Part shown: one piece after another, positions 1 to 64,000 of the stretch
Layout: each line of letters opens with the position of its first letter
Position numbering within the stretch: the first letter of the stretch is position 1
Assembly (NCBI RefSeq): GCF_900109285.1
Contig: NZ_FNZQ01000005.1
Coordinates: 186,001-250,000, forward strand
Length of the DNA stretch: 64,000 nucleotides
DNA from: Jannaschia helgolandensis
GTDB lineage: Bacteria > Pseudomonadota > Alphaproteobacteria > Rhodobacterales > Rhodobacteraceae
Direction of reading: 5' to 3'
Notes under the pieces: generated by a model
Seen by the model: only the letters and a program-made list of their open reading frames with translations
Database searches by the model: none
What the model was told of the DNA's origin: nothing
Program-made: the position numbers and the translations under genes

Positions 1-550
1 TGACATACTTGCCGACGCGGCTGTGAAGGGGCTCGGTCCGATCCCAGGTGACGCCTCTCCGGTCGAGCAGGTGCCCAAACTTCTTTGCGCAGTAGGTATG
101 TAGGCGATCCAAAGCCACTGCGGGGCGATCGGCAATGATGTCGCGTTCTATAGCGGCAACCAGCTCGTCGAGAGTCTGGTCGACGGCGAATCGTTCGATC
201 GCATCCGTTCGAGCGATTGTACCGCCGCCTTCTATACGTGAGAGAAGGTCGAAAAAATTTACTCCAATCTCACCGTCGCGCGGACCCGGCGACCGGGTTG
301 CTTCACGGTACTGCCACAGGCTACGCAGCACTCGCGAAACGGTAGCCGGGGGTTCAACACGACAGAATGCCCGCAGACGGTTCATCTTCGATGTTCCGTT
401 GGACTGGTATTTTCGATCATCAATATCGATTTTGAACTCTTCCTCGAAATACTCTCGAAATGTCCGGTCGGAGAAATTGAGGACATAGCCGGGGTCGGCC
501 TGGAAGGCGTCATCGATAATTCGGATATCAGAATGCTTGAGGTCAATCAT
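1..550 (-). CDS. Abi_C-like abortive infection family protein (3' part lies beyond the window)
   Basis: The frame is open from an ATG at 550 to the window edge, about 183 codons, so the C-terminus is missing. The visible C-terminal part has the pattern DRLHTYCAKKFGHLL followed by LHSRVGKY, which resembles the Abi_C domain (abortive infection C-terminus) often seen in phage-defence islands. The N-terminal part is not recognised. It is the third gene of a minus-strand operon behind an XRE regulator and an ImmA-type peptidase, 14 bp after the peptidase stop. I infer a defence or dormancy effector; the family match is from motif memory only. Confidence 0.6.
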   Translation of the reverse strand, partial: MIDLKHSDIRIIDDAFQADPGYVLNFSDRTFREYFEEEFKIDIDDRKYQSNGTSKMNRLRAFCRVEPPATVSRVLRSLWQYREATRSPGPRDGEIGVNFFDLLSRIEGGGTIARTDAIERFAVDQTLDELVAAIERDIIADRPAVALDRLHTYCAKKFGHLLDRRGVTWDRTEPLHSRVGKYV

Positions 551-564
551 ATTTGCGTCCAACG

Positions 565-1497
565 TTATTCTCTGACGCCAGCAATGAACTGGTCATAGCT
601 GTCCCACGGCTCTTCCTCTTCGATGTCCGCTCCTCCACCGCGACCGTCGAACTGCAAAAGAGAAACCGAAATGCCGAGGCGATCAGAAAAGAAGGCGAGT
701 TCCCGGACGGGCTCCGAGCCCCGGCTGAATGCCCAGATCCCGTCGGGGAGTGATGTGGGCCGCTGTCCACCGGCCTGTTGCGAAGTGGGGCCCATCGCCA
801 TCACCGAACCATCCGGGATCGGCATGCCGGAACGGATGAACACGCCGCTCTTGTAGGCCGTCGTGCTGGCCCGTCCCCAAAGAGCGAAGCCGTCGCGTGC
901 CACCACCATGGCAGCCCGGGCGTCGGTGAATTCGATCCACTTGCGTGTGGCGGCGAGAAGCGAGACCCCATATCGATCCGTGACGTGGCCGAGGAGATCG
1001 CGCGTCATTTCCTGGCCGCCAATCTGGTTGCGGTAGTCGTCGATGGGCATCAACAGGAAGGAGGCGAACGTGTCGGCCTCTTCCTCGCGCTCCCTCTCGG
1101 CGTCCTTCCAGTCGTTGGATTGGAGCGGAAGGCACTCGAAATCGTAGTCGTCGGACAGCTCGCCATCACGGTAGTGTTCGGCGGTGAGCGGGCGCCGATG
1201 CAGCAGGTAGTGCCCGAACTCGTGAGCCAACGTAAAACGCTCGCGCCCGCGGTAACGCGGCTGCGTATTGTAGAGAATCTGCCAACCGGGCTTCTTGCGC
1301 CGCGCGCGCAGCATGCCCTCGAAGCCGTCTATCTCGACACCCTTTACGGCCGTGATCGGATCTTCATGGTTGCGCGAGACCTCGAGCGCCAGCGCTTCGA
1401 CGTCCACCGGGAATCGGTCCTCCCCCAACACGGTGCGGAGTAGAACCGTCAGATCGTTGGCAGCCCGCCGGGGCGTTTTTCGGGCTCTATCGGTCAT
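565..1497 (-). CDS. ImmA/IrrE-family zinc metallopeptidase
   Basis: This 310-residue protein has the zinc peptidase motif HEFGH at about residues 92-96 within LAHEFGHYLLH. A downstream acidic helix (EADTFASFLLMP) supplies the likely third zinc ligand, as in ImmA/IrrE (COG2856). Family members cleave or inactivate a partner XRE repressor, or act in toxin-antitoxin-like modules. The start ATG overlaps the stop of the upstream XRE gene by 4 bp (ATGA), so the two are translationally coupled. The C-terminal 130 residues (after about residue 180) are a separate unassigned region that could sense a signal. The downstream neighbour is an Abi_C-like gene. Confidence 0.85.
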   Translation of the reverse strand: MTDRARKTPRRAANDLTVLLRTVLGEDRFPVDVEALALEVSRNHEDPITAVKGVEIDGFEGMLRARRKKPGWQILYNTQPRYRGRERFTLAHEFGHYLLHRRPLTAEHYRDGELSDDYDFECLPLQSNDWKDAEREREEEADTFASFLLMPIDDYRNQIGGQEMTRDLLGHVTDRYGVSLLAATRKWIEFTDARAAMVVARDGFALWGRASTTAYKSGVFIRSGMPIPDGSVMAMGPTSQQAGGQRPTSLPDGIWAFSRGSEPVRELAFFSDRLGISVSLLQFDGRGGGADIEEEEPWDSYDQFIAGVRE

Positions 1498-1817
1498 TCA
1501 TCCTCGTCGTCCAGGATCCTCAGCATCTCTCGAAGTCGCTCTTTCCCCTTGGGGTTCATCCTCTGATACTTGCGAAAAAAGGCCGTGTCGTCGGCATCGG
1601 CCTCAGTGACGGCTTCAGTGGTGAGCAGATAGTCAGTGGTCGTTTCCAGAGCCAAGGCGATCTGCTGCAGTTTCTCCGCAGATGGCCGCGTAACCTCCTT
1701 GTTCTCGATCTCCCACATGTAGCTCTTGCTCGATCCGACCCGCTCGGCCAGCGCTTCCAAGGTCAGACCTCGCTTCAGTCTGAGCTCTCGAACGCGCTCT
1801 CCCAATGGTGTTGGCAC
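1494..1817 (-). CDS. XRE-family helix-turn-helix transcriptional regulator
   Basis: A 107-residue protein with a lambda-repressor-type HTH near its N-terminus (LGERVRELRLKRGLTLEALA, then SSKSYMWEIENKEV). The frame is open upstream to an ATG at 1913, but I prefer the GTG at 1817: it has a consensus AGGAGG six bases upstream (1824-1829) and starts just before the HTH. The acidic C-terminal tail is unassigned. It overlaps the ImmA gene by 4 bp and is the likely autoregulator of the XRE-ImmA-Abi operon, probably acting at the inverted repeat at 1905-1922. A phage-repressor role is possible, but no integrase is nearby to support it. Confidence 0.85.
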   Translation of the reverse strand: MPTPLGERVRELRLKRGLTLEALAERVGSSKSYMWEIENKEVTRPSAEKLQQIALALETTTDYLLTTEAVTEADADDTAFFRKYQRMNPKGKERLREMLRILDDEDE

Positions 1818-1867
1818 CGGTGTCCTCCTGCTTTTCAACGAGTTCGTTGTCGCGATACATCTAGTGC

Positions 1868-1922
1868 TTGACACGCCATACGCGCAATCCCTATCTTCCG
1901 CAGAAGTTCGCAAGAACGAACT
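1868..1922. promoter_or_regulatory. Divergent promoter region with 18-bp inverted repeat
   Basis: Between the divergent XRE and DUF2188 genes there is a TTGACA at 1868-1873 and, after an 18-base spacer, TATCTT at 1892-1897, a plausible plus-strand promoter. Just downstream is a perfect inverted repeat, AGTTCG-CAAGAA-CGAACT, at 1905-1922, the usual size of an XRE operator. Position suggests the XRE protein could control both directions. This is a reading of the sequence only; start sites are not known. Confidence 0.45.
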
Positions 1923-1955
1923 GCAGTTAGCGCTTTTACAAGACAGGAGGCCGTC

Positions 1956-2195
1956 ATGGCAAAAGGCAAAGGGTCAGGGACCCATCACGTAGTTCCCAAT
2001 TCCGGCGGCGGTTGGGACGTTCGCCGCGGCGGGGCCGACCGCGCTAGCGGGCATTTCGACACGAAACGGGAGGCGATCGACCGCGGGCGGGAGATGAGCC
2101 GCAACGCCGGGACGGAGTTCAAGATCCACAACCAGGATGGCCGTATCGGCCAGTCCGATTCGCACGGGAACGACCCGCGCACCATCAAGGGCTAA
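1956..2195 (+). CDS. DUF2188 domain protein
   Basis: A 79-residue protein of the DUF2188 type: a short sequence with HHVVPNSGGGWDVRRGG followed by FDTKREAIDRGREMSR and a polar tail. DUF2188 proteins are small, of unknown function, and common beside mobile elements. The start follows AGGAGG at 1945-1950. It is the first gene of a plus-strand trio (with the 395- and 312-residue proteins) and lies 12 bp before the second gene. Confidence 0.75.
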   Translation: MAKGKGSGTHHVVPNSGGGWDVRRGGADRASGHFDTKREAIDRGREMSRNAGTEFKIHNQDGRIGQSDSHGNDPRTIKG

Positions 2196-2207
2196 GGAGC
2201 ACCGATC

Positions 2208-3395
2208 ATGGCCTCAGTGACGAGTTTCATCCGCAACATGCCTGCTTCGTCGCTGCAGGCCTATTTCCACCATACCGGCATCGAGCTTCTGACCGAGGTC
2301 GATTGGGAGGCGCCTGAGCCGGAGGTGGTTCGCGTCACGCTCCGCGCCGTCGACGAGATGGACGACGAAGCCCGCGCGCGCATCGTCAATGATGCCGACC
2401 GTGTTGGAGCTCTCGCCGACGATGCCGGGCAGACTGCACTCTATAGTGTTGTCGATGACCGCACGGTTCTCGACGATCTCGCGAATGGTCACGCCCGCTC
2501 GCTCTGGATGTTCCTGAACGAGCCGATTCGGTTCCGTCACGCCGAAGAGGTCCGCTACACCGACGAGCGGCGGCGCGGCCGGAGTTGGGACGGGTTCATC
2601 GGTGAGCCGCACCTTGACCTGCGCCGCGACGAGGCATCCCTCGATTCCTTCAAGGCGGCGCTGCGCGAGCGGTTCGCTTCCAACAATATCCACATCGACA
2701 TTTTCGGGCGCTACCGGCCGACCTTTGACGGCGAGGATTGCGAGCTGGTGCAGATCGCGATCTACCGCGAGGGGCTGCTGGACGACTTCCTAGCGTTCGA
2801 CGATGGCGGCGCGCTCGTCCGTCGCGCCCGCCGCCCAGTGTTCGAGGCAGCGATGACCTACGAGCCGGCAACCGGCGTCATCGAGGTCGTGGCCAATGAC
2901 CGCGAAAGTCGCGAGGAGATGGTGCGCTTCATGGCGCGGGACCTGCTCGGGATTGAATTCCAGAGTGAAAAGGTGCCGTTCCGGAATTACGATCTGGATG
3001 TTCTCCTGCACCCCTTTGCCTTCCCGACAGAGCCGGAGGACGGGATCGAATCCGTCGAGGTCAAGCAGCTGCGTTTGATGCCCATCGACAATAACGCCGA
3101 ACGCGCCACCCTCGAATGCCTTCGGAAAGCCGACCGCACCATCTGGAGCATGTCGGCAGAGCGGTTCGGCGCCAACGATCCACTAGCCGGCGGATGGATC
3201 GCGACGCAGGCGAAGCTGACCATCAAATTCCACCCCAAGGGTGACGCGAAGCGAGGCCGGACGCTGCCGCTGACGATCACCATGCCGCATGGCTGCAATC
3301 TCAAGGACCAGACCGAGGAGGAGCAGCTGATCGGCGAAAAGTACCTGCGCCGTTGGGGCATTCTTTCCGGGGCAGATAGTGCCGTCGTCGATTGA
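2208..3395 (+). CDS. Uncharacterised 395-residue protein
   Basis: I do not recognise this protein. It has no signal peptide or membrane segment; it is acidic and reads as a soluble, mixed alpha/beta protein. Nothing catalytic stands out. It follows the DUF2188 gene by 12 bp after a GGAG ribosome site and its end overlaps the start of the next gene by 17 bp, so the three genes form one unit. The setting, opposite an XRE-ImmA-Abi operon and next to a prophage, suggests an accessory or defence role, which is inference from position only. Confidence 0.7.
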   Translation: MASVTSFIRNMPASSLQAYFHHTGIELLTEVDWEAPEPEVVRVTLRAVDEMDDEARARIVNDADRVGALADDAGQTALYSVVDDRTVLDDLANGHARSLWMFLNEPIRFRHAEEVRYTDERRRGRSWDGFIGEPHLDLRRDEASLDSFKAALRERFASNNIHIDIFGRYRPTFDGEDCELVQIAIYREGLLDDFLAFDDGGALVRRARRPVFEAAMTYEPATGVIEVVANDRESREEMVRFMARDLLGIEFQSEKVPFRNYDLDVLLHPFAFPTEPEDGIESVEVKQLRLMPIDNNAERATLECLRKADRTIWSMSAERFGANDPLAGGWIATQAKLTIKFHPKGDAKRGRTLPLTITMPHGCNLKDQTEEEQLIGEKYLRRWGILSGADSAVVD

Positions 3396-4317
3396 TCGAA
3401 AGGCGGCAGACCTGCTGCTGTCTGTGATCGAGACGCCGGATGCGGTCATCAGCGGCTCAGTCCTCGACGGCTACTATGGGCGCGTCGCGCCAGCGCTGAA
3501 GGCGGCAGGGATCCTTCAGCCGAAAGATCACTCGCGGGCGGCTGTTTCACTCGTCGACCATGAAGACGAGCCCGTAAATCTGACTTGGTCACCTGAACAT
3601 CGGGCATATGGGTATTTCAGCCCGTCAGCGGGTTGGGTGAATGTCCCCGGTGATCAGTTGGCAACGTACCGTGTCAACTTCAACACGTTGCTCGAACAGC
3701 TGCTGGAGCGGCTGGATCTGTCGCCGCGAACCGGCCCTGTCGAACTCGTGCCCGACCTTCTGTGGGAGGTCGGCGACGCGCGACTTCCAGGACGCAGCAA
3801 ACGTACATCCGTGTGGATTGGCCGTCGGCTCTGCGAACCAGCAATATGGAAAAGTTTCATCGATGCTGCTCGCAAGCGTCCGGCGCCCGGCTTGCGAATC
3901 GTCCTGAGCTTCACGCCTGGGAATCGCCTGCCGACTGACGTGCACCTCGGTCATACGCTTATCGCCGTTCGAGATGTCGCCGATCACAATGGTCATGCTG
4001 TCGTTCCCGACCTATTGGCTGCCCGTGTTGCGGCAGGCTCACAGCTGAACGACGACCTGATCACCATGGCGGCCGACGGCGCGTCCCTCACAGTTCGCGG
4101 AACACGGTATGCATTCTCTGGATCGAAACAGCGCGCAATCATCCGGCAATTGTATGACGCTTGGAAATCCGGCCATCCGGAACTTCTGACCGCTGAGGTT
4201 CTGGAGAGCGCCGGATACAGCACCAGCGTCAACACGCTGGCGAAGGCTTTCTCCGGGAGAGCTGAATGGCGTGATTTCATCAGAGAGGAGAATGGCCGCT
4301 GTTGGTTGTTCCTCTGA
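3379..4317 (+). CDS. Uncharacterised 312-residue protein with winged-helix-like C-terminus
   Basis: Not recognised as a named family. The last 70 residues (from about FSGSKQRAIIRQLYDAW, through LESAGYSTSVNTLAKAF, to WRDFIREENGRCWLF) look like a winged-helix domain of the kind found at the C-terminus of several island proteins. The N-terminal 240 residues have no motif I can name. The start is a GTG at 3379, inside the end of the preceding gene (17-bp overlap), so translation is probably coupled. A good rho-independent terminator follows at 4342. Confidence 0.7.
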   Translation: MPSSIDRKAADLLLSVIETPDAVISGSVLDGYYGRVAPALKAAGILQPKDHSRAAVSLVDHEDEPVNLTWSPEHRAYGYFSPSAGWVNVPGDQLATYRVNFNTLLEQLLERLDLSPRTGPVELVPDLLWEVGDARLPGRSKRTSVWIGRRLCEPAIWKSFIDAARKRPAPGLRIVLSFTPGNRLPTDVHLGHTLIAVRDVADHNGHAVVPDLLAARVAAGSQLNDDLITMAADGASLTVRGTRYAFSGSKQRAIIRQLYDAWKSGHPELLTAEVLESAGYSTSVNTLAKAFSGRAEWRDFIREENGRCWLFL

Positions 4318-4341
4318 TGCGCTGAATCTCTCAATTGCATG

Positions 4342-4365
4342 GCCGCCCGATGGGGCGGCTTTTTT
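4342..4365 (+). terminator. Rho-independent terminator after the DUF2188 trio
   Basis: A stem of GCCGCCC paired with GGGCGGC around a GATG loop is followed by a run of six T. It ends the plus-strand trio and marks the boundary before the prophage early genes. Confidence 0.8.
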
Positions 4366-4386
4366 CATTTCTGAGCCGGTTTTTCC

Positions 4387-4430
4387 GACTCCTACCTTGA
4401 GCCCTACCTGGCTCCTCCCCGGCTCCTACC
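4387..4430. repeat. Four helically phased decamers upstream of the excisionase-like gene
   Basis: Four imperfect copies of a decamer lie in tandem: GACTCCTACC (4387), GAGCCCTACC (4399), GGCTCCTCCC (4410) and GGCTCCTACC (4421). Start-to-start distances are 12, 11 and 11 bp, about one helical turn, so a protein binding each copy would sit on one face of the DNA. The array is about 55 bp upstream of the HTH gene at 4485 and could be its binding site. Function is inferred. Confidence 0.45.
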
Positions 4431-4484
4431 CGCCCGGCAGCCATCCTCTCCGCAGGTTTTCGACAAGAACCCAAGGAGACACAG

Positions 4485-4694
4485 ATGGCTACGAAACATC
4501 TCAACCAGATCGACCTGGCTGCGCGCTGGAACATCAGCCACCGCACGCTTGAGCGGTGGCGCTGGACGGGCGAAGGCCCGCGCTTCGTCAAACTCGGCGG
4601 TCGGGTCGTGTACCGCCTCGAAGACGTCGAGGAGTACGAGCGCGAGCAGATCCGCGCGAGCACCGCCGACACCCCTGCCAAGCCTGCGGCGTGA
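4485..4694 (+). CDS. Excisionase/AlpA-like helix-turn-helix protein
   Basis: A 69-residue protein made of one MerR/AlpA-type winged HTH: LAARWNISHRTLERWRW, then GPRFVKLGGRVVYR and DVEEYERE. Such proteins act as phage excisionases or early regulators. The start has AAGGAGA upstream (4472-4478). It is the first gene of the prophage early region, ten bases before the next start. A clear paralogue lies at 55126-55326 on the other strand, sharing most of the HTH core. No integrase is visible, so regulation may be its main role. Confidence 0.8.
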   Translation: MATKHLNQIDLAARWNISHRTLERWRWTGEGPRFVKLGGRVVYRLEDVEEYEREQIRASTADTPAKPAA

Positions 4695-4704
4695 GGGGGC
4701 GGTG

Positions 4705-5193
4705 ATGACGATTTCCAACCGCATCTCGCTCGATGAGCTCCGGCACATGGCCGTCGGCGACATCGCCGCTATGCCCGCTGAGCAACTCGCCCCCCTGCAG
4801 GACGAGGCCGCCGATGCCCTGCGTCGCGCCAAGACGATCTGCGACTGGCTCGATGGTGCCGTCGCGCTCAAGTACGGCGATCGTGCCCACGCGGCACGCC
4901 AGGCCGCCGGCAAGGACACCGGCACGATCCGCCTCGACGATGGCACGGTCACCGTGATCGCCGACCTGCCGAAGCGGGTGGACTGGGACCAGGACAAACT
5001 CGCCGCCCTTGTCGATCGCATCCGGGCCGAGGGCGACGACCCCGCCGAATACGTCGACGTCGCGATCAAGGTGCCCGAACGCAAGTTCGCGGCCTGGCCG
5101 AGCCACATCCGCTCCGCCTTCGAGGACGCGCGCACCGTCCGCACCGGCAGGCCCAGCTTCCGCCTTTCCCTGACCAACGAGGTGACGTCATGA
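4705..5193 (+). CDS. Phage early-region protein, unknown function
   Basis: A 162-residue protein starting at ATG 4705 with a GAGGGGGCGG ribosome site; a GTG one codon earlier is an alternative. It contains a helical N-terminus, a short beta segment (TIRLDDGTVTVIADLPKRVDW) and a C-terminal region ending in FRLSLTNEV. It ends overlapping the next gene by 4 bp (ATGA). Conserved-looking phage early gene preceding the RecA-like ATPase; I cannot assign a function. Confidence 0.7.
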   Translation: MTISNRISLDELRHMAVGDIAAMPAEQLAPLQDEAADALRRAKTICDWLDGAVALKYGDRAHAARQAAGKDTGTIRLDDGTVTVIADLPKRVDWDQDKLAALVDRIRAEGDDPAEYVDVAIKVPERKFAAWPSHIRSAFEDARTVRTGRPSFRLSLTNEVTS

Positions 5194-5486
5194 GCATCAC
5201 GAAGAAACTCGCGGTGCTCCGCGAGCAGCATTTCGGGCTGGACAAGCTACCCGAGACGATCCGGGTGCCAGCCCTTGGCGAACGTCGCGACGATACCCTC
5301 AAGCCGGTCGGGACGGCGTCGATCGACGACCTGGCGTTCGCCCTCATCGGGCTGAACGAGCGGGCGTCGGCGCTCTACCGCGAAATCGACGCCGTGCGCA
5401 CCCTTCACGACGAGGGGCGCAAGGCCGGCGCGCTGGGTGCGGACATCGCGATCGATGCCCTGATCGCGGCGAAGGGAGGCAAGTGA
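5190..5486 (+). CDS. Phage early-region protein, unknown function
   Basis: A 98-residue, largely helical protein (SIDDLAFALIGLNERASALYREI). It is coupled on both sides: its start overlaps the previous stop by 4 bp and its stop shares a base with the start of the ATPase gene. Position in the recombination module suggests an accessory role there, but nothing in the sequence shows which. Confidence 0.65.
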   Translation: MSITKKLAVLREQHFGLDKLPETIRVPALGERRDDTLKPVGTASIDDLAFALIGLNERASALYREIDAVRTLHDEGRKAGALGADIAIDALIAAKGGK

Positions 5487-6373
5487 TGGCTCTCCCGATC
5501 ATTTCGGCCGATCAGCGTCTCGCCGAGCCGCGCGGCATCAAGGGTACGATCTTCGGCAAGTCCGGGATCGGCAAGACCAGTCTTCTCTGGACGCTCGACC
5601 CCGCCACTACGTTGTTCATCGATCTGGAAGCGGGCGACCTTGCCATCGAGGGATGGTCCGGCGACAGCGTCCGGCCCCGCACATGGAAGGAGTGCCGCGA
5701 CTTCGCGGTGTTCATCGGCGGACCGAACCCGGCGCTGCGCGAGGACCAGCCTTACAGCCAGGCGCATTTCGACGAGGTCTGCGGGCGCTACGGCGATCCG
5801 GAGGTGATCGGGAAATACGAGACCGTTTTCATCGACTCGATCACCGTGGCCGGGCGGCTCTGCTTCCAGTGGTGCCGCGGCCAGCCCGAGGCGTTCTCGG
5901 ACAAGACCGGCAAGCCCGACGTCCGCGGCGCCTACGGCCTGCACGGCCGCGAGATGGTCGCGTGGCTCACCCATCTACAACACACGCGGGCGAAGAACGT
6001 CTGGTTCGTCGGGATCCTCGACGAGAAGCTCGACGACTTCAATCGGCGCGTTTTCCAGCCGCAGATCGACGGCTCGAAGACCGGCCTCGAACTGCCGGGC
6101 ATCGTCGATGAAGTCCTGACGATGGCGGAGATCAAGGACGAGTCCGGCACGCCGTACAGGGCCTTCGTCTGCCAGACGATCAATTCGTGGAACTTCCCCG
6201 CGAAGGACCGCTCCGGCCGCCTTGACCTGATCGAGGAGCCGCATCTCGGCCGACTGATGGCGAAGATCCGCGGACCCGTGAAGCCCGCATCCGAGCGGCT
6301 GGCATATCGCAGCCCGCCTGCGGCCGCGACCGCGCCGACCACCGGTGCTCCCACCCATTCTGAAAACAACTGA
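5486..6373 (+). CDS. RecA-like phage ATPase (Sak4/AAA_24 type)
   Basis: A 295-residue P-loop protein with Walker A GKSGIGKT at about residues 24-31, a Walker B-like stretch (TVFIDSITV) and the ISADQRLAEPRGIKGTIFG opening typical of phage nucleotide-binding proteins of the Sak4/AAA_24 group. Sak4 proteins are single-strand annealing or strand-exchange ATPases that work with a phage SSB. ATG 5486 is preferred over GTG 5483 because GGAGG lies six bases upstream of it. The tail after about residue 265 is proline/alanine-rich and probably disordered. The next gene is a putative SSB, which supports the recombination role. Confidence 0.75.
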   Translation: MALPIISADQRLAEPRGIKGTIFGKSGIGKTSLLWTLDPATTLFIDLEAGDLAIEGWSGDSVRPRTWKECRDFAVFIGGPNPALREDQPYSQAHFDEVCGRYGDPEVIGKYETVFIDSITVAGRLCFQWCRGQPEAFSDKTGKPDVRGAYGLHGREMVAWLTHLQHTRAKNVWFVGILDEKLDDFNRRVFQPQIDGSKTGLELPGIVDEVLTMAEIKDESGTPYRAFVCQTINSWNFPAKDRSGRLDLIEEPHLGRLMAKIRGPVKPASERLAYRSPPAAATAPTTGAPTHSENN

Positions 6374-6390
6374 AATAGGAGACCCCAGTC

Positions 6391-7014
6391 ATGTCTGGTT
6401 CCTGGAACGACTTCAACTCTGCGCAATCCAACACCAACGTCATCCCGAAGGGCACGCTCGCCAAGGTGCGCCTGACGCTCCGCCCTGGCGGCTTCGACGA
6501 CCCCTCGCAAGGCTGGACCGGCGGCTGGGCGCGCCGCGCCGCCACCGGCGCCGTCTATCTCGACGCCGAATACACGGTGCTCGAGGGACCCTATGCCCGG
6601 CGCAAGGTCTGGTCGCTGATCGGCCTCTACAGCCCCAAGGGCCCGGACTGGGCCAACATGGGGCGCGGCCTGATCCGCGGCATCCTCAACTCGGCGCGCG
6701 GCGTGTCGGACAAGGACAACTCGCCCGAAGCGCAGGCGCGCCGCCGCATCAACGGCTTCGGTGATCTCGACGGGGTCGAGTTCGTCGCCCGCATTGACAT
6801 CGGCACCGACACCAACGGCGAGGACAAGAACGAAATCCGCGCCGCCGTCACCCCCGATCACCGTGACTACGCCGCGCTGATGGGCACGGTCGCGCCGCAG
6901 TTCGCCGCCGCCCCGGCGCAGGGCCATGCCCCGCAGCAGCCCCCCACGGCCACCCAGCCCGGCCAGCCTGCGTCCGCCCCCGGCGCCGCCGGTCGGCCGA
7001 GCTGGGCGCAGTAA
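6391..7014 (+). CDS. Putative phage single-stranded DNA-binding protein (DUF669-like)
   Basis: A 207-residue protein with a folded N-terminal 150 residues (KGTLAKVRLTLRP, DAEYTVLEGPYARRKVW, FVARIDIG) and a proline/glutamine/alanine-rich C-terminal tail, the layout of SSB-like proteins. It directly follows the Sak4-like ATPase, where phages often carry an OB-fold SSB or DUF669 protein. The SSB call is inference from architecture and neighbours; no OB-fold can be proven by eye. Confidence 0.55.
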   Translation: MSGSWNDFNSAQSNTNVIPKGTLAKVRLTLRPGGFDDPSQGWTGGWARRAATGAVYLDAEYTVLEGPYARRKVWSLIGLYSPKGPDWANMGRGLIRGILNSARGVSDKDNSPEAQARRRINGFGDLDGVEFVARIDIGTDTNGEDKNEIRAAVTPDHRDYAALMGTVAPQFAAAPAQGHAPQQPPTATQPGQPASAPGAAGRPSWAQ

Positions 7015-7027
7015 GGGGAGACCGGCC

Positions 7028-8716
7028 ATGCGCCTGCGCCCCCGCCAGAAGACCTTCGTCGAGCGCAGTGTGGCTGCGCTCGCTTCCCGCGGCAACACGC
7101 TGGGCGTGGCGCCCACCGGCGCGGGCAAGACCATCATGCTCTCGGCGGTCACCGGCGAGATGATCGGCGACGGGGCCAAGGCCTGCGTGCTGGCGCATCG
7201 CGACGAGCTGACGGCGCAGAACCGCGCCAAGTTCCAGCGCGTGGTTCCGGGCGTCGCCACATCGGTCATCGACGCCACGGAGAAATCCTGGGACGGCCAG
7301 GTCGCCTTCGCCATGGTGCCGACGCTGGCGCGGGCGTCGAACCTCGCCGACATGCCGCGCCTCGACCTGCTAGTCGTGGACGAGGCGCACCATGCGGTCG
7401 CCGACAGCTATCGCCGCATCATCGACCGGGTGCGCGAGGCCAATCCCGACGCCCGCATCTTCGGGGTCACGGCGACGCCGAACCGGGGCGACAGGAAGGG
7501 TCTGCGCGAGGTCTTCGACAATGTCGCCGACCAGGTCCGGCTGGGCGAGTTGATCGCCTCGGGCCACCTGGTGCCGCCGCGCACTTTCGTCATCGACGTG
7601 GGTGTGCAGGACGAGCTGCGTTCGGTCCGCAAGACGATGTCGGATTTCGACATGGCGGAGGTGGCGGGCATCATGGACCGCGCCCCCGTCACCGACGAGG
7701 TGATCCGCCACTGGAAGGAAAAGGCGGGCGACCGGCAGACCGTGGTGTTCTGCTCCACCGTCGCCCACGCCGAACACGTCACCGAGGCGTTCAGGGCGGC
7801 GGACGTTTCCGCCGCGCTGATCCACGGCGATCTGGTGGCCGAGACCCGCAAGGCGATCCTCGCCGACTACGCGGCGGGCGACATCCGCGTCGTGGTCAAC
7901 GTGGCGGTGCTGACCGAGGGCTGGGACCATCCGCCCACCTCCTGCGTCGTGCTGCTGCGCCCCAGTTCCTACAAGTCCACCATGATCCAGATGGTCGGCC
8001 GCGGCCTGCGCACCGTCGACCCCGAGGAACACCCCGGCATCGTGAAGACCGACTGCGTCGTGCTGGATTTCGGCACCTCGAGCCTGATCCACGGCACGCT
8101 GGAGCAGGACGTCGATCTCGACGGCAAGACCGAAACCGGCGAGGCGCCGACCAAGACCTGTCCGGCCTGCAAGGCGGAGATCCCGCTGGCCGCCACCGAA
8201 TGCCCGCTCTGCGGCGAGGCGTTCCCGCGGGAGGACGAAGAGATCGGTGAAGGTGGCGGTGCTGCGCCGCTCTCGGGCTTCATGATGACCGAGATCGACC
8301 TGCTGAAGCGGTCCAGCTTCGCGTGGGTCGACCTCTACGGCACGGACGACGCGTTGATGGCCACGGGCTTCGCGGCCTGGGGCGGCATCTTCTGGCTGGA
8401 CGGGGTCTGGTACGCCATCGGCGGGGCGAAGGGCGAGCGCCCCCACCTGTTGGGTGTCGGTGAGCGCACCGTCTGCCTCGCGCAGGCCGACGACTGGCTG
8501 AACACCCATGAGACCGACGAAAGCGCCTTCAAGACCCGCTCCTGGTTGCGCCAGCCGCCGACCGAAAAGCAGCTGCAGTACCTGCCGCCCGAGTGCCGCC
8601 ACGACTTCGGCCTGACGCGCTACCGCGCCTCGGCGCTGATGACCTTCGGCTTCAACAAGCGCGCCATCCGACAGCTGATCGACACGGCCGCCCGGCCCGA
8701 ACGGAGGGCGGCATGA
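7028..8716 (+). CDS. Superfamily 2 DEAD/DEAH-box helicase with zinc ribbon
   Basis: A 562-residue helicase. Motif I is TGAGKT (residues 30-35), motif II is DEAHH (about 117-121), motif III is VTATP, and motif VI is QMVGRGLR. A zinc ribbon follows the helicase core (CPACKAE at about 378 and CPLCGE at about 394). The start is ATG 7028 behind GGGGAG. It resembles phage UvsW/RadD-type helicases that process recombination or replication forks, in keeping with its place between the SSB-like gene and the nuclease. The C-terminal 150 residues are phage-specific. Confidence 0.85.
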   Translation: MRLRPRQKTFVERSVAALASRGNTLGVAPTGAGKTIMLSAVTGEMIGDGAKACVLAHRDELTAQNRAKFQRVVPGVATSVIDATEKSWDGQVAFAMVPTLARASNLADMPRLDLLVVDEAHHAVADSYRRIIDRVREANPDARIFGVTATPNRGDRKGLREVFDNVADQVRLGELIASGHLVPPRTFVIDVGVQDELRSVRKTMSDFDMAEVAGIMDRAPVTDEVIRHWKEKAGDRQTVVFCSTVAHAEHVTEAFRAADVSAALIHGDLVAETRKAILADYAAGDIRVVVNVAVLTEGWDHPPTSCVVLLRPSSYKSTMIQMVGRGLRTVDPEEHPGIVKTDCVVLDFGTSSLIHGTLEQDVDLDGKTETGEAPTKTCPACKAEIPLAATECPLCGEAFPREDEEIGEGGGAAPLSGFMMTEIDLLKRSSFAWVDLYGTDDALMATGFAAWGGIFWLDGVWYAIGGAKGERPHLLGVGERTVCLAQADDWLNTHETDESAFKTRSWLRQPPTEKQLQYLPPECRHDFGLTRYRASALMTFGFNKRAIRQLIDTAARPERRAA

Positions 8717-8719
8717 CCC

Positions 8720-9130
8720 ATGTCCACATCCACCCCCATCACGGCCGCGGACCGGCGGCGGCTCTGGCATCCGCGTGGAACGCTCTGTGCTGTCTGCCGG
8801 CAACCCACCCGTGGTTTTGGCTGGTTCGATCCGCACCGGTCGAAGCAGCCCCGGCCATCGGTCTGGTTCTGCTCGATGCCCTGCCAGTCCTTCTGGACGC
8901 GCTTGGCGCGGGAGCGTTTCGCCATGGTTGACCTGACCGAGGAAGAGCGCGCCGCGATCACCGCCACCATGAAGCGCGTGGCGCTGCTGATGGACGAGAT
9001 CGGCTGGGCCACACCGCTCGCGGATCTGACCGAGGCGCAGGTGCGCGCACTGATCGAGGAGGCCGTCGAGGGCTTCCGCGAGGCCATGTCCGACATCGCC
9101 CGGGCGCAGACGCCGGAGGTGCCGTTTTGA
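8720..9130 (+). CDS. Small zinc-finger phage protein (DUF6511-like)
   Basis: A 136-residue protein with a Cys4-like pair (CAVCRQP near residue 23 and WFCSMPCQSFW near 49), fitting a small zinc-binding domain, and a helical second half (DLTEEERAAITATMKRVALL). It resembles DUF6511 proteins of Rhodobacterales prophages, from memory. An ATG at 8713 opens a different frame and was not chosen because it destroys the Cys pattern. It ends overlapping the nuclease start (TTGA). Confidence 0.65.
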   Translation: MSTSTPITAADRRRLWHPRGTLCAVCRQPTRGFGWFDPHRSKQPRPSVWFCSMPCQSFWTRLARERFAMVDLTEEERAAITATMKRVALLMDEIGWATPLADLTEAQVRALIEEAVEGFREAMSDIARAQTPEVPF

Positions 9131-9897
9131 TCCTCGATTACAATCACCGGCCGAGTTTCGCAGAGCGGGTCAATGCCGCGGTCGATCGGGCGCTGACCGC
9201 CGATCAGGCGACGCGGCCGCCCCGCGACTACCTCGGCGGCTCGCGTCTCGGCCATGCCTGCGAGCTGGCGCTGCAGTTCGAGTTCACGGCGACGCCGAAG
9301 GACGAGGGCCAGGACTTCAGCGGCCAGTCGCTGCGCATCTTCGCCATCGGCCATGCGCTCGAGGATCTGGCCGTCGCCTGGCTGCGCGGCGCGGGCTTCG
9401 ACCTCTACACGCGCAAGGGCAACCGGCCAGATGGCGGCCAGTTCGGGTTCTCCGTCGCGGGTGGGCGCATCCGCGGTCATGTCGACGGCATCATCGCCGC
9501 GGGGCCCGAAGGCTTCGAGCTGGCCGTTCCCGCTCTCTGGGAATGCAAGACGATGAACGCGAAGAACTGGCGCGCCTGCGTGAAGGACGGCGTCACGAAG
9601 TCGAAGCCGGTCTACGCCGCCCAGATCGCGCTCTATCAGGCCTACATGGAAGGGACGGTCCCCGGCATCTCGGCCGCGCCCGCCGTGTTCACCGCGATCA
9701 ACAAGGACACGGCCGAGCTTCACCATGAGCTGGTGCCCTTCGACGCCGAGCTCGCGCAGCGCATGTCTGACCGAGGCGTGCGGATCCTGCAGGCGACCGA
9801 CGCGGGCGAGTTGCTGCCGCGCATCGCCACCTCGCCCGATTTCTTCGAGTGCCGTTTCTGCCCGTGGTCCGAGCGCTGCTGGAGGCTGTCGGCATGA
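9127..9897 (+). CDS. PD-(D/E)XK superfamily nuclease
   Basis: A 256-residue nuclease of the PDDEXK_1/Cas4-like exonuclease type. Visible motifs are an upstream acidic helix (IGHALEDLAVAWL), the active-site pair HVDGII and WECKTM, and the downstream Q motif (QIALYQAY). The C-terminus has a cysteine group (FECRFCPWSERCW), which could bind a zinc or Fe-S cluster as in Cas4/AddB-type enzymes. The start is TTG 9127, overlapping the previous stop. It probably resects DNA ends for the Sak4-SSB recombination system. Confidence 0.8.
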   Translation: MILDYNHRPSFAERVNAAVDRALTADQATRPPRDYLGGSRLGHACELALQFEFTATPKDEGQDFSGQSLRIFAIGHALEDLAVAWLRGAGFDLYTRKGNRPDGGQFGFSVAGGRIRGHVDGIIAAGPEGFELAVPALWECKTMNAKNWRACVKDGVTKSKPVYAAQIALYQAYMEGTVPGISAAPAVFTAINKDTAELHHELVPFDAELAQRMSDRGVRILQATDAGELLPRIATSPDFFECRFCPWSERCWRLSA

Positions 9898-12215
9898 GCG
9901 ACGACGGCATCCTGCATTTCAACCCGTGGATGGACTTCAACGATGGGCCGCCGTCCGAGAACCCATTCGGCTGCGACCCCGACCCCGAGCAGATCGCCAT
10001 CTTCCTAGACACCGTGTTCAGCTGGTGCGAGGGGCTGATCCCGCTCCGCGGCTTCGTCGACAAGGGTCAGGGCCGGGACGGCAAGCCGCACAACATCTGG
10101 ATCCCCGCCGACGACACCGCGCCGGGGAAACTCGCGACCTTCGCCGCGTGGGCGAACCGCGAGGGGGCGGCGGTCTATGTCATCCCCGGCACGGTCGAGG
10201 AACAGGGCCAAGCCCGCGCCGCTGACGTGCTGCAGATGCAGGCCATCGTCGTCGATCTCGACGCGGGCGACATCCCGGCCAAGCTGGACCATGTCACCCG
10301 CCACATCGGAACGCCGACGCTGATCATCGAAAGCGGCGGGCGCACGCCAGAGGGCGCCGCGAAGCTCCATGTCTGGTGGAAACTGACCGAGCCCGCCGAG
10401 GGCGACGACCTGGTCACCCTCTGTCGCCTGCGGGGCGAGATCGCGGTGAAGGTCGGCGGCGACACGCATTTCCGCTCGGCGCACCAGCCGATCCGGGTGC
10501 CTGGCACGGTCTATCACAAGCACGGCCATCAACGTCTCGTGCAGATCCGCGAGCATCGCGACGTCGAGGTCGACCTTGCGGATTTCGCCGAAAAGGTCGC
10601 CGAGATGCCGCCGCTGCCAGGCGTAGGCTTCGCCAGCGACGTTGCCACACCAGCATCGAAGCCCGGCATCGACGCGGTGCTCACCACGCCGGTGCGCGAA
10701 GGCGCGGTGGACGACTGGTCCCGCTTCCAGGGGGCCAGCGCCGCCATCGGCCACTACGTACGCCTCGTCCACGAGGGCCGCCTCGATCCCTTCGCGAGCT
10801 GGGAGGCGATCTGCGGCTACAACGCCGCCATGCTGCGCCCATCCTGGCCGCTCGATCGGCTGCAGGCCGAGTCCGAACGGCTCTGGGAGCTGCATGTGAA
10901 GCGCAACGGTCCGCCGCTCCTGCGCGCGGCCAACGCGGGTGCCCCGGCCAGCCCGCTGCCGACATTCAGCCTCGGCGCGCTCCTCGACGACACCAGTCCG
11001 ATGCCGGAGGACATCATCGGACCCCGCGTGCTGACACCTGGCGGGCTTCTCGTGCTGGGCGGCGCGCCCAAGGTCGGCAAGAGTGACTTCCTGATCTCCT
11101 GGCTCGTGCACATGGCGGCGGGCGTGCCGTTCCTCGGCTTCACGCCGCCCCGGCCGCTGCGCGTGTTCTACCTGCAGGCCGAGATCCAGTATCACTATCT
11201 GCGCGAGCGCATGCAGCAGATCGCGCTGCCCGCCGCCGTCATCGCAGCCGCGCGCGACACCTTCATCGCCACGCCGAAGCTGAAGCTGCTGCTCGACGCG
11301 GAGGGCGTCGCCCGCGTGGCCGAGGCGATCCGGGCCGCGTTTTCCGACGTGCCGCCCGACATCATCGTCATCGACCCGATCCGCAACCTCTTCGATGGCG
11401 GCCCCGAAGGGGGCGGCGAGAACGACAACACCGCCATGATGTTCTTCCTGAAGGACCGGGTGGAGCTTCTCCGCGAGGCGGTCAATCCGGACGCGGGCGT
11501 CATCCTCGCCCACCACACCCGCAAGGCCAGCAAGCATCAGGTCAAGGACGATCCCTTCCTCGCGCTCTCCGGCGCCAGCGCGCTGCGCGGCTTCTACACC
11601 TCGGGGCTGCTCATGCACCGGCCTGCTGAGGACAGCAGCGTCCGCAGGCTGGAGATCGAACTGCGGAACGGCCCCGCGCTGCCAGGCAAGCTCATCGACA
11701 AGGTGAAGGGCGAATGGGTCGAGCTGAACCCGCTGAACGAGCGTCTGGTGCGCAAGGAGGTCGGCGCCAAACTCGATGCCGAGCGGCTGCGCAAGCACGA
11801 TGTCATCCTCGGCATGCTGCTGGATGAGGCGGCGAGCGAGCGCCTCTATACCGCGATGCAGTTCGCGGAGACCTTCGAGAACCGGGGCGGTCTGGGCAGC
11901 AAGCACACGATCCGCGAGCGGCTCAGCGTGCTGGCGACCAAGGGCTTCGTGAAGTTCCTGCGCGACCCCTCGGGGTTCGGTTTCCCCATCACCCGGTCGC
12001 GGTTCGGCTATCTCTGCGTCGAGGGCATGCAGTTCGGCGCGCCCGTCGAGCATGTCGATCCGGACACCGGCGAGGTCACCACAACCGCCCGTCCGGTCCT
12101 GCCCAGCCACTTCAAATGCCCCCAGTCCGGGCTCTGCCTGCAGGTCGAAAACCCCGCCGTCTGGGTCTACCCGGAGGGGCTGGAGGACGACCTCACTCAT
12201 ATGAGTGAGGCCTGA
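9894..12215 (+). CDS. Phage primase-helicase (AEP-like primase plus RepA-type RecA helicase)
   Basis: A 773-residue two-part replication protein. The N-terminal half has primase-polymerase-like signatures: VVDLDAGD near residue 120 (acidic pair), a following IIESGGRTPEG, and a histidine region (THFRSAHQPIRVPG). The C-terminal half is a RepA/AAA_25-type ATPase with Walker A GAPKVGKS near residue 390, Walker B IIVIDPIRN and VILAHHTRK. A winged-helix-like tail follows. It is the likely initiator/replicative enzyme. The start at 9894 overlaps the nuclease gene by 4 bp. Two DNA symmetry elements lie at and after its end. Confidence 0.8.
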   Translation: MSDDGILHFNPWMDFNDGPPSENPFGCDPDPEQIAIFLDTVFSWCEGLIPLRGFVDKGQGRDGKPHNIWIPADDTAPGKLATFAAWANREGAAVYVIPGTVEEQGQARAADVLQMQAIVVDLDAGDIPAKLDHVTRHIGTPTLIIESGGRTPEGAAKLHVWWKLTEPAEGDDLVTLCRLRGEIAVKVGGDTHFRSAHQPIRVPGTVYHKHGHQRLVQIREHRDVEVDLADFAEKVAEMPPLPGVGFASDVATPASKPGIDAVLTTPVREGAVDDWSRFQGASAAIGHYVRLVHEGRLDPFASWEAICGYNAAMLRPSWPLDRLQAESERLWELHVKRNGPPLLRAANAGAPASPLPTFSLGALLDDTSPMPEDIIGPRVLTPGGLLVLGGAPKVGKSDFLISWLVHMAAGVPFLGFTPPRPLRVFYLQAEIQYHYLRERMQQIALPAAVIAAARDTFIATPKLKLLLDAEGVARVAEAIRAAFSDVPPDIIVIDPIRNLFDGGPEGGGENDNTAMMFFLKDRVELLREAVNPDAGVILAHHTRKASKHQVKDDPFLALSGASALRGFYTSGLLMHRPAEDSSVRRLEIELRNGPALPGKLIDKVKGEWVELNPLNERLVRKEVGAKLDAERLRKHDVILGMLLDEAASERLYTAMQFAETFENRGGLGSKHTIRERLSVLATKGFVKFLRDPSGFGFPITRSRFGYLCVEGMQFGAPVEHVDPDTGEVTTTARPVLPSHFKCPQSGLCLQVENPAVWVYPEGLEDDLTHMSEA
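12191..12210. repeat. Perfect 20-bp palindrome at the end of the primase-helicase gene
   Basis: CCTCACTCATATGAGTGAGG reads identically on both strands and contains the last codons of the primase-helicase. ACTCAT recurs at 12214-12219 and near 12288, so there may be several related half-sites. No T-run follows, so it is not a typical terminator; a protein-binding site or replication element is possible. Confidence 0.7.
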
Positions 12216-12378
12216 CTCATATGACAGCGCCAACTGTGCACTCAACGAAATCAACGGGTTGCGGGCAAATAAGAGTCAGGTCCCTAACTCATGCCCGAAG
12301 ACTTCATGCAGTCTTATTCCGCAATGATTTCAGCCACTTGAACGCCTCGGAACAGTTAGGTGTCAAACCCCCATACTA

Positions 12379-12423
12379 CGTATGGGAGGGCCACCCCACA
12401 GGGTTGGCCACTCCTCCCATACG
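12379..12423. repeat. Long inverted repeat, candidate phage replication origin
   Basis: The arms CGTATGGGAGG (12379-12389) and CCTCCCATACG (12413-12423) are perfectly complementary; an inner pair GGCCA/TGGCC (12389-12393 and 12405-12409) extends the stem. A further overlapping symmetry, CCCATAC-TAC-GTATGGG, sits at its left edge. It lies in the 340-bp gap (12216-12555) that follows the replication gene and otherwise holds no gene I can support. A cruciform origin or a regulatory hairpin are the likely options. Confidence 0.6.
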
Positions 12424-12555
12424 TCCGGGTCAGCCGCGCGCGCCGCCGTGACGGTCTGTTGTGCTTCCCGATCCGACGACGGCGGCCCCGTACCGCCAAG
12501 CACCAGACCGCCGTCGTCTTCCACCACCACAGGCCACCGGCAAAGGAGACCCATC

Positions 12556-13095
12556 ATGGCTCAGCCGACTCTGATCCCGAATTGCGACGGCGCAAGGTTT
12601 GAATCGCTGCCGCTCGACACGCCCCGCAACCGCTGCATCCTCGCGCTCGACCTCGGCACCTCGACCGGCTGGGCGATCCGCGGCCATGACGGCCTGATCA
12701 CCAGCGGCACCATCTCGCTGCGCCCCGGCCGCTTCGACGGCGGCGGCATGCGCTATCTGCGCTTCACCAACTGGTTGACCGAGATCGACCGGCTCTCCGG
12801 TCCTGTCGCCGCCATCTGGTTCGAGGAAGTCCGCCGCCATGCGGGCACCGACGCGAGCCACATCTACGGCGGGCTCATGGCCACGCTGACCGCATGGGCC
12901 GAGCTGCGCGGCGTGCCCTACGAGGGCGTCCCGGTCGGCACGATCAAGCGTCATGCCGCTGGCAAGGGCAACGCCGACAAGGCCGCGATGGTCGCCGCCG
13001 TCCGCGCCTGCGGATTCAGCCCCGCCGACGACAACGAGGCCGACGCCATCGCCATCCTGCTCTGGGCGATCGAGACGAAGGGAGGTGTCGCATGA
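12556..13095 (+). CDS. RuvC-like Holliday junction resolvase (phage type)
   Basis: A 179-residue RNase H-fold nuclease. The acidic residues sit in the expected places: LALDLGTSTGWA (first Asp, about residue 31), IWFEEV (Glu, about 92) and DDNEADAIAILLWA (Asp, about 160), with HAAGKGNADKAAM between. Phage RuvC-like enzymes resolve branched DNA before packaging. The start ATG 12556 has AAGGAG upstream; earlier in-frame ATGs lie in non-coding-looking sequence. It overlaps the next gene by 4 bp. Confidence 0.85.
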   Translation: MAQPTLIPNCDGARFESLPLDTPRNRCILALDLGTSTGWAIRGHDGLITSGTISLRPGRFDGGGMRYLRFTNWLTEIDRLSGPVAAIWFEEVRRHAGTDASHIYGGLMATLTAWAELRGVPYEGVPVGTIKRHAAGKGNADKAAMVAAVRACGFSPADDNEADAIAILLWAIETKGGVA

Positions 13096-13292
13096 GATGG
13101 CATCCCCACGGCTACGGCGGTCGGCGCCGGGATCCCGAGCAGGTCAAGCGCGAGGGCTGGCACGAACAGGGCGTCCTCGCGGTCTCCGCCGATGACGACC
13201 GCCTCACCTGGCCCGAGCGTGAACTGGTCCGCCAGCTGGGCGAGAAGCTCTACGGCCCGCGCCCGTCCGACAGGGAGGCGCGCCATGGATAA
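13092..13292 (+). CDS. Small phage protein, unknown function
   Basis: A 66-residue basic protein (RWHPHGYGGRRRDPEQVKREGW, then LTWPERELVRQLGEKLYG). It overlaps the resolvase gene by 4 bp and the next gene by 8 bp, which supports its being real. The N-terminal basic, aromatic stretch and C-terminal helix would fit a small nucleic-acid-binding protein, but I cannot name it. Confidence 0.55.
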   Translation: MRWHPHGYGGRRRDPEQVKREGWHEQGVLAVSADDDRLTWPERELVRQLGEKLYGPRPSDREARHG

Positions 13293-13713
13293 GTGGACCC
13301 CGTCCCTCGTCGAGGCCCGTCTTGCCGAAGCGGCCCTCGTGCTGAAGCGCCTGCCCGAGCCGCGACGGCAGGGCTACTTCAGCACATGGCCCGAGATCGT
13401 CCACTCCTTCGCCGACAAGGTAGGCCAGGAGCCGAAGCCCATGCGCGTGCTGCCCTCGCCGCAGGCGATCAGCCGGATGGAGGAGACGCTGACCTGGACC
13501 GCCTGCCTCGACCCAGTCGACGGCAAGATCGTCTGGATGCGCGCCCATGGCGAGCGGTGGAAGACCATCTGCTGGACGGTCGGTCTGCAGCGCTCGGCCG
13601 CCCACCAGCACTGGCTCTACGGGCTCTGCGTCATCTCGCTGAGGCTCAACCGGCGTCGGTTCAATCGCAGCCTGTCGAAGCGGAAGGTGATCGAGCTTGC
13701 CGGTGGCGCGTAA
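13285..13713 (+). CDS. DUF6362-like phage protein
   Basis: A 142-residue protein: WTPSLVEARLAEAALVLKRLP, GYFSTWPEIV, MEETLTWTACLDP and a C-terminal basic helix-rich part (RSAAHQHWLYGLCVIS, RRRFNRSLSKRKV). This matches my memory of DUF6362 proteins from Rhodobacterales prophages; the C-terminal half looks like an HTH. ATG 13285 is chosen because it gives the family-typical opening MDKWTPSLVEARL. Function unknown, possibly a late regulator, given its place before the methyltransferase and packaging genes. Confidence 0.7.
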   Translation: MDKWTPSLVEARLAEAALVLKRLPEPRRQGYFSTWPEIVHSFADKVGQEPKPMRVLPSPQAISRMEETLTWTACLDPVDGKIVWMRAHGERWKTICWTVGLQRSAAHQHWLYGLCVISLRLNRRRFNRSLSKRKVIELAGGA

Positions 13714-14173
13714 CCGTGCGCACCACAGGGTAAGGTGTGCGGCGGACAGTTTTCGACGGGACAGAAAACCGGTTCGCGGGCTAGGTTCGGGATAAGCTCG
13801 GGAGAGGCGCGCACGGCGCGATCCCGAACGAAACCATCCTTTCGTTGGCAGGTCCGTTGGAAAAGGAAAGGCGCTGATCCTTTCCTTTCGGGCCGCTGTC
13901 CGTCCCTGCCAAGCCCCCTCGGCCGAGTTCGCGGTTCCTTCTTGGCGACATTCGTATGCTGGCGGGCGAAGCGCGGGACATCGCCAGCGACAGGGCTGGA
14001 TTTTTGGGAAGCCACCCGGAAGCCAGAGCCACTCGCGCCCTGCGCAAACACCAATGAACGCTGACCTTCCGACCGGACACCGCTGGTAGCCGCTGGACCC
14101 CGCTTGGAGTCCGGCCCGGCATCGGGAGTCCGGAAGCCACCGGTATCCACCCGACCGAGGAACCTTGCCCACC
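13714..14173 (+). other. 460-bp intergenic region with a 10-bp-stem hairpin
   Basis: No gene with recognisable content is seen on either strand. It includes a perfect hairpin, AAAGGAAAGG (13862-13871) pairing with CCTTTCCTTT (13879-13888) around a 7-base loop, without a T-run. The 3' part (14080-14160) is rich in GGA/CCG triplets with short repeated words such as GGAGTCCGG. Open frames here have atypical composition and no ribosome site. It may hold a promoter for the methyltransferase genes or the residue of a lost gene. Confidence 0.5.
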
Positions 14174-15550
14174 ATGACGCTCAGCTTCGCTCCGGACACG
14201 ATCGAGATGTGGCCGCTGTCGCGCCTCCAGCCCTACGCGAAGAACGCGAAGGCGCATGGTGCGGACCAGGTGGCGAAGATCGCCGCGAGCATGGCCGAGT
14301 TCGGCTGGACCGTGCCCTGCCTCGTCGGCGAGGACGGCGAACTGATCGCGGGCCATGGTCGGGTTCTGGCGGCGACGCAGCTGGGGCTGACAGAAGCGCC
14401 GGTGATCGTGCTCGGGCATCTGACCGAGGCGCAGCGGCGGGCGTACCGCATCGCGGACAACAAGCTGACCGAGCTCGGCACATGGGACGAGGCGCTGCTG
14501 TCGGCCGAACTGAACGATCTGCTGGCCGAGGATTTCGACCTGTCGCTGGTCGGCTTCTCCGACGGCGAGCTCGACAAGCTGCTGGCCTTCGTGCCGGAGG
14601 GGGACGGTGAAGAAGGTGGCGCCGGGGGCTCCGTGCCGCCGGTGACCATCCCCGAACCGCCGCGCAATCCGGCGTCGCGCACCGGTGACCTGTGGGTCCT
14701 CGGCGACCACCGGCTGCTCTGCGGCGACAGCACCAGCGCGACCGATGTGCGCCGGCTGATGAATGGCGAGCGGGCGATCCTGTTCGCGACCGACCCGCCG
14801 TATCTCGTCGACTACGACGGATCGAACCACCCGACGCGGAACAAGGACTGGTCCGCGTCCTACGGCACGACCTGGGACGACAGTTCGCAGGGTGCGGAGC
14901 TCTACGACGGGTTCATCGCTGCGGCCGTGGCCGAGGCCATTGCCGAGGATGCGGCCTGGTACTGCTGGCATGCTTCGCGCCGCCAGGCGATGCTGGAGGC
15001 CTGCTGGGAAAAGGCCGGGGCCTTCGTCCATCAGCAGATCATCTGGGTGAAGGATCGCGGCGTCCTGACGCGGTCGCATTACCTGTGGAAGCACGAGCCC
15101 TGCTTCATGGGCTGGCGCCGCCCGAACCGCCCGCCGAAGGTCGCCGAGCAAACGTTGCCCTCGACGTGGGAGATGCCGTCCTTCGCGAAGGACGAGCGGC
15201 CCGACCACCCGACGCCGAAACCGCTCGACGCCTTCGGGATCCCGATGCGCCAGCATGTGGCGCGGGGCGGCCTCTGCTACGAGCCGTTCTCCGGCTCCGG
15301 CTCGCAGATCATGGCGGGCGAAGCCAACGGCCGCCGCGTCTTCGCGATGGAGATCAGCCCGGCCTATGTCGATGTCGCCGTGGAGCGCTGGCAGGCCGAG
15401 ACCGGCCGCGACGCAATCCTCGACGGCGATGGCCGGACATTTGCGCAAGTGAGAACCGAGCGGCTGGGCGACGATGCCGAAGCCCCGGCCGACGCGCCGG
15501 ACCCGGACGCTGCCCCCGAACCCGCGCGAAAGCGCAAGACCGCCGCGTGA
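14174..15550 (+). CDS. ParB-like nuclease domain plus DNA adenine/cytosine-N4 methyltransferase
   Basis: A 458-residue fusion. Residues 1-110 form a ParB/Srx-like domain (LQPYAKNAKAHGADQVAKIA, LIAGHGRVLAATQLG). The rest is an N6-adenine/N4-cytosine methyltransferase with the catalytic DPPY near residue 206 and the SAM-binding FSGSGSQIMAGE motif near 375, in the beta-class order. Phage enzymes of this build methylate phage or host DNA and probably protect against restriction. ATG 14174 is preferred; a TTG at 14165 is the alternative. It is followed after one base by a C5-methyltransferase gene. Confidence 0.85.
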   Translation: MTLSFAPDTIEMWPLSRLQPYAKNAKAHGADQVAKIAASMAEFGWTVPCLVGEDGELIAGHGRVLAATQLGLTEAPVIVLGHLTEAQRRAYRIADNKLTELGTWDEALLSAELNDLLAEDFDLSLVGFSDGELDKLLAFVPEGDGEEGGAGGSVPPVTIPEPPRNPASRTGDLWVLGDHRLLCGDSTSATDVRRLMNGERAILFATDPPYLVDYDGSNHPTRNKDWSASYGTTWDDSSQGAELYDGFIAAAVAEAIAEDAAWYCWHASRRQAMLEACWEKAGAFVHQQIIWVKDRGVLTRSHYLWKHEPCFMGWRRPNRPPKVAEQTLPSTWEMPSFAKDERPDHPTPKPLDAFGIPMRQHVARGGLCYEPFSGSGSQIMAGEANGRRVFAMEISPAYVDVAVERWQAETGRDAILDGDGRTFAQVRTERLGDDAEAPADAPDPDAAPEPARKRKTAA

Positions 15551-15551
15551 C

Positions 15552-16649
15552 ATGCATGACCTGGCTTTACCTTCCTCCGGACGCGCTTCCGGAGCCGGAG
15601 ACGCATGTCTGTTCGGCCTCTCCCTCTGCTCTGGCGCGGGCGGGCTCGATCTCGGGCTTACCATCGCCATCCCCGGATATCGTACTGTGGGCCATGTCGA
15701 ACGGGAGACCTTCGCCGCAGCCACTCTCGTGGCGCGGATGGAAGACGCGTCCCTGGATCAGGCTGTTGTCTGGGACGATGTTGCCACCTTTGACGGCCGA
15801 CCGTGGCGCGGCGCGGTGGACATCGTCACTGCGGGCTATCCGTGCCAACCGTTCTCCGTCGCGGGCAAGCGCCGGGGCGCGGACGACCCGCGCCACCTCT
15901 GGCCGCACGTCGCCCGGATCATCGGCGAGATCGAGCCGTCCTTCGTCTTCCTTGAGAATGTCGCCCATCATCTCCGCCTCGGCTTCCCCAAAGTCGCCAG
16001 CGGACTGGTCGGCATGGGCTACAAGCTTGCGGCAGGCCTCTTCACGGCGGCGGAAGTCGGTGCGCCCCATCGGCGCGAGCGGCTGTTCATCCTTGCCATC
16101 CGCGAGGGTGACGACCTGGCCGACCCCGCGCGCCTGCTCTGGCACCCGGTCGAGTGGCGGAAACCGGACGGAATTGCTGCGGCTGTGGCCGACGCCGAGG
16201 GCGAGCGCCAACGAGAACCGGCAGACGAAGCCGACGCCCTCGCAGGCAGCAGGCCAGCACGGCATGAACCTCGCGACGACGGCCGCGCTCTGGCCGACGC
16301 CGATGGCGAACGATGGGTGCAAGCCGAGCGCCGGGAACCGCCGGTCGGCCGACCTGACACATTCGGCGGGGATGTGGATGACACCGACGGCGCGGGATCA
16401 CAAGGACGGGGCCACGAGCTTGGCGAACACGCCTGTGAACGGGCTGCTTGGCCGCCAGGTCCTGGTGACGCCGAGGGCTGGGAGCGGTACCTGCGACACG
16501 CCCCGGACCTTGAACCCGCTGTTCGTCGAGGCGCTGATGGGCTGGCCCACCGGGTGGACCGGCTTCGGCTCTGTGGCAACGGCGTGGTCCCACTGGTTGC
16601 GGCGCATGCGCTGCGAACTCTCGCGGCTGAACTGCTGGCCGATGGATGA
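15552..16649 (+). CDS. DNA cytosine-5 methyltransferase
   Basis: A 365-residue C5-methyltransferase: motif I LCSGAGGLDLG (about 26), motif IV GYPCQPFS with the catalytic Cys (about 97), motif VI FLENV (about 134), motif VIII RRERLF (about 174) and motif X LCGNGVVPLVAA near the C-terminus. Start ATG 15552 is one base after the previous stop. The target-recognition part (from about 16110) is odd: the +1 frame also reads as a methyltransferase C-terminus, with repeated WPTP motifs and MGWPTGWT. The enzyme probably modifies phage DNA against restriction. Confidence 0.88.
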   Translation: MHDLALPSSGRASGAGDACLFGLSLCSGAGGLDLGLTIAIPGYRTVGHVERETFAAATLVARMEDASLDQAVVWDDVATFDGRPWRGAVDIVTAGYPCQPFSVAGKRRGADDPRHLWPHVARIIGEIEPSFVFLENVAHHLRLGFPKVASGLVGMGYKLAAGLFTAAEVGAPHRRERLFILAIREGDDLADPARLLWHPVEWRKPDGIAAAVADAEGERQREPADEADALAGSRPARHEPRDDGRALADADGERWVQAERREPPVGRPDTFGGDVDDTDGAGSQGRGHELGEHACERAAWPPGPGDAEGWERYLRHAPDLEPAVRRGADGLAHRVDRLRLCGNGVVPLVAAHALRTLAAELLADG

Positions 16650-16658
16650 GGTGGTGGC

Positions 16659-16883
16659 ATGAAGCAATCCCGCCTCATGTCGCTGGTCGAGTCCGTTGCC
16701 AACGTGATCGTCGGCTACGGCGTCGCGGTAGTCACCCAGATCCTGATCTTTCCGATCTTCGGCCTGCACACGACGCTGGCGCAGAACCTGAAGATGGGCG
16801 CGGTCTTCACTGTGGTGAGCATCGCGCGGTCGTTCGCTCTGCGACGACTATTCGAGGCGATCCGGATGCGGAGCGCCAAATGA
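16659..16883 (+). CDS. Small membrane protein (DUF7220-like)
   Basis: A 74-residue protein with two probable membrane segments (NVIVGYGVAVVTQILIFPIF and KMGAVFTVVSIARSFAL) and a basic C-terminus. It matches my memory of the DUF7220 family of small phage membrane proteins. It has a GAGGTGG ribosome site and starts 9 bp after the C5-methyltransferase. Function unknown. Confidence 0.7.
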   Translation: MKQSRLMSLVESVANVIVGYGVAVVTQILIFPIFGLHTTLAQNLKMGAVFTVVSIARSFALRRLFEAIRMRSAK

Positions 16884-16887
16884 TCGA

Positions 16888-16910
16888 CCGCCGCCCCGGA
16901 GGGACGGCGG
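16888..16910. terminator. Hairpin between convergent genes
   Basis: CCGCCG (16888-16893) pairs with CGGCGG (16905-16910) across an 11-base loop in the gap between the DUF7220-like and DUF3489 genes. There is no T-run, so termination is only suggested by its position. Confidence 0.35.
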
Positions 16911-16936
16911 CCATCAGCTTGTCGGGGTCCAGTGCG

Positions 16937-17509
16937 TCAGGCGGCGGGGAGTTTATACACGCGCCCCCGATCCTCGACCTTCTCCGAGGTCACCTCGAGC
17001 CCGAGCTTCTTCTTCAGCGCCCCGGCCATCGCGCCGCGCACCGTGTGCGACTGCCAGCCCGTCGCGGCCATGATCTCCTCGATGGTCGCGCCGTCCGGCG
17101 CGCGCAGCATGGTGATCAGCGTGGCCTGTTTCGTGCCCTCGCGCGGTGTGTGCGCCTTGGGCGCGGTCTCGGTGCCGGTGGCGGCCTCCGGCGCAGACTG
17201 CTCGGTCGGTGCGTCGGTCGCGCCCGCAGGTGCGGGGTTCGCGTCCTCGGGCTCGATGCCGATGGCGGCGAGGCCCGCGTCGGTGGCGACCAGCGTGACG
17301 CCGTGGCCGTCCCCGCTCTCGCGCCACATGGGCTCGCCCTTGCGCAGGTTGGCGTCGACCTCCTCGAGGAAGCCCTTGGCGAGCATCGCGCCGACCACCT
17401 TGGCGGCGGCGCCGCCGCGCAGGCTCTCGGGCAGCGGCAGGGCAATGCGCTCGGGCCGCTGTGCGGCGGCGCTCAGGATCAGGGCTTGGGTGTCGGAAAG
17501 CTTGGTCAT
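16937..17509 (-). CDS. DUF3489 domain protein
   Basis: A 190-residue protein. The C-terminal 75 residues (REGTKQATLITMLRAPDGAT, then IMAATGWQSHTVRGAMAGALKKKLG) are the DUF3489 winged-helix domain, probably DNA-binding. The N-terminal 90 residues look like a second HTH-type domain (TKLSDTQALILSAAAQRP). The two are joined by an alanine/threonine/glutamate-rich linker. It is transcribed opposite to the structural genes and is probably a regulator at the early/late boundary. Confidence 0.8.
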   Translation of the reverse strand: MTKLSDTQALILSAAAQRPERIALPLPESLRGGAAAKVVGAMLAKGFLEEVDANLRKGEPMWRESGDGHGVTLVATDAGLAAIGIEPEDANPAPAGATDAPTEQSAPEAATGTETAPKAHTPREGTKQATLITMLRAPDGATIEEIMAATGWQSHTVRGAMAGALKKKLGLEVTSEKVEDRGRVYKLPAA

Positions 17510-17599
17510 CGTCGTCTCCCGTATCGGGGCGCGCGGAATGCGGGCCCTTCTACGAGGCCAAGCCCGCCAGTCGGCGGGCGGGACCGGGAGCGGGTCGTC

Positions 17600-17824
17600 T
17601 TACTCGGCGTGTTCGCCTTCGCCGAAGGCCATGTCGGTGATCTCGCGCAGCTTGGCGCTGTAGTGGTTCAGGGTGCCGACATGGCCCCAGTTGATCTCGT
17701 CGGGGCTGGTCTCGAAATGGTCCGCGCTGAGGGCGGCGAGCCGTTCCAGCATCGCGTCGATCTCGGACTTGGCGGCGATGAAGGCGTCGAGGGCTTTCGT
17801 GTTGTCTTGTGCGCGGGTGGTCAT
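17600..17824 (-). CDS. Small phage protein, unknown function
   Basis: A 74-residue acidic, mostly helical protein (LDAFIAAKSEIDAMLERLAAL, then WGHVGTLNHYSAKLREITD). It lies 90 bp upstream of DUF3489 on the same strand, with AAGGAG before its ATG, so the two may form one leftward unit. I cannot assign a function. Confidence 0.65.
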   Translation of the reverse strand: MTTRAQDNTKALDAFIAAKSEIDAMLERLAALSADHFETSPDEINWGHVGTLNHYSAKLREITDMAFGEGEHAE

Positions 17825-17885
17825 CGTGGTGGCTCCTTGGTGAGTTGCATCGCTTTGTTGGAGTGACGTTCGCTCTCTACGGCGC

Positions 17886-17904
17886 GCTTATCAACTCGAT
17901 AAGC
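17886..17904. promoter_or_regulatory. Palindromic site in the divergent early/late control region
   Basis: GCTTATC (17886-17892) and GATAAGC (17898-17904) form a perfect 7-bp inverted repeat with a 5-base spacer. It sits between the leftward 74-residue gene and the rightward terminase operon, 32 bp before the terminase small-subunit start, which is where a late-gene operator would lie. The binding protein is unknown; the DUF3489 or 69-residue HTH protein are candidates. Confidence 0.5.
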
Positions 17905-17935
17905 ACATGATTCTGAATGATAATCGGAGCCGTCG

Positions 17936-18532
17936 ATGCAGGGCATGAGCGAGCGCCAATACGCCGCGCATGTCGGGCTGTCGCGGGGTGCGATCCAGAA
18001 GGCGAAGACCGCCGAGCGTCTGGTGCTCTATCCCGACGGCAGCATCAACGCGGCCGCCAGCGACGCCAGACGGGCCGAGACGACGGACCCGTCGAAGACG
18101 AGGAAGGCACCAGCGCCGAAGCTGAAGCCTGTCCCCGAGGCGGCAGTGACAGCCGTCGGCGACACGCTGCGCGAACAGGGTCTGGCCGTGCCCGCCGTCG
18201 GCGGCGGCACCACCTTTCTGCAGGCGAAGACCGCGAACGAGGTGCTGAAGGCTCAGGAGCGGCGCATCCGGCTCCAGAAGCTGAAGGGGGAGTTGATCGA
18301 GCGGGCCCGCGCGCTGGCGCTGGTGTTCCGGCTGGCGCGGGAGGAACGGGACGCATGGGTGAACTGGCCCGCGCGCGCAGCGGCGCTGATGGCGGCCGAA
18401 CTCTCGGCCTCGTGCCGCGACGCGACGGGCCAGCAGATCACCGTGGAGCCAGCCGCGATGCAGAAGGTGCTGGAGAGACATGTACGCGCCCACCTCGACG
18501 AACTCGCCGAGGTCCGGCCCGACTTCCGGTGA
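17936..18532 (+). CDS. Terminase small subunit-like protein
   Basis: A 198-residue protein with an N-terminal HTH (MSERQYAAHVGLSRGAIQKA), a long coiled helical middle (TANEVLKAQERRIRLQKLKGE) and a C-terminal helical domain. This is the usual layout of Nu1-like packaging proteins that bind the phage DNA and recruit the large subunit. Its last 53 bp overlap the terminase large-subunit gene. The ATG at 17936 has GGAG upstream. Confidence 0.75.
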   Translation: MQGMSERQYAAHVGLSRGAIQKAKTAERLVLYPDGSINAAASDARRAETTDPSKTRKAPAPKLKPVPEAAVTAVGDTLREQGLAVPAVGGGTTFLQAKTANEVLKAQERRIRLQKLKGELIERARALALVFRLAREERDAWVNWPARAAALMAAELSASCRDATGQQITVEPAAMQKVLERHVRAHLDELAEVRPDFR

Positions 18533-20486
18533 GAGCGGCAATGACCTGACGGACTTCGACGGCGCGGGCGAGATCCTGCGCGCCTGGGGCAACGGGTTGC
18601 GGCCCGACCCGGACCTGACCGTCTCGGAATGGGCGGACCGCCACCGGATGCTCTCGGGCCGCGCCTCGGCCGAACCCGGGCGATACCGCACGGTGCGCAC
18701 GCCCTACATGCGCGAGATCATGGACCGGCTGAGCCCCGGCGATCCCACGCAGCGGGTGGTCTTCATGAAGGCCGCACAGGTCGGCGCGACCGAGGCCGGC
18801 AACAACTGGATCGGGTTCGCCATCCACCAGGCCCCGGGCCCGATGCTGGCGGTCCAGCCGACCGTAGAACTGGCCAAGCGCAACTCGCGCCAGCGGATCG
18901 ACCCGCTGATCGACGAGAGCCCGGAGCTGCGCGAGCGGGTGAAGCCCGCGCGCTCGCGCGACGCGGGCAACACGATGCTGTCCAAGGAGTTCGCGGGCGG
19001 CATCCTGATCATGACCGGCGCGAACTCGGCGGTCGGGCTGCGCTCCACCCCGGCGCGCTACATCTTCCTCGACGAGGTCGACGCCTATCCGGCCTCTGCC
19101 GATGAGGAAGGCGACCCGGTCACGCTGGCGGAGGCGCGCTCGTTGACCTTTGCGCACCGGCGCAAGGTGCTGCTTGTCTCGACGCCCACCATCCGGGGAC
19201 TGTCGCGCATCGAGCGCGAGTACGAGGCCAGCGACCAGCGTCGGTTCTTCGTGCCGTGTCCGCATTGCGGCGCGATGCAGTGGCTGAAGTTCGACCGGCT
19301 GCGCTGGCAGAAGGGCCGTCCGGAGACGGCGGAATACCATTGCGAGGGCTGCGACGCGGCAATCGCGGAACACCACAAGACGGCGATGCTGGAGGGCGGC
19401 GAATGGCGCGCGACGGCGACCTCCGCCGATCCGACGACAGTCGGCTATCACCTCTCGGCGCTTTGCTCGCCGATCGGCTGGCTGAGCTGGGAGCGGATCG
19501 TGCGGGCATGGGACGCGGCGCAGGGTTCGGACGAAGCGATCAAGGCGTTCCGCAATACCATTCTCGGCGAGACATGGGTCGAGACCGGGGAGGCCCCCGA
19601 CTGGCAGCGGCTCTACGACCGGCGCGAGCGCTGGACGTCCGGCATGGTGCCTGCGGGCGGGCTGTTCCTGACGGCCGGGGCCGATGTGCAGAAGGACCGG
19701 ATCGAGGTCGACGTCTGGGCCTGGGGCCGCGGACTTGAGTCCTGGCTCGTCGATCATGTCGTCATCGAGGGCGGGCCCGACCGGCACGACGCATGGTCGG
19801 AGCTGACCGCGCTGCTGGATAGAACCTGGCCGCACGAACGCGGTGCGCATCTCAGGATCGCGCGGCTCGCCATCGACACCGGCTACGAGGCCCCGGCGGT
19901 CTATTCCTGGTCGCGGGCGCAGGGCTTCGCGCAGGTGGCGCCGGTCAAGGGCGTCGAGGGGTTCAACCGCTCGAGCCCGGTGTCGGGGCCGACCTTCGTG
20001 GACGCGACCGAGGGCGGCAAACGCCTGCGGCGCGGTGCGCGGCTCTGGACCGTGGCGGTGTCGACCTTCAAGGCCGAGACCTACCGCTTCCTGCGGCTGG
20101 CGCGCCCGACCGAGGAGGAGCTGGCCGACGGGGCGGCATTCCCGCCCGGCTCGGTGCATCTGCCGCACTGGGTCGAGAACGAATGGCTGAAGCAGTTCGT
20201 GGCCGAGCAGCTGGTGACGGTGCGCACGAAGCGCGGCTTCGCCCGGCTGGAATGGCAGAAGCTGCGTGAACGCAACGAGGCGCTGGACTGCCGGGTCTAC
20301 GCCCGCGCCGCCGCCTGGATCGCCGGCGCGGATCGCTGGCCCGACGAGAAATGGCGCGACCTCGAGGATCAGCTCGGGGCGGCCCCCACCGACACCGATC
20401 CCGCCGGACAGATCAACCGGCCGGGACAGGCCCCGCAGGGCAAGCGCCGCTCCGACTGGCTCGGGCGGCGTGGAGGATGGTTCTGA
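18480..20486 (+). CDS. Terminase large subunit (GpA family)
   Basis: A 668-residue lambda-GpA-type terminase. The ATPase part has KAAQVGATEAGNNW (Walker A region, about residue 97) and YIFLDEVDAYP (Walker B DE, about 195). A zinc-like CPHCGAMQW ... CEGCDAA pair precedes the nuclease domain, which has TAGADVQKDRIEV (acidic motif, about 400) and later LAIDTGYEA. It cuts and pumps phage DNA into the head. It overlaps the small subunit gene and is followed by the gpW-like gene with a one-base overlap (TGATG). Confidence 0.92.
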   Translation: MYAPTSTNSPRSGPTSGESGNDLTDFDGAGEILRAWGNGLRPDPDLTVSEWADRHRMLSGRASAEPGRYRTVRTPYMREIMDRLSPGDPTQRVVFMKAAQVGATEAGNNWIGFAIHQAPGPMLAVQPTVELAKRNSRQRIDPLIDESPELRERVKPARSRDAGNTMLSKEFAGGILIMTGANSAVGLRSTPARYIFLDEVDAYPASADEEGDPVTLAEARSLTFAHRRKVLLVSTPTIRGLSRIEREYEASDQRRFFVPCPHCGAMQWLKFDRLRWQKGRPETAEYHCEGCDAAIAEHHKTAMLEGGEWRATATSADPTTVGYHLSALCSPIGWLSWERIVRAWDAAQGSDEAIKAFRNTILGETWVETGEAPDWQRLYDRRERWTSGMVPAGGLFLTAGADVQKDRIEVDVWAWGRGLESWLVDHVVIEGGPDRHDAWSELTALLDRTWPHERGAHLRIARLAIDTGYEAPAVYSWSRAQGFAQVAPVKGVEGFNRSSPVSGPTFVDATEGGKRLRRGARLWTVAVSTFKAETYRFLRLARPTEEELADGAAFPPGSVHLPHWVENEWLKQFVAEQLVTVRTKRGFARLEWQKLRERNEALDCRVYARAAAWIAGADRWPDEKWRDLEDQLGAAPTDTDPAGQINRPGQAPQGKRRSDWLGRRGGWF

Positions 20487-20695
20487 TGACCGACTGGACG
20501 GAAACCGAGCTCTCGGCGCTGCGCCGCGCATACGCCAGCGGCACGACCCGGGTCAGCTACGACGGCAAGTCCGTCGACTACGGCTCGGCCGAGGATCTGC
20601 TGGCCCGAATCCGCACCATCGAGCGCGCCATCGTGGGGACCACGCGGCCGTTGCCAGTCGCGGGGCTGGCGGGCTTCTCGCGCGGAGATCGCTGA
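20486..20695 (+). CDS. gpW-like head-tail joining protein
   Basis: A 69-residue protein (TELSALRRAYASGTTRVSYDG, then YGSAEDLLARIRTIERAI) with the alpha-beta-alpha pattern and YGS motif of lambda gpW, which joins the filled head to the tail. It sits between terminase and portal as gpW does in lambda and is coupled to both by TGATG overlaps. Confidence 0.85.
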   Translation: MTDWTETELSALRRAYASGTTRVSYDGKSVDYGSAEDLLARIRTIERAIVGTTRPLPVAGLAGFSRGDR

Positions 20696-22263
20696 TGTCG
20701 GCGACGTGGTTCGATCACGCCATCGCATCGGTGGCGCCGCGTATCGCCGCACGTCGCGTGATGGCGCGTCAGGCCTTCGAGACCCTGACGCGGGGCTATG
20801 ACGGCGCGGCGCGCGGGCGGCGGACTGAGGGATGGCGCGCGCCGGGATCCTCGGCCGATACCGAGATCGGCGTGGCAGGGGCGCTCTTGCGCGACCGGAT
20901 GCGCGATCTGGTGCGCAACAACCCGCATGCGGCCAAGGCCGTGGCGGTGCTGGTCAACAACATCATCGGCGCGGGCATCATGCCGCGCGCCGCCAGCGGC
21001 GACGACAAGCTGGACCGGAAGGTCGACGCGCTGTTCGAACGCTGGACGGCGGAGTGCGACGCCGACGGCCAGCTCGACTTCTACGGGCTGCAAACGCTGA
21101 TCTGCCGCGAGATGGTCGAGGCGGGCGAGGTGCTGGTGCGCCGCCGCCTGCGGCGCGCGAGCGATGGCCTGCCGGTCCCGCTGCAATTGCAGGTGCTGGA
21201 GGCCGACTTCCTCGACGCCACGAAATCCGGCGCCATCGGCGCGGGGCGGCTGGTGCAGGGGATCGAGTTCGACCCGGTGGGCAAGCGTCGGGCCTACTGG
21301 CTGCATACCGAGCACCCGGGTGACGCCTATGGCGCCTTGCAGAACGGGTTGCAGAGCCGCCCGGTCCCGGCGACCGAGATCGCCCATGTCTACGAGAAGC
21401 AGCGCACGCAGGCGCGCGGCGTTCCCTGGGGCGCGCCGGTGATCCGCAGCTTGCGCGATCTCGACGACTACGAGGTGGCCGAACTGGTCCGCAAGAAGAC
21501 CGAGGCTTGCGTCACCGCCATCGTCTTCGGCGACGACGAGGCGCAACAGGGCATCGCGCCCTCCGTGGTCGATGCTGACGGCAACCGGGTGGAGCAGTTC
21601 GAGCCGGGGCTGATCGCCTATGCCCGTGGCGGCAAGGACATCCGCTTCAACCAGCCATCGGCAACCGGCGGATACGGTGAATACAAGCGCGCGAGCCTGC
21701 ACACCATCTCGGCCGGGTTCCGGGTGCCCTACGAGCTGCTCACCGGCGATCTCAGCCAGGTCAACTATTCCTCGATCCGGGCGGGTCTCGTGGAGTTCCG
21801 CCGCCAGATCGACGCCGTGCAGTGGCAGCTCTTCATCCCGATGTTTTGCGCCCCGGTCTGGCGGTGGTTCACGGAAGCGGCATGGGCGGCGGGGCAGATC
21901 CCGTCGCCGAGCGTGCCGGTCGAATGGTCGCCGCCGAAGTTCGAGGCGGTCGATCCGCAGAAGGACGCGATGGCGAACCTGCTGTCGATCCGCTCCGGCA
22001 CCATGACGCTGGCCGAAGTGATCGCCCGGCAGGGCCGCAACCCCGACGCCGTGCTGGCCGAGATCGCCGCGACCAACGCCAAGCTCGACGCGCTGGGGCT
22101 GGTGCTCGACAGCGATCCGCGCCGCGTCACCAAGACCGGCAGCGCACAATCCAAAGACGGGGCCAGCGATCCGGTGACCGATCCAGCCGCCGACGAACAG
22201 GACACCGACGACCCGGCCGCCGAAGCGGACAATGACCCGGCGCAGGCCGACCAACAGGACTGA
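20695..22263 (+). CDS. Portal protein (lambda family)
   Basis: A 522-residue portal of the lambda gpB family, the dodecameric ring for DNA entry. Recognisable parts are RDLVRNNPHAAKAVAVLVNNIIGAGI, YEKQRTQARGVPWGAPVI, and GFRVPYELLTGDLSQVNYSS followed by an arginine-rich helix. The start at 20695 overlaps the gpW-like stop. The last 50 residues are acidic and low in complexity. Confidence 0.92.
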   Translation: MSATWFDHAIASVAPRIAARRVMARQAFETLTRGYDGAARGRRTEGWRAPGSSADTEIGVAGALLRDRMRDLVRNNPHAAKAVAVLVNNIIGAGIMPRAASGDDKLDRKVDALFERWTAECDADGQLDFYGLQTLICREMVEAGEVLVRRRLRRASDGLPVPLQLQVLEADFLDATKSGAIGAGRLVQGIEFDPVGKRRAYWLHTEHPGDAYGALQNGLQSRPVPATEIAHVYEKQRTQARGVPWGAPVIRSLRDLDDYEVAELVRKKTEACVTAIVFGDDEAQQGIAPSVVDADGNRVEQFEPGLIAYARGGKDIRFNQPSATGGYGEYKRASLHTISAGFRVPYELLTGDLSQVNYSSIRAGLVEFRRQIDAVQWQLFIPMFCAPVWRWFTEAAWAAGQIPSPSVPVEWSPPKFEAVDPQKDAMANLLSIRSGTMTLAEVIARQGRNPDAVLAEIAATNAKLDALGLVLDSDPRRVTKTGSAQSKDGASDPVTDPAADEQDTDDPAAEADNDPAQADQQD

Positions 22264-22268
22264 CCTTC

Positions 22269-24332
22269 ATGGACACGATGATCGAACTGCCGGCCATGCG
22301 CCGGTCGGCGGAGCTTGCGCCGAACACGGCCGATGCCGACACGCGCACCGTCGAGGTGGTCTGGTCGGCAGGCGCGCGGGTCCGCCGCGCCACTTTCTTC
22401 GGCGAGCCCTATGACGAGGAACTGAGCCTCGATCCAGCCCATGTCCGGCTCGACCGGCTGAATGCGGGCGCGCCGTTCCTGAAGGTGCACGAGCTCGACA
22501 CGCTCGACGCGGTGATCGGCTCGGTCGTGCCGGGCTCGGCGCGGATCGAGAACGGACGCGGCATCGCGCTGGTGCGGATCAGCGAGCGCGCCGATGTCGA
22601 ACCGATCTGGCGCGACATCCAGGCCGGGCACATCCGGGCGGTCTCCATCGGCTACCAGGTCCACCGCTTCGAGGTCTCGAAACCCGAGGCCGCGCGCGAA
22701 CTCTGGCGGGCGGTGGACTGGACCCCGTTCGAGGTCTCCGCCGTCGCGGTCGGCGCCGATCCCGCCGCGGGCTTCCGCGCCCAGCATCCCCTTCACGATT
22801 GCGTCCTTCACCGCCGGGACGCCCCCACACCGCAAGGAGCATCCCCGATGACGGACAAGACCCAGACCCCGGCGAGCGACGCCGCAACCCCCGCCACCAC
22901 CCAGCCGACCGCGCCGGTCGAAACCGAGGACACCCCCATGACCGAGCCGAAAGCGGCTGCGCCCGAACCGAAGGTCGCCGCAGTGGAAACCCGCACCCAG
23001 CCGAGGCTTCAAAACACGGATGCCCCCGCTGCGCCCGACACCGAAGCGGTCGCCACCCGCGCCCGCGAGGCCGAGCGCGACCGCGTCTCGACCATCTACG
23101 ATCTGGCCGGGCGGCTGAACCTCGAGCGCGGCTTCGCCGAGGACCTGGTCAAGCGCGGCGTCAGCGTCGACGAATCCCGCCGCCTGATCCTCGACCAGGT
23201 CGCCGCGAAGTCGGACGAGACCCGGACCTTCCCCCATGTCTCCGTCCCGCTCGGCGGCCGGGACGAGCGCATCACCCGCCGCGACGCGGTGGCGAACGCG
23301 CTGCTGCACCGCTACAGCCCGACGCTGTTCCAGCTGGAAGACGCCGCCCGCCAGTATCGCGGCATGACCCTGCTGGAACTCGCCCGCGAAAGCCTCGGCA
23401 ATGCCGGGGTCAACACGCGGGGCCTGTCGCGCGACGAGGTGGCGACGCGCGCGCTGCATTCCACCTCCGACTTCCCGGAAATCCTGTCAGCCGTGACCAA
23501 CAAGACCCTGCGGCAAGCCTACGAGACCTATCCCCGCACCTTCATGCTGTTCTGCCGTCAGGTGCTGGCCACCGACTTCAAGGCGATGCACCGTGTCCAG
23601 CTCGGCGAAGCGCCCCAGCTGCTGGAGGTCGGCGAGAGCGGCGAGTTCAAGCGCGGCACGCTCGGCGAGAGCAAGGAGAGCTACAAGGTCAAGACCTACG
23701 GCCGGGTCGTCGCGATCACCCGCCAGACGCTGATCAACGACGATCTCGACGCCTTCACCCGGATCCCTGCGATGTACGGCAACTCGATCGCGCAGCTGGA
23801 GAGCGACGTGGTCTGGGGCATCATCACCGCCAACCCGGCCATGGCCGACGGCAACGCGCTCTTCCACACCACCCACAAGAACCTCGCGGGCACCGGCGCG
23901 GCGCTCGATGTCGGCAGTGTCGGCGCGGCCCGCGCCGCCATGGCCAAGCAGACGGGCCTCGACAAGAAGACGGTGCTGAACGTCCGTCCCGCCTTCCTGA
24001 TCGTGCCCGCCTCGCTGGAGCTGAAGGCCGAGCAGCTGGTCGCCCAGAACCTCGTGCCCGCCGCGACGTCCAGCGTCGTGCCGCAGTCGATCCGCACCCT
24101 CGCGCCGATCAGCGAGCCCCGCCTCGACGCCGCGAGCGAGACCGCCTGGTATCTGGCGGCCAGTCCGAACCAGATCGACACCATCGAGTACGCTTATCTC
24201 GAGGGCCAGCAGGGCGCCTACATCGAGACCCGCAACGGCTTCGATGTCGACGGCGTCGAGATCAAGTGCCGCCTCGACTTCGGCGCCAAGGCCATCGACT
24301 GGCGCGGCCTCTACAAGAACCCGGGCGCATAA
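22269..24332 (+). CDS. Prohead protease-major capsid protein fusion
   Basis: A 687-residue fusion of three parts. Residues 1-180 are a ClpP/S78-like prohead protease (FLKVHELDTLDAVIGSVVPG, IRAVSIGYQVHRFEV). Residues 190-290 are an acidic, threonine/proline-rich scaffold-like linker. Residues 300-687 are a Mu gpT-like major capsid protein (NALFHTTHKNLAG, VRPAFLIVPASLELKAE, ETAWYLAASPNQIDTIEYAYLEG). NCBI recognises this as a protease/major-capsid fusion family. The protease probably cuts itself and the scaffold out during head maturation. Confidence 0.9.
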   Translation: MDTMIELPAMRRSAELAPNTADADTRTVEVVWSAGARVRRATFFGEPYDEELSLDPAHVRLDRLNAGAPFLKVHELDTLDAVIGSVVPGSARIENGRGIALVRISERADVEPIWRDIQAGHIRAVSIGYQVHRFEVSKPEAARELWRAVDWTPFEVSAVAVGADPAAGFRAQHPLHDCVLHRRDAPTPQGASPMTDKTQTPASDAATPATTQPTAPVETEDTPMTEPKAAAPEPKVAAVETRTQPRLQNTDAPAAPDTEAVATRAREAERDRVSTIYDLAGRLNLERGFAEDLVKRGVSVDESRRLILDQVAAKSDETRTFPHVSVPLGGRDERITRRDAVANALLHRYSPTLFQLEDAARQYRGMTLLELARESLGNAGVNTRGLSRDEVATRALHSTSDFPEILSAVTNKTLRQAYETYPRTFMLFCRQVLATDFKAMHRVQLGEAPQLLEVGESGEFKRGTLGESKESYKVKTYGRVVAITRQTLINDDLDAFTRIPAMYGNSIAQLESDVVWGIITANPAMADGNALFHTTHKNLAGTGAALDVGSVGAARAAMAKQTGLDKKTVLNVRPAFLIVPASLELKAEQLVAQNLVPAATSSVVPQSIRTLAPISEPRLDAASETAWYLAASPNQIDTIEYAYLEGQQGAYIETRNGFDVDGVEIKCRLDFGAKAIDWRGLYKNPGA

Positions 24333-24361
24333 CCCGCACCCCATGCTGAACCCTGACACAC

Positions 24362-24383
24362 GGGCGGTCCTGACGGGCCGCCC
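24362..24383 (+). terminator. Hairpin after the capsid gene
   Basis: GGGCGGTCC (24362-24370) pairs with GGGCCGCCC (24375-24383), one T-G wobble, across a TGAC loop, followed by a short T-rich stretch. It could act as a partial terminator or RNA-stabilising hairpin that lets the capsid gene be expressed above the downstream genes. Confidence 0.5.
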
Positions 24384-24409
24384 TTCGTCTTTCCACGAGG
24401 ATCCCCGTC

Positions 24410-24745
24410 ATGAAAAACTTCGTCCAGCCCGGCAACACCATCACCCTGACCGCGCCCTATGCCGTCGCCTCCGGCGATGGCCTGCTCGTCGGCTCGATCT
24501 TCGGCATCGCCGCCGGAGCGGCCGCCCTCGGCGAGCCCGTCGAGACCGCGCTCGTCGGCGTCTTCGACATCACCAAGGTCGGCTCGCAGGCCTGGACCGT
24601 CGGCGCCAAGGTCTATTGGGACGACACCAACAAGCGCTGCACGACGGTCGCGACCGACAACACGCTCATCGGCGTGGCCGTCGAGGCCGTGGCGAGCGGC
24701 GCGGGCGACACCATCGGCCGGGTGCGCCTGAACGCGGCGTTCTGA
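24410..24745 (+). CDS. DUF2190 family capsid-associated protein
   Basis: A 111-residue protein with the DUF2190 pattern: KNFVQPGNTITLTAPYAVASGDGLLVGSIFG and a beta-rich remainder ending GRVRLNAAF. Members are small proteins beside capsid genes and are likely head decoration or fibre proteins. The start is ATG 24410 with GAGGA upstream; the stop overlaps the next gene by one base. Confidence 0.85.
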   Translation: MKNFVQPGNTITLTAPYAVASGDGLLVGSIFGIAAGAAALGEPVETALVGVFDITKVGSQAWTVGAKVYWDDTNKRCTTVATDNTLIGVAVEAVASGAGDTIGRVRLNAAF

Positions 24746-25056
24746 TGAGCGCCTTCGCCGCCGCCATGAGCGCGCTCTTCGCCGATCCAAACATCGGCCG
24801 GGACGCGGTCTATATCGCCGACGGCGGCGCGCCCGTTCTGGTGCGCGCCGTCGCCCGGCGCGCCGACGCGGTCACCGACTTCGGCGATGCGCGGCTCTGG
24901 TCGGAAACCACCCGGATCGACCTGCGCGTCGCCGAGGTGCCGAACCCGCGTCCCGGCGACCGGATCGAGATCGATGGCGACGCCTTCCTCATCCAGGGAG
25001 AGCCCGTCCGCGACCGCGAGCGGCTGGTCTGGACCGTGGATCTGAGGCCCGCGTGA
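24745..25056 (+). CDS. Head-tail attachment protein (gpFII-like)
   Basis: A 103-residue beta-rich protein (AVYIADGGAPVLVRAVARRAD, then RPGDRIEIDGDAFLIQGEP). This is the small head-tail adaptor of the lambda gpFII type, often auto-annotated as a prophage sugar transporter-like fold. It has overlaps with both neighbours (TGATG upstream, GTGA downstream). Confidence 0.75.
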   Translation: MSAFAAAMSALFADPNIGRDAVYIADGGAPVLVRAVARRADAVTDFGDARLWSETTRIDLRVAEVPNPRPGDRIEIDGDAFLIQGEPVRDRERLVWTVDLRPA

Positions 25057-25688
25057 AACTGAAGCTCGACATCGATCCCGACATCGTCGCGATGATGGCG
25101 GCCGAGGTGGCGGCGGGGGAACGCGCCGTGACCGCAGCCATGCGCGAGGCCGGGACCGGGTTGAAGTCGGCTTGGCGATTGCAGATCACCGGCGCGGGGC
25201 TCGGCACACGGCTCGCCAATTCGATCCGGAGCCAGAACTTCCCGAGGTCGGGCGAGAGCCTGGACGCGGCGGCGCTGGTCTGGTCGAAGGCTCCGGTCAT
25301 CGTCGGCGCGCACGATACCGGCCCGCTGATCCGCTCGAAAGATGGGTTCTGGCTGGCGATCCCGCTGCCCGCAGCTGGCAAATCCCTGCGGGGCGGCCGG
25401 ATCACTCCCGGCGAATGGGAGCGCCGACGCGGGCTGCGCCTGCGCTTCGTCTATCGCCGGATGGGCCCGAGCCTGCTGGTGGCGGAGGGGCGGCTGAACA
25501 CGAAGGGTCAGGCGGTGGTGTCGCGCTCGAAGACCGGGCGCGGAAAGGTCACCGCGCCGATCTTCCTGCTGGTGCCGCAGGTCAAGTTGCCGAAGCGGCT
25601 GGACCTCGCGCGGGATGCAGACCGGGCGCTGGACAGCGTGCCGGGGCTGATCGTGGCGAATTGGGTAGATCGGAAGCTATCCACGTAG
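25053..25688 (+). CDS. DUF6441-like tail completion protein
   Basis: A 211-residue basic protein with an N-terminal helix (GERAVTAAMREAGTGLKSAWR) and the segment WLAIPLPAAGKSLRGGRITPGEWERRRG, matching my memory of the DUF6441 family in Rhodobacterales siphoviruses. It occupies the tail-completion (gpZ-like) position. The start is GTG 25053, overlapping the previous stop. The inverted accessory gene follows. Confidence 0.75.
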   Translation: MKLKLDIDPDIVAMMAAEVAAGERAVTAAMREAGTGLKSAWRLQITGAGLGTRLANSIRSQNFPRSGESLDAAALVWSKAPVIVGAHDTGPLIRSKDGFWLAIPLPAAGKSLRGGRITPGEWERRRGLRLRFVYRRMGPSLLVAEGRLNTKGQAVVSRSKTGRGKVTAPIFLLVPQVKLPKRLDLARDADRALDSVPGLIVANWVDRKLST

Positions 25689-25710
25689 ACTCGAAGTACA
25701 CTTTCGAGGC

Positions 25711-26712
25711 CTATACTCCCATCCGGTATTTTACCCACAATGGACCTCTGTCCGTCAGCACTATATCAAAAATGTAGCCTTCCTCGACACCAGCAAGGCG
25801 ACGTTCATGAAGCTCAATGCCTTGCTGCTCAAGGTATCTATAGAATGCCTGTATTGCCTCGTTGTGGGTGCGTGCCTTTTTGAAGAAGATCGCCGTATCT
25901 TTGGATTTTCCATCACCCGAGTGACCCACCCGGACAGAAAACAATTGCGATAGCTTTGCTCCGTTTTCGCTAGCTATCGTTATCCAGTTGTCGATCTTCG
26001 AGAGATGGCGAGTGCCGCTGACCACCAGATTCCAGTCGAGTGCGGCGCAACGCTCGATTGCTTCGCGTGCCAAGGACAACTCCTTGGTCAATGATTCTGA
26101 TGGGATCCCTATGGACCCGGATGAGAGTTCGCCACTTGAGACTAGAAGGTTGCTTCCGTAGTTCGGATGTACAAACTCGCACAGGGTTGCATAGTCACTG
26201 GCTGCACGTTCATCTACCTTGGCCAGCGCTTCGAGCAAGTCGTTTGTGTGAAGCCGCTTGGCATCCTTTGGTCCACTTTCTCCTCCATAATACAACCGGT
26301 CTACGATCTTGCGATGTTTGCGAATAGTGCGATCAACCTGGTCAAAAACCTGCTTTGTCTCGATGTCGGAAACAGCTTTCTCGAGGGCTTGATTCTGGAA
26401 CGCCAACGACGCTGTGTGCTCCATAAACGCGCGCGCTAGATTGAACAGAACAACAAGGTTGCACTGAGTTTCCGCATCGAAAATTCCGCGCGCAATCTCC
26501 CGTGTTTTGAAGCGGAAAACCAGCGTCGAAAAAAAATGAGCATATGCTAGTTCGTGTAGGAGGTGTGCGACCTTAACCGTTTCGTTTCCGCCCTCGTCAA
26601 GTGGAAGCCGAGCCTTCGACCGATCAAGAAGAGTGTCAAAATCCTTTACATGATGCCAGAGTTCGTCGTTCTCCATCAGCCGCGACAATTTTGGGTATTC
26701 TTCTGATTTCAT
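25711..26712 (-). CDS. Inverted accessory (moron) gene with a HEPN-like R-x4-H motif
   Basis: A 333-residue protein on the strand opposite to all surrounding structural genes, less GC-rich than they are. It is mostly helical. RAFMEH at about residues 94-99 fits the R-x4-H motif of HEPN ribonucleases, and LCEFVHPNYGSN near 190 is a conserved-looking block found in uncharacterised HEPN/DUF5677-like proteins. The start is ATG 26712; ATG 26769 with a GGTGAG upstream is possible. Its location between the DUF6441 and tail-terminator genes suggests a lysogeny-expressed cargo gene, perhaps for superinfection exclusion. The HEPN call is inferred from a short motif only. Confidence 0.6.
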   Translation of the reverse strand: MKSEEYPKLSRLMENDELWHHVKDFDTLLDRSKARLPLDEGGNETVKVAHLLHELAYAHFFSTLVFRFKTREIARGIFDAETQCNLVVLFNLARAFMEHTASLAFQNQALEKAVSDIETKQVFDQVDRTIRKHRKIVDRLYYGGESGPKDAKRLHTNDLLEALAKVDERAASDYATLCEFVHPNYGSNLLVSSGELSSGSIGIPSESLTKELSLAREAIERCAALDWNLVVSGTRHLSKIDNWITIASENGAKLSQLFSVRVGHSGDGKSKDTAIFFKKARTHNEAIQAFYRYLEQQGIELHERRLAGVEEGYIFDIVLTDRGPLWVKYRMGV

Positions 26713-26821
26713 CGGCTTCTCTTCTAAATTCGGCGACGCTGATGGGGCTCGGTAGGTCGCTTTCGACATCAAGCTCACCATAGGGTGCGAAACAATTCTT
26801 GAGCAAGAGTAACGGAGCCCG

Positions 26822-27241
26822 ATGCCCACCCCCCGCGAAACCATCCTCGCCGCGCTGCACGCGCGGCTCTCGGCGCTTCCCGCCACCGCGCTGCGGGGCG
26901 AGGTGCTGCCCGAGCGCGTTCCGGCCGAGGGACTGCTGATCCTGCGCGATGGCGAGCCGGGCGAGCCGGAGGTCACGCTCTCGCCCCTGCGCTACCACTA
27001 CCAGCACCGGGCCGAGATCGAGGCGGTCGTGCAGGGTTCCGACCGTGACGCCGCCTTCGACACTCTTACCGCCAGCATCGGCGCAGCGCTTGCCGCCGAC
27101 CGAACGCTGGGCGGCCTCTGCGACTGGGTCGAGGCGGAAGCGCCGCGCCCTGTGGACCTGCCGGTCGAGGGCGCGGCGAGCCTGAAGGCTGCCGTCATTC
27201 CGGTGGTGCTGCACTATTCCACGGCCGACCCGCTCGGCTGA
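26822..27241 (+). CDS. Tail terminator-like protein
   Basis: A 139-residue protein (TPRETILAALHARLSALPATAL, GLLILRDGEPGEP, then YHYQHRAEIEAVVQG). The fold pattern and position, between the head-tail connectors and the tail tube gene, match gpU-like tail terminator proteins, often mislabelled acyl-CoA transferase in Rhodobacterales. It is separated from the preceding connector gene by the inverted accessory gene. Confidence 0.75.
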   Translation: MPTPRETILAALHARLSALPATALRGEVLPERVPAEGLLILRDGEPGEPEVTLSPLRYHYQHRAEIEAVVQGSDRDAAFDTLTASIGAALAADRTLGGLCDWVEAEAPRPVDLPVEGAASLKAAVIPVVLHYSTADPLG

Positions 27242-27265
27242 TTCCGACAACCCGAGGAGACGAAC

Positions 27266-28207
27266 ATGGCACGAGCCCAGGGGGCGCGGGCGCTGATGGC
27301 GCTTGCGTTCGAGACGACCTACGGAACGCCGCCCGCCAGCGGCTTCACCCGCATGCCCTTCGCCAGCACCTCGCTCGGCGCGGAGCAGCCGCTGCTGAAC
27401 TCGGAGCTGCTCGGCTACGGCCGCGATCCACTGGCGCCGATCAAGGACGCGGTGACCGCCGATGGCGATGTCGTCTTGCCGCTCGACGCCGAGGCTTTCG
27501 GCTTCTGGCTGAAGGCGGCCTTCGGCGCGCCCACGACCACGGGCGTCGAGGCCCCCTACAGCCACGAGTTCCAGTCCGGGTCCTGGACGCTGCCCAGCAT
27601 GTCGATCGAGACCGGCATGCCGGAGGTGCCGCGCTACGCCATGTATTCCGGCTGCGTGCTCGACCAGATCACCTGGCAGATGCAGCGCTCGGGCCTGCTG
27701 ACTGCCACCGCGCGGCTGGTCGCGCAGGGCGAGACGGTGGGCACGACCACGAGCGCCGGAACACCCGCCGAACTGGAACTGAAGCGGTTCGGCCATTTCA
27801 ACGGGTCTATAACGCGCAACGGCACCGCCCTCGGCAATGTGGTCTCGGCCGAGATCACCTATGCCAACAACCTCGACCGGATCGAGACCATCCGCAGCGA
27901 CGGCCGCATCGACGGGGCGGACCCGTCCATCGCGGCGCTCACCGGGCGGATCGAGGTGCGCTTCGCCGACCAGACGCTGGTGACGCAGGCGATCAACGGC
28001 GAAGCCTGCGAGATGGAATTCGCCTACGTCCTGCCCTCGGGCGAGAGCTTCACCTTCACCGTGCACGCCGTCTACCTGCCGCGCCCGCGCATCGAGATCG
28101 CCGGGCCGCAGGGCGTGCAGGCCACCTTCGACTGGCAGGCGGCGCGCGACAGCGTCGTCGGCCGGATGTGCACGGCAACCCTGATCAATGACATCGAGGT
28201 GTATTGA
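27266..28207 (+). CDS. Major tail tube protein
   Basis: A 313-residue beta-rich protein beginning ARAQGARALMALAFETTYGTPPASG, a hallmark of siphovirus tail tube proteins in Rhodobacterales prophages. It ends with the tube core and an Ig-like portion. GAGGAG precedes ATG 27266. It is followed directly by the frameshifted tail assembly chaperone, the normal siphovirus order. Confidence 0.85.
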   Translation: MARAQGARALMALAFETTYGTPPASGFTRMPFASTSLGAEQPLLNSELLGYGRDPLAPIKDAVTADGDVVLPLDAEAFGFWLKAAFGAPTTTGVEAPYSHEFQSGSWTLPSMSIETGMPEVPRYAMYSGCVLDQITWQMQRSGLLTATARLVAQGETVGTTTSAGTPAELELKRFGHFNGSITRNGTALGNVVSAEITYANNLDRIETIRSDGRIDGADPSIAALTGRIEVRFADQTLVTQAINGEACEMEFAYVLPSGESFTFTVHAVYLPRPRIEIAGPQGVQATFDWQAARDSVVGRMCTATLINDIEVY

Positions 28208-28209
28208 GA

Positions 28210-28647
28210 ATGCTGACGCTCGACCTGACCAACGCGCCGCGCTGGCACGACCTCGCGCCCGGCGTCCGGGTGCAGCTCCGCCCCCTGACCACGGCGCTGA
28301 TGGTGGCGGCGCGCAGCGACCCGGCCGTCGAGGCGGTGCCCGAGGAGGCTTCCGACGAGGAGCGCGCGGTCGCCTTCGCCAAGGCACTGGCGCGCCGCGC
28401 GGTGCTCGCGTGGGAGGGCATCGGCGATGCCGACGGCAATCCCATCGACCCGAGCCCCGAGGCCATCGACGCGCTGCTAGATGTCTGGCCAATCTTCGAG
28501 GCGTTCCAGCTGACCTACGTCTCCAAGGGCTTGCTGCTGGAACAGGAAAAAAACGTCTCCGCGCTCTCGCCGAATGGTCCTTCGGCGGGGGCGAGCGATA
28601 CTGCGAAGCCTGCGCGCAAGCCTGCCCGGACTGCCCGGCGCGGCTGA
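28210..28647 (+). CDS. Tail assembly chaperone, short (unshifted) form
   Basis: A 145-residue protein (MLTLDLTNAPRWHDLAPGVRVQLRPLT, PEAIDALLDVWPIFEAF) of the gpG-like chaperone type that coats the tape measure protein during tail assembly. It starts 2 bp after the tube gene stop; a TTG at 28204 also fits. Near its end is an A AAA AAC slippery heptamer at 28548-28554, where a -1 shift gives the longer form. Its last 30 residues after the slip site are low-complexity, as expected for a tail read only in the unshifted product. Confidence 0.75.
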   Translation: MLTLDLTNAPRWHDLAPGVRVQLRPLTTALMVAARSDPAVEAVPEEASDEERAVAFAKALARRAVLAWEGIGDADGNPIDPSPEAIDALLDVWPIFEAFQLTYVSKGLLLEQEKNVSALSPNGPSAGASDTAKPARKPARTARRG

Positions 28648-28886
28648 ACCGTCCGGAAACGCCAGAGGGTTGGCAGGTCTGGGACCTTGTCGGCCGCCTT
28701 GGTGGGCAGCTGCGCGTGTTGCCCAGTGCGGTGATCGGCTGGGACATGTCGGCGGCGCTGGCGCTCGGTGACGCGCTTGGCGTGCCCCCGCTCGCCATGG
28801 CCGAACTGCTGCCCGTCATCGAAGCGGTGATGGTCACCAAACTCAACGAACAGATGGATCACTCCCATGGCGGAAAAACGGGTTAG
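28210..28886 (+). CDS. Tail assembly chaperone, -1 frameshift (GT-like) form
   Basis: Slipping at 28548-28554 joins the first 114 codons to about 110 residues of the -1 frame. The extension begins RLRALAEWSFGGGE, has a four-cysteine set (YCEACAQACPDC) that could bind zinc, then PETPEGWQVWDLVGRLGGQL and a C-terminal helix. The -1 frame has no good early start codon, which supports the shift rather than a separate gene. The T-like part would link the chaperone to the tail tube. Its end overlaps the tape measure gene by 20 bp. Alternative: an independent gene started at a rare codon. Confidence 0.65.
28548..28554 (+). other. Programmed -1 ribosomal frameshift site A AAA AAC
   Basis: In the chaperone frame the bases read GAA AAA AAC, giving the X XXY YYZ heptamer A AAA AAC, one of the best -1 slippery sequences in bacteria. 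Slipping back one base enters an open frame that runs to 28886, just past the tape measure start. Siphophages conserve this arrangement (lambda G/GT). Confidence 0.75.
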
Positions 28887-31281
28887 CGTCCGCCTCGCCG
28901 CCGTGGGCGGACGGCAGGTGCGCGCCGAACTGGAAGGCGTGGGCGAGGCTGGCGCGCGCGGCTTCGGACGGCTCAGCCGGGAGATGGAGGCGGCCAACGC
29001 GCGGCTGGCGGCTTTCTCGCGCCGGGTCCGGGTTGCGGCGGCCGCCGCCGTTGCAGCCGCAGCGGCCGCTGGAGTGGCCATGGTGCGCTCCGGCCTGCAG
29101 ACGGTGGATGCGCAGGCGAAGCTCGCCCAGTCCCTCGGTACCACGGTCGCCTCGATCCAGACGCTGGAGCGCGCGGGCGAACTGGCGGGCGTGTCGATGT
29201 CCGGCATCGAGCAGGCGACGAAAGATCTGACGCGCCGTCTCAGCCAGGCGGCGGCCGGGACCGGCCCCGCCGCCGATGCGCTGGACCGGCTCGGGCTGTC
29301 GGCCACCGAGCTGATCTCTCTGCCGCTGGATCAGCGCGTGGGCGCGATCAACGCCGCCATCGAGAGCTTCGTGCCTGCCGCCGAGCGCGCTGCCGTGGCA
29401 GGCCAGCTCTTCGGCGAGGAAGGCTCCATCGCCATGTCGCGGATCGACACGGCGACGCTGCGCCAGGCGACGGAGGACGTGCTCGCATTCGGTGTCGTGG
29501 TCTCCGAGCAGGATGCCGACCAGATCGAGCGCACGAACGACGCCATCTCGCGTCTTGGGCTGATCTGGCGCGGGCTGTCCAACCAGCTGGCCGTTGCCGC
29601 GGCGCCTGCGCTGGAAGCCGTCGCCAACGCGATGGCCGCGGTCGCCAGCCGCACCGGCCCGCTCGGCATCGCGATCCGCGGTCTCTTCGACAACATCGGC
29701 CGCCTGACCACCTATGCCGCCACCTTCGCGGCTTTCCTCGCGGGCCGATGGGTGGCTGGCATGGCCGCCGCCGCGCTCTCCGTCCGCGGACTCGCCACGG
29801 CGCTGGTCCTCCTGCGCGGCGCGCTGATCCGCACCGGCATCGGGGCGCTGATCGTCGGCGCGGGCGAGCTCGTCTACCAGTTCACCCGCCTCGTGTCCGG
29901 TGCGGGCGGCTTCGGCGAGGCGATGTCGCTCCTGAAGGATCTTGCCGTCGAGGTCTGGGAGAGGATCAGGATGGGCGCTACTGCGGCGGGCGCCGCTGCC
30001 ACGGCGATGTTCTTCGACCTGAAGGCGGATGCGGCCTCGGGCATGCAGAGCGCCATCGAGAGCGTGGTGGCCTTCGGCAATACGGCGGCGAACACGTTCA
30101 AGGGCGCCTACGAGGCGATCAAGGCGATCTGGGGCCTGCTGCCCGCCGCCATCGGCGATCTGGCGTTCCAGGCGGCGAACAGCCTGGTCGACGGCGTCGA
30201 GGCGATGCTGAACGGCGTGGTCTCGCGCATCAACGGCTTCATCGGTGGCATCAACCAGGGGCTGGAAGCGCTCGGCTCCGAGCGGCGCATCTCGCTGGTG
30301 CCCGACCTCGACCTCGGCGAGATCGAGAACCGCTTCGAGGGTGCGGCCAGTGCCGCCACGACGGCGGCGCAGGCGGCGTTCGACCGGGCCTTCGAGGACA
30401 ATCCGCTGACCGCGCCCGATCTAGGACTGACCGAGGCGGCGAACAGGGCGCTCGAATCCGCGAACCTCTATCGCGGGGCCGCGCGCGATCTGGCCGAAGG
30501 GGCGCGTGCGCCGCTAGAAAGCTGGCAGGCGCTTCGCGATGCCGTGCGCCGCACCGACGAGGCCAGTGCCGATGCGCTGACCGAGGCTACCGGTGCGGCC
30601 GAGCGGCTGGAGACGGCGCTTGGCGATGCTGGGCGCGCCGCGACAGGTGCAGGCGCGGCGGCCGGAGCTGCCGCCGCTGCGGCGGAGCCCGCGTCAGAGG
30701 CTGCCGTCACCGGTTGGCAGGCGGTCACGGCGGCGCTGTCGGACTACGCCAGCAAGGCGCGCGAGATCGGCGGCGATATCGGCCAGAGCCTTGTCGGCGC
30801 CTTCCAGTCTGCCGAGAACGCAGTTGGCCAGTTCGTGCGGACCGGCAAGCTGGATTTCCGCGATCTGGTCACCTCACTGCTGGCCGATCTCGCCAAGCTA
30901 GCGGCGCGGCGGTTCATCCTGGGGCCGATCGCCAATGCACTCTCGGGCGTGTTCTCCGGGGCGGGCGGGATCTTCGCCAACGTCCTGCATTCGGGCGGGA
31001 TGGTCGGATCGGCCGGGCCCTCACGCTTGGTCCCGGCCATGGCTTTCGCCGCCGCGCCCCGGATGCATGGCGGCGGCATGGCGGGCCTCCGCCATGACGA
31101 AGTGCCCGCAATCCTGCAGCGCGGTGAGCGGGTGCTGTCGAGGCGCGAGGCGCAGGCCTACGGCGGAGGTGGCGTCAACGTCACCATCATGGCGCGTGAC
31201 GCCGAGAGCTTCCGGCAGTCCCGCACGCAGGTCGCGGCAGACATCGCCCGCGCTGTGTCCCTCGGTCGGAGGGGAATGTGA
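28867..31281 (+). CDS. Tail tape measure protein
   Basis: An 804-residue protein that sets tail length. It has a long alanine-rich helical N-terminus (RVAAAAAVAAAAAAGVAM), a TMP-type repeat region (LAQSLGTTVASIQTLERAGEL), hydrophobic segments around residues 265-345 and a glycine-rich C-terminus (GGMAGLRHDEVPAILQRGERV), a block found at the end of many tape measure proteins. The start overlaps the -1 frame of the chaperone. Confidence 0.9.
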   Translation: MAEKRVSVRLAAVGGRQVRAELEGVGEAGARGFGRLSREMEAANARLAAFSRRVRVAAAAAVAAAAAAGVAMVRSGLQTVDAQAKLAQSLGTTVASIQTLERAGELAGVSMSGIEQATKDLTRRLSQAAAGTGPAADALDRLGLSATELISLPLDQRVGAINAAIESFVPAAERAAVAGQLFGEEGSIAMSRIDTATLRQATEDVLAFGVVVSEQDADQIERTNDAISRLGLIWRGLSNQLAVAAAPALEAVANAMAAVASRTGPLGIAIRGLFDNIGRLTTYAATFAAFLAGRWVAGMAAAALSVRGLATALVLLRGALIRTGIGALIVGAGELVYQFTRLVSGAGGFGEAMSLLKDLAVEVWERIRMGATAAGAAATAMFFDLKADAASGMQSAIESVVAFGNTAANTFKGAYEAIKAIWGLLPAAIGDLAFQAANSLVDGVEAMLNGVVSRINGFIGGINQGLEALGSERRISLVPDLDLGEIENRFEGAASAATTAAQAAFDRAFEDNPLTAPDLGLTEAANRALESANLYRGAARDLAEGARAPLESWQALRDAVRRTDEASADALTEATGAAERLETALGDAGRAATGAGAAAGAAAAAAEPASEAAVTGWQAVTAALSDYASKAREIGGDIGQSLVGAFQSAENAVGQFVRTGKLDFRDLVTSLLADLAKLAARRFILGPIANALSGVFSGAGGIFANVLHSGGMVGSAGPSRLVPAMAFAAAPRMHGGGMAGLRHDEVPAILQRGERVLSRREAQAYGGGGVNVTIMARDAESFRQSRTQVAADIARAVSLGRRGM

Positions 31282-31907
31282 TGGCGTTCCACGAAGTCCG
31301 GTTCCCCGACAATATCAGCCGGGGCGCGCGCGGCGGACCGGAACGCCGCACCCAGATCGTCGAGCTCGCCTCGGGGGATGAGGAACGCAACGCCAGCTGG
31401 GCGAACAGCCGCCGCCGCTACGATGTCGCCTATGGCATCCGCCGCGCGGACGATCTGGCGGCGGTCGTGGCCTTCTTCGAGGCCCGCAACGGTCGGCTGC
31501 ATGGCTTTAGGTTCAAGGACTGGGGTGACCACAAGTCCTGCCTTCCCTCGGGAACGCCAGCACCGCACGATCAGGCGATTGGCACCGGCGAGGGCGCGAC
31601 GACCGCCTTCCAGCTGGTCAAGCGCTACACCTCCGGGGCGCAATCCTGGACGCGCGCCATCGCTAAACCAGTGACCGGAACCGTGCGCATCGCGCTTGGT
31701 GGGGTCGAGCAGCCCTCGGGCTGGTCGGTCGACACCACGACCGGCGTCGTCACCTTCAGCGCCGCGCCGGGCGCTGGCATCGCCGTCACAGCGGGCTTCC
31801 AGTTCGACGTACCCGTCCGCTTCGACACCGACGTGCTCGACGTGACGCTTGATCTCGAGCGGCTGGGCTCGATCACCTCCATACCCTTGCTGGAACTCCG
31901 CCGATGA
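31281..31907 (+). CDS. DUF2460 distal tail protein (GTA gp12-like)
   Basis: A 208-residue DUF2460 protein (AFHEVRFPDNISRGARGGPERRT, RRRYDVAYGIRRADDL, GRLHGFRFKDWGDHKS), equivalent to the distal tail protein at the tube tip in the Rhodobacter gene transfer agent. ATG 31281 is chosen over GTG 31278. It is coupled with its neighbours and opens the tail-tip set gp12-gp15. Confidence 0.9.
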   Translation: MAFHEVRFPDNISRGARGGPERRTQIVELASGDEERNASWANSRRRYDVAYGIRRADDLAAVVAFFEARNGRLHGFRFKDWGDHKSCLPSGTPAPHDQAIGTGEGATTAFQLVKRYTSGAQSWTRAIAKPVTGTVRIALGGVEQPSGWSVDTTTGVVTFSAAPGAGIAVTAGFQFDVPVRFDTDVLDVTLDLERLGSITSIPLLELRR

Positions 31908-32788
31908 AAAACATCAATCCCGATCTGCAAGCGCATCTGGACGACGGGACAACAACGCTCGCCTGGTGCTGGCGGATTTCGCGGGCTGACGGCGCGAGTT
32001 TCGGCTTCACCGACCACGATCGGACGCTCAGCTTCGACGGCACTGATTTCGAGGCGGAGAGCGGGCTGACAGCGTCCGAGGTGCGGTCGGGATCGGACCT
32101 GTCGGTCGATGCGCAGGACGCCGAGGGCGTGCTGACCTCCGACCGGATCACCGAGACCGACATCCTGGACGGCCGCTGGGACAACGCGGCGGTCGAGGTC
32201 TGGCGGGTGAACTGGGCCGACACGGGGCAGCGCGTGCTGATGCGGCGCGGCGCCATCGGCCAGATCCGGCGCGGGCGGCTCGCTTTCGTCGCCGAGGTCC
32301 GTTCGCTCGCCCATGTGCTTGGCCAGACGGTCGGGCGGACCTTCCAGGCGACCTGCGACGCCGCGCTCGGCGATGGGCGTTGCGGCGTCGACCTGGAGGC
32401 CCCCGCCTTCATTGGCACCGGTGCGGTGATCGACCTTCTGCGCGACCGTGCCTTCACGGCCTCGGGCCTCGGCGCCTTCGACGCCGGGTGGTTCACCTTC
32501 GGCACCATCGAATGGACCAGCGGCGCGAATGCGGGGCGGCGCACCGAGGTGCTGGGCCAGGACGTCACGGATGGCATCGCTGTGCTGACCCTGCTCGAAG
32601 CGCCGGTGCGTGCGATCGCCGAGGGTGACGCCTTCACCATCCGTGCTGGCTGCGACAAACGGATCGAGACCTGCGGGGCGAAGTTCGCCAACACCTCCAA
32701 CTTTCGCGGTTTCCCGCATATCCCCGGCCAGGATGCCGTGCTCCGCTACGCCACGAAGGACGGCGGCCACGAAGGGTCCGTGCTGTGA
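31904..32788 (+). CDS. DUF2163 tail-tip protein (GTA gp13-like)
   Basis: A 294-residue protein with the DUF2163 features LAWCWRISRADGASFGFTDHD, VRSLAHVLGQTVGRTFQATCD, CGVDL and the C-terminal CDKRIETCGAKFANTSNFRGFP block. The conserved cysteines could bind iron-sulphur or metal as in GTA hub proteins. It forms the baseplate hub adapter. The stop overlaps the peptidase gene by 4 bp. Confidence 0.9.
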   Translation: MKNINPDLQAHLDDGTTTLAWCWRISRADGASFGFTDHDRTLSFDGTDFEAESGLTASEVRSGSDLSVDAQDAEGVLTSDRITETDILDGRWDNAAVEVWRVNWADTGQRVLMRRGAIGQIRRGRLAFVAEVRSLAHVLGQTVGRTFQATCDAALGDGRCGVDLEAPAFIGTGAVIDLLRDRAFTASGLGAFDAGWFTFGTIEWTSGANAGRRTEVLGQDVTDGIAVLTLLEAPVRAIAEGDAFTIRAGCDKRIETCGAKFANTSNFRGFPHIPGQDAVLRYATKDGGHEGSVL

Positions 32789-33216
32789 ACGCCGATCCGA
32801 AGCGCGTCATCGCCATCGCGCGGTCATGGCTGGGCACGCCGTACCACGACCAGGCCAGCCTGCGCGGTGTCGGCTGCGATTGCCTCGGACTGGCACGGGG
32901 CGTTTGGCGCGAGGTCGTCGGTCCCGAGCCATTCCCGATCCCGCCCTACAGCCGAGACTGGGGCGAGACCGGCCCGCGCGAGGTTCTGGCCGAGGGCGCG
33001 CGCGATATGATGATCGAGGTGTCGCCCACCGAGGTCGGTCCCGGCGCGCTGGTTCTTTTCCGCATGACGCCGCGCGCCATCGCCAAGCATGTCGGGATCC
33101 TCACCGGGCCCGACCGCTTCCTCCATGCCTACGAGCGGCTCGGCGTGATCGAGGAACTGCTCACCCCGTCCTGGCGGCGGCGCATCGCCTTCGCCTTCCT
33201 GTTCCCCCAACGCTGA
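32785..33216 (+). CDS. NlpC/P60-family peptidase (GTA gp14-like)
   Basis: A 143-residue cysteine peptidase: catalytic Cys in GCDCLGL (about residue 33), His in KHVGIL (about 102), and LHAYER as a third motif. It corresponds to the GTA cell-wall peptidase in the tail tip, which probably cuts peptidoglycan at DNA entry. ATG 32785 overlaps the DUF2163 stop. Confidence 0.92.
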   Translation: MNADPKRVIAIARSWLGTPYHDQASLRGVGCDCLGLARGVWREVVGPEPFPIPPYSRDWGETGPREVLAEGARDMMIEVSPTEVGPGALVLFRMTPRAIAKHVGILTGPDRFLHAYERLGVIEELLTPSWRRRIAFAFLFPQR

Positions 33217-33225
33217 GACCCAGAC

Positions 33226-36200
33226 ATGGCCACCCTCGTTCTCGGTGCCGCAGGTGCCGCCATTGGCGGCAGCATTGGCGGCGCGATCCTCGGCGTCAGT
33301 GCCGCCACCATTGGGGGCTTTGTCGGCTCCACCATTGGCTCGGTCGTCGACAGCTGGATCATCTCGTCGCTCGCGCCGACCCAGCGGATCGAAGGCGCGC
33401 GGATGGACAATCTGCGCATCACCTCGGCCACCGAGGGAGCGGTGATCCCGCGGCTCTATGGCCGCATGCGGGCCGGCGGCAACATCATCTGGGCGACGGA
33501 TTTCCGCGAGGAGACAAAGACCACCACGCAAGGCGGGGGCAAGGGCGGCGGGGGTGGCGGCAAGGTCAAGACCACCGAATACTTCTACTATGCGAGCTTT
33601 GCGGTCGCGCTCTGCGAGGGTCCGATCAGCGGCATTGGCCGTATCTGGGCCGATGGGAAACTGCTGGATACCGCCGGGATCACCTGGCGCTGGTATCCGG
33701 GCGATGAGAGCCAGACGGCTGATCCGTTCATTTCGGCGAAGATGGGCGTGGCGAACACGCCCGCCTATCGAGGTACCGCTTATGTCGTCTTCGAGGATCT
33801 GCCGCTCGGGAATTACGGCAACCGCATCCCGCAGCTGAGTTTCGAGGTGTTCCGTCCTCTGGCCGATCCGGACACGGCGGAGGGACTGACACAAGCTGTG
33901 ACCATGATCCCGGCCTCGGGCGAGTTCGCCTATGCCACGCAGGGCATCCGGAAAGGCAGCGGCGGGTCTTCCGAGCCCGAGAACCTCAACGCACTGACCG
34001 ACACCGCCGATATGGTGGTGGCGCTGGACCGGCTGCGGGCCATGGCTCCGAAGGTCGAGAGCGTGTCACTGGTGGTCGCCTGGTTCGGCGACGATCTGCG
34101 GGCAGGCAATTGCAAGGTGCGGCCCGGGGTCGAGGTAACAGCCAAATCGACCACGCCGTCGGCTTGGTCCGTGAATGGCGTCAGCCGAGCCAGTGCCTTT
34201 CTGGTCAGCCGCGACGATGAGGATCGTCCTGTCTATGGCGGCACGCCAGCCGATTTCGCGGTGGTGCAAGCAATTCACGAGATGAAGGCACGCGGGCTGC
34301 GCGTGACTTTCTATCCCTTCATCCTGATGGACGTCCCGCCCGGGAATACGCTGCTAAACCCTTATTCCGACAACGCTGCCGAAGTTGGCCAGCCTGCGTT
34401 CCCTTGGCGGGGCCGGATCAGCTGTTCTCCGGCAGCGGGGTATACTGGGACGGCAGACAAGAGCGCGACAGCCGAAAGTCAGGTCGCGGCGCTGTTTGGC
34501 GCGGCAACGCCCTCAAGTTTCAATGTCTCGGGCCAGTCTGTCTCGTGGACGGGGCCATCTGGCGACTGGGGCCTGCGGCGGATGGTACTGCACTACGCCC
34601 ATCTCTGCGTGGCGGCGGGCGGTGTTGATGCTTTCCTGATCGGCACAGAGATGCCGGGGCTGACGAAGATCCGCTCGGGCGCGGCCACCTATCCGGCGGT
34701 GCAGGCTTATCGTGATCTGCTCGCTGATGTCCGCTCGATCCTCGGTTCCGGGACGAAAATCGGCTACGCCGCCGACTGGTCGGAGTACTTCGGGCACCAG
34801 CCGGGCGATGGCAGCGGCGATGTGTTCTTCCACCTCGATCCGCTCTGGGCCGATCCGGAGATCGATTTTATCGGCATCGACAACTACATGCCGCTCTCCG
34901 ACTGGCGCGACGGGTTCGAGCATGCCGACGCGGCCGAGGGCTGGCCCGCGATCTACGACCGGGCCTACCTGCAGGGGAACATCGCGGGCGGCGAAGGATT
35001 CGACTGGTTCTACGCCAGCGCCGCCGACCGTACGGCGCAGGTGCGGACCCCGATCACCGATGGCGCGGCCGCCAAGCCGTGGGTCTTCCGTTACAAGGAT
35101 CTGCGCGCCTGGTGGTTGAACCCGCATTACGACCGCCCGGGCGGAGTAGAGAGCGGCACGCCGACGGCATGGGTGCCGCAATCCAAGCCGATCTGGTTCA
35201 CCGAGCTCGGCTGTCCCGCCATCGACCGTGGCACGAACCAGCCGAACGTCTTCTTCGACCCGAAGTCGTCCGAGAGCTTCACGCCGCATTTCTCGCGGGG
35301 CTGGCGCGACGATGCCATCCAGCGAGCGTATCTGGAGGCCACTTATCTCTGGTGGGGCAAGCCAGCGAACAACCCGCTGTCCTCTGTCTACGGCGGCCGC
35401 ATGGTGCATATGCCGGAATGCGCCGCCTGGACCTGGGACGCGCGGCCGTATCCGTTCTTTCCGGCACTTACAGACGTCTGGACCGATGGCGCGAACTGGC
35501 GGCTCGGTCACTGGCTGACGGGGCGGCTGGGAGCGGTCTCATTGGCCGCGCTCGTCCGGCATCTCTGCCTGCGTGCCGTGATGCCGGAGACCCGGATCGA
35601 CGTCACCGGCATCTGGGGCGCGGTCGAGGGCTATGCGATTGGTGCACTGGAAAGCCCGCGCGCCTCAATTACCACACTGTCGCGGCATTTCGGCTTCGAC
35701 GCCGTCGAGACCGAAGGCTTGATCCGGTTTGTCATGCGGGGGCGCGCAGCAGCGGCCAGTGTGACGCACGACGATCTTGTCGCGGCCCGCGAAGGGGACT
35801 TGCTGGAACTGACCCGCGCGCAAGAGACCGAGCTGCCGCAGGCGCTTAAATGGCAGGTCGCGCGCGCCGACGAAGATTACGACGCGGCCCTCGTCGAGGC
35901 GCGCCGTATCACCGTCGACACGACGCGGATCGCTTCGGAGAGCTTCCCCATGGCGGTTCCGCCTGAGGAGGCCGAGCGCCGTTGCCGCCGCGCATTGATG
36001 GAAGCCTGGACCGGACGGGAAACAGCCGCGTTTCGCCTGCCGCCGTCACGGTTGGCGCTGGATCCGGCGGACGTCGTGACGCTGGAACATGACGGGAGGC
36101 AAATTCCGCTGCGGTTGGTCTCCATTGCGGACGCCGAGGTACGCGGGATCGAAGCGGTCCGCCAGGACCGCGCGACTTACGACCTGCCTCCCGGCGATCC

Positions 36201-37194
36201 CCGCGCGGCGTCGCTGACGCGGGCGGTCGTGTTTGGCGCGCCGGATGCGGTGCTGATGGACCTGCCACAGCTGACCGAGGATCAGCCTGCGCATCGGCCG
36301 TTTGTCGCGGCCCATGCGGTTCCCTGGCCGGGCGTGATGGCCGCCTTCCGCAGTCCGTCGACGGACGGGTTTGAGCTACTGACGACATTTGGCGGCCGTG
36401 CCCGGATCGGGACGCTGGTGTCGGATTTCTTCGCGGGTCCGACCTCACGCTTCGATCTCGGCAATGCGCTGGTGATCGATCTGCTCTCGGGCACGCTGGA
36501 AAGCGTAACCGATCTGACGCTGTTCGGCGGGGCCAACGCGCTGGCCGTTGAGTCAGCGTCAGGTTTCTGGGAAATCGTCCAAGCGGGCAAAGCAGACCTG
36601 ATCGCACCAGGCCGCTATAGCCTGACGCGACTGCTGCGTGGCCAGCGCGGAACAGAAGTGGCCATGGCCAATCCAGCTGTGGCGGGCGCGCGGGTGGTAG
36701 TGCTCGACGAGGCCCTTGCGTCACTACCCATCGCGGAGGCCGATCTCGGGCTGCCGTGGAACTGGCGCATCGGTCCCGCAAGCCGGTCTGTCAGCGACGA
36801 GACCTATGTGGCGCGAGCCTTCACGCCTGTTGGAGTGGGTCTGCAGCCGTTCTCAGTCGTCCATGTCGAGCGGCCATGGCGCAGACCGCGCACGCCGGGC
36901 GATCTGACGATCCGCTGGATACGGCGGTCCCGGGCCCTTGCGGCCGACAACTGGGGTTCGGTCGAGGTGCCGCTCGTCGAGGAGGTCGAAGCCTATGAAG
37001 TCGAAATTCTCGATGGCAGCACAGTGAAACGAGTGCTTAGCGCGACCACAACAAGCGCGATCTACACGGCCACCCAGCAGACCGCCGACTGGGGTGGGCT
37101 GCTCACGCACGGCGACACGCTCGACATCCGCATCTTTCAGCTCTCCGCGCTGATCGGGCGAGGGGCGGCCAAAACCGTCACGCTCACATTCTGA
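33226..37194 (+). CDS. Tail hub/fibre-base protein with GTA TIM-barrel domain (gp15-like)
   Basis: A 1322-residue protein. An N-terminal glycine-rich hydrophobic stretch (GAAGAAIGGSIGGAILG, residues 4-20) precedes the hub domain. A glycoside-hydrolase-like GTA TIM-barrel occupies roughly residues 400-700 (FHLDPLWADPEIDFIGIDNY, IWFTELGCPAIDRG) and a phage-tail domain follows. It is the central baseplate protein of GTA-like tails. The C-terminal segment carries a fibronectin-like part (VPLVEEVEAYEVEILDG). Confidence 0.92.
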   Translation: MATLVLGAAGAAIGGSIGGAILGVSAATIGGFVGSTIGSVVDSWIISSLAPTQRIEGARMDNLRITSATEGAVIPRLYGRMRAGGNIIWATDFREETKTTTQGGGKGGGGGGKVKTTEYFYYASFAVALCEGPISGIGRIWADGKLLDTAGITWRWYPGDESQTADPFISAKMGVANTPAYRGTAYVVFEDLPLGNYGNRIPQLSFEVFRPLADPDTAEGLTQAVTMIPASGEFAYATQGIRKGSGGSSEPENLNALTDTADMVVALDRLRAMAPKVESVSLVVAWFGDDLRAGNCKVRPGVEVTAKSTTPSAWSVNGVSRASAFLVSRDDEDRPVYGGTPADFAVVQAIHEMKARGLRVTFYPFILMDVPPGNTLLNPYSDNAAEVGQPAFPWRGRISCSPAAGYTGTADKSATAESQVAALFGAATPSSFNVSGQSVSWTGPSGDWGLRRMVLHYAHLCVAAGGVDAFLIGTEMPGLTKIRSGAATYPAVQAYRDLLADVRSILGSGTKIGYAADWSEYFGHQPGDGSGDVFFHLDPLWADPEIDFIGIDNYMPLSDWRDGFEHADAAEGWPAIYDRAYLQGNIAGGEGFDWFYASAADRTAQVRTPITDGAAAKPWVFRYKDLRAWWLNPHYDRPGGVESGTPTAWVPQSKPIWFTELGCPAIDRGTNQPNVFFDPKSSESFTPHFSRGWRDDAIQRAYLEATYLWWGKPANNPLSSVYGGRMVHMPECAAWTWDARPYPFFPALTDVWTDGANWRLGHWLTGRLGAVSLAALVRHLCLRAVMPETRIDVTGIWGAVEGYAIGALESPRASITTLSRHFGFDAVETEGLIRFVMRGRAAAASVTHDDLVAAREGDLLELTRAQETELPQALKWQVARADEDYDAALVEARRITVDTTRIASESFPMAVPPEEAERRCRRALMEAWTGRETAAFRLPPSRLALDPADVVTLEHDGRQIPLRLVSIADAEVRGIEAVRQDRATYDLPPGDPRAASLTRAVVFGAPDAVLMDLPQLTEDQPAHRPFVAAHAVPWPGVMAAFRSPSTDGFELLTTFGGRARIGTLVSDFFAGPTSRFDLGNALVIDLLSGTLESVTDLTLFGGANALAVESASGFWEIVQAGKADLIAPGRYSLTRLLRGQRGTEVAMANPAVAGARVVVLDEALASLPIAEADLGLPWNWRIGPASRSVSDETYVARAFTPVGVGLQPFSVVHVERPWRRPRTPGDLTIRWIRRSRALAADNWGSVEVPLVEEVEAYEVEILDGSTVKRVLSATTTSAIYTATQQTADWGGLLTHGDTLDIRIFQLSALIGRGAAKTVTLTF

Positions 37195-37204
37195 AGGCCA
37201 TCCC

Positions 37205-38281
37205 ATGTCTGATACGACGACCAACCTTCTGCTCCCTTACATCCTGGCGGCGCAGGCCCAGAAGCATGTCACGCACAACGAGGCACTGCGGCTGCTCGAC
37301 GGGCTCATGCAGCTTTCCGTGCTCGACCGTGATCTGACAGCCCCGCCCGGCAGCCCCGCCGAAGGTGACCGCTACATCGTGGCCAGCGGGGGCAGTGGCG
37401 ACTGGGCGGGCTGGGACCTGAGCGTGGCTCTGTTTACTGATGGGGTCTGGCTGCGCCTGCCACCCCGGACCGGTTGGCGCGCATGGGTCGAGGACGAAGG
37501 GCTGCTGCTGGTCTTCGATGGCGCGGGCTGGGTCGGCTCGACCCCGGAAGCGCTCCAGAACATGGCACTGGTCGGCGTGGGTACCACTGCCGACACCTCA
37601 AACCCATTCTCGGCCAAGCTGAACGCCGCGCTCTGGACGGCGAAGACCGTGGCCGAGGGTGGCACCGGCGATCTGTTCTACACCATGAACAAGGAGGCGG
37701 CGGGCGACGATCTCGGCCTGACGCTGCAGACCAACTTCGTAACGAAGGCACTGGTCGGGCTGTTCGGCTCTGACAAGTTCCGGCTCGCTGTGTCCGCCGA
37801 CGGCAGCACCTTCTTCGACGGGCTGAGCGTCGATAATACCAATGGTATCGTCGACCAGCCCCGGCTGCCACGCTTCAAGGCGTACACCAACTACGACAAC
37901 TACGTGGGCGTTGGGACCTGGACGAAGATCGGCCTCAACACCACCGACTATAACGATCAGGGGGCTTTCGATGCTGGGACCAGCCTCTTCACCGCGCCGG
38001 TCGACGGGACATATTTGTTCGGCGCAACGCTGCTCTACAAAGTCAATTCCAGCACCTCAGCGCGGATGCGCGGGCGGCTCGTACTGAACGGGGCAACCGA
38101 AATCCGGGGCTCCTTCGGCGAAATCTCCGCCACCCACGTGTCGCTCGCCACCGCGATCTGGCTGCAAACCATGGTGCCGCTGACCGCAGGCGATACCGTC
38201 GAGCTGCAGGGGTATTTCCGCGCTCAGGATGGATATTTCGCGGCCGACCACACGTCCTTTTGGGGCTGCAAGGTCGGCTGA
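37205..38281 (+). CDS. DUF2793 tail-tip protein with C1q/TNF-like receptor-binding domain
   Basis: A 358-residue protein. Residues 1-110 form the DUF2793 module (TTNLLLPYILAAQAQKHVTHNEAL, GWRAWVEDEGLLLVFDGAGW). The last 130 residues look like a C1q/TNF jelly roll (SLFTAPVDGTYLFGATLLYKV, then a WLQTMVPLTAGDTVELQGYF strand pair), a common fold for phage receptor-binding tips. It is probably the host-recognition protein. A fragment of a second, diverged C1q domain survives at 56435-56479. Confidence 0.82.
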   Translation: MSDTTTNLLLPYILAAQAQKHVTHNEALRLLDGLMQLSVLDRDLTAPPGSPAEGDRYIVASGGSGDWAGWDLSVALFTDGVWLRLPPRTGWRAWVEDEGLLLVFDGAGWVGSTPEALQNMALVGVGTTADTSNPFSAKLNAALWTAKTVAEGGTGDLFYTMNKEAAGDDLGLTLQTNFVTKALVGLFGSDKFRLAVSADGSTFFDGLSVDNTNGIVDQPRLPRFKAYTNYDNYVGVGTWTKIGLNTTDYNDQGAFDAGTSLFTAPVDGTYLFGATLLYKVNSSTSARMRGRLVLNGATEIRGSFGEISATHVSLATAIWLQTMVPLTAGDTVELQGYFRAQDGYFAADHTSFWGCKVG

Positions 38282-38300
38282 GCGGCGCGAGGATTGACCA

Positions 38301-38591
38301 ATGACACCACCCCGATCCGATCAAGGCTTTGTGCGCATGCCCGACGCTGAGTTCGAGGCCATTCTGGCACGCGCTGCCGAGAAAGGCGCCAAACGCGCGC
38401 TCGCCGATGTCGGCCTCGATGGTGAAGAGGCTGCGCTCGATATCCGCGACCTACGATCCTTGCTCGACTGCATCCGTCTTGTGCGCCGCACTGCAATGCA
38501 GACCGCTGTCCGCATGATCACCACCGGTGTGATGTTGGCGCTGCTGGCCGGGATCGCGATCAAGCTCAAGATCTTCGGCGGCGGCCCGTAG
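38301..38591 (+). CDS. DUF6127-like small membrane protein
   Basis: A 96-residue protein with a charged helical N-terminus (MPDAEFEAILARAAEKGAKRAL) and one membrane span near the end (MITTGVMLALLAGIAIKL). It fits DUF6127 from memory and sits in the position of a lysis or holin gene. Holin function is a guess from topology and location. Confidence 0.7.
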   Translation: MTPPRSDQGFVRMPDAEFEAILARAAEKGAKRALADVGLDGEEAALDIRDLRSLLDCIRLVRRTAMQTAVRMITTGVMLALLAGIAIKLKIFGGGP

Positions 38592-38623
38592 CTGCCCATC
38601 GCAACAATTCACAAACCAACCTG

Positions 38624-38648
38624 AACCCGCCCACGTGGCGGGTTTTTT
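38624..38648 (+). terminator. Rho-independent terminator after the tail module
   Basis: AACCCGCC pairs with GGCGGGTT around a CACGT loop and is followed by a run of T. It separates the tail genes from the lysis cassette. Confidence 0.85.
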
Positions 38649-38665
38649 CGTTGCTGGAGGATACC

Positions 38666-39340
38666 ATGACCACGACCTTTTACGACCATTGGCGCGACGT
38701 GCCGGAAAGCGCTTGGCGCTGGACCAACTTCTCGCCCGCTGAGATCGCCTGCCGCGGCACCGGCAAGCTGCTTGTCAACGAACCCGCACTCGACAAGCTG
38801 CAGGCATTGCGGGATCGGCTGGGCAAGCCGCTGATCGTCCGCTCGGCGTATCGCAGCCCGGAACACAACCGCGCCGTTGGTGGCGCGACGCGGTCCAAGC
38901 ATATGAACGGCGCGGCCTTTGACATCGCAATGTCGAACCACGATCCCGTGGCATTCGAGGCAGCGGCACGCGCGGTCGGGTTCCTCGGGTTTGGCTTCTA
39001 TCCGCGCTCGGGGTTCATGCACGTCGACCTCGGCCCGGCGCGTCAGTGGGGCGAGCGGTTCCCGGTCCGCACGACTGCTTTCGCCGAGGAGGTACCGCCT
39101 GCGCGCGAGGTCTTAGCGCAAAGTCGCACCATGAAAGGTGGCGGAGCGGCCGGTGTCGCGACGTTGGGCGCAGCAGGGGTCGAGGTCGCGCAAAGCGTCC
39201 TCGCGGAAACTCAGTCCGCAGTTCTGCCGCTGGTGCCATATCTCGACACTCTCCGCTGGGTGTTCATCGCCGTGGCGCTCGGGGGGATCGCGGTCACGAT
39301 CTACGCTCGCCTTGATGACTGGCACAGGGGGCAGAGATGA
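38666..39340 (+). CDS. M15-family D-Ala-D-Ala carboxypeptidase/endolysin-like protein
   Basis: A 224-residue protein. The Peptidase_M15_3 zinc motif is visible: SAYRSPEHNRAV, SKHMNGAAFD (His 79, Asp 86) and GFMHVDLG (His 119). A C-terminal membrane span (WVFIAVALGGIAVTIYA) follows a linker, so it is probably exported or membrane-anchored to cut peptidoglycan. ATG 38666 has GGAGG eight bases upstream. It is coupled by a 4-bp overlap to the spanin gene. A diverged second copy lies at 56482-57123. Confidence 0.88.
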   Translation: MTTTFYDHWRDVPESAWRWTNFSPAEIACRGTGKLLVNEPALDKLQALRDRLGKPLIVRSAYRSPEHNRAVGGATRSKHMNGAAFDIAMSNHDPVAFEAAARAVGFLGFGFYPRSGFMHVDLGPARQWGERFPVRTTAFAEEVPPAREVLAQSRTMKGGGAAGVATLGAAGVEVAQSVLAETQSAVLPLVPYLDTLRWVFIAVALGGIAVTIYARLDDWHRGQR

Positions 39341-39594
39341 TCGCCAGCACTCTCGGCGGGATCGCCGCCAATCCATGGGCGAGGGCCGCGCTTCGCTACG
39401 GTGCAATCGCGCTGGCCATCCTTCTGTTCCTGCTGTCGATCCGCCGATCCGGCGAGCGCTCCGGTCGCCTCGCAGAACGCCTTGAAACCTGGGAGACGTC
39501 CAATGAAATCCAGCGCCGAATGCTGGAGGCGGCGGCTCGTCGTCCTCGCAATCGCGACGAACTGGTTGACCGGTTGCGCGGCGGTGGGTTTTGA
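39337..39594 (+). CDS. Rz-like inner-membrane spanin
   Basis: An 85-residue protein with an N-terminal membrane span (YGAIALAILLFLLSI) and a charged helical remainder (RLAERLETWETSNEIQRRMLEAA), the topology of an inner spanin. The outer spanin gene starts inside it in another frame, as in lambda Rz/Rz1. The pair disrupts the outer membrane at the end of lysis. Confidence 0.75.
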   Translation: MIASTLGGIAANPWARAALRYGAIALAILLFLLSIRRSGERSGRLAERLETWETSNEIQRRMLEAAARRPRNRDELVDRLRGGGF

Positions 39595-39757
39595 GACCGG
39601 CGGCGTGGGGGCATGCCCGCCGGTCGTTGAATACAGCAGGGAGCTTCAGGCGCAGGCGGCCGAGGAATTGGCGTTGCTGGCTGACGGATCGGCCGTCGTC
39701 GAAATGATGGGCGACTATGCTGTCATGCGGGGCCAGGCACGTGCATGCCAGCCATGA
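39503..39757 (+). CDS. Rz1-like outer-membrane lipoprotein spanin
   Basis: An 84-residue protein starting inside the Rz-like gene in the +1 frame relative to it. It has a basic N-terminus (CWRRRLVVLAI) followed by a lipobox (LTGC, about residues 22-25), so it is probably lipidated at that cysteine and sorted to the outer membrane. This nested arrangement is typical of Rz/Rz1. The last prophage gene before the defence operon; only 50 bp separate it from drmB. Confidence 0.75.
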   Translation: MKSSAECWRRRLVVLAIATNWLTGCAAVGFETGGVGACPPVVEYSRELQAQAAEELALLADGSAVVEMMGDYAVMRGQARACQP

Positions 39758-39807
39758 TCGAGCGACAATTGCGTCAAAGTTGGATTTTGGACAGCTTATC
39801 AATCACT

Positions 39808-41673
39808 TCAGTCAAAGAAATTTGCCCCATGCCCACCCATCGTCGGAACTAGCAGGCTGCGGTCGAGAAAGAGATTTCGCATCTCGCAGCTGGTTTCAGC
39901 GATCAGTAGGCAGCCGTGACAAGCCGCGCCGTGGGTAGCTCGGTCGCCACTCCGACCGTCAGGCTCGTGGTCTGCGCAAACAGGGTCATTCGAGCAGACT
40001 TTCAGGCGATCTAGCGCACCTTTGAGAATTCGCGTGAACCTAGACCCAGCTGCAACAAGACCGCCCAGAGTACCCTGCGCGCCAGGTGTTGCGGTATATA
40101 TGAGGACTCCGCACCTTTCTGGGACAGTTCCGGTGCGGGAGTCTGAAAGTGCGTAGATCCGCTCCTTCAATGAACTCGCAGGGTATCCGCAGTCCAAGGC
40201 GATTTCTGCCATCAGTGCATGTGACAGACTGTGAAGAAGGGTGTAGGCCGTTCCCGGATAAGTCGGCGCACCGCCGGAAAAACGCCTCTGCCAGTGTTCA
40301 TAGCCGTTGATCAACTTTCCTTGCCGCGCCGCGACGTCGGTTTCCTGCAGCCAAGGGGCTACTGCTTTCTCATCGAAGTGAACAAAGAGTCCCTCCCCAA
40401 ATTGTTCAATGGCGGGAAGCCAATCGGCATGCCGTGATATCGGCGCACCGCGCACAGCCAGCTGAATATCTTCGATATCGCCATCTGCGCTCGTAGGTGC
40501 CGCTTCGAACCGGGTAAAGCCGTAAAGACATGATACTTCACGGAGGCGGTGTACAGCGACCAGGCCCTTGATGGATGATAGGTCTATACCTGCCGAAGTA
40601 TCCTCCCAGACAGAGCGCGGTAGCGTCTGGGCGTAAAGCTTTGCCGAAGCACTGTTGGTCCCGATTTCCGCTATTCCACATGCAAATACATCAAACTCAG
40701 AAAGCTTTGGCGACTTTGAAGCATCAACTCTCGCGCCATCGCGGATTCGCTTGAGGCGATCAAAGATGTCCGAGTTGGAATAGGCTCCCAAGGAAGCTGA
40801 CACTCTCGGGTTAAACTTCTTTGCCTGCGCCACATCGTCGACAGTCTGAACTCCGGCAAGGTCTCCCGAAAGCTCATCGACCAGTCTTGAAAGTTCGTCT
40901 TCCTCTGCAGGAAGAGAAATCACTGTGTAGACTTGCGGAAAGTATGTGTTGGTTGCCGTGCGGGTGAGAAGCTTAAGATTGTCTCCGCAGCCCTCAGGGT
41001 CTCGATCCATCAGCCAAGGTCGCTCACCACGACATTTTCCGAGCCTTCCTGGTTGGAAAGCATCCTGCAAAGACAGCCGTCGCTCGCATCCACACACCAC
41101 ACTGGTGTCTGCAGGGTCGGCACTTGTGCCCTTCTCTTCGATCCACATCGGTTCATGGCACTGTACCGCGCCATGTACGACCCACCGCCAATCGATATCC
41201 TGCATGTGTCCCTTCTCGCAGGCACAGACGAAGCGAATAGGAGTAACCTCTGATTTGCGCCCATCATCGAATACGAACTTTCGTCGTCCCTTGGTGTCGA
41301 GGTCCTGCCAGCGAACAAGGCGGCGCCTTCGCAGGCTCGAGTTCGGGCCGCTGCCCGTCTCTACCTGCTCACAAACGAACCATGTCGGAAACACTGGAGC
41401 CGCCACACCTTGAGGAGCTCCGTGTCCGAGCTCGTTCGACACAGGCGGCGTCCGCAGCGAAAGATGGACTTCCGGATCAAGCCGACCCTGTTCCTTCAAC
41501 AATTGCTCGAGGCGCATCGTAAGCCGTGGCTCAGGAATTGTCGTGAACGAGTTGCCCCGCATATCCCACCATTCCAGACCCGCAACGATCACAGAGCGTG
41601 TCGGAAGGTCGATCATCGAGCCGGGGCCAAAGGTCGAGATGAGTTGGCTAAGTCTCTGAGAATTCTTTGTCAT
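39808..41673 (-). CDS. drmB: DISARM protein DrmB (DUF1998)
   Basis: A 621-residue protein that pairs with DrmA to recognise and block incoming phage DNA. The DUF1998 block covers the last third (YTLLHSLSHALMAEIALDCG, GVLIYTATPGAQGTLGGLV), followed by cysteine pairs (CSNDPVCADHEP, CHGCLLIAETSCEMRN). A second Cys region lies near residues 150-200 (VCACEKGHMQDIDW, VCGCERR). It is the last gene of the operon and overlaps drmA by 4 bp (ATGA), so translation is coupled. It ends 50 bp from the prophage spanin gene. Confidence 0.93.
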   Translation of the reverse strand: MTKNSQRLSQLISTFGPGSMIDLPTRSVIVAGLEWWDMRGNSFTTIPEPRLTMRLEQLLKEQGRLDPEVHLSLRTPPVSNELGHGAPQGVAAPVFPTWFVCEQVETGSGPNSSLRRRRLVRWQDLDTKGRRKFVFDDGRKSEVTPIRFVCACEKGHMQDIDWRWVVHGAVQCHEPMWIEEKGTSADPADTSVVCGCERRLSLQDAFQPGRLGKCRGERPWLMDRDPEGCGDNLKLLTRTATNTYFPQVYTVISLPAEEDELSRLVDELSGDLAGVQTVDDVAQAKKFNPRVSASLGAYSNSDIFDRLKRIRDGARVDASKSPKLSEFDVFACGIAEIGTNSASAKLYAQTLPRSVWEDTSAGIDLSSIKGLVAVHRLREVSCLYGFTRFEAAPTSADGDIEDIQLAVRGAPISRHADWLPAIEQFGEGLFVHFDEKAVAPWLQETDVAARQGKLINGYEHWQRRFSGGAPTYPGTAYTLLHSLSHALMAEIALDCGYPASSLKERIYALSDSRTGTVPERCGVLIYTATPGAQGTLGGLVAAGSRFTRILKGALDRLKVCSNDPVCADHEPDGRSGDRATHGAACHGCLLIAETSCEMRNLFLDRSLLVPTMGGHGANFFD

Positions 41674-44600
41674 GTCAGATCGTCCGCGTTGGCGATTGTA
41701 TTTCCGTGCGGATCTCTGACCTTTAGAGCGACACTCGACTCGACGTCTCTCATCGACCGGCCAGCGACGAACTTGCGATGGGGTTCATCGAGATTGGCCC
41801 AATCCGGCTCCAAGGGCATATGTAGAAGTCGATGGGGGCTCTTCTTCTTAGCGTAGGCGAACTGATTGCCCCCAGCAGCTTGGTCGTCCCCAGTTGAAAT
41901 CCAGGCATCGATTATGTCATCAATTGCGGTCCTGAGCGCCGCGTGACCACCTGCGATCATTTGAGCTGGAGCCCTAGCTACAATGGCTTCGCGCACATCT
42001 TGGCGAACTTGGGGCGAGTCCTTCAGTTCAGTAACCGCATTTTCTGGCGTCAGCAGGGGATCGACGTGGCGTGCCGCTGCAACCACGACTGCTGCTAATG
42101 CCCGATCCAAGGCGCGTGCGGCCCATGGCGTGACGCTAGTCGCCTCCACGGAGCGATAGAACGTACGATGGAACTGGCCGAATTGCTCGAAATGCATTCG
42201 GTCTCTGGGTTTGTGAAGGTTTAAGACGGCAACGACCAAGCCGGGACGGGCAGGATCGCGGCCAACACGACTGGTGGCCTGGATATACTCGGCCGCCGTT
42301 TTGGGTTGGCCTTGGACCATCATCAACCCAAGACGAGTGATGTCGAGTCCGACTGAGATCATGTTGGTGGCTAGAGCGACATCTACACTTTCGGTTCCCG
42401 GCTCAAAGATGGCTTCGAGCCTTTGCTTTGCCAAAGCAACTTTGTCAGTTGACTCGCGGGACGTCAGCTCCATCGGTTCCCTGATCTGGCGATCCGCGAA
42501 AGGCAAGTCTGGAGGATCGATCCGACACCTCTGGGTGCCATAGCGGCCAGCTCTATCCCGGACCTCGTCTTCAACGATACGGCGTGCACCGCCCAGTTCG
42601 CGAAGAGCATTAAAGTAGCAAAGGGCTGTCATGTAGGGATCCGCGGGATTCAAGGTGCCGCCAGAACCAGCCTTTGCATCATAAAACGCTTGTGCCGCCG
42701 CCAGAAGGGTCGTCAAGGAGCGAAGGAAAACGAGTTTCGGTCCTCTTCCCTGGGCTGCTATGCCCATGTAAAGACGAGCCGGATCTTTGCTCGTAGGCAC
42801 CGTCCTTGCGAAAAAACTGTCTGTTCGATCAAGGCCTGGCGGCGGGAAGATGCTCGTTGCGCTTCTGTCGAAGAGTGCTTCGATTTGGTCAGAGGCCCGG
42901 CGGACTGTCGCGGTAGACGCCACAATCTTTGGCCGGATGACATGGTCGCCAACCTTGCGGCTAGCGAGTTGATCGATAGCTGCTTCGTACAATCCGGCCA
43001 CCGTCCCCAATGGCCCTGAGATAAGGTGCAACTCGTCCTGAATAATCAGATCCGGTGGCGCTAGCGACCATCCGTTTCCCAGCGGGCTTCCCTCGCCAGG
43101 CTCAGCTGCACCAAAGAAGCCAAGATCATCGCGAAAACGGTCAACATGACCGAAGAAAGCACCAGTCTCACCGACCCAAGGCAACGCCGCGAACTTGTCG
43201 ACGGTCGCAATCAAAAACGCGGGGAGACGTCGGTAAATTGGTTCGTCGACAGTCAGAACAGGAAGCGGTCTCCCCCGACTGAAATCGCAGTTGGTGTTGG
43301 CGCATCTTATTTCAAGATTGGTCGGGGCATGCTCATTCGGCGTACACGCAAATGAAGATGGTGAGAATTCGGTACCACACCAAGGGCAGGCTTTCAGCGG
43401 CGCGGGAGCTCGTTTGTCACGACCATTTCGGTATCGCCTCACTCGTCCAACTGCTGTCTTTTCGTCGGATTTTCCCTTGCCGCCAAGTTTGTTTGGCGAC
43501 GCATCAGAACCCACCCACAGTCCAATCTCGATGGGCCAATCGCCAAGCAGACGTCGTCCGCGTTCGTCTACGTTTTTGGGATCAGTTCGCATCAGTTCAA
43601 GCGCGCACACGACGCCCGCCGCTCGAGCCAACTGGTCCAAGGTCAACAGCCGTAGAGTATAGCGCATGATCACTGAAACGCCGGCACCCAATACGCCAGA
43701 AGCGGTCAGGCGTCGATGAGCAATTATGAGAGCGGCAAGACCAAGGTACGCTTCGGTTTTGCCACCGCCTGTCGGAAAGAACAGGAGATCAGCTGTCTCA
43801 CGGTCTGGGTGCGTCTTCTGTACCAAGCCCGAGATATTGAGCAGGATAAAGGCAAGCTGGAAGGGTCTCCATGTCGGGGGTCGCATCATACTTGGATCGC
43901 CGCTGGGCCCGGCATTCCGGCGTCGCGCAGCTGAGGCGACAGCAAGGTTCATGAAACGAAAGGCGGAACGAGCTGTCGGATCCGTCAGAAGCAGATCGAT
44001 TCCAGCAGCAATCCGGTCTCGCGCCTGCTCCATTTCCGACACCAAACGCTCGCCAGTCTCCTTTCGCCGACTCGGGAGCGGTGTTAGTTTCTGACGCTCG
44101 GCGTCAATCCAAACACCATATAATTCAGGAAGTTTGGCGATCAGGGCATTTAGGGTGTCTCCATCCTTACTTGCCGCTTCGGCCAAAGCTTCCATTTCGA
44201 ACGAAACGAGCGACTTGATCTCGTCATCTTCGTTCGGGGCGACGCGCTCAACTTCCGCTGTGGGTAGCGGATTCGTCCATACGCGCTTCACAGTGCCAAG
44301 AGCATCTTCGTCCTGGTCCCAGCCTGCTGCAGCGTTTCGTCCTACTGCCCATTCACTCACATCTCGGTAGTGCAAGTCGGCGACCCTGAGATCCCAGTCG
44401 TCCGCACGAGTGCCAGACAAGTCTCGGCGGGGATGAAATCCCCTCTCGAGGGCGAGCTCGAGGCGCGCCTGAAAAACGAAACTCACATCCGAATAGAAGC
44501 GGTGGACAGTCGCTCGTCGGTTCACGAGGAAGACTGTGAGTGCCCGAACCTCTTCCTGCCCTCCATCCGGGGTATCGTACTTGAAAGTTCTAGAGTGGGT

Positions 44601-45212
44601 CTCCAGCGTCAAACCACCGCCTCTGCGTTGCTCGGCAGCGCTTTCCGGGATCAAGATCGGTTCGCCTCTGCCGTCACGCACGGTTATTTGAACGACCCGG
44701 TCCTTTGGAGTACGAACCCAGTCCACCATCGGCCTGGAGTTGCGCTTGGGCTTACCATCCTCGTCAAACTCCTCAGGAAGGGGCTCCGGGAGAAGTATGT
44801 TTTCAGGGAGAGCTGGTTCAGTCCTGTAGTCGCCCCACGAAATCCTTGCCTCGATCTCTTTTACTTCCGGAGGCAACAAGACTGTCAGGCCAATAGAGGA
44901 GGGCAAGAAGCGTCTCCGAGTGTTGGGGGCCTCAGGCTCCTCGTTGTCACCGGCCGCGCCACCGGCACCCTCGGAGTCAGTTTCTTCGACGTCGATTTCC
45001 ATCTCTTCCTGCGCGGATGGATCATCGTCGCCGCCTTCGCCATCCAGCCCAAGCGGATCCTCAGCGGGCGCCAGAAAGCCAGTCAGATACCAGCGCGAGG
45101 GGCTTTCGTTTAGCCGTTCCAACGCCAGATCAGTGTCTTGGTCCCCCGGACCGATCAGGTCGCGACGAAACATTTCAACAATCTTTGAGCGGATATCTAC
45201 CGAGGCTGTCAT
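41670..45212 (-). CDS. drmA: DISARM helicase DrmA
   Basis: An 1180-residue SF2-type helicase. Walker A is PTGGGKTEA (about 480), the DEAH-like box is QDELH (about 725), a zinc ribbon lies before it (CPWCGTEF about 609, CANTNC about 638), and the C-terminal helicase part has TNMISVGLDI and QATSRVGRDP (about 990-1020). Such proteins translocate on phage DNA with DrmB. ATG 45212 is listed; a GTG at 45218, overlapping the PIN stop and better spaced from AAGGA, is an alternative. The N-terminal 70 residues end in an acidic, low-complexity region. Confidence 0.93.
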   Translation of the reverse strand: MTASVDIRSKIVEMFRRDLIGPGDQDTDLALERLNESPSRWYLTGFLAPAEDPLGLDGEGGDDDPSAQEEMEIDVEETDSEGAGGAAGDNEEPEAPNTRRRFLPSSIGLTVLLPPEVKEIEARISWGDYRTEPALPENILLPEPLPEEFDEDGKPKRNSRPMVDWVRTPKDRVVQITVRDGRGEPILIPESAAEQRRGGGLTLETHSRTFKYDTPDGGQEEVRALTVFLVNRRATVHRFYSDVSFVFQARLELALERGFHPRRDLSGTRADDWDLRVADLHYRDVSEWAVGRNAAAGWDQDEDALGTVKRVWTNPLPTAEVERVAPNEDDEIKSLVSFEMEALAEAASKDGDTLNALIAKLPELYGVWIDAERQKLTPLPSRRKETGERLVSEMEQARDRIAAGIDLLLTDPTARSAFRFMNLAVASAARRRNAGPSGDPSMMRPPTWRPFQLAFILLNISGLVQKTHPDRETADLLFFPTGGGKTEAYLGLAALIIAHRRLTASGVLGAGVSVIMRYTLRLLTLDQLARAAGVVCALELMRTDPKNVDERGRRLLGDWPIEIGLWVGSDASPNKLGGKGKSDEKTAVGRVRRYRNGRDKRAPAPLKACPWCGTEFSPSSFACTPNEHAPTNLEIRCANTNCDFSRGRPLPVLTVDEPIYRRLPAFLIATVDKFAALPWVGETGAFFGHVDRFRDDLGFFGAAEPGEGSPLGNGWSLAPPDLIIQDELHLISGPLGTVAGLYEAAIDQLASRKVGDHVIRPKIVASTATVRRASDQIEALFDRSATSIFPPPGLDRTDSFFARTVPTSKDPARLYMGIAAQGRGPKLVFLRSLTTLLAAAQAFYDAKAGSGGTLNPADPYMTALCYFNALRELGGARRIVEDEVRDRAGRYGTQRCRIDPPDLPFADRQIREPMELTSRESTDKVALAKQRLEAIFEPGTESVDVALATNMISVGLDITRLGLMMVQGQPKTAAEYIQATSRVGRDPARPGLVVAVLNLHKPRDRMHFEQFGQFHRTFYRSVEATSVTPWAARALDRALAAVVVAAARHVDPLLTPENAVTELKDSPQVRQDVREAIVARAPAQMIAGGHAALRTAIDDIIDAWISTGDDQAAGGNQFAYAKKKSPHRLLHMPLEPDWANLDEPHRKFVAGRSMRDVESSVALKVRDPHGNTIANADDLT

Positions 45213-45217
45213 GACCA

Positions 45218-45724
45218 CTAAATTCCTTCTGAAATAACGAGTTCGCTCAGGGTCTTGGCCAACCACTTGCTCGTGTACGCTGTCTTCAGGGGTTGCTTCG
45301 GGCGATAGCCAACGGCATCGAGAAGCTGCTCCAAAGCGAAAAGTCGGTCTCGAAACCCCGACCGAACGCCGAAGCGGAGACTGGCCTTGTCCGGCCCGCA
45401 CAGCACCCATCCGTCAGTTCTTATGAGGGCATGCGCCCAAAGCGAGTGCTCACCGATGTCCAGGTTGATGCCTGATGCCCTGAGCAAAACCTCCGCACGT
45501 TCGCGATCACTCACATCGTGCACGGCAGCCAACGAAGTCCGAAGTGCTGCAGCCTCGATCAGTTCCTCGGTTCGCCGACGCTGAAAGCCTGTTTGAGTCT
45601 CCGTCACACAATCTTCCACGGTTTCAACCGAGTAGCCGCCAGATAACGCACGCCAAGCCCCGATCCGATAGGACTCGAGAATGACGTTCGTATCAACAAG
45701 GACAGGACCCGGGTGCTTCGCCAT
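45218..45724 (-). CDS. PIN-domain ribonuclease-like protein inside the DISARM operon
   Basis: A 168-residue PIN protein: VLVDTNVILESYR gives Asp 11 with the classical DTN motif, CVTETQTG supplies Glu 42, and GEHSLW (Glu 92) with GPDKASL (Asp 112) complete the four-acid site. PIN proteins cut RNA and are often toxins. The start is ATG 45724, 7 bp after the XRE-ImmA stop; the frame extends upstream without a better start. It is not a standard DISARM component. Its neighbour, an XRE-ImmA protein, suggests a toxin/regulator pair, which is inference. Confidence 0.8.
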   Translation of the reverse strand: MAKHPGPVLVDTNVILESYRIGAWRALSGGYSVETVEDCVTETQTGFQRRRTEELIEAAALRTSLAAVHDVSDRERAEVLLRASGINLDIGEHSLWAHALIRTDGWVLCGPDKASLRFGVRSGFRDRLFALEQLLDAVGYRPKQPLKTAYTSKWLAKTLSELVISEGI

Positions 45725-45731
45725 GGCAGCC

Positions 45732-46838
45732 TCACAGCTCTGCAGGGGGTTCGACCCCGTGAGCGAAAAACAGATCGGTGAGGTCTTCAACCGTTTGATC
45801 GAGCAGCCCTGCAGCGCGGCGCGTCGAAACCCGCCCCTCGTCAACAGCAAGACCGATCACTTCCATAAACGGCTTGGAAAAAAGAACTGGTACCTCAGCA
45901 TCGCCCACATCGCGGCCATTGTTTCGAAGCGCCGCATCATTCAGCGCTTTGGCACGGGCAGGCTTGAGTTCGCTGAGCGCCACCAAGCGCCATTTCAGAG
46001 CAGATGCGGTCACCTGAAGCTCTTCTGCAGTGGCGTTCAGTTGTGAGATCAGTTCGCCGTCCTCGAGGCTCGCCCAATCGCCAAACCTGCCGAGAACGGC
46101 CTGCGGCATGAGAACAGCAGACGCAAAGTTGTTCGCCAATTGCTCGACGCGGTTCCCACCGGTTTCCTTCGCCTCCTCGGAATGTTCCGGGGGCATCGCA
46201 TCCCATGTGAGGATGTGAAACAGCTCATGAGCGAGGTCGAAGTGCCTACGGCCGACGACCTCCTTCCGGTTGATCAGTACGACGTCGAGCTCTGGCAGCC
46301 GACAGGCCGCACCCGAAATTCCCTCGAACGCGTCGACCATCAGCACTAGAATGCCAAGCTCACGCTCCATCACTTCAGCCAGCCGCGCGGCTGGAACGTC
46401 GCCCAGCTCGAACTCTGCGACAAACCGCTCTCCAGCTTCCATGGCATCCTCGAAGCTGGAACGTTTGGTCAGCCCCAGTGACCTGCGAAGCAGTGGGGCG
46501 GCACGACCAACCTGTGGGGCGATGGCGCGGAACGCGGCAATCCAGCGACCGGCGTTTCGCTCATAGCCATTCAGCACACCCGCACTGACATTGGTCTGCC
46601 GCCACGAGAAACGGCCTTCACCAACCAGCATGAACGGATCGGTGAAATACTCGAGCGTCGCTCCAAGCTTCTCGACGGCCAGCATCAGTTCGTCCGCCGT
46701 GACGCGGCGCTCACCGGTCTCGATGGCAGACACCGTCTGCCGGTCCTTGAAGCCGAAAAGTTGCGCCAGGTCGTCCTGCGAGAGCTTTCGCTCTTCGCGC
46801 AGGGCCTTGATCCTCGCGCCGATAAGTTGTGTCGCCAT
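45732..46838 (-). CDS. XRE-HTH/ImmA-IrrE fusion regulator
   Basis: A 368-residue one-chain version of the XRE-ImmA pair. Residues 1-60 are an XRE HTH (IKALREERKLSQDDLAQLFG, TVSAIETGERR). The metallopeptidase part has HELFH (204-208) and a downstream Glu (VEQLANNFASAVLMP, about 232). ATG 46838 has GGAGG six bases upstream. A predicted promoter and a perfect palindrome lie just before it (46857-46897). It probably represses its own promoter and is inactivated on a signal, controlling PIN, drmA and drmB. The fusion differs from the split pair at 565-1817. Confidence 0.85.
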   Translation of the reverse strand: MATQLIGARIKALREERKLSQDDLAQLFGFKDRQTVSAIETGERRVTADELMLAVEKLGATLEYFTDPFMLVGEGRFSWRQTNVSAGVLNGYERNAGRWIAAFRAIAPQVGRAAPLLRRSLGLTKRSSFEDAMEAGERFVAEFELGDVPAARLAEVMERELGILVLMVDAFEGISGAACRLPELDVVLINRKEVVGRRHFDLAHELFHILTWDAMPPEHSEEAKETGGNRVEQLANNFASAVLMPQAVLGRFGDWASLEDGELISQLNATAEELQVTASALKWRLVALSELKPARAKALNDAALRNNGRDVGDAEVPVLFSKPFMEVIGLAVDEGRVSTRRAAGLLDQTVEDLTDLFFAHGVEPPAEL

Positions 46839-46856
46839 GGTGTGCCTCCGTGGCGC

Positions 46857-46897
46857 TATATAATCTTGCAGAACGGCAAATGCAAGAAATTCTTGCA
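46857..46897 (-). promoter_or_regulatory. Predicted internal DISARM promoter with palindromic operator
   Basis: On the minus strand TTGCAT (46885-46880) and TATATA (46862-46857) are separated by 17 bases, a good sigma-70 promoter. The perfect palindrome TGCAAGAAATTCTTGCA (46881-46897) overlaps the -35, and another TCTTGCA half-site lies at 46864-46870 within the spacer. The start codon is only about 12 bases past the expected transcription start. The arrangement fits autorepression by the XRE-ImmA protein and a second transcript for the distal DISARM genes. Confidence 0.65.
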
Positions 46898-46905
46898 CCC
46901 GTCAC

Positions 46906-47562
46906 TCAGGCGACCCGGTCAGCCTCTTCGATCCGCGCGGTGCCTGCTTCCTCTTCGAAATAGCGATCGCCGCCACTCAGAGACGAACAGAAGAGGTCGG
47001 CCAAGACGCTGCCGATCCGGCGCATGTCGTCATGGAAGAGGTCCAACGTCAGCGTCTGTGCTGCGCCTCGCTCGGCGTTGAACTCCACCCGGAAACCTGC
47101 CAGCAGCGTCTTTCCCGTTCGGGCAGAATGCTTGTGGATCGATCTGATCGTCCGTCCGTCTCCATGCGCCAGGGCGTCTCGAAGCCACTTGAAGAAGTCC
47201 TCCGCCGTCATGGCCTCGAAGTCGGCGTTGATCCTGCGGTCCTGGTTTTCACGTCCATCCGCCCGGTCGACCAGCACGATCTGAGGAGCGGCTAGGGAAA
47301 GCCGCCACGGATCGTCCGTTATCAGGGTGTCCCGCATTGCTTCCCGCACGTTGTGGGCGCGATGGTCCGCCTGGTCCTCCCATTCGACACGCTGACCTAG
47401 GTTGCCAGCCACCCATGCGCGGTTCTTGGTCCAGAGCAGCACACTGCTGAACAGGGCGAAGGTCTGGGTTACGTTGAACGTCGTCTGCGGCGGCTCGTCG
47501 AGCATCGCCTTCAAACGGTTTACGATGGCCCATTCGACATGTTCGTCAGCGATACCGCCCAT
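46906..47562 (-). CDS. HEPN-like protein inside the DISARM operon
   Basis: A 218-residue, mostly helical protein with FFKWLRDALAHGDGRTI: Arg 128 and His 133 form the R-x4-H active motif of HEPN ribonucleases, with the typical following GDGR. ATG 47562 has GGAGG six bases upstream, 12 bp after drmMI. HEPN proteins are frequent RNA-cutting effectors or scaffolds in defence and toxin systems. It is not a known DISARM subunit. The remainder of the protein is not recognised. Confidence 0.65.
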   Translation of the reverse strand: MGGIADEHVEWAIVNRLKAMLDEPPQTTFNVTQTFALFSSVLLWTKNRAWVAGNLGQRVEWEDQADHRAHNVREAMRDTLITDDPWRLSLAAPQIVLVDRADGRENQDRRINADFEAMTAEDFFKWLRDALAHGDGRTIRSIHKHSARTGKTLLAGFRVEFNAERGAAQTLTLDLFHDDMRRIGSVLADLFCSSLSGGDRYFEEEAGTARIEEADRVA

Positions 47563-47574
47563 GTGCTGCCTCCA

Positions 47575-50500
47575 TCATGCCGCTTCTCCTGCGTCGTCTT
47601 CGTCATCGTCTACGTCGGACGCGGTCAGGCCTGCGGCGCGTTCGGCTTCGTCACGTTCTGCGTTGAGGGCGAGGAGGCGGGCGAGGACCTCGTCCTTGAA
47701 CTCGGACGGCCAGTCGAGGCGGGTCTTGGCTTGCTTGCCCTCGTCGGCGTCCTGTTCGATGTACTCCGGCTGCGCCCGGTCGGCGAGGTCGTCCCAGCCG
47801 TAGGCGCGCAGGACGGCGGCATCCATCTCGGCATGGAGTTCGCGCAGACAAGCGATATCTGAAGCGTTCTGACCGCGGTCGTGGAAGTGATTGTAGGTTT
47901 TGGTCAAACCTTCTTTACGTGAAAGCATTATCTGCGCCCTATGTTCGTCGTAAGCAAACCCAACCTTGCGCAGCTGAACTGACGATTCATGTGCAACCGG
48001 AAACGGGAATGTCTCGAAACAATCCGGTGGGCTGTAGTTCGGGGTTTCCCCCAACGTCGTGCCCCACATGAGGGCCCAAAGCTCATGCACTCGACTACTG
48101 ACGACGGCAAAATCTCGCTCTTCGCCGCTGGCGGCAAGTACAATGACCTTCTCATTGAATATCGTCTTGGCTGGCAAAAAGGCGAACGCGATGTAAGTGG
48201 TAATGCGGGATATCGCTAGAACACGACTTTGGGACCGAATTGCGTTGTATAGTGCAGGGGTATACGTTCCGTACTGCCACCAATAATCTCGCCTTCTAAT
48301 GGCGACAGAATACCCGCCTAGCCTGGCCCGATGCGGCTTAACTTTGTTTTCAACGATTTGTAGCAGATCAGGCCATTTCGTCGCCTCTTGGAGAGACATA
48401 TTCGCAAAGTTTATAGCAAACCGCGTAGCTTTTTGCGCTGGATCAGTCGCTAGTTCTTTCCCTCCGATGAACGGCATAATTAGTTCTGCGTTGTGCGGGT
48501 TCGCACTGATTAGGTCATCCATATCTTGAAGTGTGCCGGCTTGGCCGTTTTTTTCATCATCCGAAAAGATAAAGCCCAAGCCGTAAACGTCGCATCCGCG
48601 GAAAGCTTTCTTCTTGTTTGATCGAAGCTTTTTGGCAGTGAACTCGATTGCTGAAGGCAGAAGAAAAGAATTTATACCTTCTACTGGCCTGCCATTAAGA
48701 AAGGCCGATCTTCCTTTTCCGCCGCGCTCCACGTGAATAATGCTGACAAAAACATCAGCTTCACCCGGCCATTGAATGCTCTGTTGAGCTCGAAAAATAT
48801 CCGCGCCACTTTTCTTCAGCGACATCAAGCCAGCCTCGCGGGTGTCGCCTTCTGATATCGTTTTCGTCCCAACTAGGCCAAATGCGCCACCCACTCTAAG
48901 TACGTCAAACGATCTTCTCAAAAAGTGGGCAACGAGATCAACAGCTTTGCCACCGCTATCCTTGTGCGTTTCTCGAAGCCAGTCCGGATACCCGGGACCA
49001 AGCGACGGCCAGATCTTGGCACCTCCAAGAAAAGGCGGATTGCCGACGATGGCATCGAACCCGCCATTCTCGCGTTTGAACACTTCTGGGAACTCGATGG
49101 CCCAGTGAAACGGTGGAGTACCATACTCCCCATCGCGCAGCGCCGTCGCAGAAGCCTCCAGCAGGTCCCACCTTGCCGGGCGGCCCGAGAACCAGCTTTC
49201 TGCATCCGCCCGGGCTTTCTCCCGCGCCTTCGCCTTGTCGGCCGAGAAGAAGGCCGCGATCACCGCATCCCCGAGCAGCCGTACTGGCGACAGACGCGTC
49301 TCCACATGCTTGTGGCGCTGTTCCTGGATTGCACGCATCGTGTCGTCCGGTGCCGACCGGATTTCGGCGCGGGCCCGGTCCGCCTCGGCCACACGTTCGG
49401 CAACGAGCGGCCGCAGTAGAGGCAGGCCAGGTTTCGAAGCATCCCAGTTCGCTGCTGCGATCTGCTCGGGCGTCAGACCCACAAGGCTGTCGCCGCATTT
49501 CAGCGCATGGTCGAGGAAGGTGAACTCGTGATCCTTTGCCAGCGTGGCCAGCCAGAGCGATAGCCGCGCCAGATCGACCGCGCGCGCGTTCCGGTCCACG
49601 CCATAGAGACACCGCTGCGCGACAAGGCGGCGCGCATGAAGCTCCTCGTCCTCATCCGCCGGGATCTTCGGCCGCGCCTCTGGCCAGCGCGCCCAGGCAT
49701 CGACCAGGCGCGAGGTGATGGCTCGGCAGGCTTCGACGAGGAACGCACCGGACCCCATTGCCGGATCGCAGACCTTGAGGTCGAGGACTTGTTCGGGCGT
49801 CGCATCCGGCCCCAGACGCTCGAACGCTGGCTCCAGCGCATGGGCGACGATCGGCGCTGTCAGGCTGCGCGGTGTGTAATGGCTACCGGTGCGGCGGCGT
49901 TCGTCCGTCGGCTGGAGGATTGGCGTTCCCGTCGCCGCAACTATGTGGCGGGGCGAGCCGCGTCCATCGACGATGTTGTCGAGTGCGGCGGCGAGATCCT
50001 CGACCGTTGCAGCAGCCTCAATCGGCTTTGCTTGCGCGGCGGTCAGGGAACGGCCCACATTCTCCTTCAGGTCCTTTATCCGGTCCTTGCCCTTTTTGTT
50101 CAGAAGATCGTCGAGGCCAACGAAGACGGGCGTCTTGTTGTTCTTACCAGCTTTGATCGCTAGCACTCGACACGGCGCCTCCTCGACGGTGAAGCCCATG
50201 ACCGTCTCGTAGACGGAGCCGATCTGTTCGACATCGAGTGTGCGGTAAGAGAGGCGTTCACGCTGCTGCCCGCGCAGCTTCAGGGTCATGAGCCCTTCGA
50301 GAATGCGCAGGATGCAGCCGTCCGAGACCTGGAGGACGCGAGGGTCCTCATCCACATCGCTGCGGCCTTCGAGGAAAGGAAATTCATCCGGATCGAACAG
50401 CTTGCCGCCGCGCGCCTGGACGAAGTGGGTCGGTTGCCCTCCGTGGATCAGCCGGAACAGAGCCAGCAGCTGACCCCAGCCGCCGCGCCGTTCATCCATC

Positions 50501-51486
50501 GTGTCTGGGTTCAGCGCGGCTTCTTCGGCGAGGCGTGCAAAGAGGCCACGGACGGAATAGCTCGTCTCATAGATCGATCTGGCGCGGCCATCCGAGCGGG
50601 AGGGTAGCAGATCACGGTCCTCGGCATAGAGGATGAACACCAGCCGCATGAGGACCGTCAGAAGACCCTCATAGAGGTGGTCGGGATGGGAGCGTGCAAG
50701 GCCCCGCGTGAGATCAGGATCGGCTGCGTGCAGACCACGAAGGAGGTCGTGTAAAGCGCCGAGGACCTGACCGGCAAGTTCCGTGGAAACCGAAGCCTGC
50801 GCATCGCGGCTTTTCTTCAAGAGTGCGGGAAGTCGCCGTTCATCGGCATCCGAGAACAGACGGAAGCGGTCAAGGACGAGCTTCAGGCCCGCGAGCATTG
50901 GACGCCCGGCCACTGTCTCGAGAGGGCGGATCGGGAACGAGAGATGACCAGAAGTCTCGCCACGAGGCGCATAGACAAGGCGGATCACCTTGTCGGTGAT
51001 CATCACACCGGCAAAGACGCCGGTGTCACGTAGAAGACGCTCGAAGCGCTGGTGAGGCGTCGCCTCCCAGCCATCGAGCTGAGACCGCGTGTCAGGATCA
51101 ATTCCGGCGTCCTCGATACGTACAAGCAACTGCCAAGGCTGGTCGGCTTCGCCTAGCTCCGCCACTGCCCAATGCGGAGAAAGGGTAGTAGAATGCTCTG
51201 GCAACCTGACGATCAGTTGATCCGGGATCTCCGGGCCCTCTGCCGTACCGGCGGTGTGGCGAGCTTCCCAGCCCAGAACTTGTTCCGCAAAGGCCCAAGG
51301 GTCGAGGATCGCTGTGCCGTCGCTATCAGTGTTCAAAAGCTCGGCGATAGCACCTGTGTCTATCGGGCTCTGATGCAGTGGAGCTAGCCCCAGCTCCTTG
51401 AGAACGCTGGGCGCAATGACAAGTCCAACCGGCTGAATATGATCAAGCCACTCGAGGTCGGGGTCGCGATTAATCTCAGAAACCAT
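47575..51486 (-). CDS. drmMI: DISARM adenine-N6 methyltransferase DrmMI
   Basis: A 1303-residue class-1 DISARM methyltransferase. Motif I is CDPAMGSGAFLVEACR (about 573), the catalytic NPPF is in VGNPPFLGGAKIW (about 815), and a specificity-like region follows, as in Eco57I/BREX PglX-type enzymes. It marks host DNA as self. The N-terminal 500 residues carry restriction-like or DNA-handling segments without a visible nuclease motif. The C-terminus is acidic. It sits 5 bp after drmD. Middle parts around 48-49 kb are notably AT-richer than the phage genes. Confidence 0.92.
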   Translation of the reverse strand: MVSEINRDPDLEWLDHIQPVGLVIAPSVLKELGLAPLHQSPIDTGAIAELLNTDSDGTAILDPWAFAEQVLGWEARHTAGTAEGPEIPDQLIVRLPEHSTTLSPHWAVAELGEADQPWQLLVRIEDAGIDPDTRSQLDGWEATPHQRFERLLRDTGVFAGVMITDKVIRLVYAPRGETSGHLSFPIRPLETVAGRPMLAGLKLVLDRFRLFSDADERRLPALLKKSRDAQASVSTELAGQVLGALHDLLRGLHAADPDLTRGLARSHPDHLYEGLLTVLMRLVFILYAEDRDLLPSRSDGRARSIYETSYSVRGLFARLAEEAALNPDTMDERRGGWGQLLALFRLIHGGQPTHFVQARGGKLFDPDEFPFLEGRSDVDEDPRVLQVSDGCILRILEGLMTLKLRGQQRERLSYRTLDVEQIGSVYETVMGFTVEEAPCRVLAIKAGKNNKTPVFVGLDDLLNKKGKDRIKDLKENVGRSLTAAQAKPIEAAATVEDLAAALDNIVDGRGSPRHIVAATGTPILQPTDERRRTGSHYTPRSLTAPIVAHALEPAFERLGPDATPEQVLDLKVCDPAMGSGAFLVEACRAITSRLVDAWARWPEARPKIPADEDEELHARRLVAQRCLYGVDRNARAVDLARLSLWLATLAKDHEFTFLDHALKCGDSLVGLTPEQIAAANWDASKPGLPLLRPLVAERVAEADRARAEIRSAPDDTMRAIQEQRHKHVETRLSPVRLLGDAVIAAFFSADKAKAREKARADAESWFSGRPARWDLLEASATALRDGEYGTPPFHWAIEFPEVFKRENGGFDAIVGNPPFLGGAKIWPSLGPGYPDWLRETHKDSGGKAVDLVAHFLRRSFDVLRVGGAFGLVGTKTISEGDTREAGLMSLKKSGADIFRAQQSIQWPGEADVFVSIIHVERGGKGRSAFLNGRPVEGINSFLLPSAIEFTAKKLRSNKKKAFRGCDVYGLGFIFSDDEKNGQAGTLQDMDDLISANPHNAELIMPFIGGKELATDPAQKATRFAINFANMSLQEATKWPDLLQIVENKVKPHRARLGGYSVAIRRRDYWWQYGTYTPALYNAIRSQSRVLAISRITTYIAFAFLPAKTIFNEKVIVLAASGEERDFAVVSSRVHELWALMWGTTLGETPNYSPPDCFETFPFPVAHESSVQLRKVGFAYDEHRAQIMLSRKEGLTKTYNHFHDRGQNASDIACLRELHAEMDAAVLRAYGWDDLADRAQPEYIEQDADEGKQAKTRLDWPSEFKDEVLARLLALNAERDEAERAAGLTASDVDDDEDDAGEAA

Positions 51487-51491
51487 CTATA

Positions 51492-54400
51492 TCACCCTGA
51501 AACCGGCCATAGGTAAACAAGTCCGACCGGCTCCAGGCGATGGGCTCGGACCTCGTAGGATTCCCGCAGGCGTTGCGGTTCGTCTAGAAGTTCTTGTTCG
51601 AGCCGTGAAAGGCGGCTTTCCCAGTGCCTTCGATCCGCTTCGCGTTCGCGTCGCTCGTCCGGAACAAGATCAAGAGTGAGCTGGTTCGGATTGAAATCTG
51701 TTGCGGCTTTTGCGATCCTCTTGCGCTGTTGATCTAGCAAGCTTTCGAGTGACCGGGCTTCTTCTTCTCCACGCTTGACTAGCTGCGCCTTCACCGTCGA
51801 CAGGCGTTCAGCCGCGATCTTCTCGAATGCAGGCGTCAAGTCGGCGATGTCTTTGGCGTAGAGCTCTTTGACCCTCGAGACTGCGGACGCGGGTGCGGCG
51901 CGCGCATTGCGCAGTGCATCCTCAAGTTGGTTTAGCGTCCTCTCTTCCCCGCTTTCTCCCAGCGCCATCAGTTGTCGGCGTTCTCGGTCCGACTCACTCC
52001 AGATCGCTGTAACGGGAATGATCTCCTCATGGAGTCTTGCCGCTCCGGAACCGTACACGGCCAAACGCCCCATTAGGACAACTCTTGGCTGGGCCCCGGG
52101 ACCTTCGATAACCGATAGCCGGGACAAATTTGACTGGAATCCCTGACTGAGAAACCTCGATAGAAGTCGACGAACAAGTCGGTGTTCAAGATGGACCTGG
52201 ACAACATTATCGGCGTCTCTGCCATCAGCTAGAATTGGAGGCTCGAAAGCGATCGAGCGTATAGGCGCGTTCCGTCGCCAATCTCCCAATCTCTCTCCCC
52301 GTTTTCGAGGTCTGACGCGTAGATCGTCGAATGCATCGTCCCAACCAGCGTCTCGCGAGAACGCCGGATCGCTGGGGTCGAGATGGTATGTCTCTGTCCT
52401 GCCGACGGTCGCTCCGCGAGATTGATCAAGCGACAGACCTGCGCGCGACAGTGCGGCCGAGGCGACCCGCTTGAGGTCGTCTGCATTGACGCCGACCCGC
52501 TCTCGGGATCGCTCAAGAACTTTTCTTAGATCGTCTTGTTCTTTCAGAAGACGATCATGTCGCGCTCGTTCCTCGTCATCCATCTCTGAACGCGCCCGAT
52601 GAAGTCTTTCTGCATCGTTTTCCTCAGTTATTGCACGCGCAAGCGAGGCTCCTTGACCTTTCCCGATTCCACCTTCTGCCAATCGCTTCGAAATTTTGTC
52701 TTCGATCACCTTTCCAACTGAACCCAGTTCTTCGCGTATGGTCTCAGTTTTCCAAACCAGCGCATCGAGAACGATGTCAGTCTCGCGTTGAGCGTATCGA
52801 AAGTAACGGCAAAAGACTGTTTTGGCTGGCTGCAATTTCCGATCAATTCGACCATTTCGTTGCTCGAGCCTCGATGGATTCCAAGGCAGGTCAAAGTGCA
52901 GCAGATCAGAACAATGGGATTGAAGATTGATGCCTTCTCGTGCTGCGTCCGTGCAAATGAGAATTCGCAGCGGCTCAGTGCTTGGATCAGCATTGAACGC
53001 TCGTTTTACGTCTTCCCGGCGATCAGAACCCGTTGCACCTGTGAACACACCGATCCGTTCATCGGCGAGGTCGGTGGCCGAAAGTGCCTCGCGCAAACGT
53101 CGCTCTAGCCAACGTCTGGTATCCTCCCATTCTGTAAAGATAATTAGACGTCGCTGGTTCCAAGCCTCCCCGTCCAACATGTTTGCGCAAATCCAACCTA
53201 CCAGCCACTCCACACGAGCGTCTGGCCGCGACAGTTGCTTCTCTGCTAGTGTGAGCATCTCATCGACGGCGGCGAGCTCAGATATCAGCTCCTGACGAGA
53301 CGCATCGACAACTCCCGCGGACGAGGCCGCGCTTGCGCTTGCTTCTGCATCTTCATCGAATGCCTGCTCGGCGCTCTCGTCTTCTAGACCCAATTCAGCG
53401 CTCTCTTCAGCCGAGAGGGAGTTAACAAAACTGGCGGCTGAGTTCTCGATCCGAGCAACTTCAGTTCCGTCTAACACCTTTTGGAGGGTCACCCGATGAG
53501 CTTTCAGCGTGCGATGGAACGCGGCCACCGAAGATAGAAGGCGCTGCTGAAGCCCAACGAATGTCAGTTTGGCGATTGCGGCCTTGCCACTCGGTAGTTT
53601 GGCAATCCGCGCCATTCGAAGTTCACCATATGCGCCGAGTTGACGGGCCAATTCCAGCTCAGGTGTGCTTTCCGACAAGCCGTCGAGAATGATCGGCTCG
53701 ACAACCCGCTCGGGGAAAGCCTCTCCGAGACGGCGCAGATCGGATTTCAAACGGCGAACCATCACTGGTTCCAAGTCTTTGGGACGAACTTCAACACCCC
53801 GCGTGAAGCGCTGAGGGTCAAGCATTTCGAGCAAAGCTGAGAAGCTGTTGGAGTGACCGTTGTGCGGAGTGGCTGTCAGGAACAGTCTGTGCTCAAAGCG
53901 TTCCCCGAGCTCCCTGACCGCCTTTGTAAGCTGGCTGGATACAGCGTAACGGGTACCAGCGGACGGGGCGGCATGGTGTGCTTCATCCAAGATCAGAAGC
54001 GCCCGAGCTCGAAACTCACCAAGGACGTCCCGCAAACCAGCTGCGTAGGTTTCGTCGGTCATCAATCGGTGCGAAATGATAAACCGGGAGCCTGTGGTCC
54101 ATGGGTTGACCGAAAACCCTCTGGTGCGCCTGAGATCACCGACTCGTTCACGGTCAATTATTTCAAACGACAGGCCGAACTTTGCCTCTAATTCGTCTTT
54201 CCATTGAATAGTCATTGCGGGAGGCGCGGCGATAACGATGAAATCTATCCGTCGACGCAGTAAGAGTTCTCTGGCAATCAGCCCGGCTTCGATCGTCTTC
54301 CCGAGACCAACGTCATCTGCAATGAGGAGATTGACGCGTGGCAGGCGAAGAGCTTTTCTGAGTGGTAGCAATTGGTATGCATCAAGCCTGATCCCAGCCC

Positions 54401-54725
54401 GGAAAGGCGACTGAAGGAGGTCTCGGTCTGCGGCAGTCGCCGACTTCCAGCGGATCGCCCGGATATGCGCGGCCAAGACTTCGGGGCTGTCCGGCTGCCC
54501 GTGCCCGACGCCACTCCAGCGATCATCGTCAAGAAGCTTCCCATTGATCTCGGCATCCCAAAGAACCTCAAGCTGTTCGCCTTGTGCGTCATCAGCGATG
54601 CAGGAGAGGCCCAATGTCGAAAGGTCGCTCGCGTCACCCAACAAGGATTCGACAAGCCACTGCTTGCCTCGGACCTCGACGAAATCGCCTTGCGTAATGC
54701 CGTTACTGGGCGAGCCACTCTTCAT
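51492..54725 (-). CDS. drmD: DISARM SNF2-like helicase DrmD
   Basis: A 1077-residue SNF2-family ATPase that defines class-1 DISARM. Walker A is DDVGLGKTIEAG (about 137), the DEAH box is LDEAHHAAP (about 250), and the C-terminal helicase motifs are REGINLQSHCSDLLHFD and RLEQRNGRIDR (about 600-630). After the helicase come coiled-coil segments (DEERARHDRLLKEQDDLRKVL). It starts by a 4-bp ATGA overlap with the phd-like gene, so expression is coupled to it, and ends 5 bp before drmMI. Confidence 0.93.
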   Translation of the reverse strand: MKSGSPSNGITQGDFVEVRGKQWLVESLLGDASDLSTLGLSCIADDAQGEQLEVLWDAEINGKLLDDDRWSGVGHGQPDSPEVLAAHIRAIRWKSATAADRDLLQSPFRAGIRLDAYQLLPLRKALRLPRVNLLIADDVGLGKTIEAGLIARELLLRRRIDFIVIAAPPAMTIQWKDELEAKFGLSFEIIDRERVGDLRRTRGFSVNPWTTGSRFIISHRLMTDETYAAGLRDVLGEFRARALLILDEAHHAAPSAGTRYAVSSQLTKAVRELGERFEHRLFLTATPHNGHSNSFSALLEMLDPQRFTRGVEVRPKDLEPVMVRRLKSDLRRLGEAFPERVVEPIILDGLSESTPELELARQLGAYGELRMARIAKLPSGKAAIAKLTFVGLQQRLLSSVAAFHRTLKAHRVTLQKVLDGTEVARIENSAASFVNSLSAEESAELGLEDESAEQAFDEDAEASASAASSAGVVDASRQELISELAAVDEMLTLAEKQLSRPDARVEWLVGWICANMLDGEAWNQRRLIIFTEWEDTRRWLERRLREALSATDLADERIGVFTGATGSDRREDVKRAFNADPSTEPLRILICTDAAREGINLQSHCSDLLHFDLPWNPSRLEQRNGRIDRKLQPAKTVFCRYFRYAQRETDIVLDALVWKTETIREELGSVGKVIEDKISKRLAEGGIGKGQGASLARAITEENDAERLHRARSEMDDEERARHDRLLKEQDDLRKVLERSRERVGVNADDLKRVASAALSRAGLSLDQSRGATVGRTETYHLDPSDPAFSRDAGWDDAFDDLRVRPRKRGERLGDWRRNAPIRSIAFEPPILADGRDADNVVQVHLEHRLVRRLLSRFLSQGFQSNLSRLSVIEGPGAQPRVVLMGRLAVYGSGAARLHEEIIPVTAIWSESDRERRQLMALGESGEERTLNQLEDALRNARAAPASAVSRVKELYAKDIADLTPAFEKIAAERLSTVKAQLVKRGEEEARSLESLLDQQRKRIAKAATDFNPNQLTLDLVPDERREREADRRHWESRLSRLEQELLDEPQRLRESYEVRAHRLEPVGLVYLWPVSG

Positions 54726-54916
54726 TTTCCACTATCTCCAATCATACTGTCGGGTTTGGCCGGTGCTTGGAGAGCCGTGAGGCGATTGTACTCTTCAATT
54801 GCGATAACAACTACGACTGTCCGGCCGTACTTGTCGATTGCCACCGGTTCAGCTCGAGCGGTGTCGATCAGTCTTCCGAAGCTGTTCTTTGCGTCCCGCG
54901 CCGCCATATGCTGCAT
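54722..54916 (-). CDS. Phd/YefM-like antitoxin at the head of the DISARM operon
   Basis: A 64-residue Phd/YefM-type protein (AARDAKNSFGRLIDTARAEPVAIDKYGRTVVVVIAIEEYNRL), with the DNA-binding N-terminal fold and a short C-terminal tail. Its usual toxin partner (Doc or RelE type) is missing; the following gene is drmD, overlapped by 4 bp. GGAGG precedes the start. Phd proteins autorepress their operon, so this one probably controls DISARM expression. An inverted repeat overlaps a candidate -10 upstream. Confidence 0.85.
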   Translation of the reverse strand: MQHMAARDAKNSFGRLIDTARAEPVAIDKYGRTVVVVIAIEEYNRLTALQAPAKPDSMIGDSGK

Positions 54917-54933
54917 AGCTCGCCTCCTGTTGA

Positions 54934-54954
54934 GGTGGAGCTATTGTAGCCACC
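54934..54954 (-). promoter_or_regulatory. Candidate Phd operator over the DISARM promoter
   Basis: An imperfect inverted repeat places GGTGG and CCACC at its ends and CTA/TAG near its centre, two bases off perfect symmetry. Within it, on the minus strand, lies TACAAT, a good -10, but the -35 at 17 bases (TATCAA) is weak, as expected of a regulated promoter. It is 18 bases before the phd-like start. Confidence 0.5.
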
Positions 54955-55125
54955 ATTGAGCTGGCTTGATAGAGAGAAACGGGCTGCGAGCGGGCGACTG
55001 GCAACCCGTACTTGGTCGCTAGGAAGACGTGGATAACGCCTCGCGACTGCTGATCTCCGTATGGGTCGGCCTGATTGGATAGGCGCGAAGTCGAGCCCAG
55101 TGGGTTCGACTCCTAGTCTGCTGGG

Positions 55126-55326
55126 TTAGCCTTCGGCCGGTAGCTCGTCCGGGCAGCTTTGAACCTGGCGTTCGAATGCCTCGACGTCCGACACTCTGTA
55201 CACGACCCGACCGCCGATCTTCAGGTATCGCGGACCTTCCTGGGCCCAACGCCAGCGTTCAAGTGTTCGGTGGCTGATCTTCCATCGGGCCGCTAATTCG
55301 ATTTGACTCAGACATACTTCGCTCAT
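55126..55326 (-). CDS. Excisionase/AlpA-like HTH protein, paralogue of the one at 4485
   Basis: A 66-residue HTH protein (LAARWKISHRTLERWRWAQE, GPRYLKIGGRVVYR, DVEAFERQ). Its core is nearly identical to the prophage protein at 4485-4694, differing mainly at the ends. AGGAGA lies before the ATG. It is transcribed toward the DISARM operon, 210 bp upstream of the phd-like gene. It may be a remnant of a second prophage early region or a regulator of the island. The gap to phd (54917-55125) holds no other gene. Confidence 0.8.
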   Translation of the reverse strand: MSEVCLSQIELAARWKISHRTLERWRWAQEGPRYLKIGGRVVYRVSDVEAFERQVQSCPDELPAEG

Positions 55327-55901
55327 TTTCGTCTCCTTTTGCGCAACTCACTTCGGTCGCAAGAAAACGAATGCGTGAGAAGAAAACCTATTCAAGTCGG
55401 TATGTTGAGTGCCCAGAGGCTATGTCCGAAACAGGCGGGGCTAGCGAAAAATGGCGCAAGCCGTCAAAGCCGAGTAGGATCCTCCGCGGTAGCGCGATGC
55501 CCATCGGCATGGGGTCGGACACTTTTCTCAAGATTTCAGGGGTTTTCGTGGCGTCTAGACTCGATCCGAAGTGCCAAAACAGCCGAATTGCGGAGTGAGT
55601 CATTCCCTCCGCCACTTGCCCTCGCTAAACGTTTCTCCCCATCCGGCTACGGCCGGATTTTCTCGTTATATTCGAGGGTTATGCGGGTGGGGCTGAGCAC
55701 TGGCCCTGCCGTCGCGAGGCCCCGAAGCGGTCTCTCGGGGCCGATATTCTCCGGACCTGTTGCCTGCGCGAGTTTAGTGGATTCTATCCAAGTGTCTGAA
55801 AATGCGTTAATTTTTGACTGGCGCTGCTAATCACTTCGATTTCAGTGGCATTCGCCGCTATGGAACAGAAATCGAACGCCTGGACTATTCTCTGATGAGT
55901 G
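55327..55901. other. 575-bp region without a supported gene
   Basis: Frames on both strands are open in places but show no family signature or ribosome site. The only structure I see is a terminator-like hairpin at 55641-55661. The composition is mixed and looks like junction sequence between the island and prophage remnants. Confidence 0.5.
55641..55661 (+). terminator. Possible terminator hairpin
   Basis: ATCCGGC pairs with GCCGGAT around TACG and is followed by TTTTC. No clear gene precedes it on the plus strand, so it may belong to a lost gene. Confidence 0.4.
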
Positions 55902-56452
55902 TCAGCTGGAAGTCCCGTTCGTTACGTCTTGGCTCGTCTCCCAGTCCGCGTAGGTGCGTCCATCGGGAAGCTTCCAGAGAATTCGGCCGTTTGCGCTCGC
56001 GCCGATGACGGTCGCAGCTGCGGCAGATGCGGACGTGAAGCTGTAGTCGCTTGTGAAGATGAGGAAATCACCTTCTTCGAGAAGGACGCCCTTCTCTATG
56101 AGGGTGTTCCTGAGGGTAGAGGCAACTTGCCGGCGTCGTCGGACGGTGTCCGCGAGTTGGGGATGGTCCAGCGAGGATTGCTCCCAACGCCGCGGATCAG
56201 GCAAGCCTCGACATAGCGAGCGTGGCTCTTGGTCAGGTTCTCGTCCTTGCTGATGAGGATCACAGTATCGATCCAGAAACCCTTCGCGTCTCGCCCGGCC
56301 TCATTTGAGTTGTGATACGACAGGCGAGCGCCGATGCCTTCGGACTCGCCGATGTATGCAAGCTGTCGGTCTTGAACGTCTTCGTCGTTGCCGATGAGGA
56401 TATATACGCCCGGCCCGCTCGATCTCTGGAGACCAACCTGTTCACAGCGCAA
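55902..56452 (-). pseudogene. Decayed GIY-YIG nuclease/DUF4357 gene
   Basis: Two minus-strand frames together recall one family. The upstream frame (56452-56096) has the GIY-YIG core (PGVYILIGNDEDV, AYIGESEGIGARL, ARYVEACLI) and breaks at DDAGKLP. The downstream frame (to 55902) resumes with the DUF4357-like C-terminus (TSASAAAATVIGASANG, LPDGRTYADWE). Intact relatives have much more sequence between these parts, so an internal deletion and frameshift have happened. The natural N-terminus is also missing, cut at the junction with the C1q fragment at about 56440. Confidence 0.7.
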
Positions 56453-56479
56453 GTGGACGACACATACCTCTTTGGCGCG
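56435..56479 (+). pseudogene. Fragment of a C1q-like tail-tip domain
   Basis: Fifteen codons read NLFTAQVDDTYLFGA, matching SLFTAPVDGTYLFGA of the tail-tip protein at 37205-38281. The similarity stops at GGCGC (56474-56478) and the sequence then continues as the M15 peptidase homologue, so this is a deletion junction from a second prophage. Confidence 0.75.
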
Positions 56480-56481
56480 AT

Positions 56482-57123
56482 GTGCCGGAGAAAGCCTGGC
56501 GCTGGCCGAACTTCTCGCCCGCCGAGATTGCCTGCCGGGGCACCGGCAAACTGCTGATCAACGAACCGGCGCTAGACAAGTTGCAGGCGCTGCGCGACTG
56601 GCTGGTCAAGCCGCTGATCGTCCGCTCTGCCTATCGTAGCCCTGAGCATAACCGCGCCGTCGGCGGCGCAACCGGTTCGAAACACATGGACGGCGCGGCT
56701 TTCGACATTGCCATGTCGAACCATGATCCGGTGGCGTTCGAGGCGGCGGCACGCGCAGTCGGTTTCCTCGGATTCGGCTTCTATCCGCGCTCGGGTTTCA
56801 TCCATGTCGACCTTGGCCCCGCGCGCCAATGGGGTGAGCGTTTCCCGGTCCGGGCGACCGCATTTGCAGCCGAGAACCCGCCCGCGCGAGAAGTACTGGC
56901 CGAGAGTCGCACCATGAAAGGCGGGGGAGCGGCCGGGATGGCGACGCTGGGCGCGGCGGGGGTCGAAGTTGCACAGAGCTTCCTGTCCGAGACCCAGACC
57001 GCGATCCTGCCGCTGGTTCCGCATCTCGACACGCTTCGCCGGGTGTTCATCGCGGTCGCGCTCGGCGGCATCGCAGACACGATTTACGCGCGTCTTAATG
57101 ATTGGCAGCAAAGGCTGCGATGA
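56482..57123 (+). CDS. Second M15 peptidase copy, 5'-truncated
   Basis: A 213-residue homologue of the prophage peptidase at 38666, with the same zinc motifs (SAYRSPEHNRAV, SKHMDGAAFD, GFIHVDLG) and C-terminal membrane span. By eye there are about 25 differences over some 210 residues, so it is a diverged relative and not a recent copy. The first 11 codons are replaced by the C1q fragment; GTG 56482 could start it. Similarity continues into the spanin start (ATGATCGCC) and ends there. Whether it is expressed is unknown. Confidence 0.7.
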   Translation: MPEKAWRWPNFSPAEIACRGTGKLLINEPALDKLQALRDWLVKPLIVRSAYRSPEHNRAVGGATGSKHMDGAAFDIAMSNHDPVAFEAAARAVGFLGFGFYPRSGFIHVDLGPARQWGERFPVRATAFAAENPPAREVLAESRTMKGGGAAGMATLGAAGVEVAQSFLSETQTAILPLVPHLDTLRRVFIAVALGGIADTIYARLNDWQQRLR

Positions 57124-57221
57124 TCGCCGGGCGCCAGTTTCCTGCGGGCAGATGCCGCGCCAAGATTTTCGAGCGATCGGCCGCCACGTTGGCAGCGCCG
57201 AACATTCTCGCCAGTCGTCTT

Positions 57222-58295
57222 TCAGCCGAGCGCATCAGCCACGGCTTTGCCACACGTCACTGTGTCCGCCGACCCGCCCAAATCCTTTGTCCGCAATGCG
57301 GGTGCGGAAAGGACCCGCTCAATCGCAGAGACGATATCGGACGCAGCCTCCGGGTGGCCGAGATGGTCTAGCATCATCGCTCCAGCCCAGATCTGACCGA
57401 CAGGGTTGGCGATGCCCTTACCCGCAATGTCGGGAGCCGAGCCGTGAACCGGCTCGAACAGCGATGGGAAAGCGCGTTCTGGGTTGATGTTTGCTGAGGG
57501 CGCGATACCGATAGTGCCGGTGCAGGCGGGGCCGAGGTCGGAGAGGATATCGCCGAAAAGATTCGAAGCTACGACTACGTCGAATCTGTCGGGATTCAGC
57601 ACAAATTGCGCTGTCAGGATGTCGATGTGGTACTTGTCGACGCTGACGCCTGGGTAGTTCTTTGCCATCTCCTTAACCCGTTCGTCCCAGTAGGGCATGG
57701 TGATTGAGATGCCGTTGGACTTGGTGGCCGAGGTCAGTTTCGCTCGCGGGCGCGCTGCAGCCAGTTCGAACGCATATTTCAGCACACGATCCACACCGAC
57801 CCGGCTCATCACCGTTTCCTGCATCACGACCTCGCGCGGGGTGTCGGGGAACATCCTGCCACCGATCGAGGAATACTCGCCCTCGGTGTTCTCGCGGACG
57901 ATCCACATGTCGATGTCACCAGGATCGCGCCCGACAAGCGGGCATGGCACGCCGGGCATGAGCCGCGCCGGGCGCAAGCTGATATACTGATCGAACTGCC
58001 TGCGAAACTGGATCAGCGACCCCCAGAGCGATACGTGGTCCGGCACGGTTTCTGGCCAGCCTACGGCGCCGAAGAACAGGGCGTCGTGCCCGCCGATCCG
58101 GTCTTTCCAGTCGCCAGGCATCATCTGCCCATGCTTCTGGTAATATTCGCACGACGCGAAATCGAACTCGTCGAAGCGGATGTCGATGTTATGGCGCTTG
58201 GCCACAACCTTCAGGACTCGAAGCCCTTCCGGCACGACCTCCGTGCCGATGCCGTCTCCGGGAATGACCGCAATCTTCAGGTGGTTACCTGTCAT
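57222..58295 (-). CDS. Tartrate dehydrogenase-like enzyme (isocitrate/isopropylmalate dehydrogenase family)
   Basis: A 357-residue NAD-dependent beta-decarboxylating dehydrogenase. Family features are VIPGDGIGTEVVPEGL near the start, the substrate arginines around RPARLMPGVP, IVRENTEGEYS, and the metal-binding Asp of SNLFGDILSDLG, followed by FEPVHGSAPDIAGKG. It is closest to tartrate dehydrogenase/decarboxylase (TtuC/YeaU), oxidising tartrate or D-malate. It follows a paralogue by 10 bp in the same operon. Confidence 0.85.
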   Translation of the reverse strand: MTGNHLKIAVIPGDGIGTEVVPEGLRVLKVVAKRHNIDIRFDEFDFASCEYYQKHGQMMPGDWKDRIGGHDALFFGAVGWPETVPDHVSLWGSLIQFRRQFDQYISLRPARLMPGVPCPLVGRDPGDIDMWIVRENTEGEYSSIGGRMFPDTPREVVMQETVMSRVGVDRVLKYAFELAAARPRAKLTSATKSNGISITMPYWDERVKEMAKNYPGVSVDKYHIDILTAQFVLNPDRFDVVVASNLFGDILSDLGPACTGTIGIAPSANINPERAFPSLFEPVHGSAPDIAGKGIANPVGQIWAGAMMLDHLGHPEAASDIVSAIERVLSAPALRTKDLGGSADTVTCGKAVADALG

Positions 58296-58305
58296 CGTGT
58301 AGCTC

Positions 58306-59388
58306 TCATTCGTTTCGACCGCGAAGGGCCTCGATTACGGCGTTCGTGACCATGCGTGTCGTGGCATTCCCGCCCAGGTCTGGTGTGTGCAGATCAGGAT
58401 TTGCGGTGACGGCTTCGACCGCCCGCATGAGCCGGTCCGCTGCAAGCCTTTCGCCCAAGTGGTCGAGCATCATCGCGGCGGTCCAGAAGGTTGCGACCGG
58501 GTTGGCGATGCCTTTGCCGGTGATGTCGAAGGCCGAGCCATGGATTGGTTCGAACATCGAGGGCGTGTCCCGTTCGGGATTGAGGTTTGCCGTCGGCGCG
58601 ACACCGATGGAGCCCGAGAGCGCGGCCGCAAGGTCAGACAGAATGTCGGCGTGCAGATTGGTTGCGACGATCGTATCGAGTGAGTCCGGCCTCATCGTCA
58701 TGCGCACGGTCATGGCGTCGACCAGCATCTTGTCCCAGGTGACGTCCGGGAATTCCCGCGCAACTTCGGCGGCTATCTGATCCCAGAGCACCATGCCGTG
58801 CCGTTGCGCGTTCGACTTGGTAACCACCGTGAGGAGCTTGCGCGGTCGTGATTGTGCCAGGTTGAAGGCGAACCGCATGATGCGCTCGATCCCCGCGCGG
58901 GTGAAGATCGACACGTCGGTTGCCACTTCGAGCGGCAGCCCCGGATGCGAGCGGCCGCCTTGCCCAGCGTACTCGCCCTCGGAATTCTCACGCACGATCA
59001 CCCAGTCAATCTCGCCTCCATTGACATGGCGCAGCGGCGACTGGATTCCCGGCAGGACGCGTGTGGGCCGGACGTTGGCGTACTGGTCGAGCGGCTGGCA
59101 GATCGCAAGGCGCAGGCCCCACAGGGTAAGGTGATCCGGGACGTCTGGCGCCCCGACGGCGCCGAACAGGATGGCGTCGAAGGCGCGCAACTGGTCCGCT
59201 CCGTCTGCGGGCATGAACGCCCCGGTGCGCTTGTAGCGGTCAGTACTCCAGTCGAACTTGGTCACGCCGAAAGTGAAGCTGCCGTCGCGATCCGCAAGTG
59301 TGGTCAGGACTTCCAGACAGGCATCAACGACTTCGACGCCGATTCCGTCGCCGCCTATCGCGACGAGCTTGTATTCTTTTCTGGTCAT
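58306..59388 (-). CDS. Second isocitrate/isopropylmalate-family dehydrogenase
   Basis: A 360-residue paralogue of the neighbouring enzyme: IGGDGIGVEVVDACLEVL, RPTRVLPGIQSPL, VIVRENSEGEYAG, TNLHADILSDLAAAL, and FEPIHGSAFDITGKG. The substrate loop differs (PDHLTLWGLRLAICQPLDQY), so the substrate is likely a related hydroxy-dicarboxylate. ATG 59388 is chosen because the protein then starts MTRKEYKLVAIGGDGIG, and earlier codons lack the family pattern. It lies between the transporter remnant and the first dehydrogenase. Confidence 0.85.
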   Translation of the reverse strand: MTRKEYKLVAIGGDGIGVEVVDACLEVLTTLADRDGSFTFGVTKFDWSTDRYKRTGAFMPADGADQLRAFDAILFGAVGAPDVPDHLTLWGLRLAICQPLDQYANVRPTRVLPGIQSPLRHVNGGEIDWVIVRENSEGEYAGQGGRSHPGLPLEVATDVSIFTRAGIERIMRFAFNLAQSRPRKLLTVVTKSNAQRHGMVLWDQIAAEVAREFPDVTWDKMLVDAMTVRMTMRPDSLDTIVATNLHADILSDLAAALSGSIGVAPTANLNPERDTPSMFEPIHGSAFDITGKGIANPVATFWTAAMMLDHLGERLAADRLMRAVEAVTANPDLHTPDLGGNATTRMVTNAVIEALRGRNE

Positions 59389-59402
59389 TGGGTTACTTCC
59401 TT

Positions 59403-60230
59403 TCAGAAAAGCATGCCGGCGGGCATCCGCAGGAGCAGCACGTTGGCCATGAGCCACCAGAAGCCGAAGCAGATCAATGCGCCCGAGCCGATCCAGATTG
59501 CCCAGGTTGTCGGGGACGGCCTGTCGTAGTCAGCAATGATCATGATTGCCAAAAAAGCGGCGAGGCTGGTGACGAGAAAGCCGATCTCCGGTATCAGCAG
59601 CACCCATGCCAGCATGACGATCCCGAGGGCGATGCGCCGTATTGCGCCTCCATTGAGATCCAGCGTCTCGCCCGGTCCGCCGGCAGGCCGGCGCAGGTTC
59701 ATCACGATCAAAAGAACCGAGAAGACGATGAGAGCGGCAGCGATTGCGATCGGGAATACGGCCCCCAGTGGCGACAATGCGGACGCGCCAACATAGATCA
59801 CGATCCCAAGGATCACGAAGAGCCCGGCAAAGATCATTCCGGGCACGTCGCGCCGTTTCGGCTCTGGTATGGTCGCGGCTTCAGCAATCGCGAATTGCAC
59901 GCCGGCTTGTGCAAGCTGGGCGCGGCGCTTCGATTTCCAGTCCGACCAGATCGGGAAAAGCAGCGTCAGCAAGGCGGCGCAGATGATGCCGATGCTGATC
60001 GGGCGCATGAAGAACATCTCGGTCAGGCGACCGGATGCATTGCCGATCAGATAGGTTTGGACAAATCCCTGCTCGGCGATCGAGCCCAGGACGAGGCCGA
60101 GCACGATCGGTGACGGCTGGAAGCCGTAGCGGTTCAGGATCCACGCAAGGATGCCGAGCCCGACCATCAGCTGCGCGTCCTCGACGTTGTCCTTTGGATA
60201 GGCGACGATCTCGCACGGAACAGCGGTCAA
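59403..60230 (-). pseudogene. 5'-truncated TctA-TctB tripartite tricarboxylate transporter gene
   Basis: About 275 codons remain. The first 85 are the end of a TctA permease (NVEDAQLMVGLGILAWILNRYG, SPIVLGLVLGSIAEQG), preceded in frame by a stop (TAA) with no TctA body upstream, which should be about 400 residues longer. The rest is a TctB-type four-span subunit (GMIFAGLFVILGIVIYVGAS, GFLVTSLAAFLAIMII), fused. The stop precedes the dehydrogenase by 14 bp. Intact, it would import the carboxylates used by the dehydrogenases; the permease is broken here. Confidence 0.75.
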
Positions 60231-60978
60231 TCGTAGTTCCGGTTAATCATGAGAAGTCGTCGTCTTTTCTGGAAACACGCCCGAGCCTTGAGAGCATACG
60301 TGCCCACTCATCTACATCGGTTGAGAGCCGAAGTGCCGGTTCGGACCGTCGCTTGTGAGCTTTTTTGGCTGATTGCGAAACCGAATTGCCTGACGGGGTT
60401 CCAGATGAATTAGGGCGCTTCTTTGCGTGTGCGTGTGGTTGCGGCTTCCGAGGCTTTTGATGTTTGCTACCTGCGTTTCTTTTCTTTCGCCTAACCGGTT
60501 TTTCTTGGGAGACGCCGGATAGGGCAATAAGTAAAAAGGCAATGCGCGTGCAGTTTAGATCCGTCCCGGCCAGGGCAGCTTGGGCTAAAACAACGATTAC
60601 CTAAAAGGCACGATCGTCCGCACCACCAAAAACGGGCTCAGCCCGCGCTTCGTTGAGGGTGAAACGCCGACAATCAATCGAATGCGCGCTTATGTTGCTC
60701 CCGCCAAATCTCTCCTGCCAGAAAACACAGATCGTAGAGACTGACCGCCGATGCCTCGCGCCCGCATGTCAGCCGTTTCAGCACCGTCCGGTGCGAGGAA
60801 AGCCAGAGGCTTATGCGCGGGACTTCGACTGTCAGGTCACGGAGCTCTTCTCCGCATCGCCGTGCTCAAAGTATATACCGCGCTCGGCATACCTGTCACA
60901 GAAGCCGTGGAATACATCCGTCGGGAACGGGGCAGTCCGGCCATCAGGCAATTTGTAAAACTGATCCACGGAACTGTA
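60231..60978. other. 748-bp region without a supported gene, likely junction debris
   Basis: No complete gene is seen. On the plus strand, codons around 60610-60725 (TIVRTTKNGLSPRFVEGETP) end at a TGA and look like the tail of an unrecognised protein; a following frame (60800-60990) reads LRIAVLKVYTALGIPVTEAVEYIRRERG, also unassigned. The breakpoint that removed the TctA body lies at the left edge. Confidence 0.4.
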
Positions 60979-61725
60979 TCAGCGCCTTGCGAGCGACGGG
61001 TCCGGAGCGACTATACCATCCATTACGTTCGCATTGGACAGCAGCATCTCATCATCCAACTCCGCTCTTAGCGCCGCAAACCGGGTGGAAAGGTGGTCGT
61101 ACATGGCCTGCCTTGCAAGAGCTGGATCGCCCGCCCCGATCGCGTTGATCAGGACCTCATGTTCGCTCAGGGTAACGGCCAGCGATGCGCCATTGCGGGC
61201 CCGGGCGCGAGCGCGCAGAGCAACCCAATCAGGGTTCGATCGGATCCGGTCCAAAAGTGCGAAGGCCGTCAACAGCGGTCGGTTGCGGGCGCAATGCGCG
61301 ATCAATCGGTGCAGCGCTCCGTCCCAGAGCTCGGTCCCCTGGGGATCCGTTGCCTCGACTTGTCGATGCGCCAACATCCGCAGCCGCGCGACCTCCGCAT
61401 CGGTCATCCGCAGGGCACAAAGTGCGGCGAGTTCGGGCTCGATACAAAGCCGGGCTTCCATCACCTGCAGCGCATCGGTCTCGCCCGCGATCCGAGCCGC
61501 CAGATCCCCCGTAGGATCCGACGGCTGACCCGCAAAGGTTCCCGATCCCTGCTTGCGCCAGACCAACCCTTCGACCTCCAGCGCATCAAGGGCCAACCGT
61601 ACCAGTCGGCGCGAGGTGCCGAAGCGCTCGGCCAGCGCCCGCTCCGTTGGTAGCCGCCCGTCGCTCCCCAACTCGCCTGCCGCGATCAGGTCCAGCATGC
61701 GTGATTTCAGCCCCGCTTCGCTCAT
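60979..61725 (-). CDS. FadR/GntR-family transcriptional regulator
   Basis: A 248-residue regulator with an N-terminal winged HTH (LPTERALAERFGTSRRLVRLALDAL) and a helical FCD effector domain (MEARLCIEPELAALCAL, LHRLIAHCARNRPLL, LSEHEVLINAIGAGD). It is the last gene of the gamma-glutamyltransferase operon, overlapping the DUF1028 gene by 4 bp, and probably controls it in response to a small acid. Confidence 0.9.
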   Translation of the reverse strand: MSEAGLKSRMLDLIAAGELGSDGRLPTERALAERFGTSRRLVRLALDALEVEGLVWRKQGSGTFAGQPSDPTGDLAARIAGETDALQVMEARLCIEPELAALCALRMTDAEVARLRMLAHRQVEATDPQGTELWDGALHRLIAHCARNRPLLTAFALLDRIRSNPDWVALRARARARNGASLAVTLSEHEVLINAIGAGDPALARQAMYDHLSTRFAALRAELDDEMLLSNANVMDGIVAPDPSLARR

Positions 61726-62459
61726 GACTCGACCGCGCGCGACCGGCTTGCCCGGCCCTCGGCCAGACGCAGTGCTTCGGCCTCGGCGATGGCCCTGTCG
61801 ATGGGCGCGCGGTCGGGCAGGCCCGAGAAGTTCGCCGCCGTCGCCATGCCCAATGTGAAGCCCACGTAACGCTCCTGCGCGACATCCCAGAGCCGTTCCA
61901 GCTCCCCCAGCGGGTCCGCATCGTCGTCGACGCGCAAGTCAAGCCAGGCGTGGGCCTCGCCCCGATGGATCACCATGCCTGCCGCCTGTCGTCCGCGCTT
62001 GTCGCCGCCTGCCGCTTCGCCCGCGCGCATTGCCGCCAGCAGCCGCTCCGGTAATGGCCCCTCGGCGGTCATGAAGGCGCGCGAGGTTTCCGCGATCACA
62101 TCCGGTCCGGCCAGCATGTTCCCTGCCACCGAGTGATCGTCGCGGATCAGGTGACCGCACCAATCGACGCAGTCCGCCCCGGTATGCGCAGCAAACCGTC
62201 CGTGGCTATCCATCAAATGCGCCTGCCGAATGGATTGCCCCGCATCGCGCGCCACGAAATCCGCCAGCACCTTCTCCGCTGCTTCCCCGGCTTCCAGTCG
62301 GGTCCGGCCTTCGGTCCCCCAGAGAGGATTGCAGAAGGCCTGACTGGCCACTGCGCTGCGCGCGCCAACGAAGGGCACGGCTGCGCCACAGGCAAAGAAC
62401 TTCGACGCGACGATCAGGCCGATTTCGTCCCCGGCACGCGCGATCAGGGAATAGGTCAT
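61722..62459 (-). CDS. DUF1028 family protein
   Basis: A 245-residue DUF1028 protein (MTYSLIARAGDEIGLIVASKFFACG, AVASQAFCNPLWG, then WCGHLIRDDHSVAGNML), an Ntn-hydrolase-like family commonly next to gamma-glutamyltransferase genes. Its role is unknown, maybe peptide or amide processing. The start is ATG 62459, overlapping the transferase stop by 4 bp. Confidence 0.9.
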   Translation of the reverse strand: MTYSLIARAGDEIGLIVASKFFACGAAVPFVGARSAVASQAFCNPLWGTEGRTRLEAGEAAEKVLADFVARDAGQSIRQAHLMDSHGRFAAHTGADCVDWCGHLIRDDHSVAGNMLAGPDVIAETSRAFMTAEGPLPERLLAAMRAGEAAGGDKRGRQAAGMVIHRGEAHAWLDLRVDDDADPLGELERLWDVAQERYVGFTLGMATAANFSGLPDRAPIDRAIAEAEALRLAEGRASRSRAVES

Positions 62460-64000
62460 CGGCCCACCGCATAGGCTTGCATCAGACGCGGTGTCGCCGC
62501 CGCCCGAAAAACTCCGTTGGCCTCGCGCATGGCCGCTGTCAGCCGTCCAACCGACCACGGCTCGGCGACATGCACCGTGTGACCCCGGCTTCGCAGGTCA
62601 GCGATAACCTCGGTGCCAAACGCAGGCTCGACCATCATCTCGCCGGGCTTCGCCTCACGCGGATAGAACGAACCCTGAAAATGCATCGAATGAAACAAGG
62701 GCGCGTCCATGCCTTCCTGCAGTTCAAACCCATGATGCACCAGCCGCAGAAACCAGATCAACTGCCACTGGTCCTGCTGATCGCCGCCGGGCGTCCCGAA
62801 AACCAACCGCCGCCCGTCGTGGTGTTCGGCCAGCGAGGGCGTCAGCGTCGTGCGCGGGCGACGACCGGGTGCCAGCGAACTGGGCAGGCCCTCCTCCAAC
62901 CAGAACATCTGCGCACGGGAATTGAGCGGAAATCCAAGCCCTGGAATGACCGGGTTCGACTGCAGCCATCCGCCCGAGGGCGTCGCCGCAACCATATTCC
63001 CGGCGGCGTCGATCACGTCGATATGCACGGTATCGCCACGCTTCTCGGTCAGATGCGCCATCGTCGGTTCTTGCGGCGCAGCGTCGGCGACGCCGAAATC
63101 ACGCGTCGCGCGGGCAATGTAGGCGTCGGACAGATGCGCGAAACCGGGCACGCGGCCCGGTCGCTGGTCTGTGCTGGCCGTCGCGCCGATCAGCGTCGCG
63201 CGGTCTGCATTGTAGGCATCCGACAGAAGATATTCCATCGGAATGTCAGACTGGGCGGGATCGCCGTAGTAGGCTTCGCGGTCGGCATAAGCCAGTTTGA
63301 TGGCCTCGATTACGACGTGGACGAAGTCCGCGCCCATCGGGTCCATTGCGACCAGATCGAGGTGTTTCAGGATGGCGAGGGCCTGCAACAGGACCGGCCC
63401 CTGCCCCCAGGCTTGCGTTTTGTGAACCGTCCAGCCGTGATATTCGTAACTCAGACTGTCTTCATAGCTGGCCTGCCATCCGGCCATGTCCTCGCGGGTC
63501 AACACTCCCCGGTGGCTTGTTTCCGAGACGTCCATCACATTGGCCTCCGCTAGATAGTCGCTTACCGCGTCCGCCACGAAACCGCCGCGCCATTCGGACC
63601 TTGCCGCGTCGATCTGCGCGACCCTGTCGTCGCCCGCGGCCTCCCCGGCTTCCACAAGCCGTTCGTAAGTCCGCGCCAGATCCGGATTGCGGAACAGGGC
63701 ATGCGCCTCGGGCGCTGCGCCGCCCGGCGTCCAGACCTCCGCCGAGGAAGGCCAGTGTTCCGCGAAATAATCAGCCAACCCAGCAATGGTATTCGCCACC
63801 CGTGGCAGGATTGGATGACCGTCCCGCGCATAGCCGATGGCCGGGGCCAGGACGTCGCGCAAGCTGAACGTCCCGTGGTCGCGCAACAACAGCATCCAAC
63901 CGTCAAAGGCCCCAGGAATGACCGTTGCCAACAGGCCCGATCCGGGGATCAGCGTCAGACCTTCTGCGCGGTAATGTTCGATGGTCGCCGCCGCCGGTGC
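62456..64000 (-). CDS. ggt: Gamma-glutamyltransferase, partial (5' end beyond the window)
   Basis: At least 514 codons are open from the right window edge to the stop at 62456. The large- and small-subunit boundary is at TVHIDVIDAAGNMVAATPSG, where the catalytic Thr starts the small subunit (KRGDTVHID). SRAQMFWLEEG and the PGGDQQDQWQLIWF segment are family hallmarks. It cleaves gamma-glutamyl bonds, such as glutathione, usually in the periplasm. The signal peptide region is outside the window. It is the first gene of the operon with DUF1028 and GntR. Confidence 0.92.
   Translation of the reverse strand, partial: APAAATIEHYRAEGLTLIPGSGLLATVIPGAFDGWMLLLRDHGTFSLRDVLAPAIGYARDGHPILPRVANTIAGLADYFAEHWPSSAEVWTPGGAAPEAHALFRNPDLARTYERLVEAGEAAGDDRVAQIDAARSEWRGGFVADAVSDYLAEANVMDVSETSHRGVLTREDMAGWQASYEDSLSYEYHGWTVHKTQAWGQGPVLLQALAILKHLDLVAMDPMGADFVHVVIEAIKLAYADREAYYGDPAQSDIPMEYLLSDAYNADRATLIGATASTDQRPGRVPGFAHLSDAYIARATRDFGVADAAPQEPTMAHLTEKRGDTVHIDVIDAAGNMVAATPSGGWLQSNPVIPGLGFPLNSRAQMFWLEEGLPSSLAPGRRPRTTLTPSLAEHHDGRRLVFGTPGGDQQDQWQLIWFLRLVHHGFELQEGMDAPLFHSMHFQGSFYPREAKPGEMMVEPAFGTEVIADLRSRGHTVHVAEPWSVGRLTAAMREANGVFRAAATPRLMQAYAVGR

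Follow-up and report, generated by a model that had tools for sequence, protein, structure and literature searches.

A predicted operator and a putative XRE-ImmA/PIN toxin–antitoxin pair precede drmA in class-1 DISARM loci without drmC

We conclude that this locus is a class-1 DISARM system without drmC, with extra genes between drmMI and drmA, and that these extra genes are two modules: an XRE-ImmA/PIN pair and a HEPN-like gene that is swappable cargo of a slot behind drmMI. A predicted operator ahead of the pair suggests control of the drmAB half, and more than a back-up role. We think it fairly probable that the operon works in two halves, the latter beginning with a controller that regulates itself and brings its own toxin. 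The sequence-only reading had proposed a single three-gene cassette; its XRE-ImmA/PIN part recurs, in 26 distinct loci, and the HEPN-like gene, found in 7 of these 26, is separate.

In the window (the whole stretch of 64,000 nucleotides analyzed, from Jannaschia helgolandensis), coordinates and family matches bear out the gene order first claimed, which on the minus strand runs phd, drmD, drmMI, HEPN-like, XRE-ImmA, PIN, drmA, drmB. The first gene encodes an orphan Phd-type antitoxin/repressor (54722..54916; Pfam PF02604, E 1e-8, above gathering) and overlaps the start of drmD by 4 nt; similarity searches also found Phd in loci L005, L024 and L076. It is followed by drmD, an SNF2-like helicase (51492..54725; NCBIfam NF038317, 1007 bits, cut-off 610), and drmMI, an MmeI-like methyltransferase with a target recognition domain (47575..51486; PADLOC DrmMI, 1202 bits; Pfam MmeI_Mtase and MmeI_TRD). 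The HEPN-like gene (46906..47562, 218 aa) lies 12 nt behind drmMI and 67 nt ahead of XRE-ImmA (45732..46838), PIN (45218..45724, 168 aa) follows after 7 nt, and drmA, a YprA-type helicase (41670..45212; NCBIfam NF038325, 1110 bits, cut-off 950), after a further 5 nt. The operon ends with drmB, a DUF1998/MZB protein (39808..41673; NCBIfam NF038324, 526 bits, cut-off 240; Pfam MZB). Three starts were chosen over those of the ORF list: for XRE-ImmA, an ATG behind GGAGG (alternative GTG at 46898); for PIN, an ATG (alternative TTG at 45850); and for drmA, position 45212, the listed start at 45410 falling inside PIN. Prophage genes adjoin the locus in the window.

The locus shares with class-1 DISARM the genes drmD, drmMI, drmA and drmB in one order on one strand, and differs from it in the genes between drmMI and drmA, the internal predicted operator and the lack of drmC. 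This lack, also claimed from the letters alone, held genome-wide: no DrmC match (NF038319) exceeded the cut-off, and the five sub-threshold matches lay on contigs C6, C11 and C14, with none on C12, the contig of the window. DrmC over cut-off was likewise found in 0 of the 24 cassette genomes or records searched. Of seven genomes searched that have no XRE-ImmA/PIN pair, however, five also gave no DrmC, and where a searched relative did carry drmC downstream of drmB (L029 and L034), the pair was absent. Its absence is not decisive against class-1 DISARM because passages of one source describe DrmC as dispensable and often missing (PMC9142583). An open reading frame behind drmB (39113-39802) was considered as drmC and rejected; it has no family match and partly overlaps an endolysin-like gene on the opposite strand.

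XRE-ImmA fuses an HTH repressor to a zinc-protease domain with the motif HELFH (Pfam HTH_3 and Peptidase_M78, both above gathering). It matches PADLOC RmrA (best E 3.4e-19), capP and capH, and keeps HExxH in 29/29 proteins; we predict from sequence that it is an antitoxin and autoregulator. The PIN protein had no match in Pfam, PADLOC or NCBIfam and a single, chance-level match among PDB sequences. Its structure model (pLDDT 90.9) resembles VapC, with a Foldseek match to VapC4 (5h4g, E 2.9e-4), and the gene is under purifying selection. Across 30 aligned proteins, D10 and E41 are kept in 29 (with a gap in one fragment), D88 and E91 in all 30, and D111 in 29; in the exception, L077, glycine replaces D111, and an IS5 transposase gene splits drmMI in that locus. 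The kept HExxH and PIN acids suggest active enzymes, and the modelled fold makes PIN a predicted RNase toxin. Judged by sequence, the pair is of a known toxin–antitoxin kind (COG2856/ImmA plus PIN, RosmerTA-like): COG2856-Xre fusions with PIN have been presented as predicted toxin–antitoxin systems, and ImmA antitoxins with PIN-like partners have been described, with the same arrangement of a fused Xre-ImmA directly followed by a small PIN (passages of PMC2701414 and PMC10440598).

The tally of genes between drmMI and drmA that the sequence-only reading had suggested placed XRE-ImmA and PIN there in 20/29 loci with a visible interval in one DrmA genome scan (34 loci minus L010, which begins inside PIN, and L032, L035, L037 and L038, whose interval is not visible). 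The arrangement is thus no single occurrence. L241 and L085, with contigs as long as those of L005 and L022, were treated as these same loci. The worry that its genes live without DISARM proved partly justified, as the pair stands in four places with no DISARM gene in the surrounding stretch. In three of these (L074, L079 and L080) it occurs as an independent pair, as known ImmA–PIN systems do, and in L043 it accompanies a DSR2-like gene. PIN relatives were absent from phage records at E 1e-5. Across 25 loci, distances of both proteins follow those of DrmA (Mantel r 0.79 for PIN and 0.84 for XRE, 0/2000 permutations as high), and the distance between the PIN and drmA matches is 8 nt in 20/25 loci. 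In the DrmA tree (quick, without bootstrap, long branches flagged, L032 not in its cassette count; L242 was left out of it and of the Mantel sets), the pair changes state 4 times and the slot content, with labels that we assigned, 15 times. Within the cassette-bearing branch three DISARM lineages are without the pair (L026/L027, L036 and the L028-L033 group); therefore a DISARM locus persists without it.

These data bear on a simpler explanation, in which XRE-ImmA and PIN serve addiction alone, travelling with DISARM and stabilizing the locus, with no role in drmAB control or defence. Membership of a known toxin–antitoxin kind favours it, as do copies with no DISARM gene nearby, which include two plasmids and one virus-like contig, the presence of pair-bearing DISARM loci on three plasmids, and the prophage neighbours in the window. 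However, the fixed place at the head of drmA and the co-divergence with DrmA count against hitch-hiking, because a free hitch-hiker could sit anywhere, and one copy nested among the DISARM copies heads another defence gene, the DSR2-like one. We regard plain addiction as unlikely, though it is the best of the alternatives. Unlike RosmerTA-like systems, the predicted pair here is continuous with drmA and drmB, shares one predicted operator with them and co-diverges with DrmA.

Sequence searches placed the predicted operator at 46861..46896 (minus strand), with three half-sites, GCAAGA, TCTTGCA and TGCAAG, and its 5′ end 58 nt ahead of the XRE-ImmA start codon. The 36-bp form matched once in the window and never in 100 shuffles, and the 27-bp core is a single occurrence in the 3.56 Mb genome at ≤1 mismatch. 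This core is exact in 25/26 cassette loci and within ≤3 mismatches in the 26th, and begins 34–61 nt before the matched XRE-ImmA start. The interval before XRE-ImmA aligns poorly except for the invariant core and the ribosome-binding site (GGAGG in the window). Among DISARM loci without the pair the core was found in 0/23. These 23 include L032 and L035, not visible upstream of drmA, and L247, in which drmMI was looked for and not found, but not L037, L038 and L087-L091; L087-L091 gave no match to a looser pattern. Outside DISARM, the pair stands alone with the exact core on a Burkholderia plasmid and has a degenerate operator ahead of the DSR2-like gene (L043, G549); at ≤3 mismatches no operator was found in L074 and L079, two of the four non-DISARM pairs. 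A scan for consensus sigma-70 promoters gave nothing in 45000-48000, the operator included.

In the two-half reading that we favour, the modification half would consist of phd, drmD, drmMI and, behind them, an exchangeable cargo gene, which in this locus is the HEPN-like one. XRE-ImmA, PIN, drmA and drmB would form an effector half beginning at an internal promoter that would overlap the operator. XRE-ImmA would bind the operator and repress its own mRNA, which would also carry PIN, drmA and drmB, and would probably neutralize PIN as a type II antitoxin. Repression may hold DrmAB down while the DNA is still unmethylated, and the pair may act as an addiction element that retains the operon in its host. 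An infection signal, perhaps single-stranded DNA as for PprI/IrrE and CapP, would switch on the ImmA domain, so that the repressor would be destroyed, DrmAB raised and PIN freed to act on its putative RNA target. PprI and CapP are activated by single-stranded DNA, according to passages of PMC10904395. A search with XRE-ImmA against the PDB gave no match at E 0.001, so this trigger would hold by analogy only. The arrangement resembles CapH-CapP and the controllers CapW/BrxR and CapK-CapS, in which an HTH repressor and an IrrE/ImmA-type protease head defence genes, and, as with CapH-CapP, a predicted operator heads immune genes; DISARM is itself named among operons with DNA-damage controllers in part of PMC13373217. 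The present arrangement differs from these controllers, CapH-CapP included, in that HTH and protease are fused in one protein (45732-46838) and that PIN separates the controller from the effector genes. Where a HEPN-like gene is placed as in the window, XRE-ImmA follows it at ~70 nt, so read-through from drmD–drmMI could still supply drmAB. This speaks against the two-half model, as do the negative promoter scan, the DISARM lineages without the pair, the D111 change in L077 and the two non-DISARM pairs in which no operator was found.

HEPN is the weakest label of the locus, and rests on an invariant R-x4-H motif where, in a model of pLDDT 71.5, a predicted helix ends. R128 and H133 are kept in 9/9 aligned HEPN-like proteins. 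The window protein has no family match; weak Pfam HEPN matches (E 0.1 and 0.21) appear in one of 9 relatives each, and a Foldseek search of the model against the PDB gave no match at E 0.001. Relatives were sought in 292 genomes of the order, plasmids, phages and viral contigs: two were found outside DISARM, both between hsdS and hsdR, and none among phage records at E 1e-5. As in HEPN genes of restriction–modification (R-M) operons (PrrC and others), a small R-x4-H protein lies beside methyltransferase genes. Here, in contrast, the gene sits in a variable DISARM slot, its HEPN membership is putative and no ATPase domain was found in its 218 aa.

The sequence-only reading had seen in HEPN, XRE-ImmA and PIN a single RNA-cutting back-up arm that fires once DNA-level DISARM is overcome. 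Relatives in R-M operons are consistent with this, second-line roles having been proposed for HEPN beside R-M systems in passages of Anantharaman 2013 (PMC3710099), as are purifying selection on PIN and on HEPN (HEPN dN/dS 0.08-0.13 in six pairs) and the correlation of HEPN with DrmA distances over 7 loci (r 0.94, 11/2000 permutations as high). Yet its presence in 7/26 loci and its detailed divergence, despite that correlation, led us to reject the HEPN-like gene as part of the XRE-ImmA/PIN pair: between the window and L019, HEPN dN is 0.076 and dS 0.78 against a saturated DrmA dS, and between L019 and L021, HEPN dN is 0.168 against 0.039 for DrmA. A back-up role by RNA cutting is plausible for PIN and unproven for HEPN, whose fold neither Pfam nor Foldseek confirmed. 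The joint arm is therefore improbable.

Least probable of all, a slim chance in our estimate, is that XRE-ImmA is an R-M style C protein that merely delays drmAB on entry to a new host, with PIN a non-toxic or regulatory nuclease, since to our knowledge C proteins carry no ImmA domain and the kept HExxH (29/29) and PIN acids suggest active enzymes. It would fit an XRE-type regulator with its own predicted operator that heads effector genes, as C proteins do in R-M systems (part of PMC12255303), and a locus found on plasmids and beside prophage genes.

The two-half model matters for DISARM timing and for how the host is protected from DISARM, both poorly understood; a conserved predicted operator heading the drmAB half opens this timing to direct test. 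More tentatively, and with the odds somewhat against it, XRE-ImmA, PIN and the operator could be a portable, toxin-bearing controller for unrelated effectors (drmAB, DSR2-like), in which loss of XRE-ImmA would be one signal that switches on the effector and frees the toxin, joining repression, addiction and abortive infection, and the adjacent slot could be a docking site where DISARM collects defence genes. The module before the DSR2-like gene, a single case, suggests that toxin–antitoxin pairs can act as interchangeable control modules heading defence operons. Searches for undescribed defence genes could, in turn, target the slot behind drmMI. In other loci it holds ankyrin, PDC-M45, peptidase-like or other unrelated genes, or is empty, with at least five unrelated gene kinds overall. 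Blastp was used to check slot families labelled as unknown, ankyrin, peptidase-like or small antisense ORFs, and the labels "peptidase-like" (HExxH-type motif, L016 and L017) and "HNH-like" (L086) were read by eye. The slot gene of L076 is annotated as a phospholipase D, with no Pfam or PADLOC match.

All eight genes proposed by the sequence-only reading lie on the window's minus strand, in the order phd, drmD, drmMI, HEPN-like gene, XRE-ImmA fusion, PIN gene, drmA and drmB. DrmD, DrmA and DrmB passed the NCBIfam cut-offs, and DrmMI scored 1202 bits in PADLOC. With the start codons that we picked, the genes from drmMI to drmA are separated by 12 nt (drmMI/HEPN), 67 nt (HEPN/XRE-ImmA), 7 nt (XRE-ImmA/PIN) and 5 nt (PIN/drmA). 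The lack of drmC, claimed for the window, extends to the whole 3.56-Mb genome, where no DrmC match (NF038319) exceeded the cut-off; five sub-threshold matches all lie on contigs other than the window's. Among 14 control genomes, NF038319 gave matches in 10, over the cut-off in one.

We conclude that the HEPN, XRE-ImmA and PIN genes are two modules: an XRE-ImmA/PIN pair and a HEPN-like gene occupying a variable slot between drmMI and XRE-ImmA. They had been proposed to form one cassette, a view that did not survive comparison of the 26 distinct DISARM loci carrying the pair (a further one, L010, is cut off). The slot holds HEPN in 7 of the 26 and otherwise other genes or nothing: an unknown family of about 270–320 aa (3/26), an ankyrin protein on the opposite strand (2/26), a peptidase-like gene, alone or with others (2/26), the three-gene candidate defence system PDC-M45 (1/26), a protein annotated as phospholipase D (1/26), other genes (4/26; L023, L078, L086 and L242), a small antisense ORF only (5/26), or no gene (1/26). 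On a DrmA tree of 39 rows, built by a quick method with slot labels assigned by us, the pair changed state 4 times, HEPN 4 times and slot content 15 times. Loci L021 and L014 (Afipia) are sisters by DrmA, with HEPN in the slot of the former and PDC-M45 in that of the latter (complete PDC-M45A/B/C, L014 1160–2941).

The 270–320 aa family recurs at L013 7658–8509, L011 1288–2094, L020 6447–7418 and L027 9168–10010 (48–78% pairwise identity), the L027 copy in a locus without the pair. Its L013 member had no Pfam or PADLOC match, and the family is a candidate for an unknown defence gene. Between slot and operator, seven loci (L007, L008, L009, L014, L017, L076 and L077) share one family of short antisense ORFs, annotated DUF2188 in L076 and L077; a second small antisense family occupies the same position before XRE-ImmA in L012, L015 and L018.

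The HEPN label of the window protein is tentative: R-x4-H is present in 9/9 sequences, and family and fold searches gave no match that counts. The correlation of HEPN and DrmA distances over 7 loci (r 0.94; 11/2000 permutations as high) argues against free shuffling of the gene among loci. In finer pattern the two histories are discordant. Between the window and L019, HEPN shows dN 0.076 and dS 0.78, whereas DrmA dS is saturated; L019 and L021 belong to one close DrmA group (dN 0.039), yet their HEPN dN is 0.168. Only two HEPN relatives were found outside DISARM, in genome G140 (33%) and on a Salipiger plasmid (28%), both between hsdS and hsdR in type I restriction-modification (R-M) operons. 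Given the varied slot content, the discordant divergence and these hsdS/hsdR-flanked relatives, HEPN appears to be an R-M-associated add-on and only one of the cargo types that this slot can hold. A second-line RNase role was proposed in 2013 for HEPN genes adjoining R-M systems (PMC3710099).

The PIN protein had no match in Pfam, NCBIfam or PADLOC. Its AlphaFold model (pLDDT 90.9) matched 8 PIN-protein chains, VapC4 among them (E 1.5e-4 to 9.5e-4). D88 and E91 are conserved in 30/30 aligned sequences, D10 and E41 in 29/30 (a gap in fragment L010) and D111, the last active-site aspartate, in 29/30, the exception being a glycine in L077 (Acidibrevibacterium). In this same locus, drmMI is split by an IS5 transposase gene; transposase and PIN gene lie at L077 8108–8910 and 12001–12501.

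XRE-ImmA/PIN is a pair of an already known kind. COG2856-Xre fusions with PIN toxins have been predicted toxin-antitoxin systems since 2009 (PMC2701414), and the NetFlax network with RosmerTA includes ImmA antitoxins with PIN-like partners (PMC10440598). XRE-ImmA may repress PIN-drmA-drmB and also neutralise PIN, and infection would inactivate it; ssDNA activates PprI/IrrE and CapP (PMC10904395). That DISARM is under control is not in itself new: a paper on CapK-CapS counts it with the operons that have DNA-damage controllers (PMC13373217). In the open-licence literature, we found no paper linking DISARM with drmC and HEPN, or with a PIN domain and ImmA; the main text of a 2025 preprint on YprA helicases mentions PIN once and HEPN, ImmA or Xre nowhere (PMC12458937).

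How widespread is the pair? A DrmA scan of species genomes gave 34 loci, with a readable drmMI–drmA interval in 29; XRE-ImmA followed by PIN was present in 20 and absent in 9. Overlapping draws of genomes around the window's, 398 from its phylum, 385 from its class and 390 from its order, yielded 17 distinct DrmA loci over the cut-off. Five carry the pair (G000, G864, G984, G1132 and G255) and the other 12 have a more distant DrmA (≤53% identical to the window's), which ties the pair to a single DrmA branch rather than to DISARM at large. The pair, though not the three-gene arrangement, is thus conserved across 26 loci within that branch. Over 25 loci, distances correlate with those of DrmA for PIN (r 0.79) and XRE-ImmA (r 0.84), with 0/2000 permutations as high; DrmB and DrmD track DrmA more closely (0.99) and DrmMI less (0.43; 16/2000).

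Named hosts are nearly all Alphaproteobacteria or unclassified Proteobacteria. Far from these, L018 lies on a contig labelled Streptomyces sp. AcH 505, reflecting either transfer or a contaminating contig. Two loci are decaying: L039 (G263) retains a partial drmMI, HEPN and the operator, whereas the pair and the greater part of drmA are gone, and L242 (G255) has the pair, drmA and drmB, with only the end of drmMI and no drmD found.

Upstream of XRE-ImmA, 21/21 aligned loci carry TCTTGCA and, some eleven bases later, GCAAG-NN-TA; the half-site in front of these, GCAAGA, hardly varies except in L022, where it is degenerate. The 36-bp form of this operator matched once in the window and in none of 100 shuffles, and the genome as a whole contains a single copy of its 27-bp core at ≤1 mismatch. 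The core is exact in 25/26 loci with the pair (within 3 mismatches in L086) and absent from 23/23 DISARM loci without it (434 kb in total; in two of these the region before drmA falls outside the available sequence). Judged by its sequence, it has the form expected of an XRE-ImmA autoregulatory site. Because a consensus promoter scan gave no match at the operator, we only infer a promoter there.

Outside DISARM, the operator accompanies the pair in part: it is degenerate in genome G549, exact on a Burkholderia plasmid and not found at ≤3 mismatches with the stand-alone pairs of a Rhizobium plasmid and a virus-like contig. A PIN profile search of the 385 class genomes matched only the window's own genome and G549, and tblastn with PIN matched five of 72,556 plasmid records, three of which carry DISARM with the pair. 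In G549 (L043 8541–14005), the pair stands directly ahead of a DSR2-like 1194-aa SIR2 protein (PADLOC Dsr2, E 1.5e-160); a TrwC relaxase gene lies upstream. On the XRE+PIN tree, the G549 copy falls within the main DISARM group (enclosing forks 96/91 and 98/96, exact place 83/85), and the pairs of the Rhizobium plasmid and the virus-like contig lie beyond that group or at an unresolved fork. As we placed the root on the Burkholderia pair, the tree is silent on which setting came first. We infer that DISARM took up an old toxin-antitoxin pair, a copy of which subsequently came to head a different defence gene.

The operon adjoins a prophage and probably lies inside it. Genes for a portal, a head protease and a tape measure lie ahead of it, as do GTA-like tail genes, and an M15 endolysin-like gene flanks it on both sides, in two direct copies that are 81% identical; these neighbours occupy 20266–39345 and 56472–57128. 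No integrase was identified among the window ORFs that were examined. In some relatives from the genus the tail region is present repeatedly; in G1136 it matched twice at full length and a further time in two pieces. With such surroundings, DISARM is here probably carried by a mobile element, as it is on the three plasmids.

An orphan Phd gene (54722–54916) overlaps the drmD start, as in L005, L024 and L076. Acidibrevibacterium has two VapBC-type pairs at this position (L077 719–2507), so the upstream half of the operon too has toxin-antitoxin-type neighbours.
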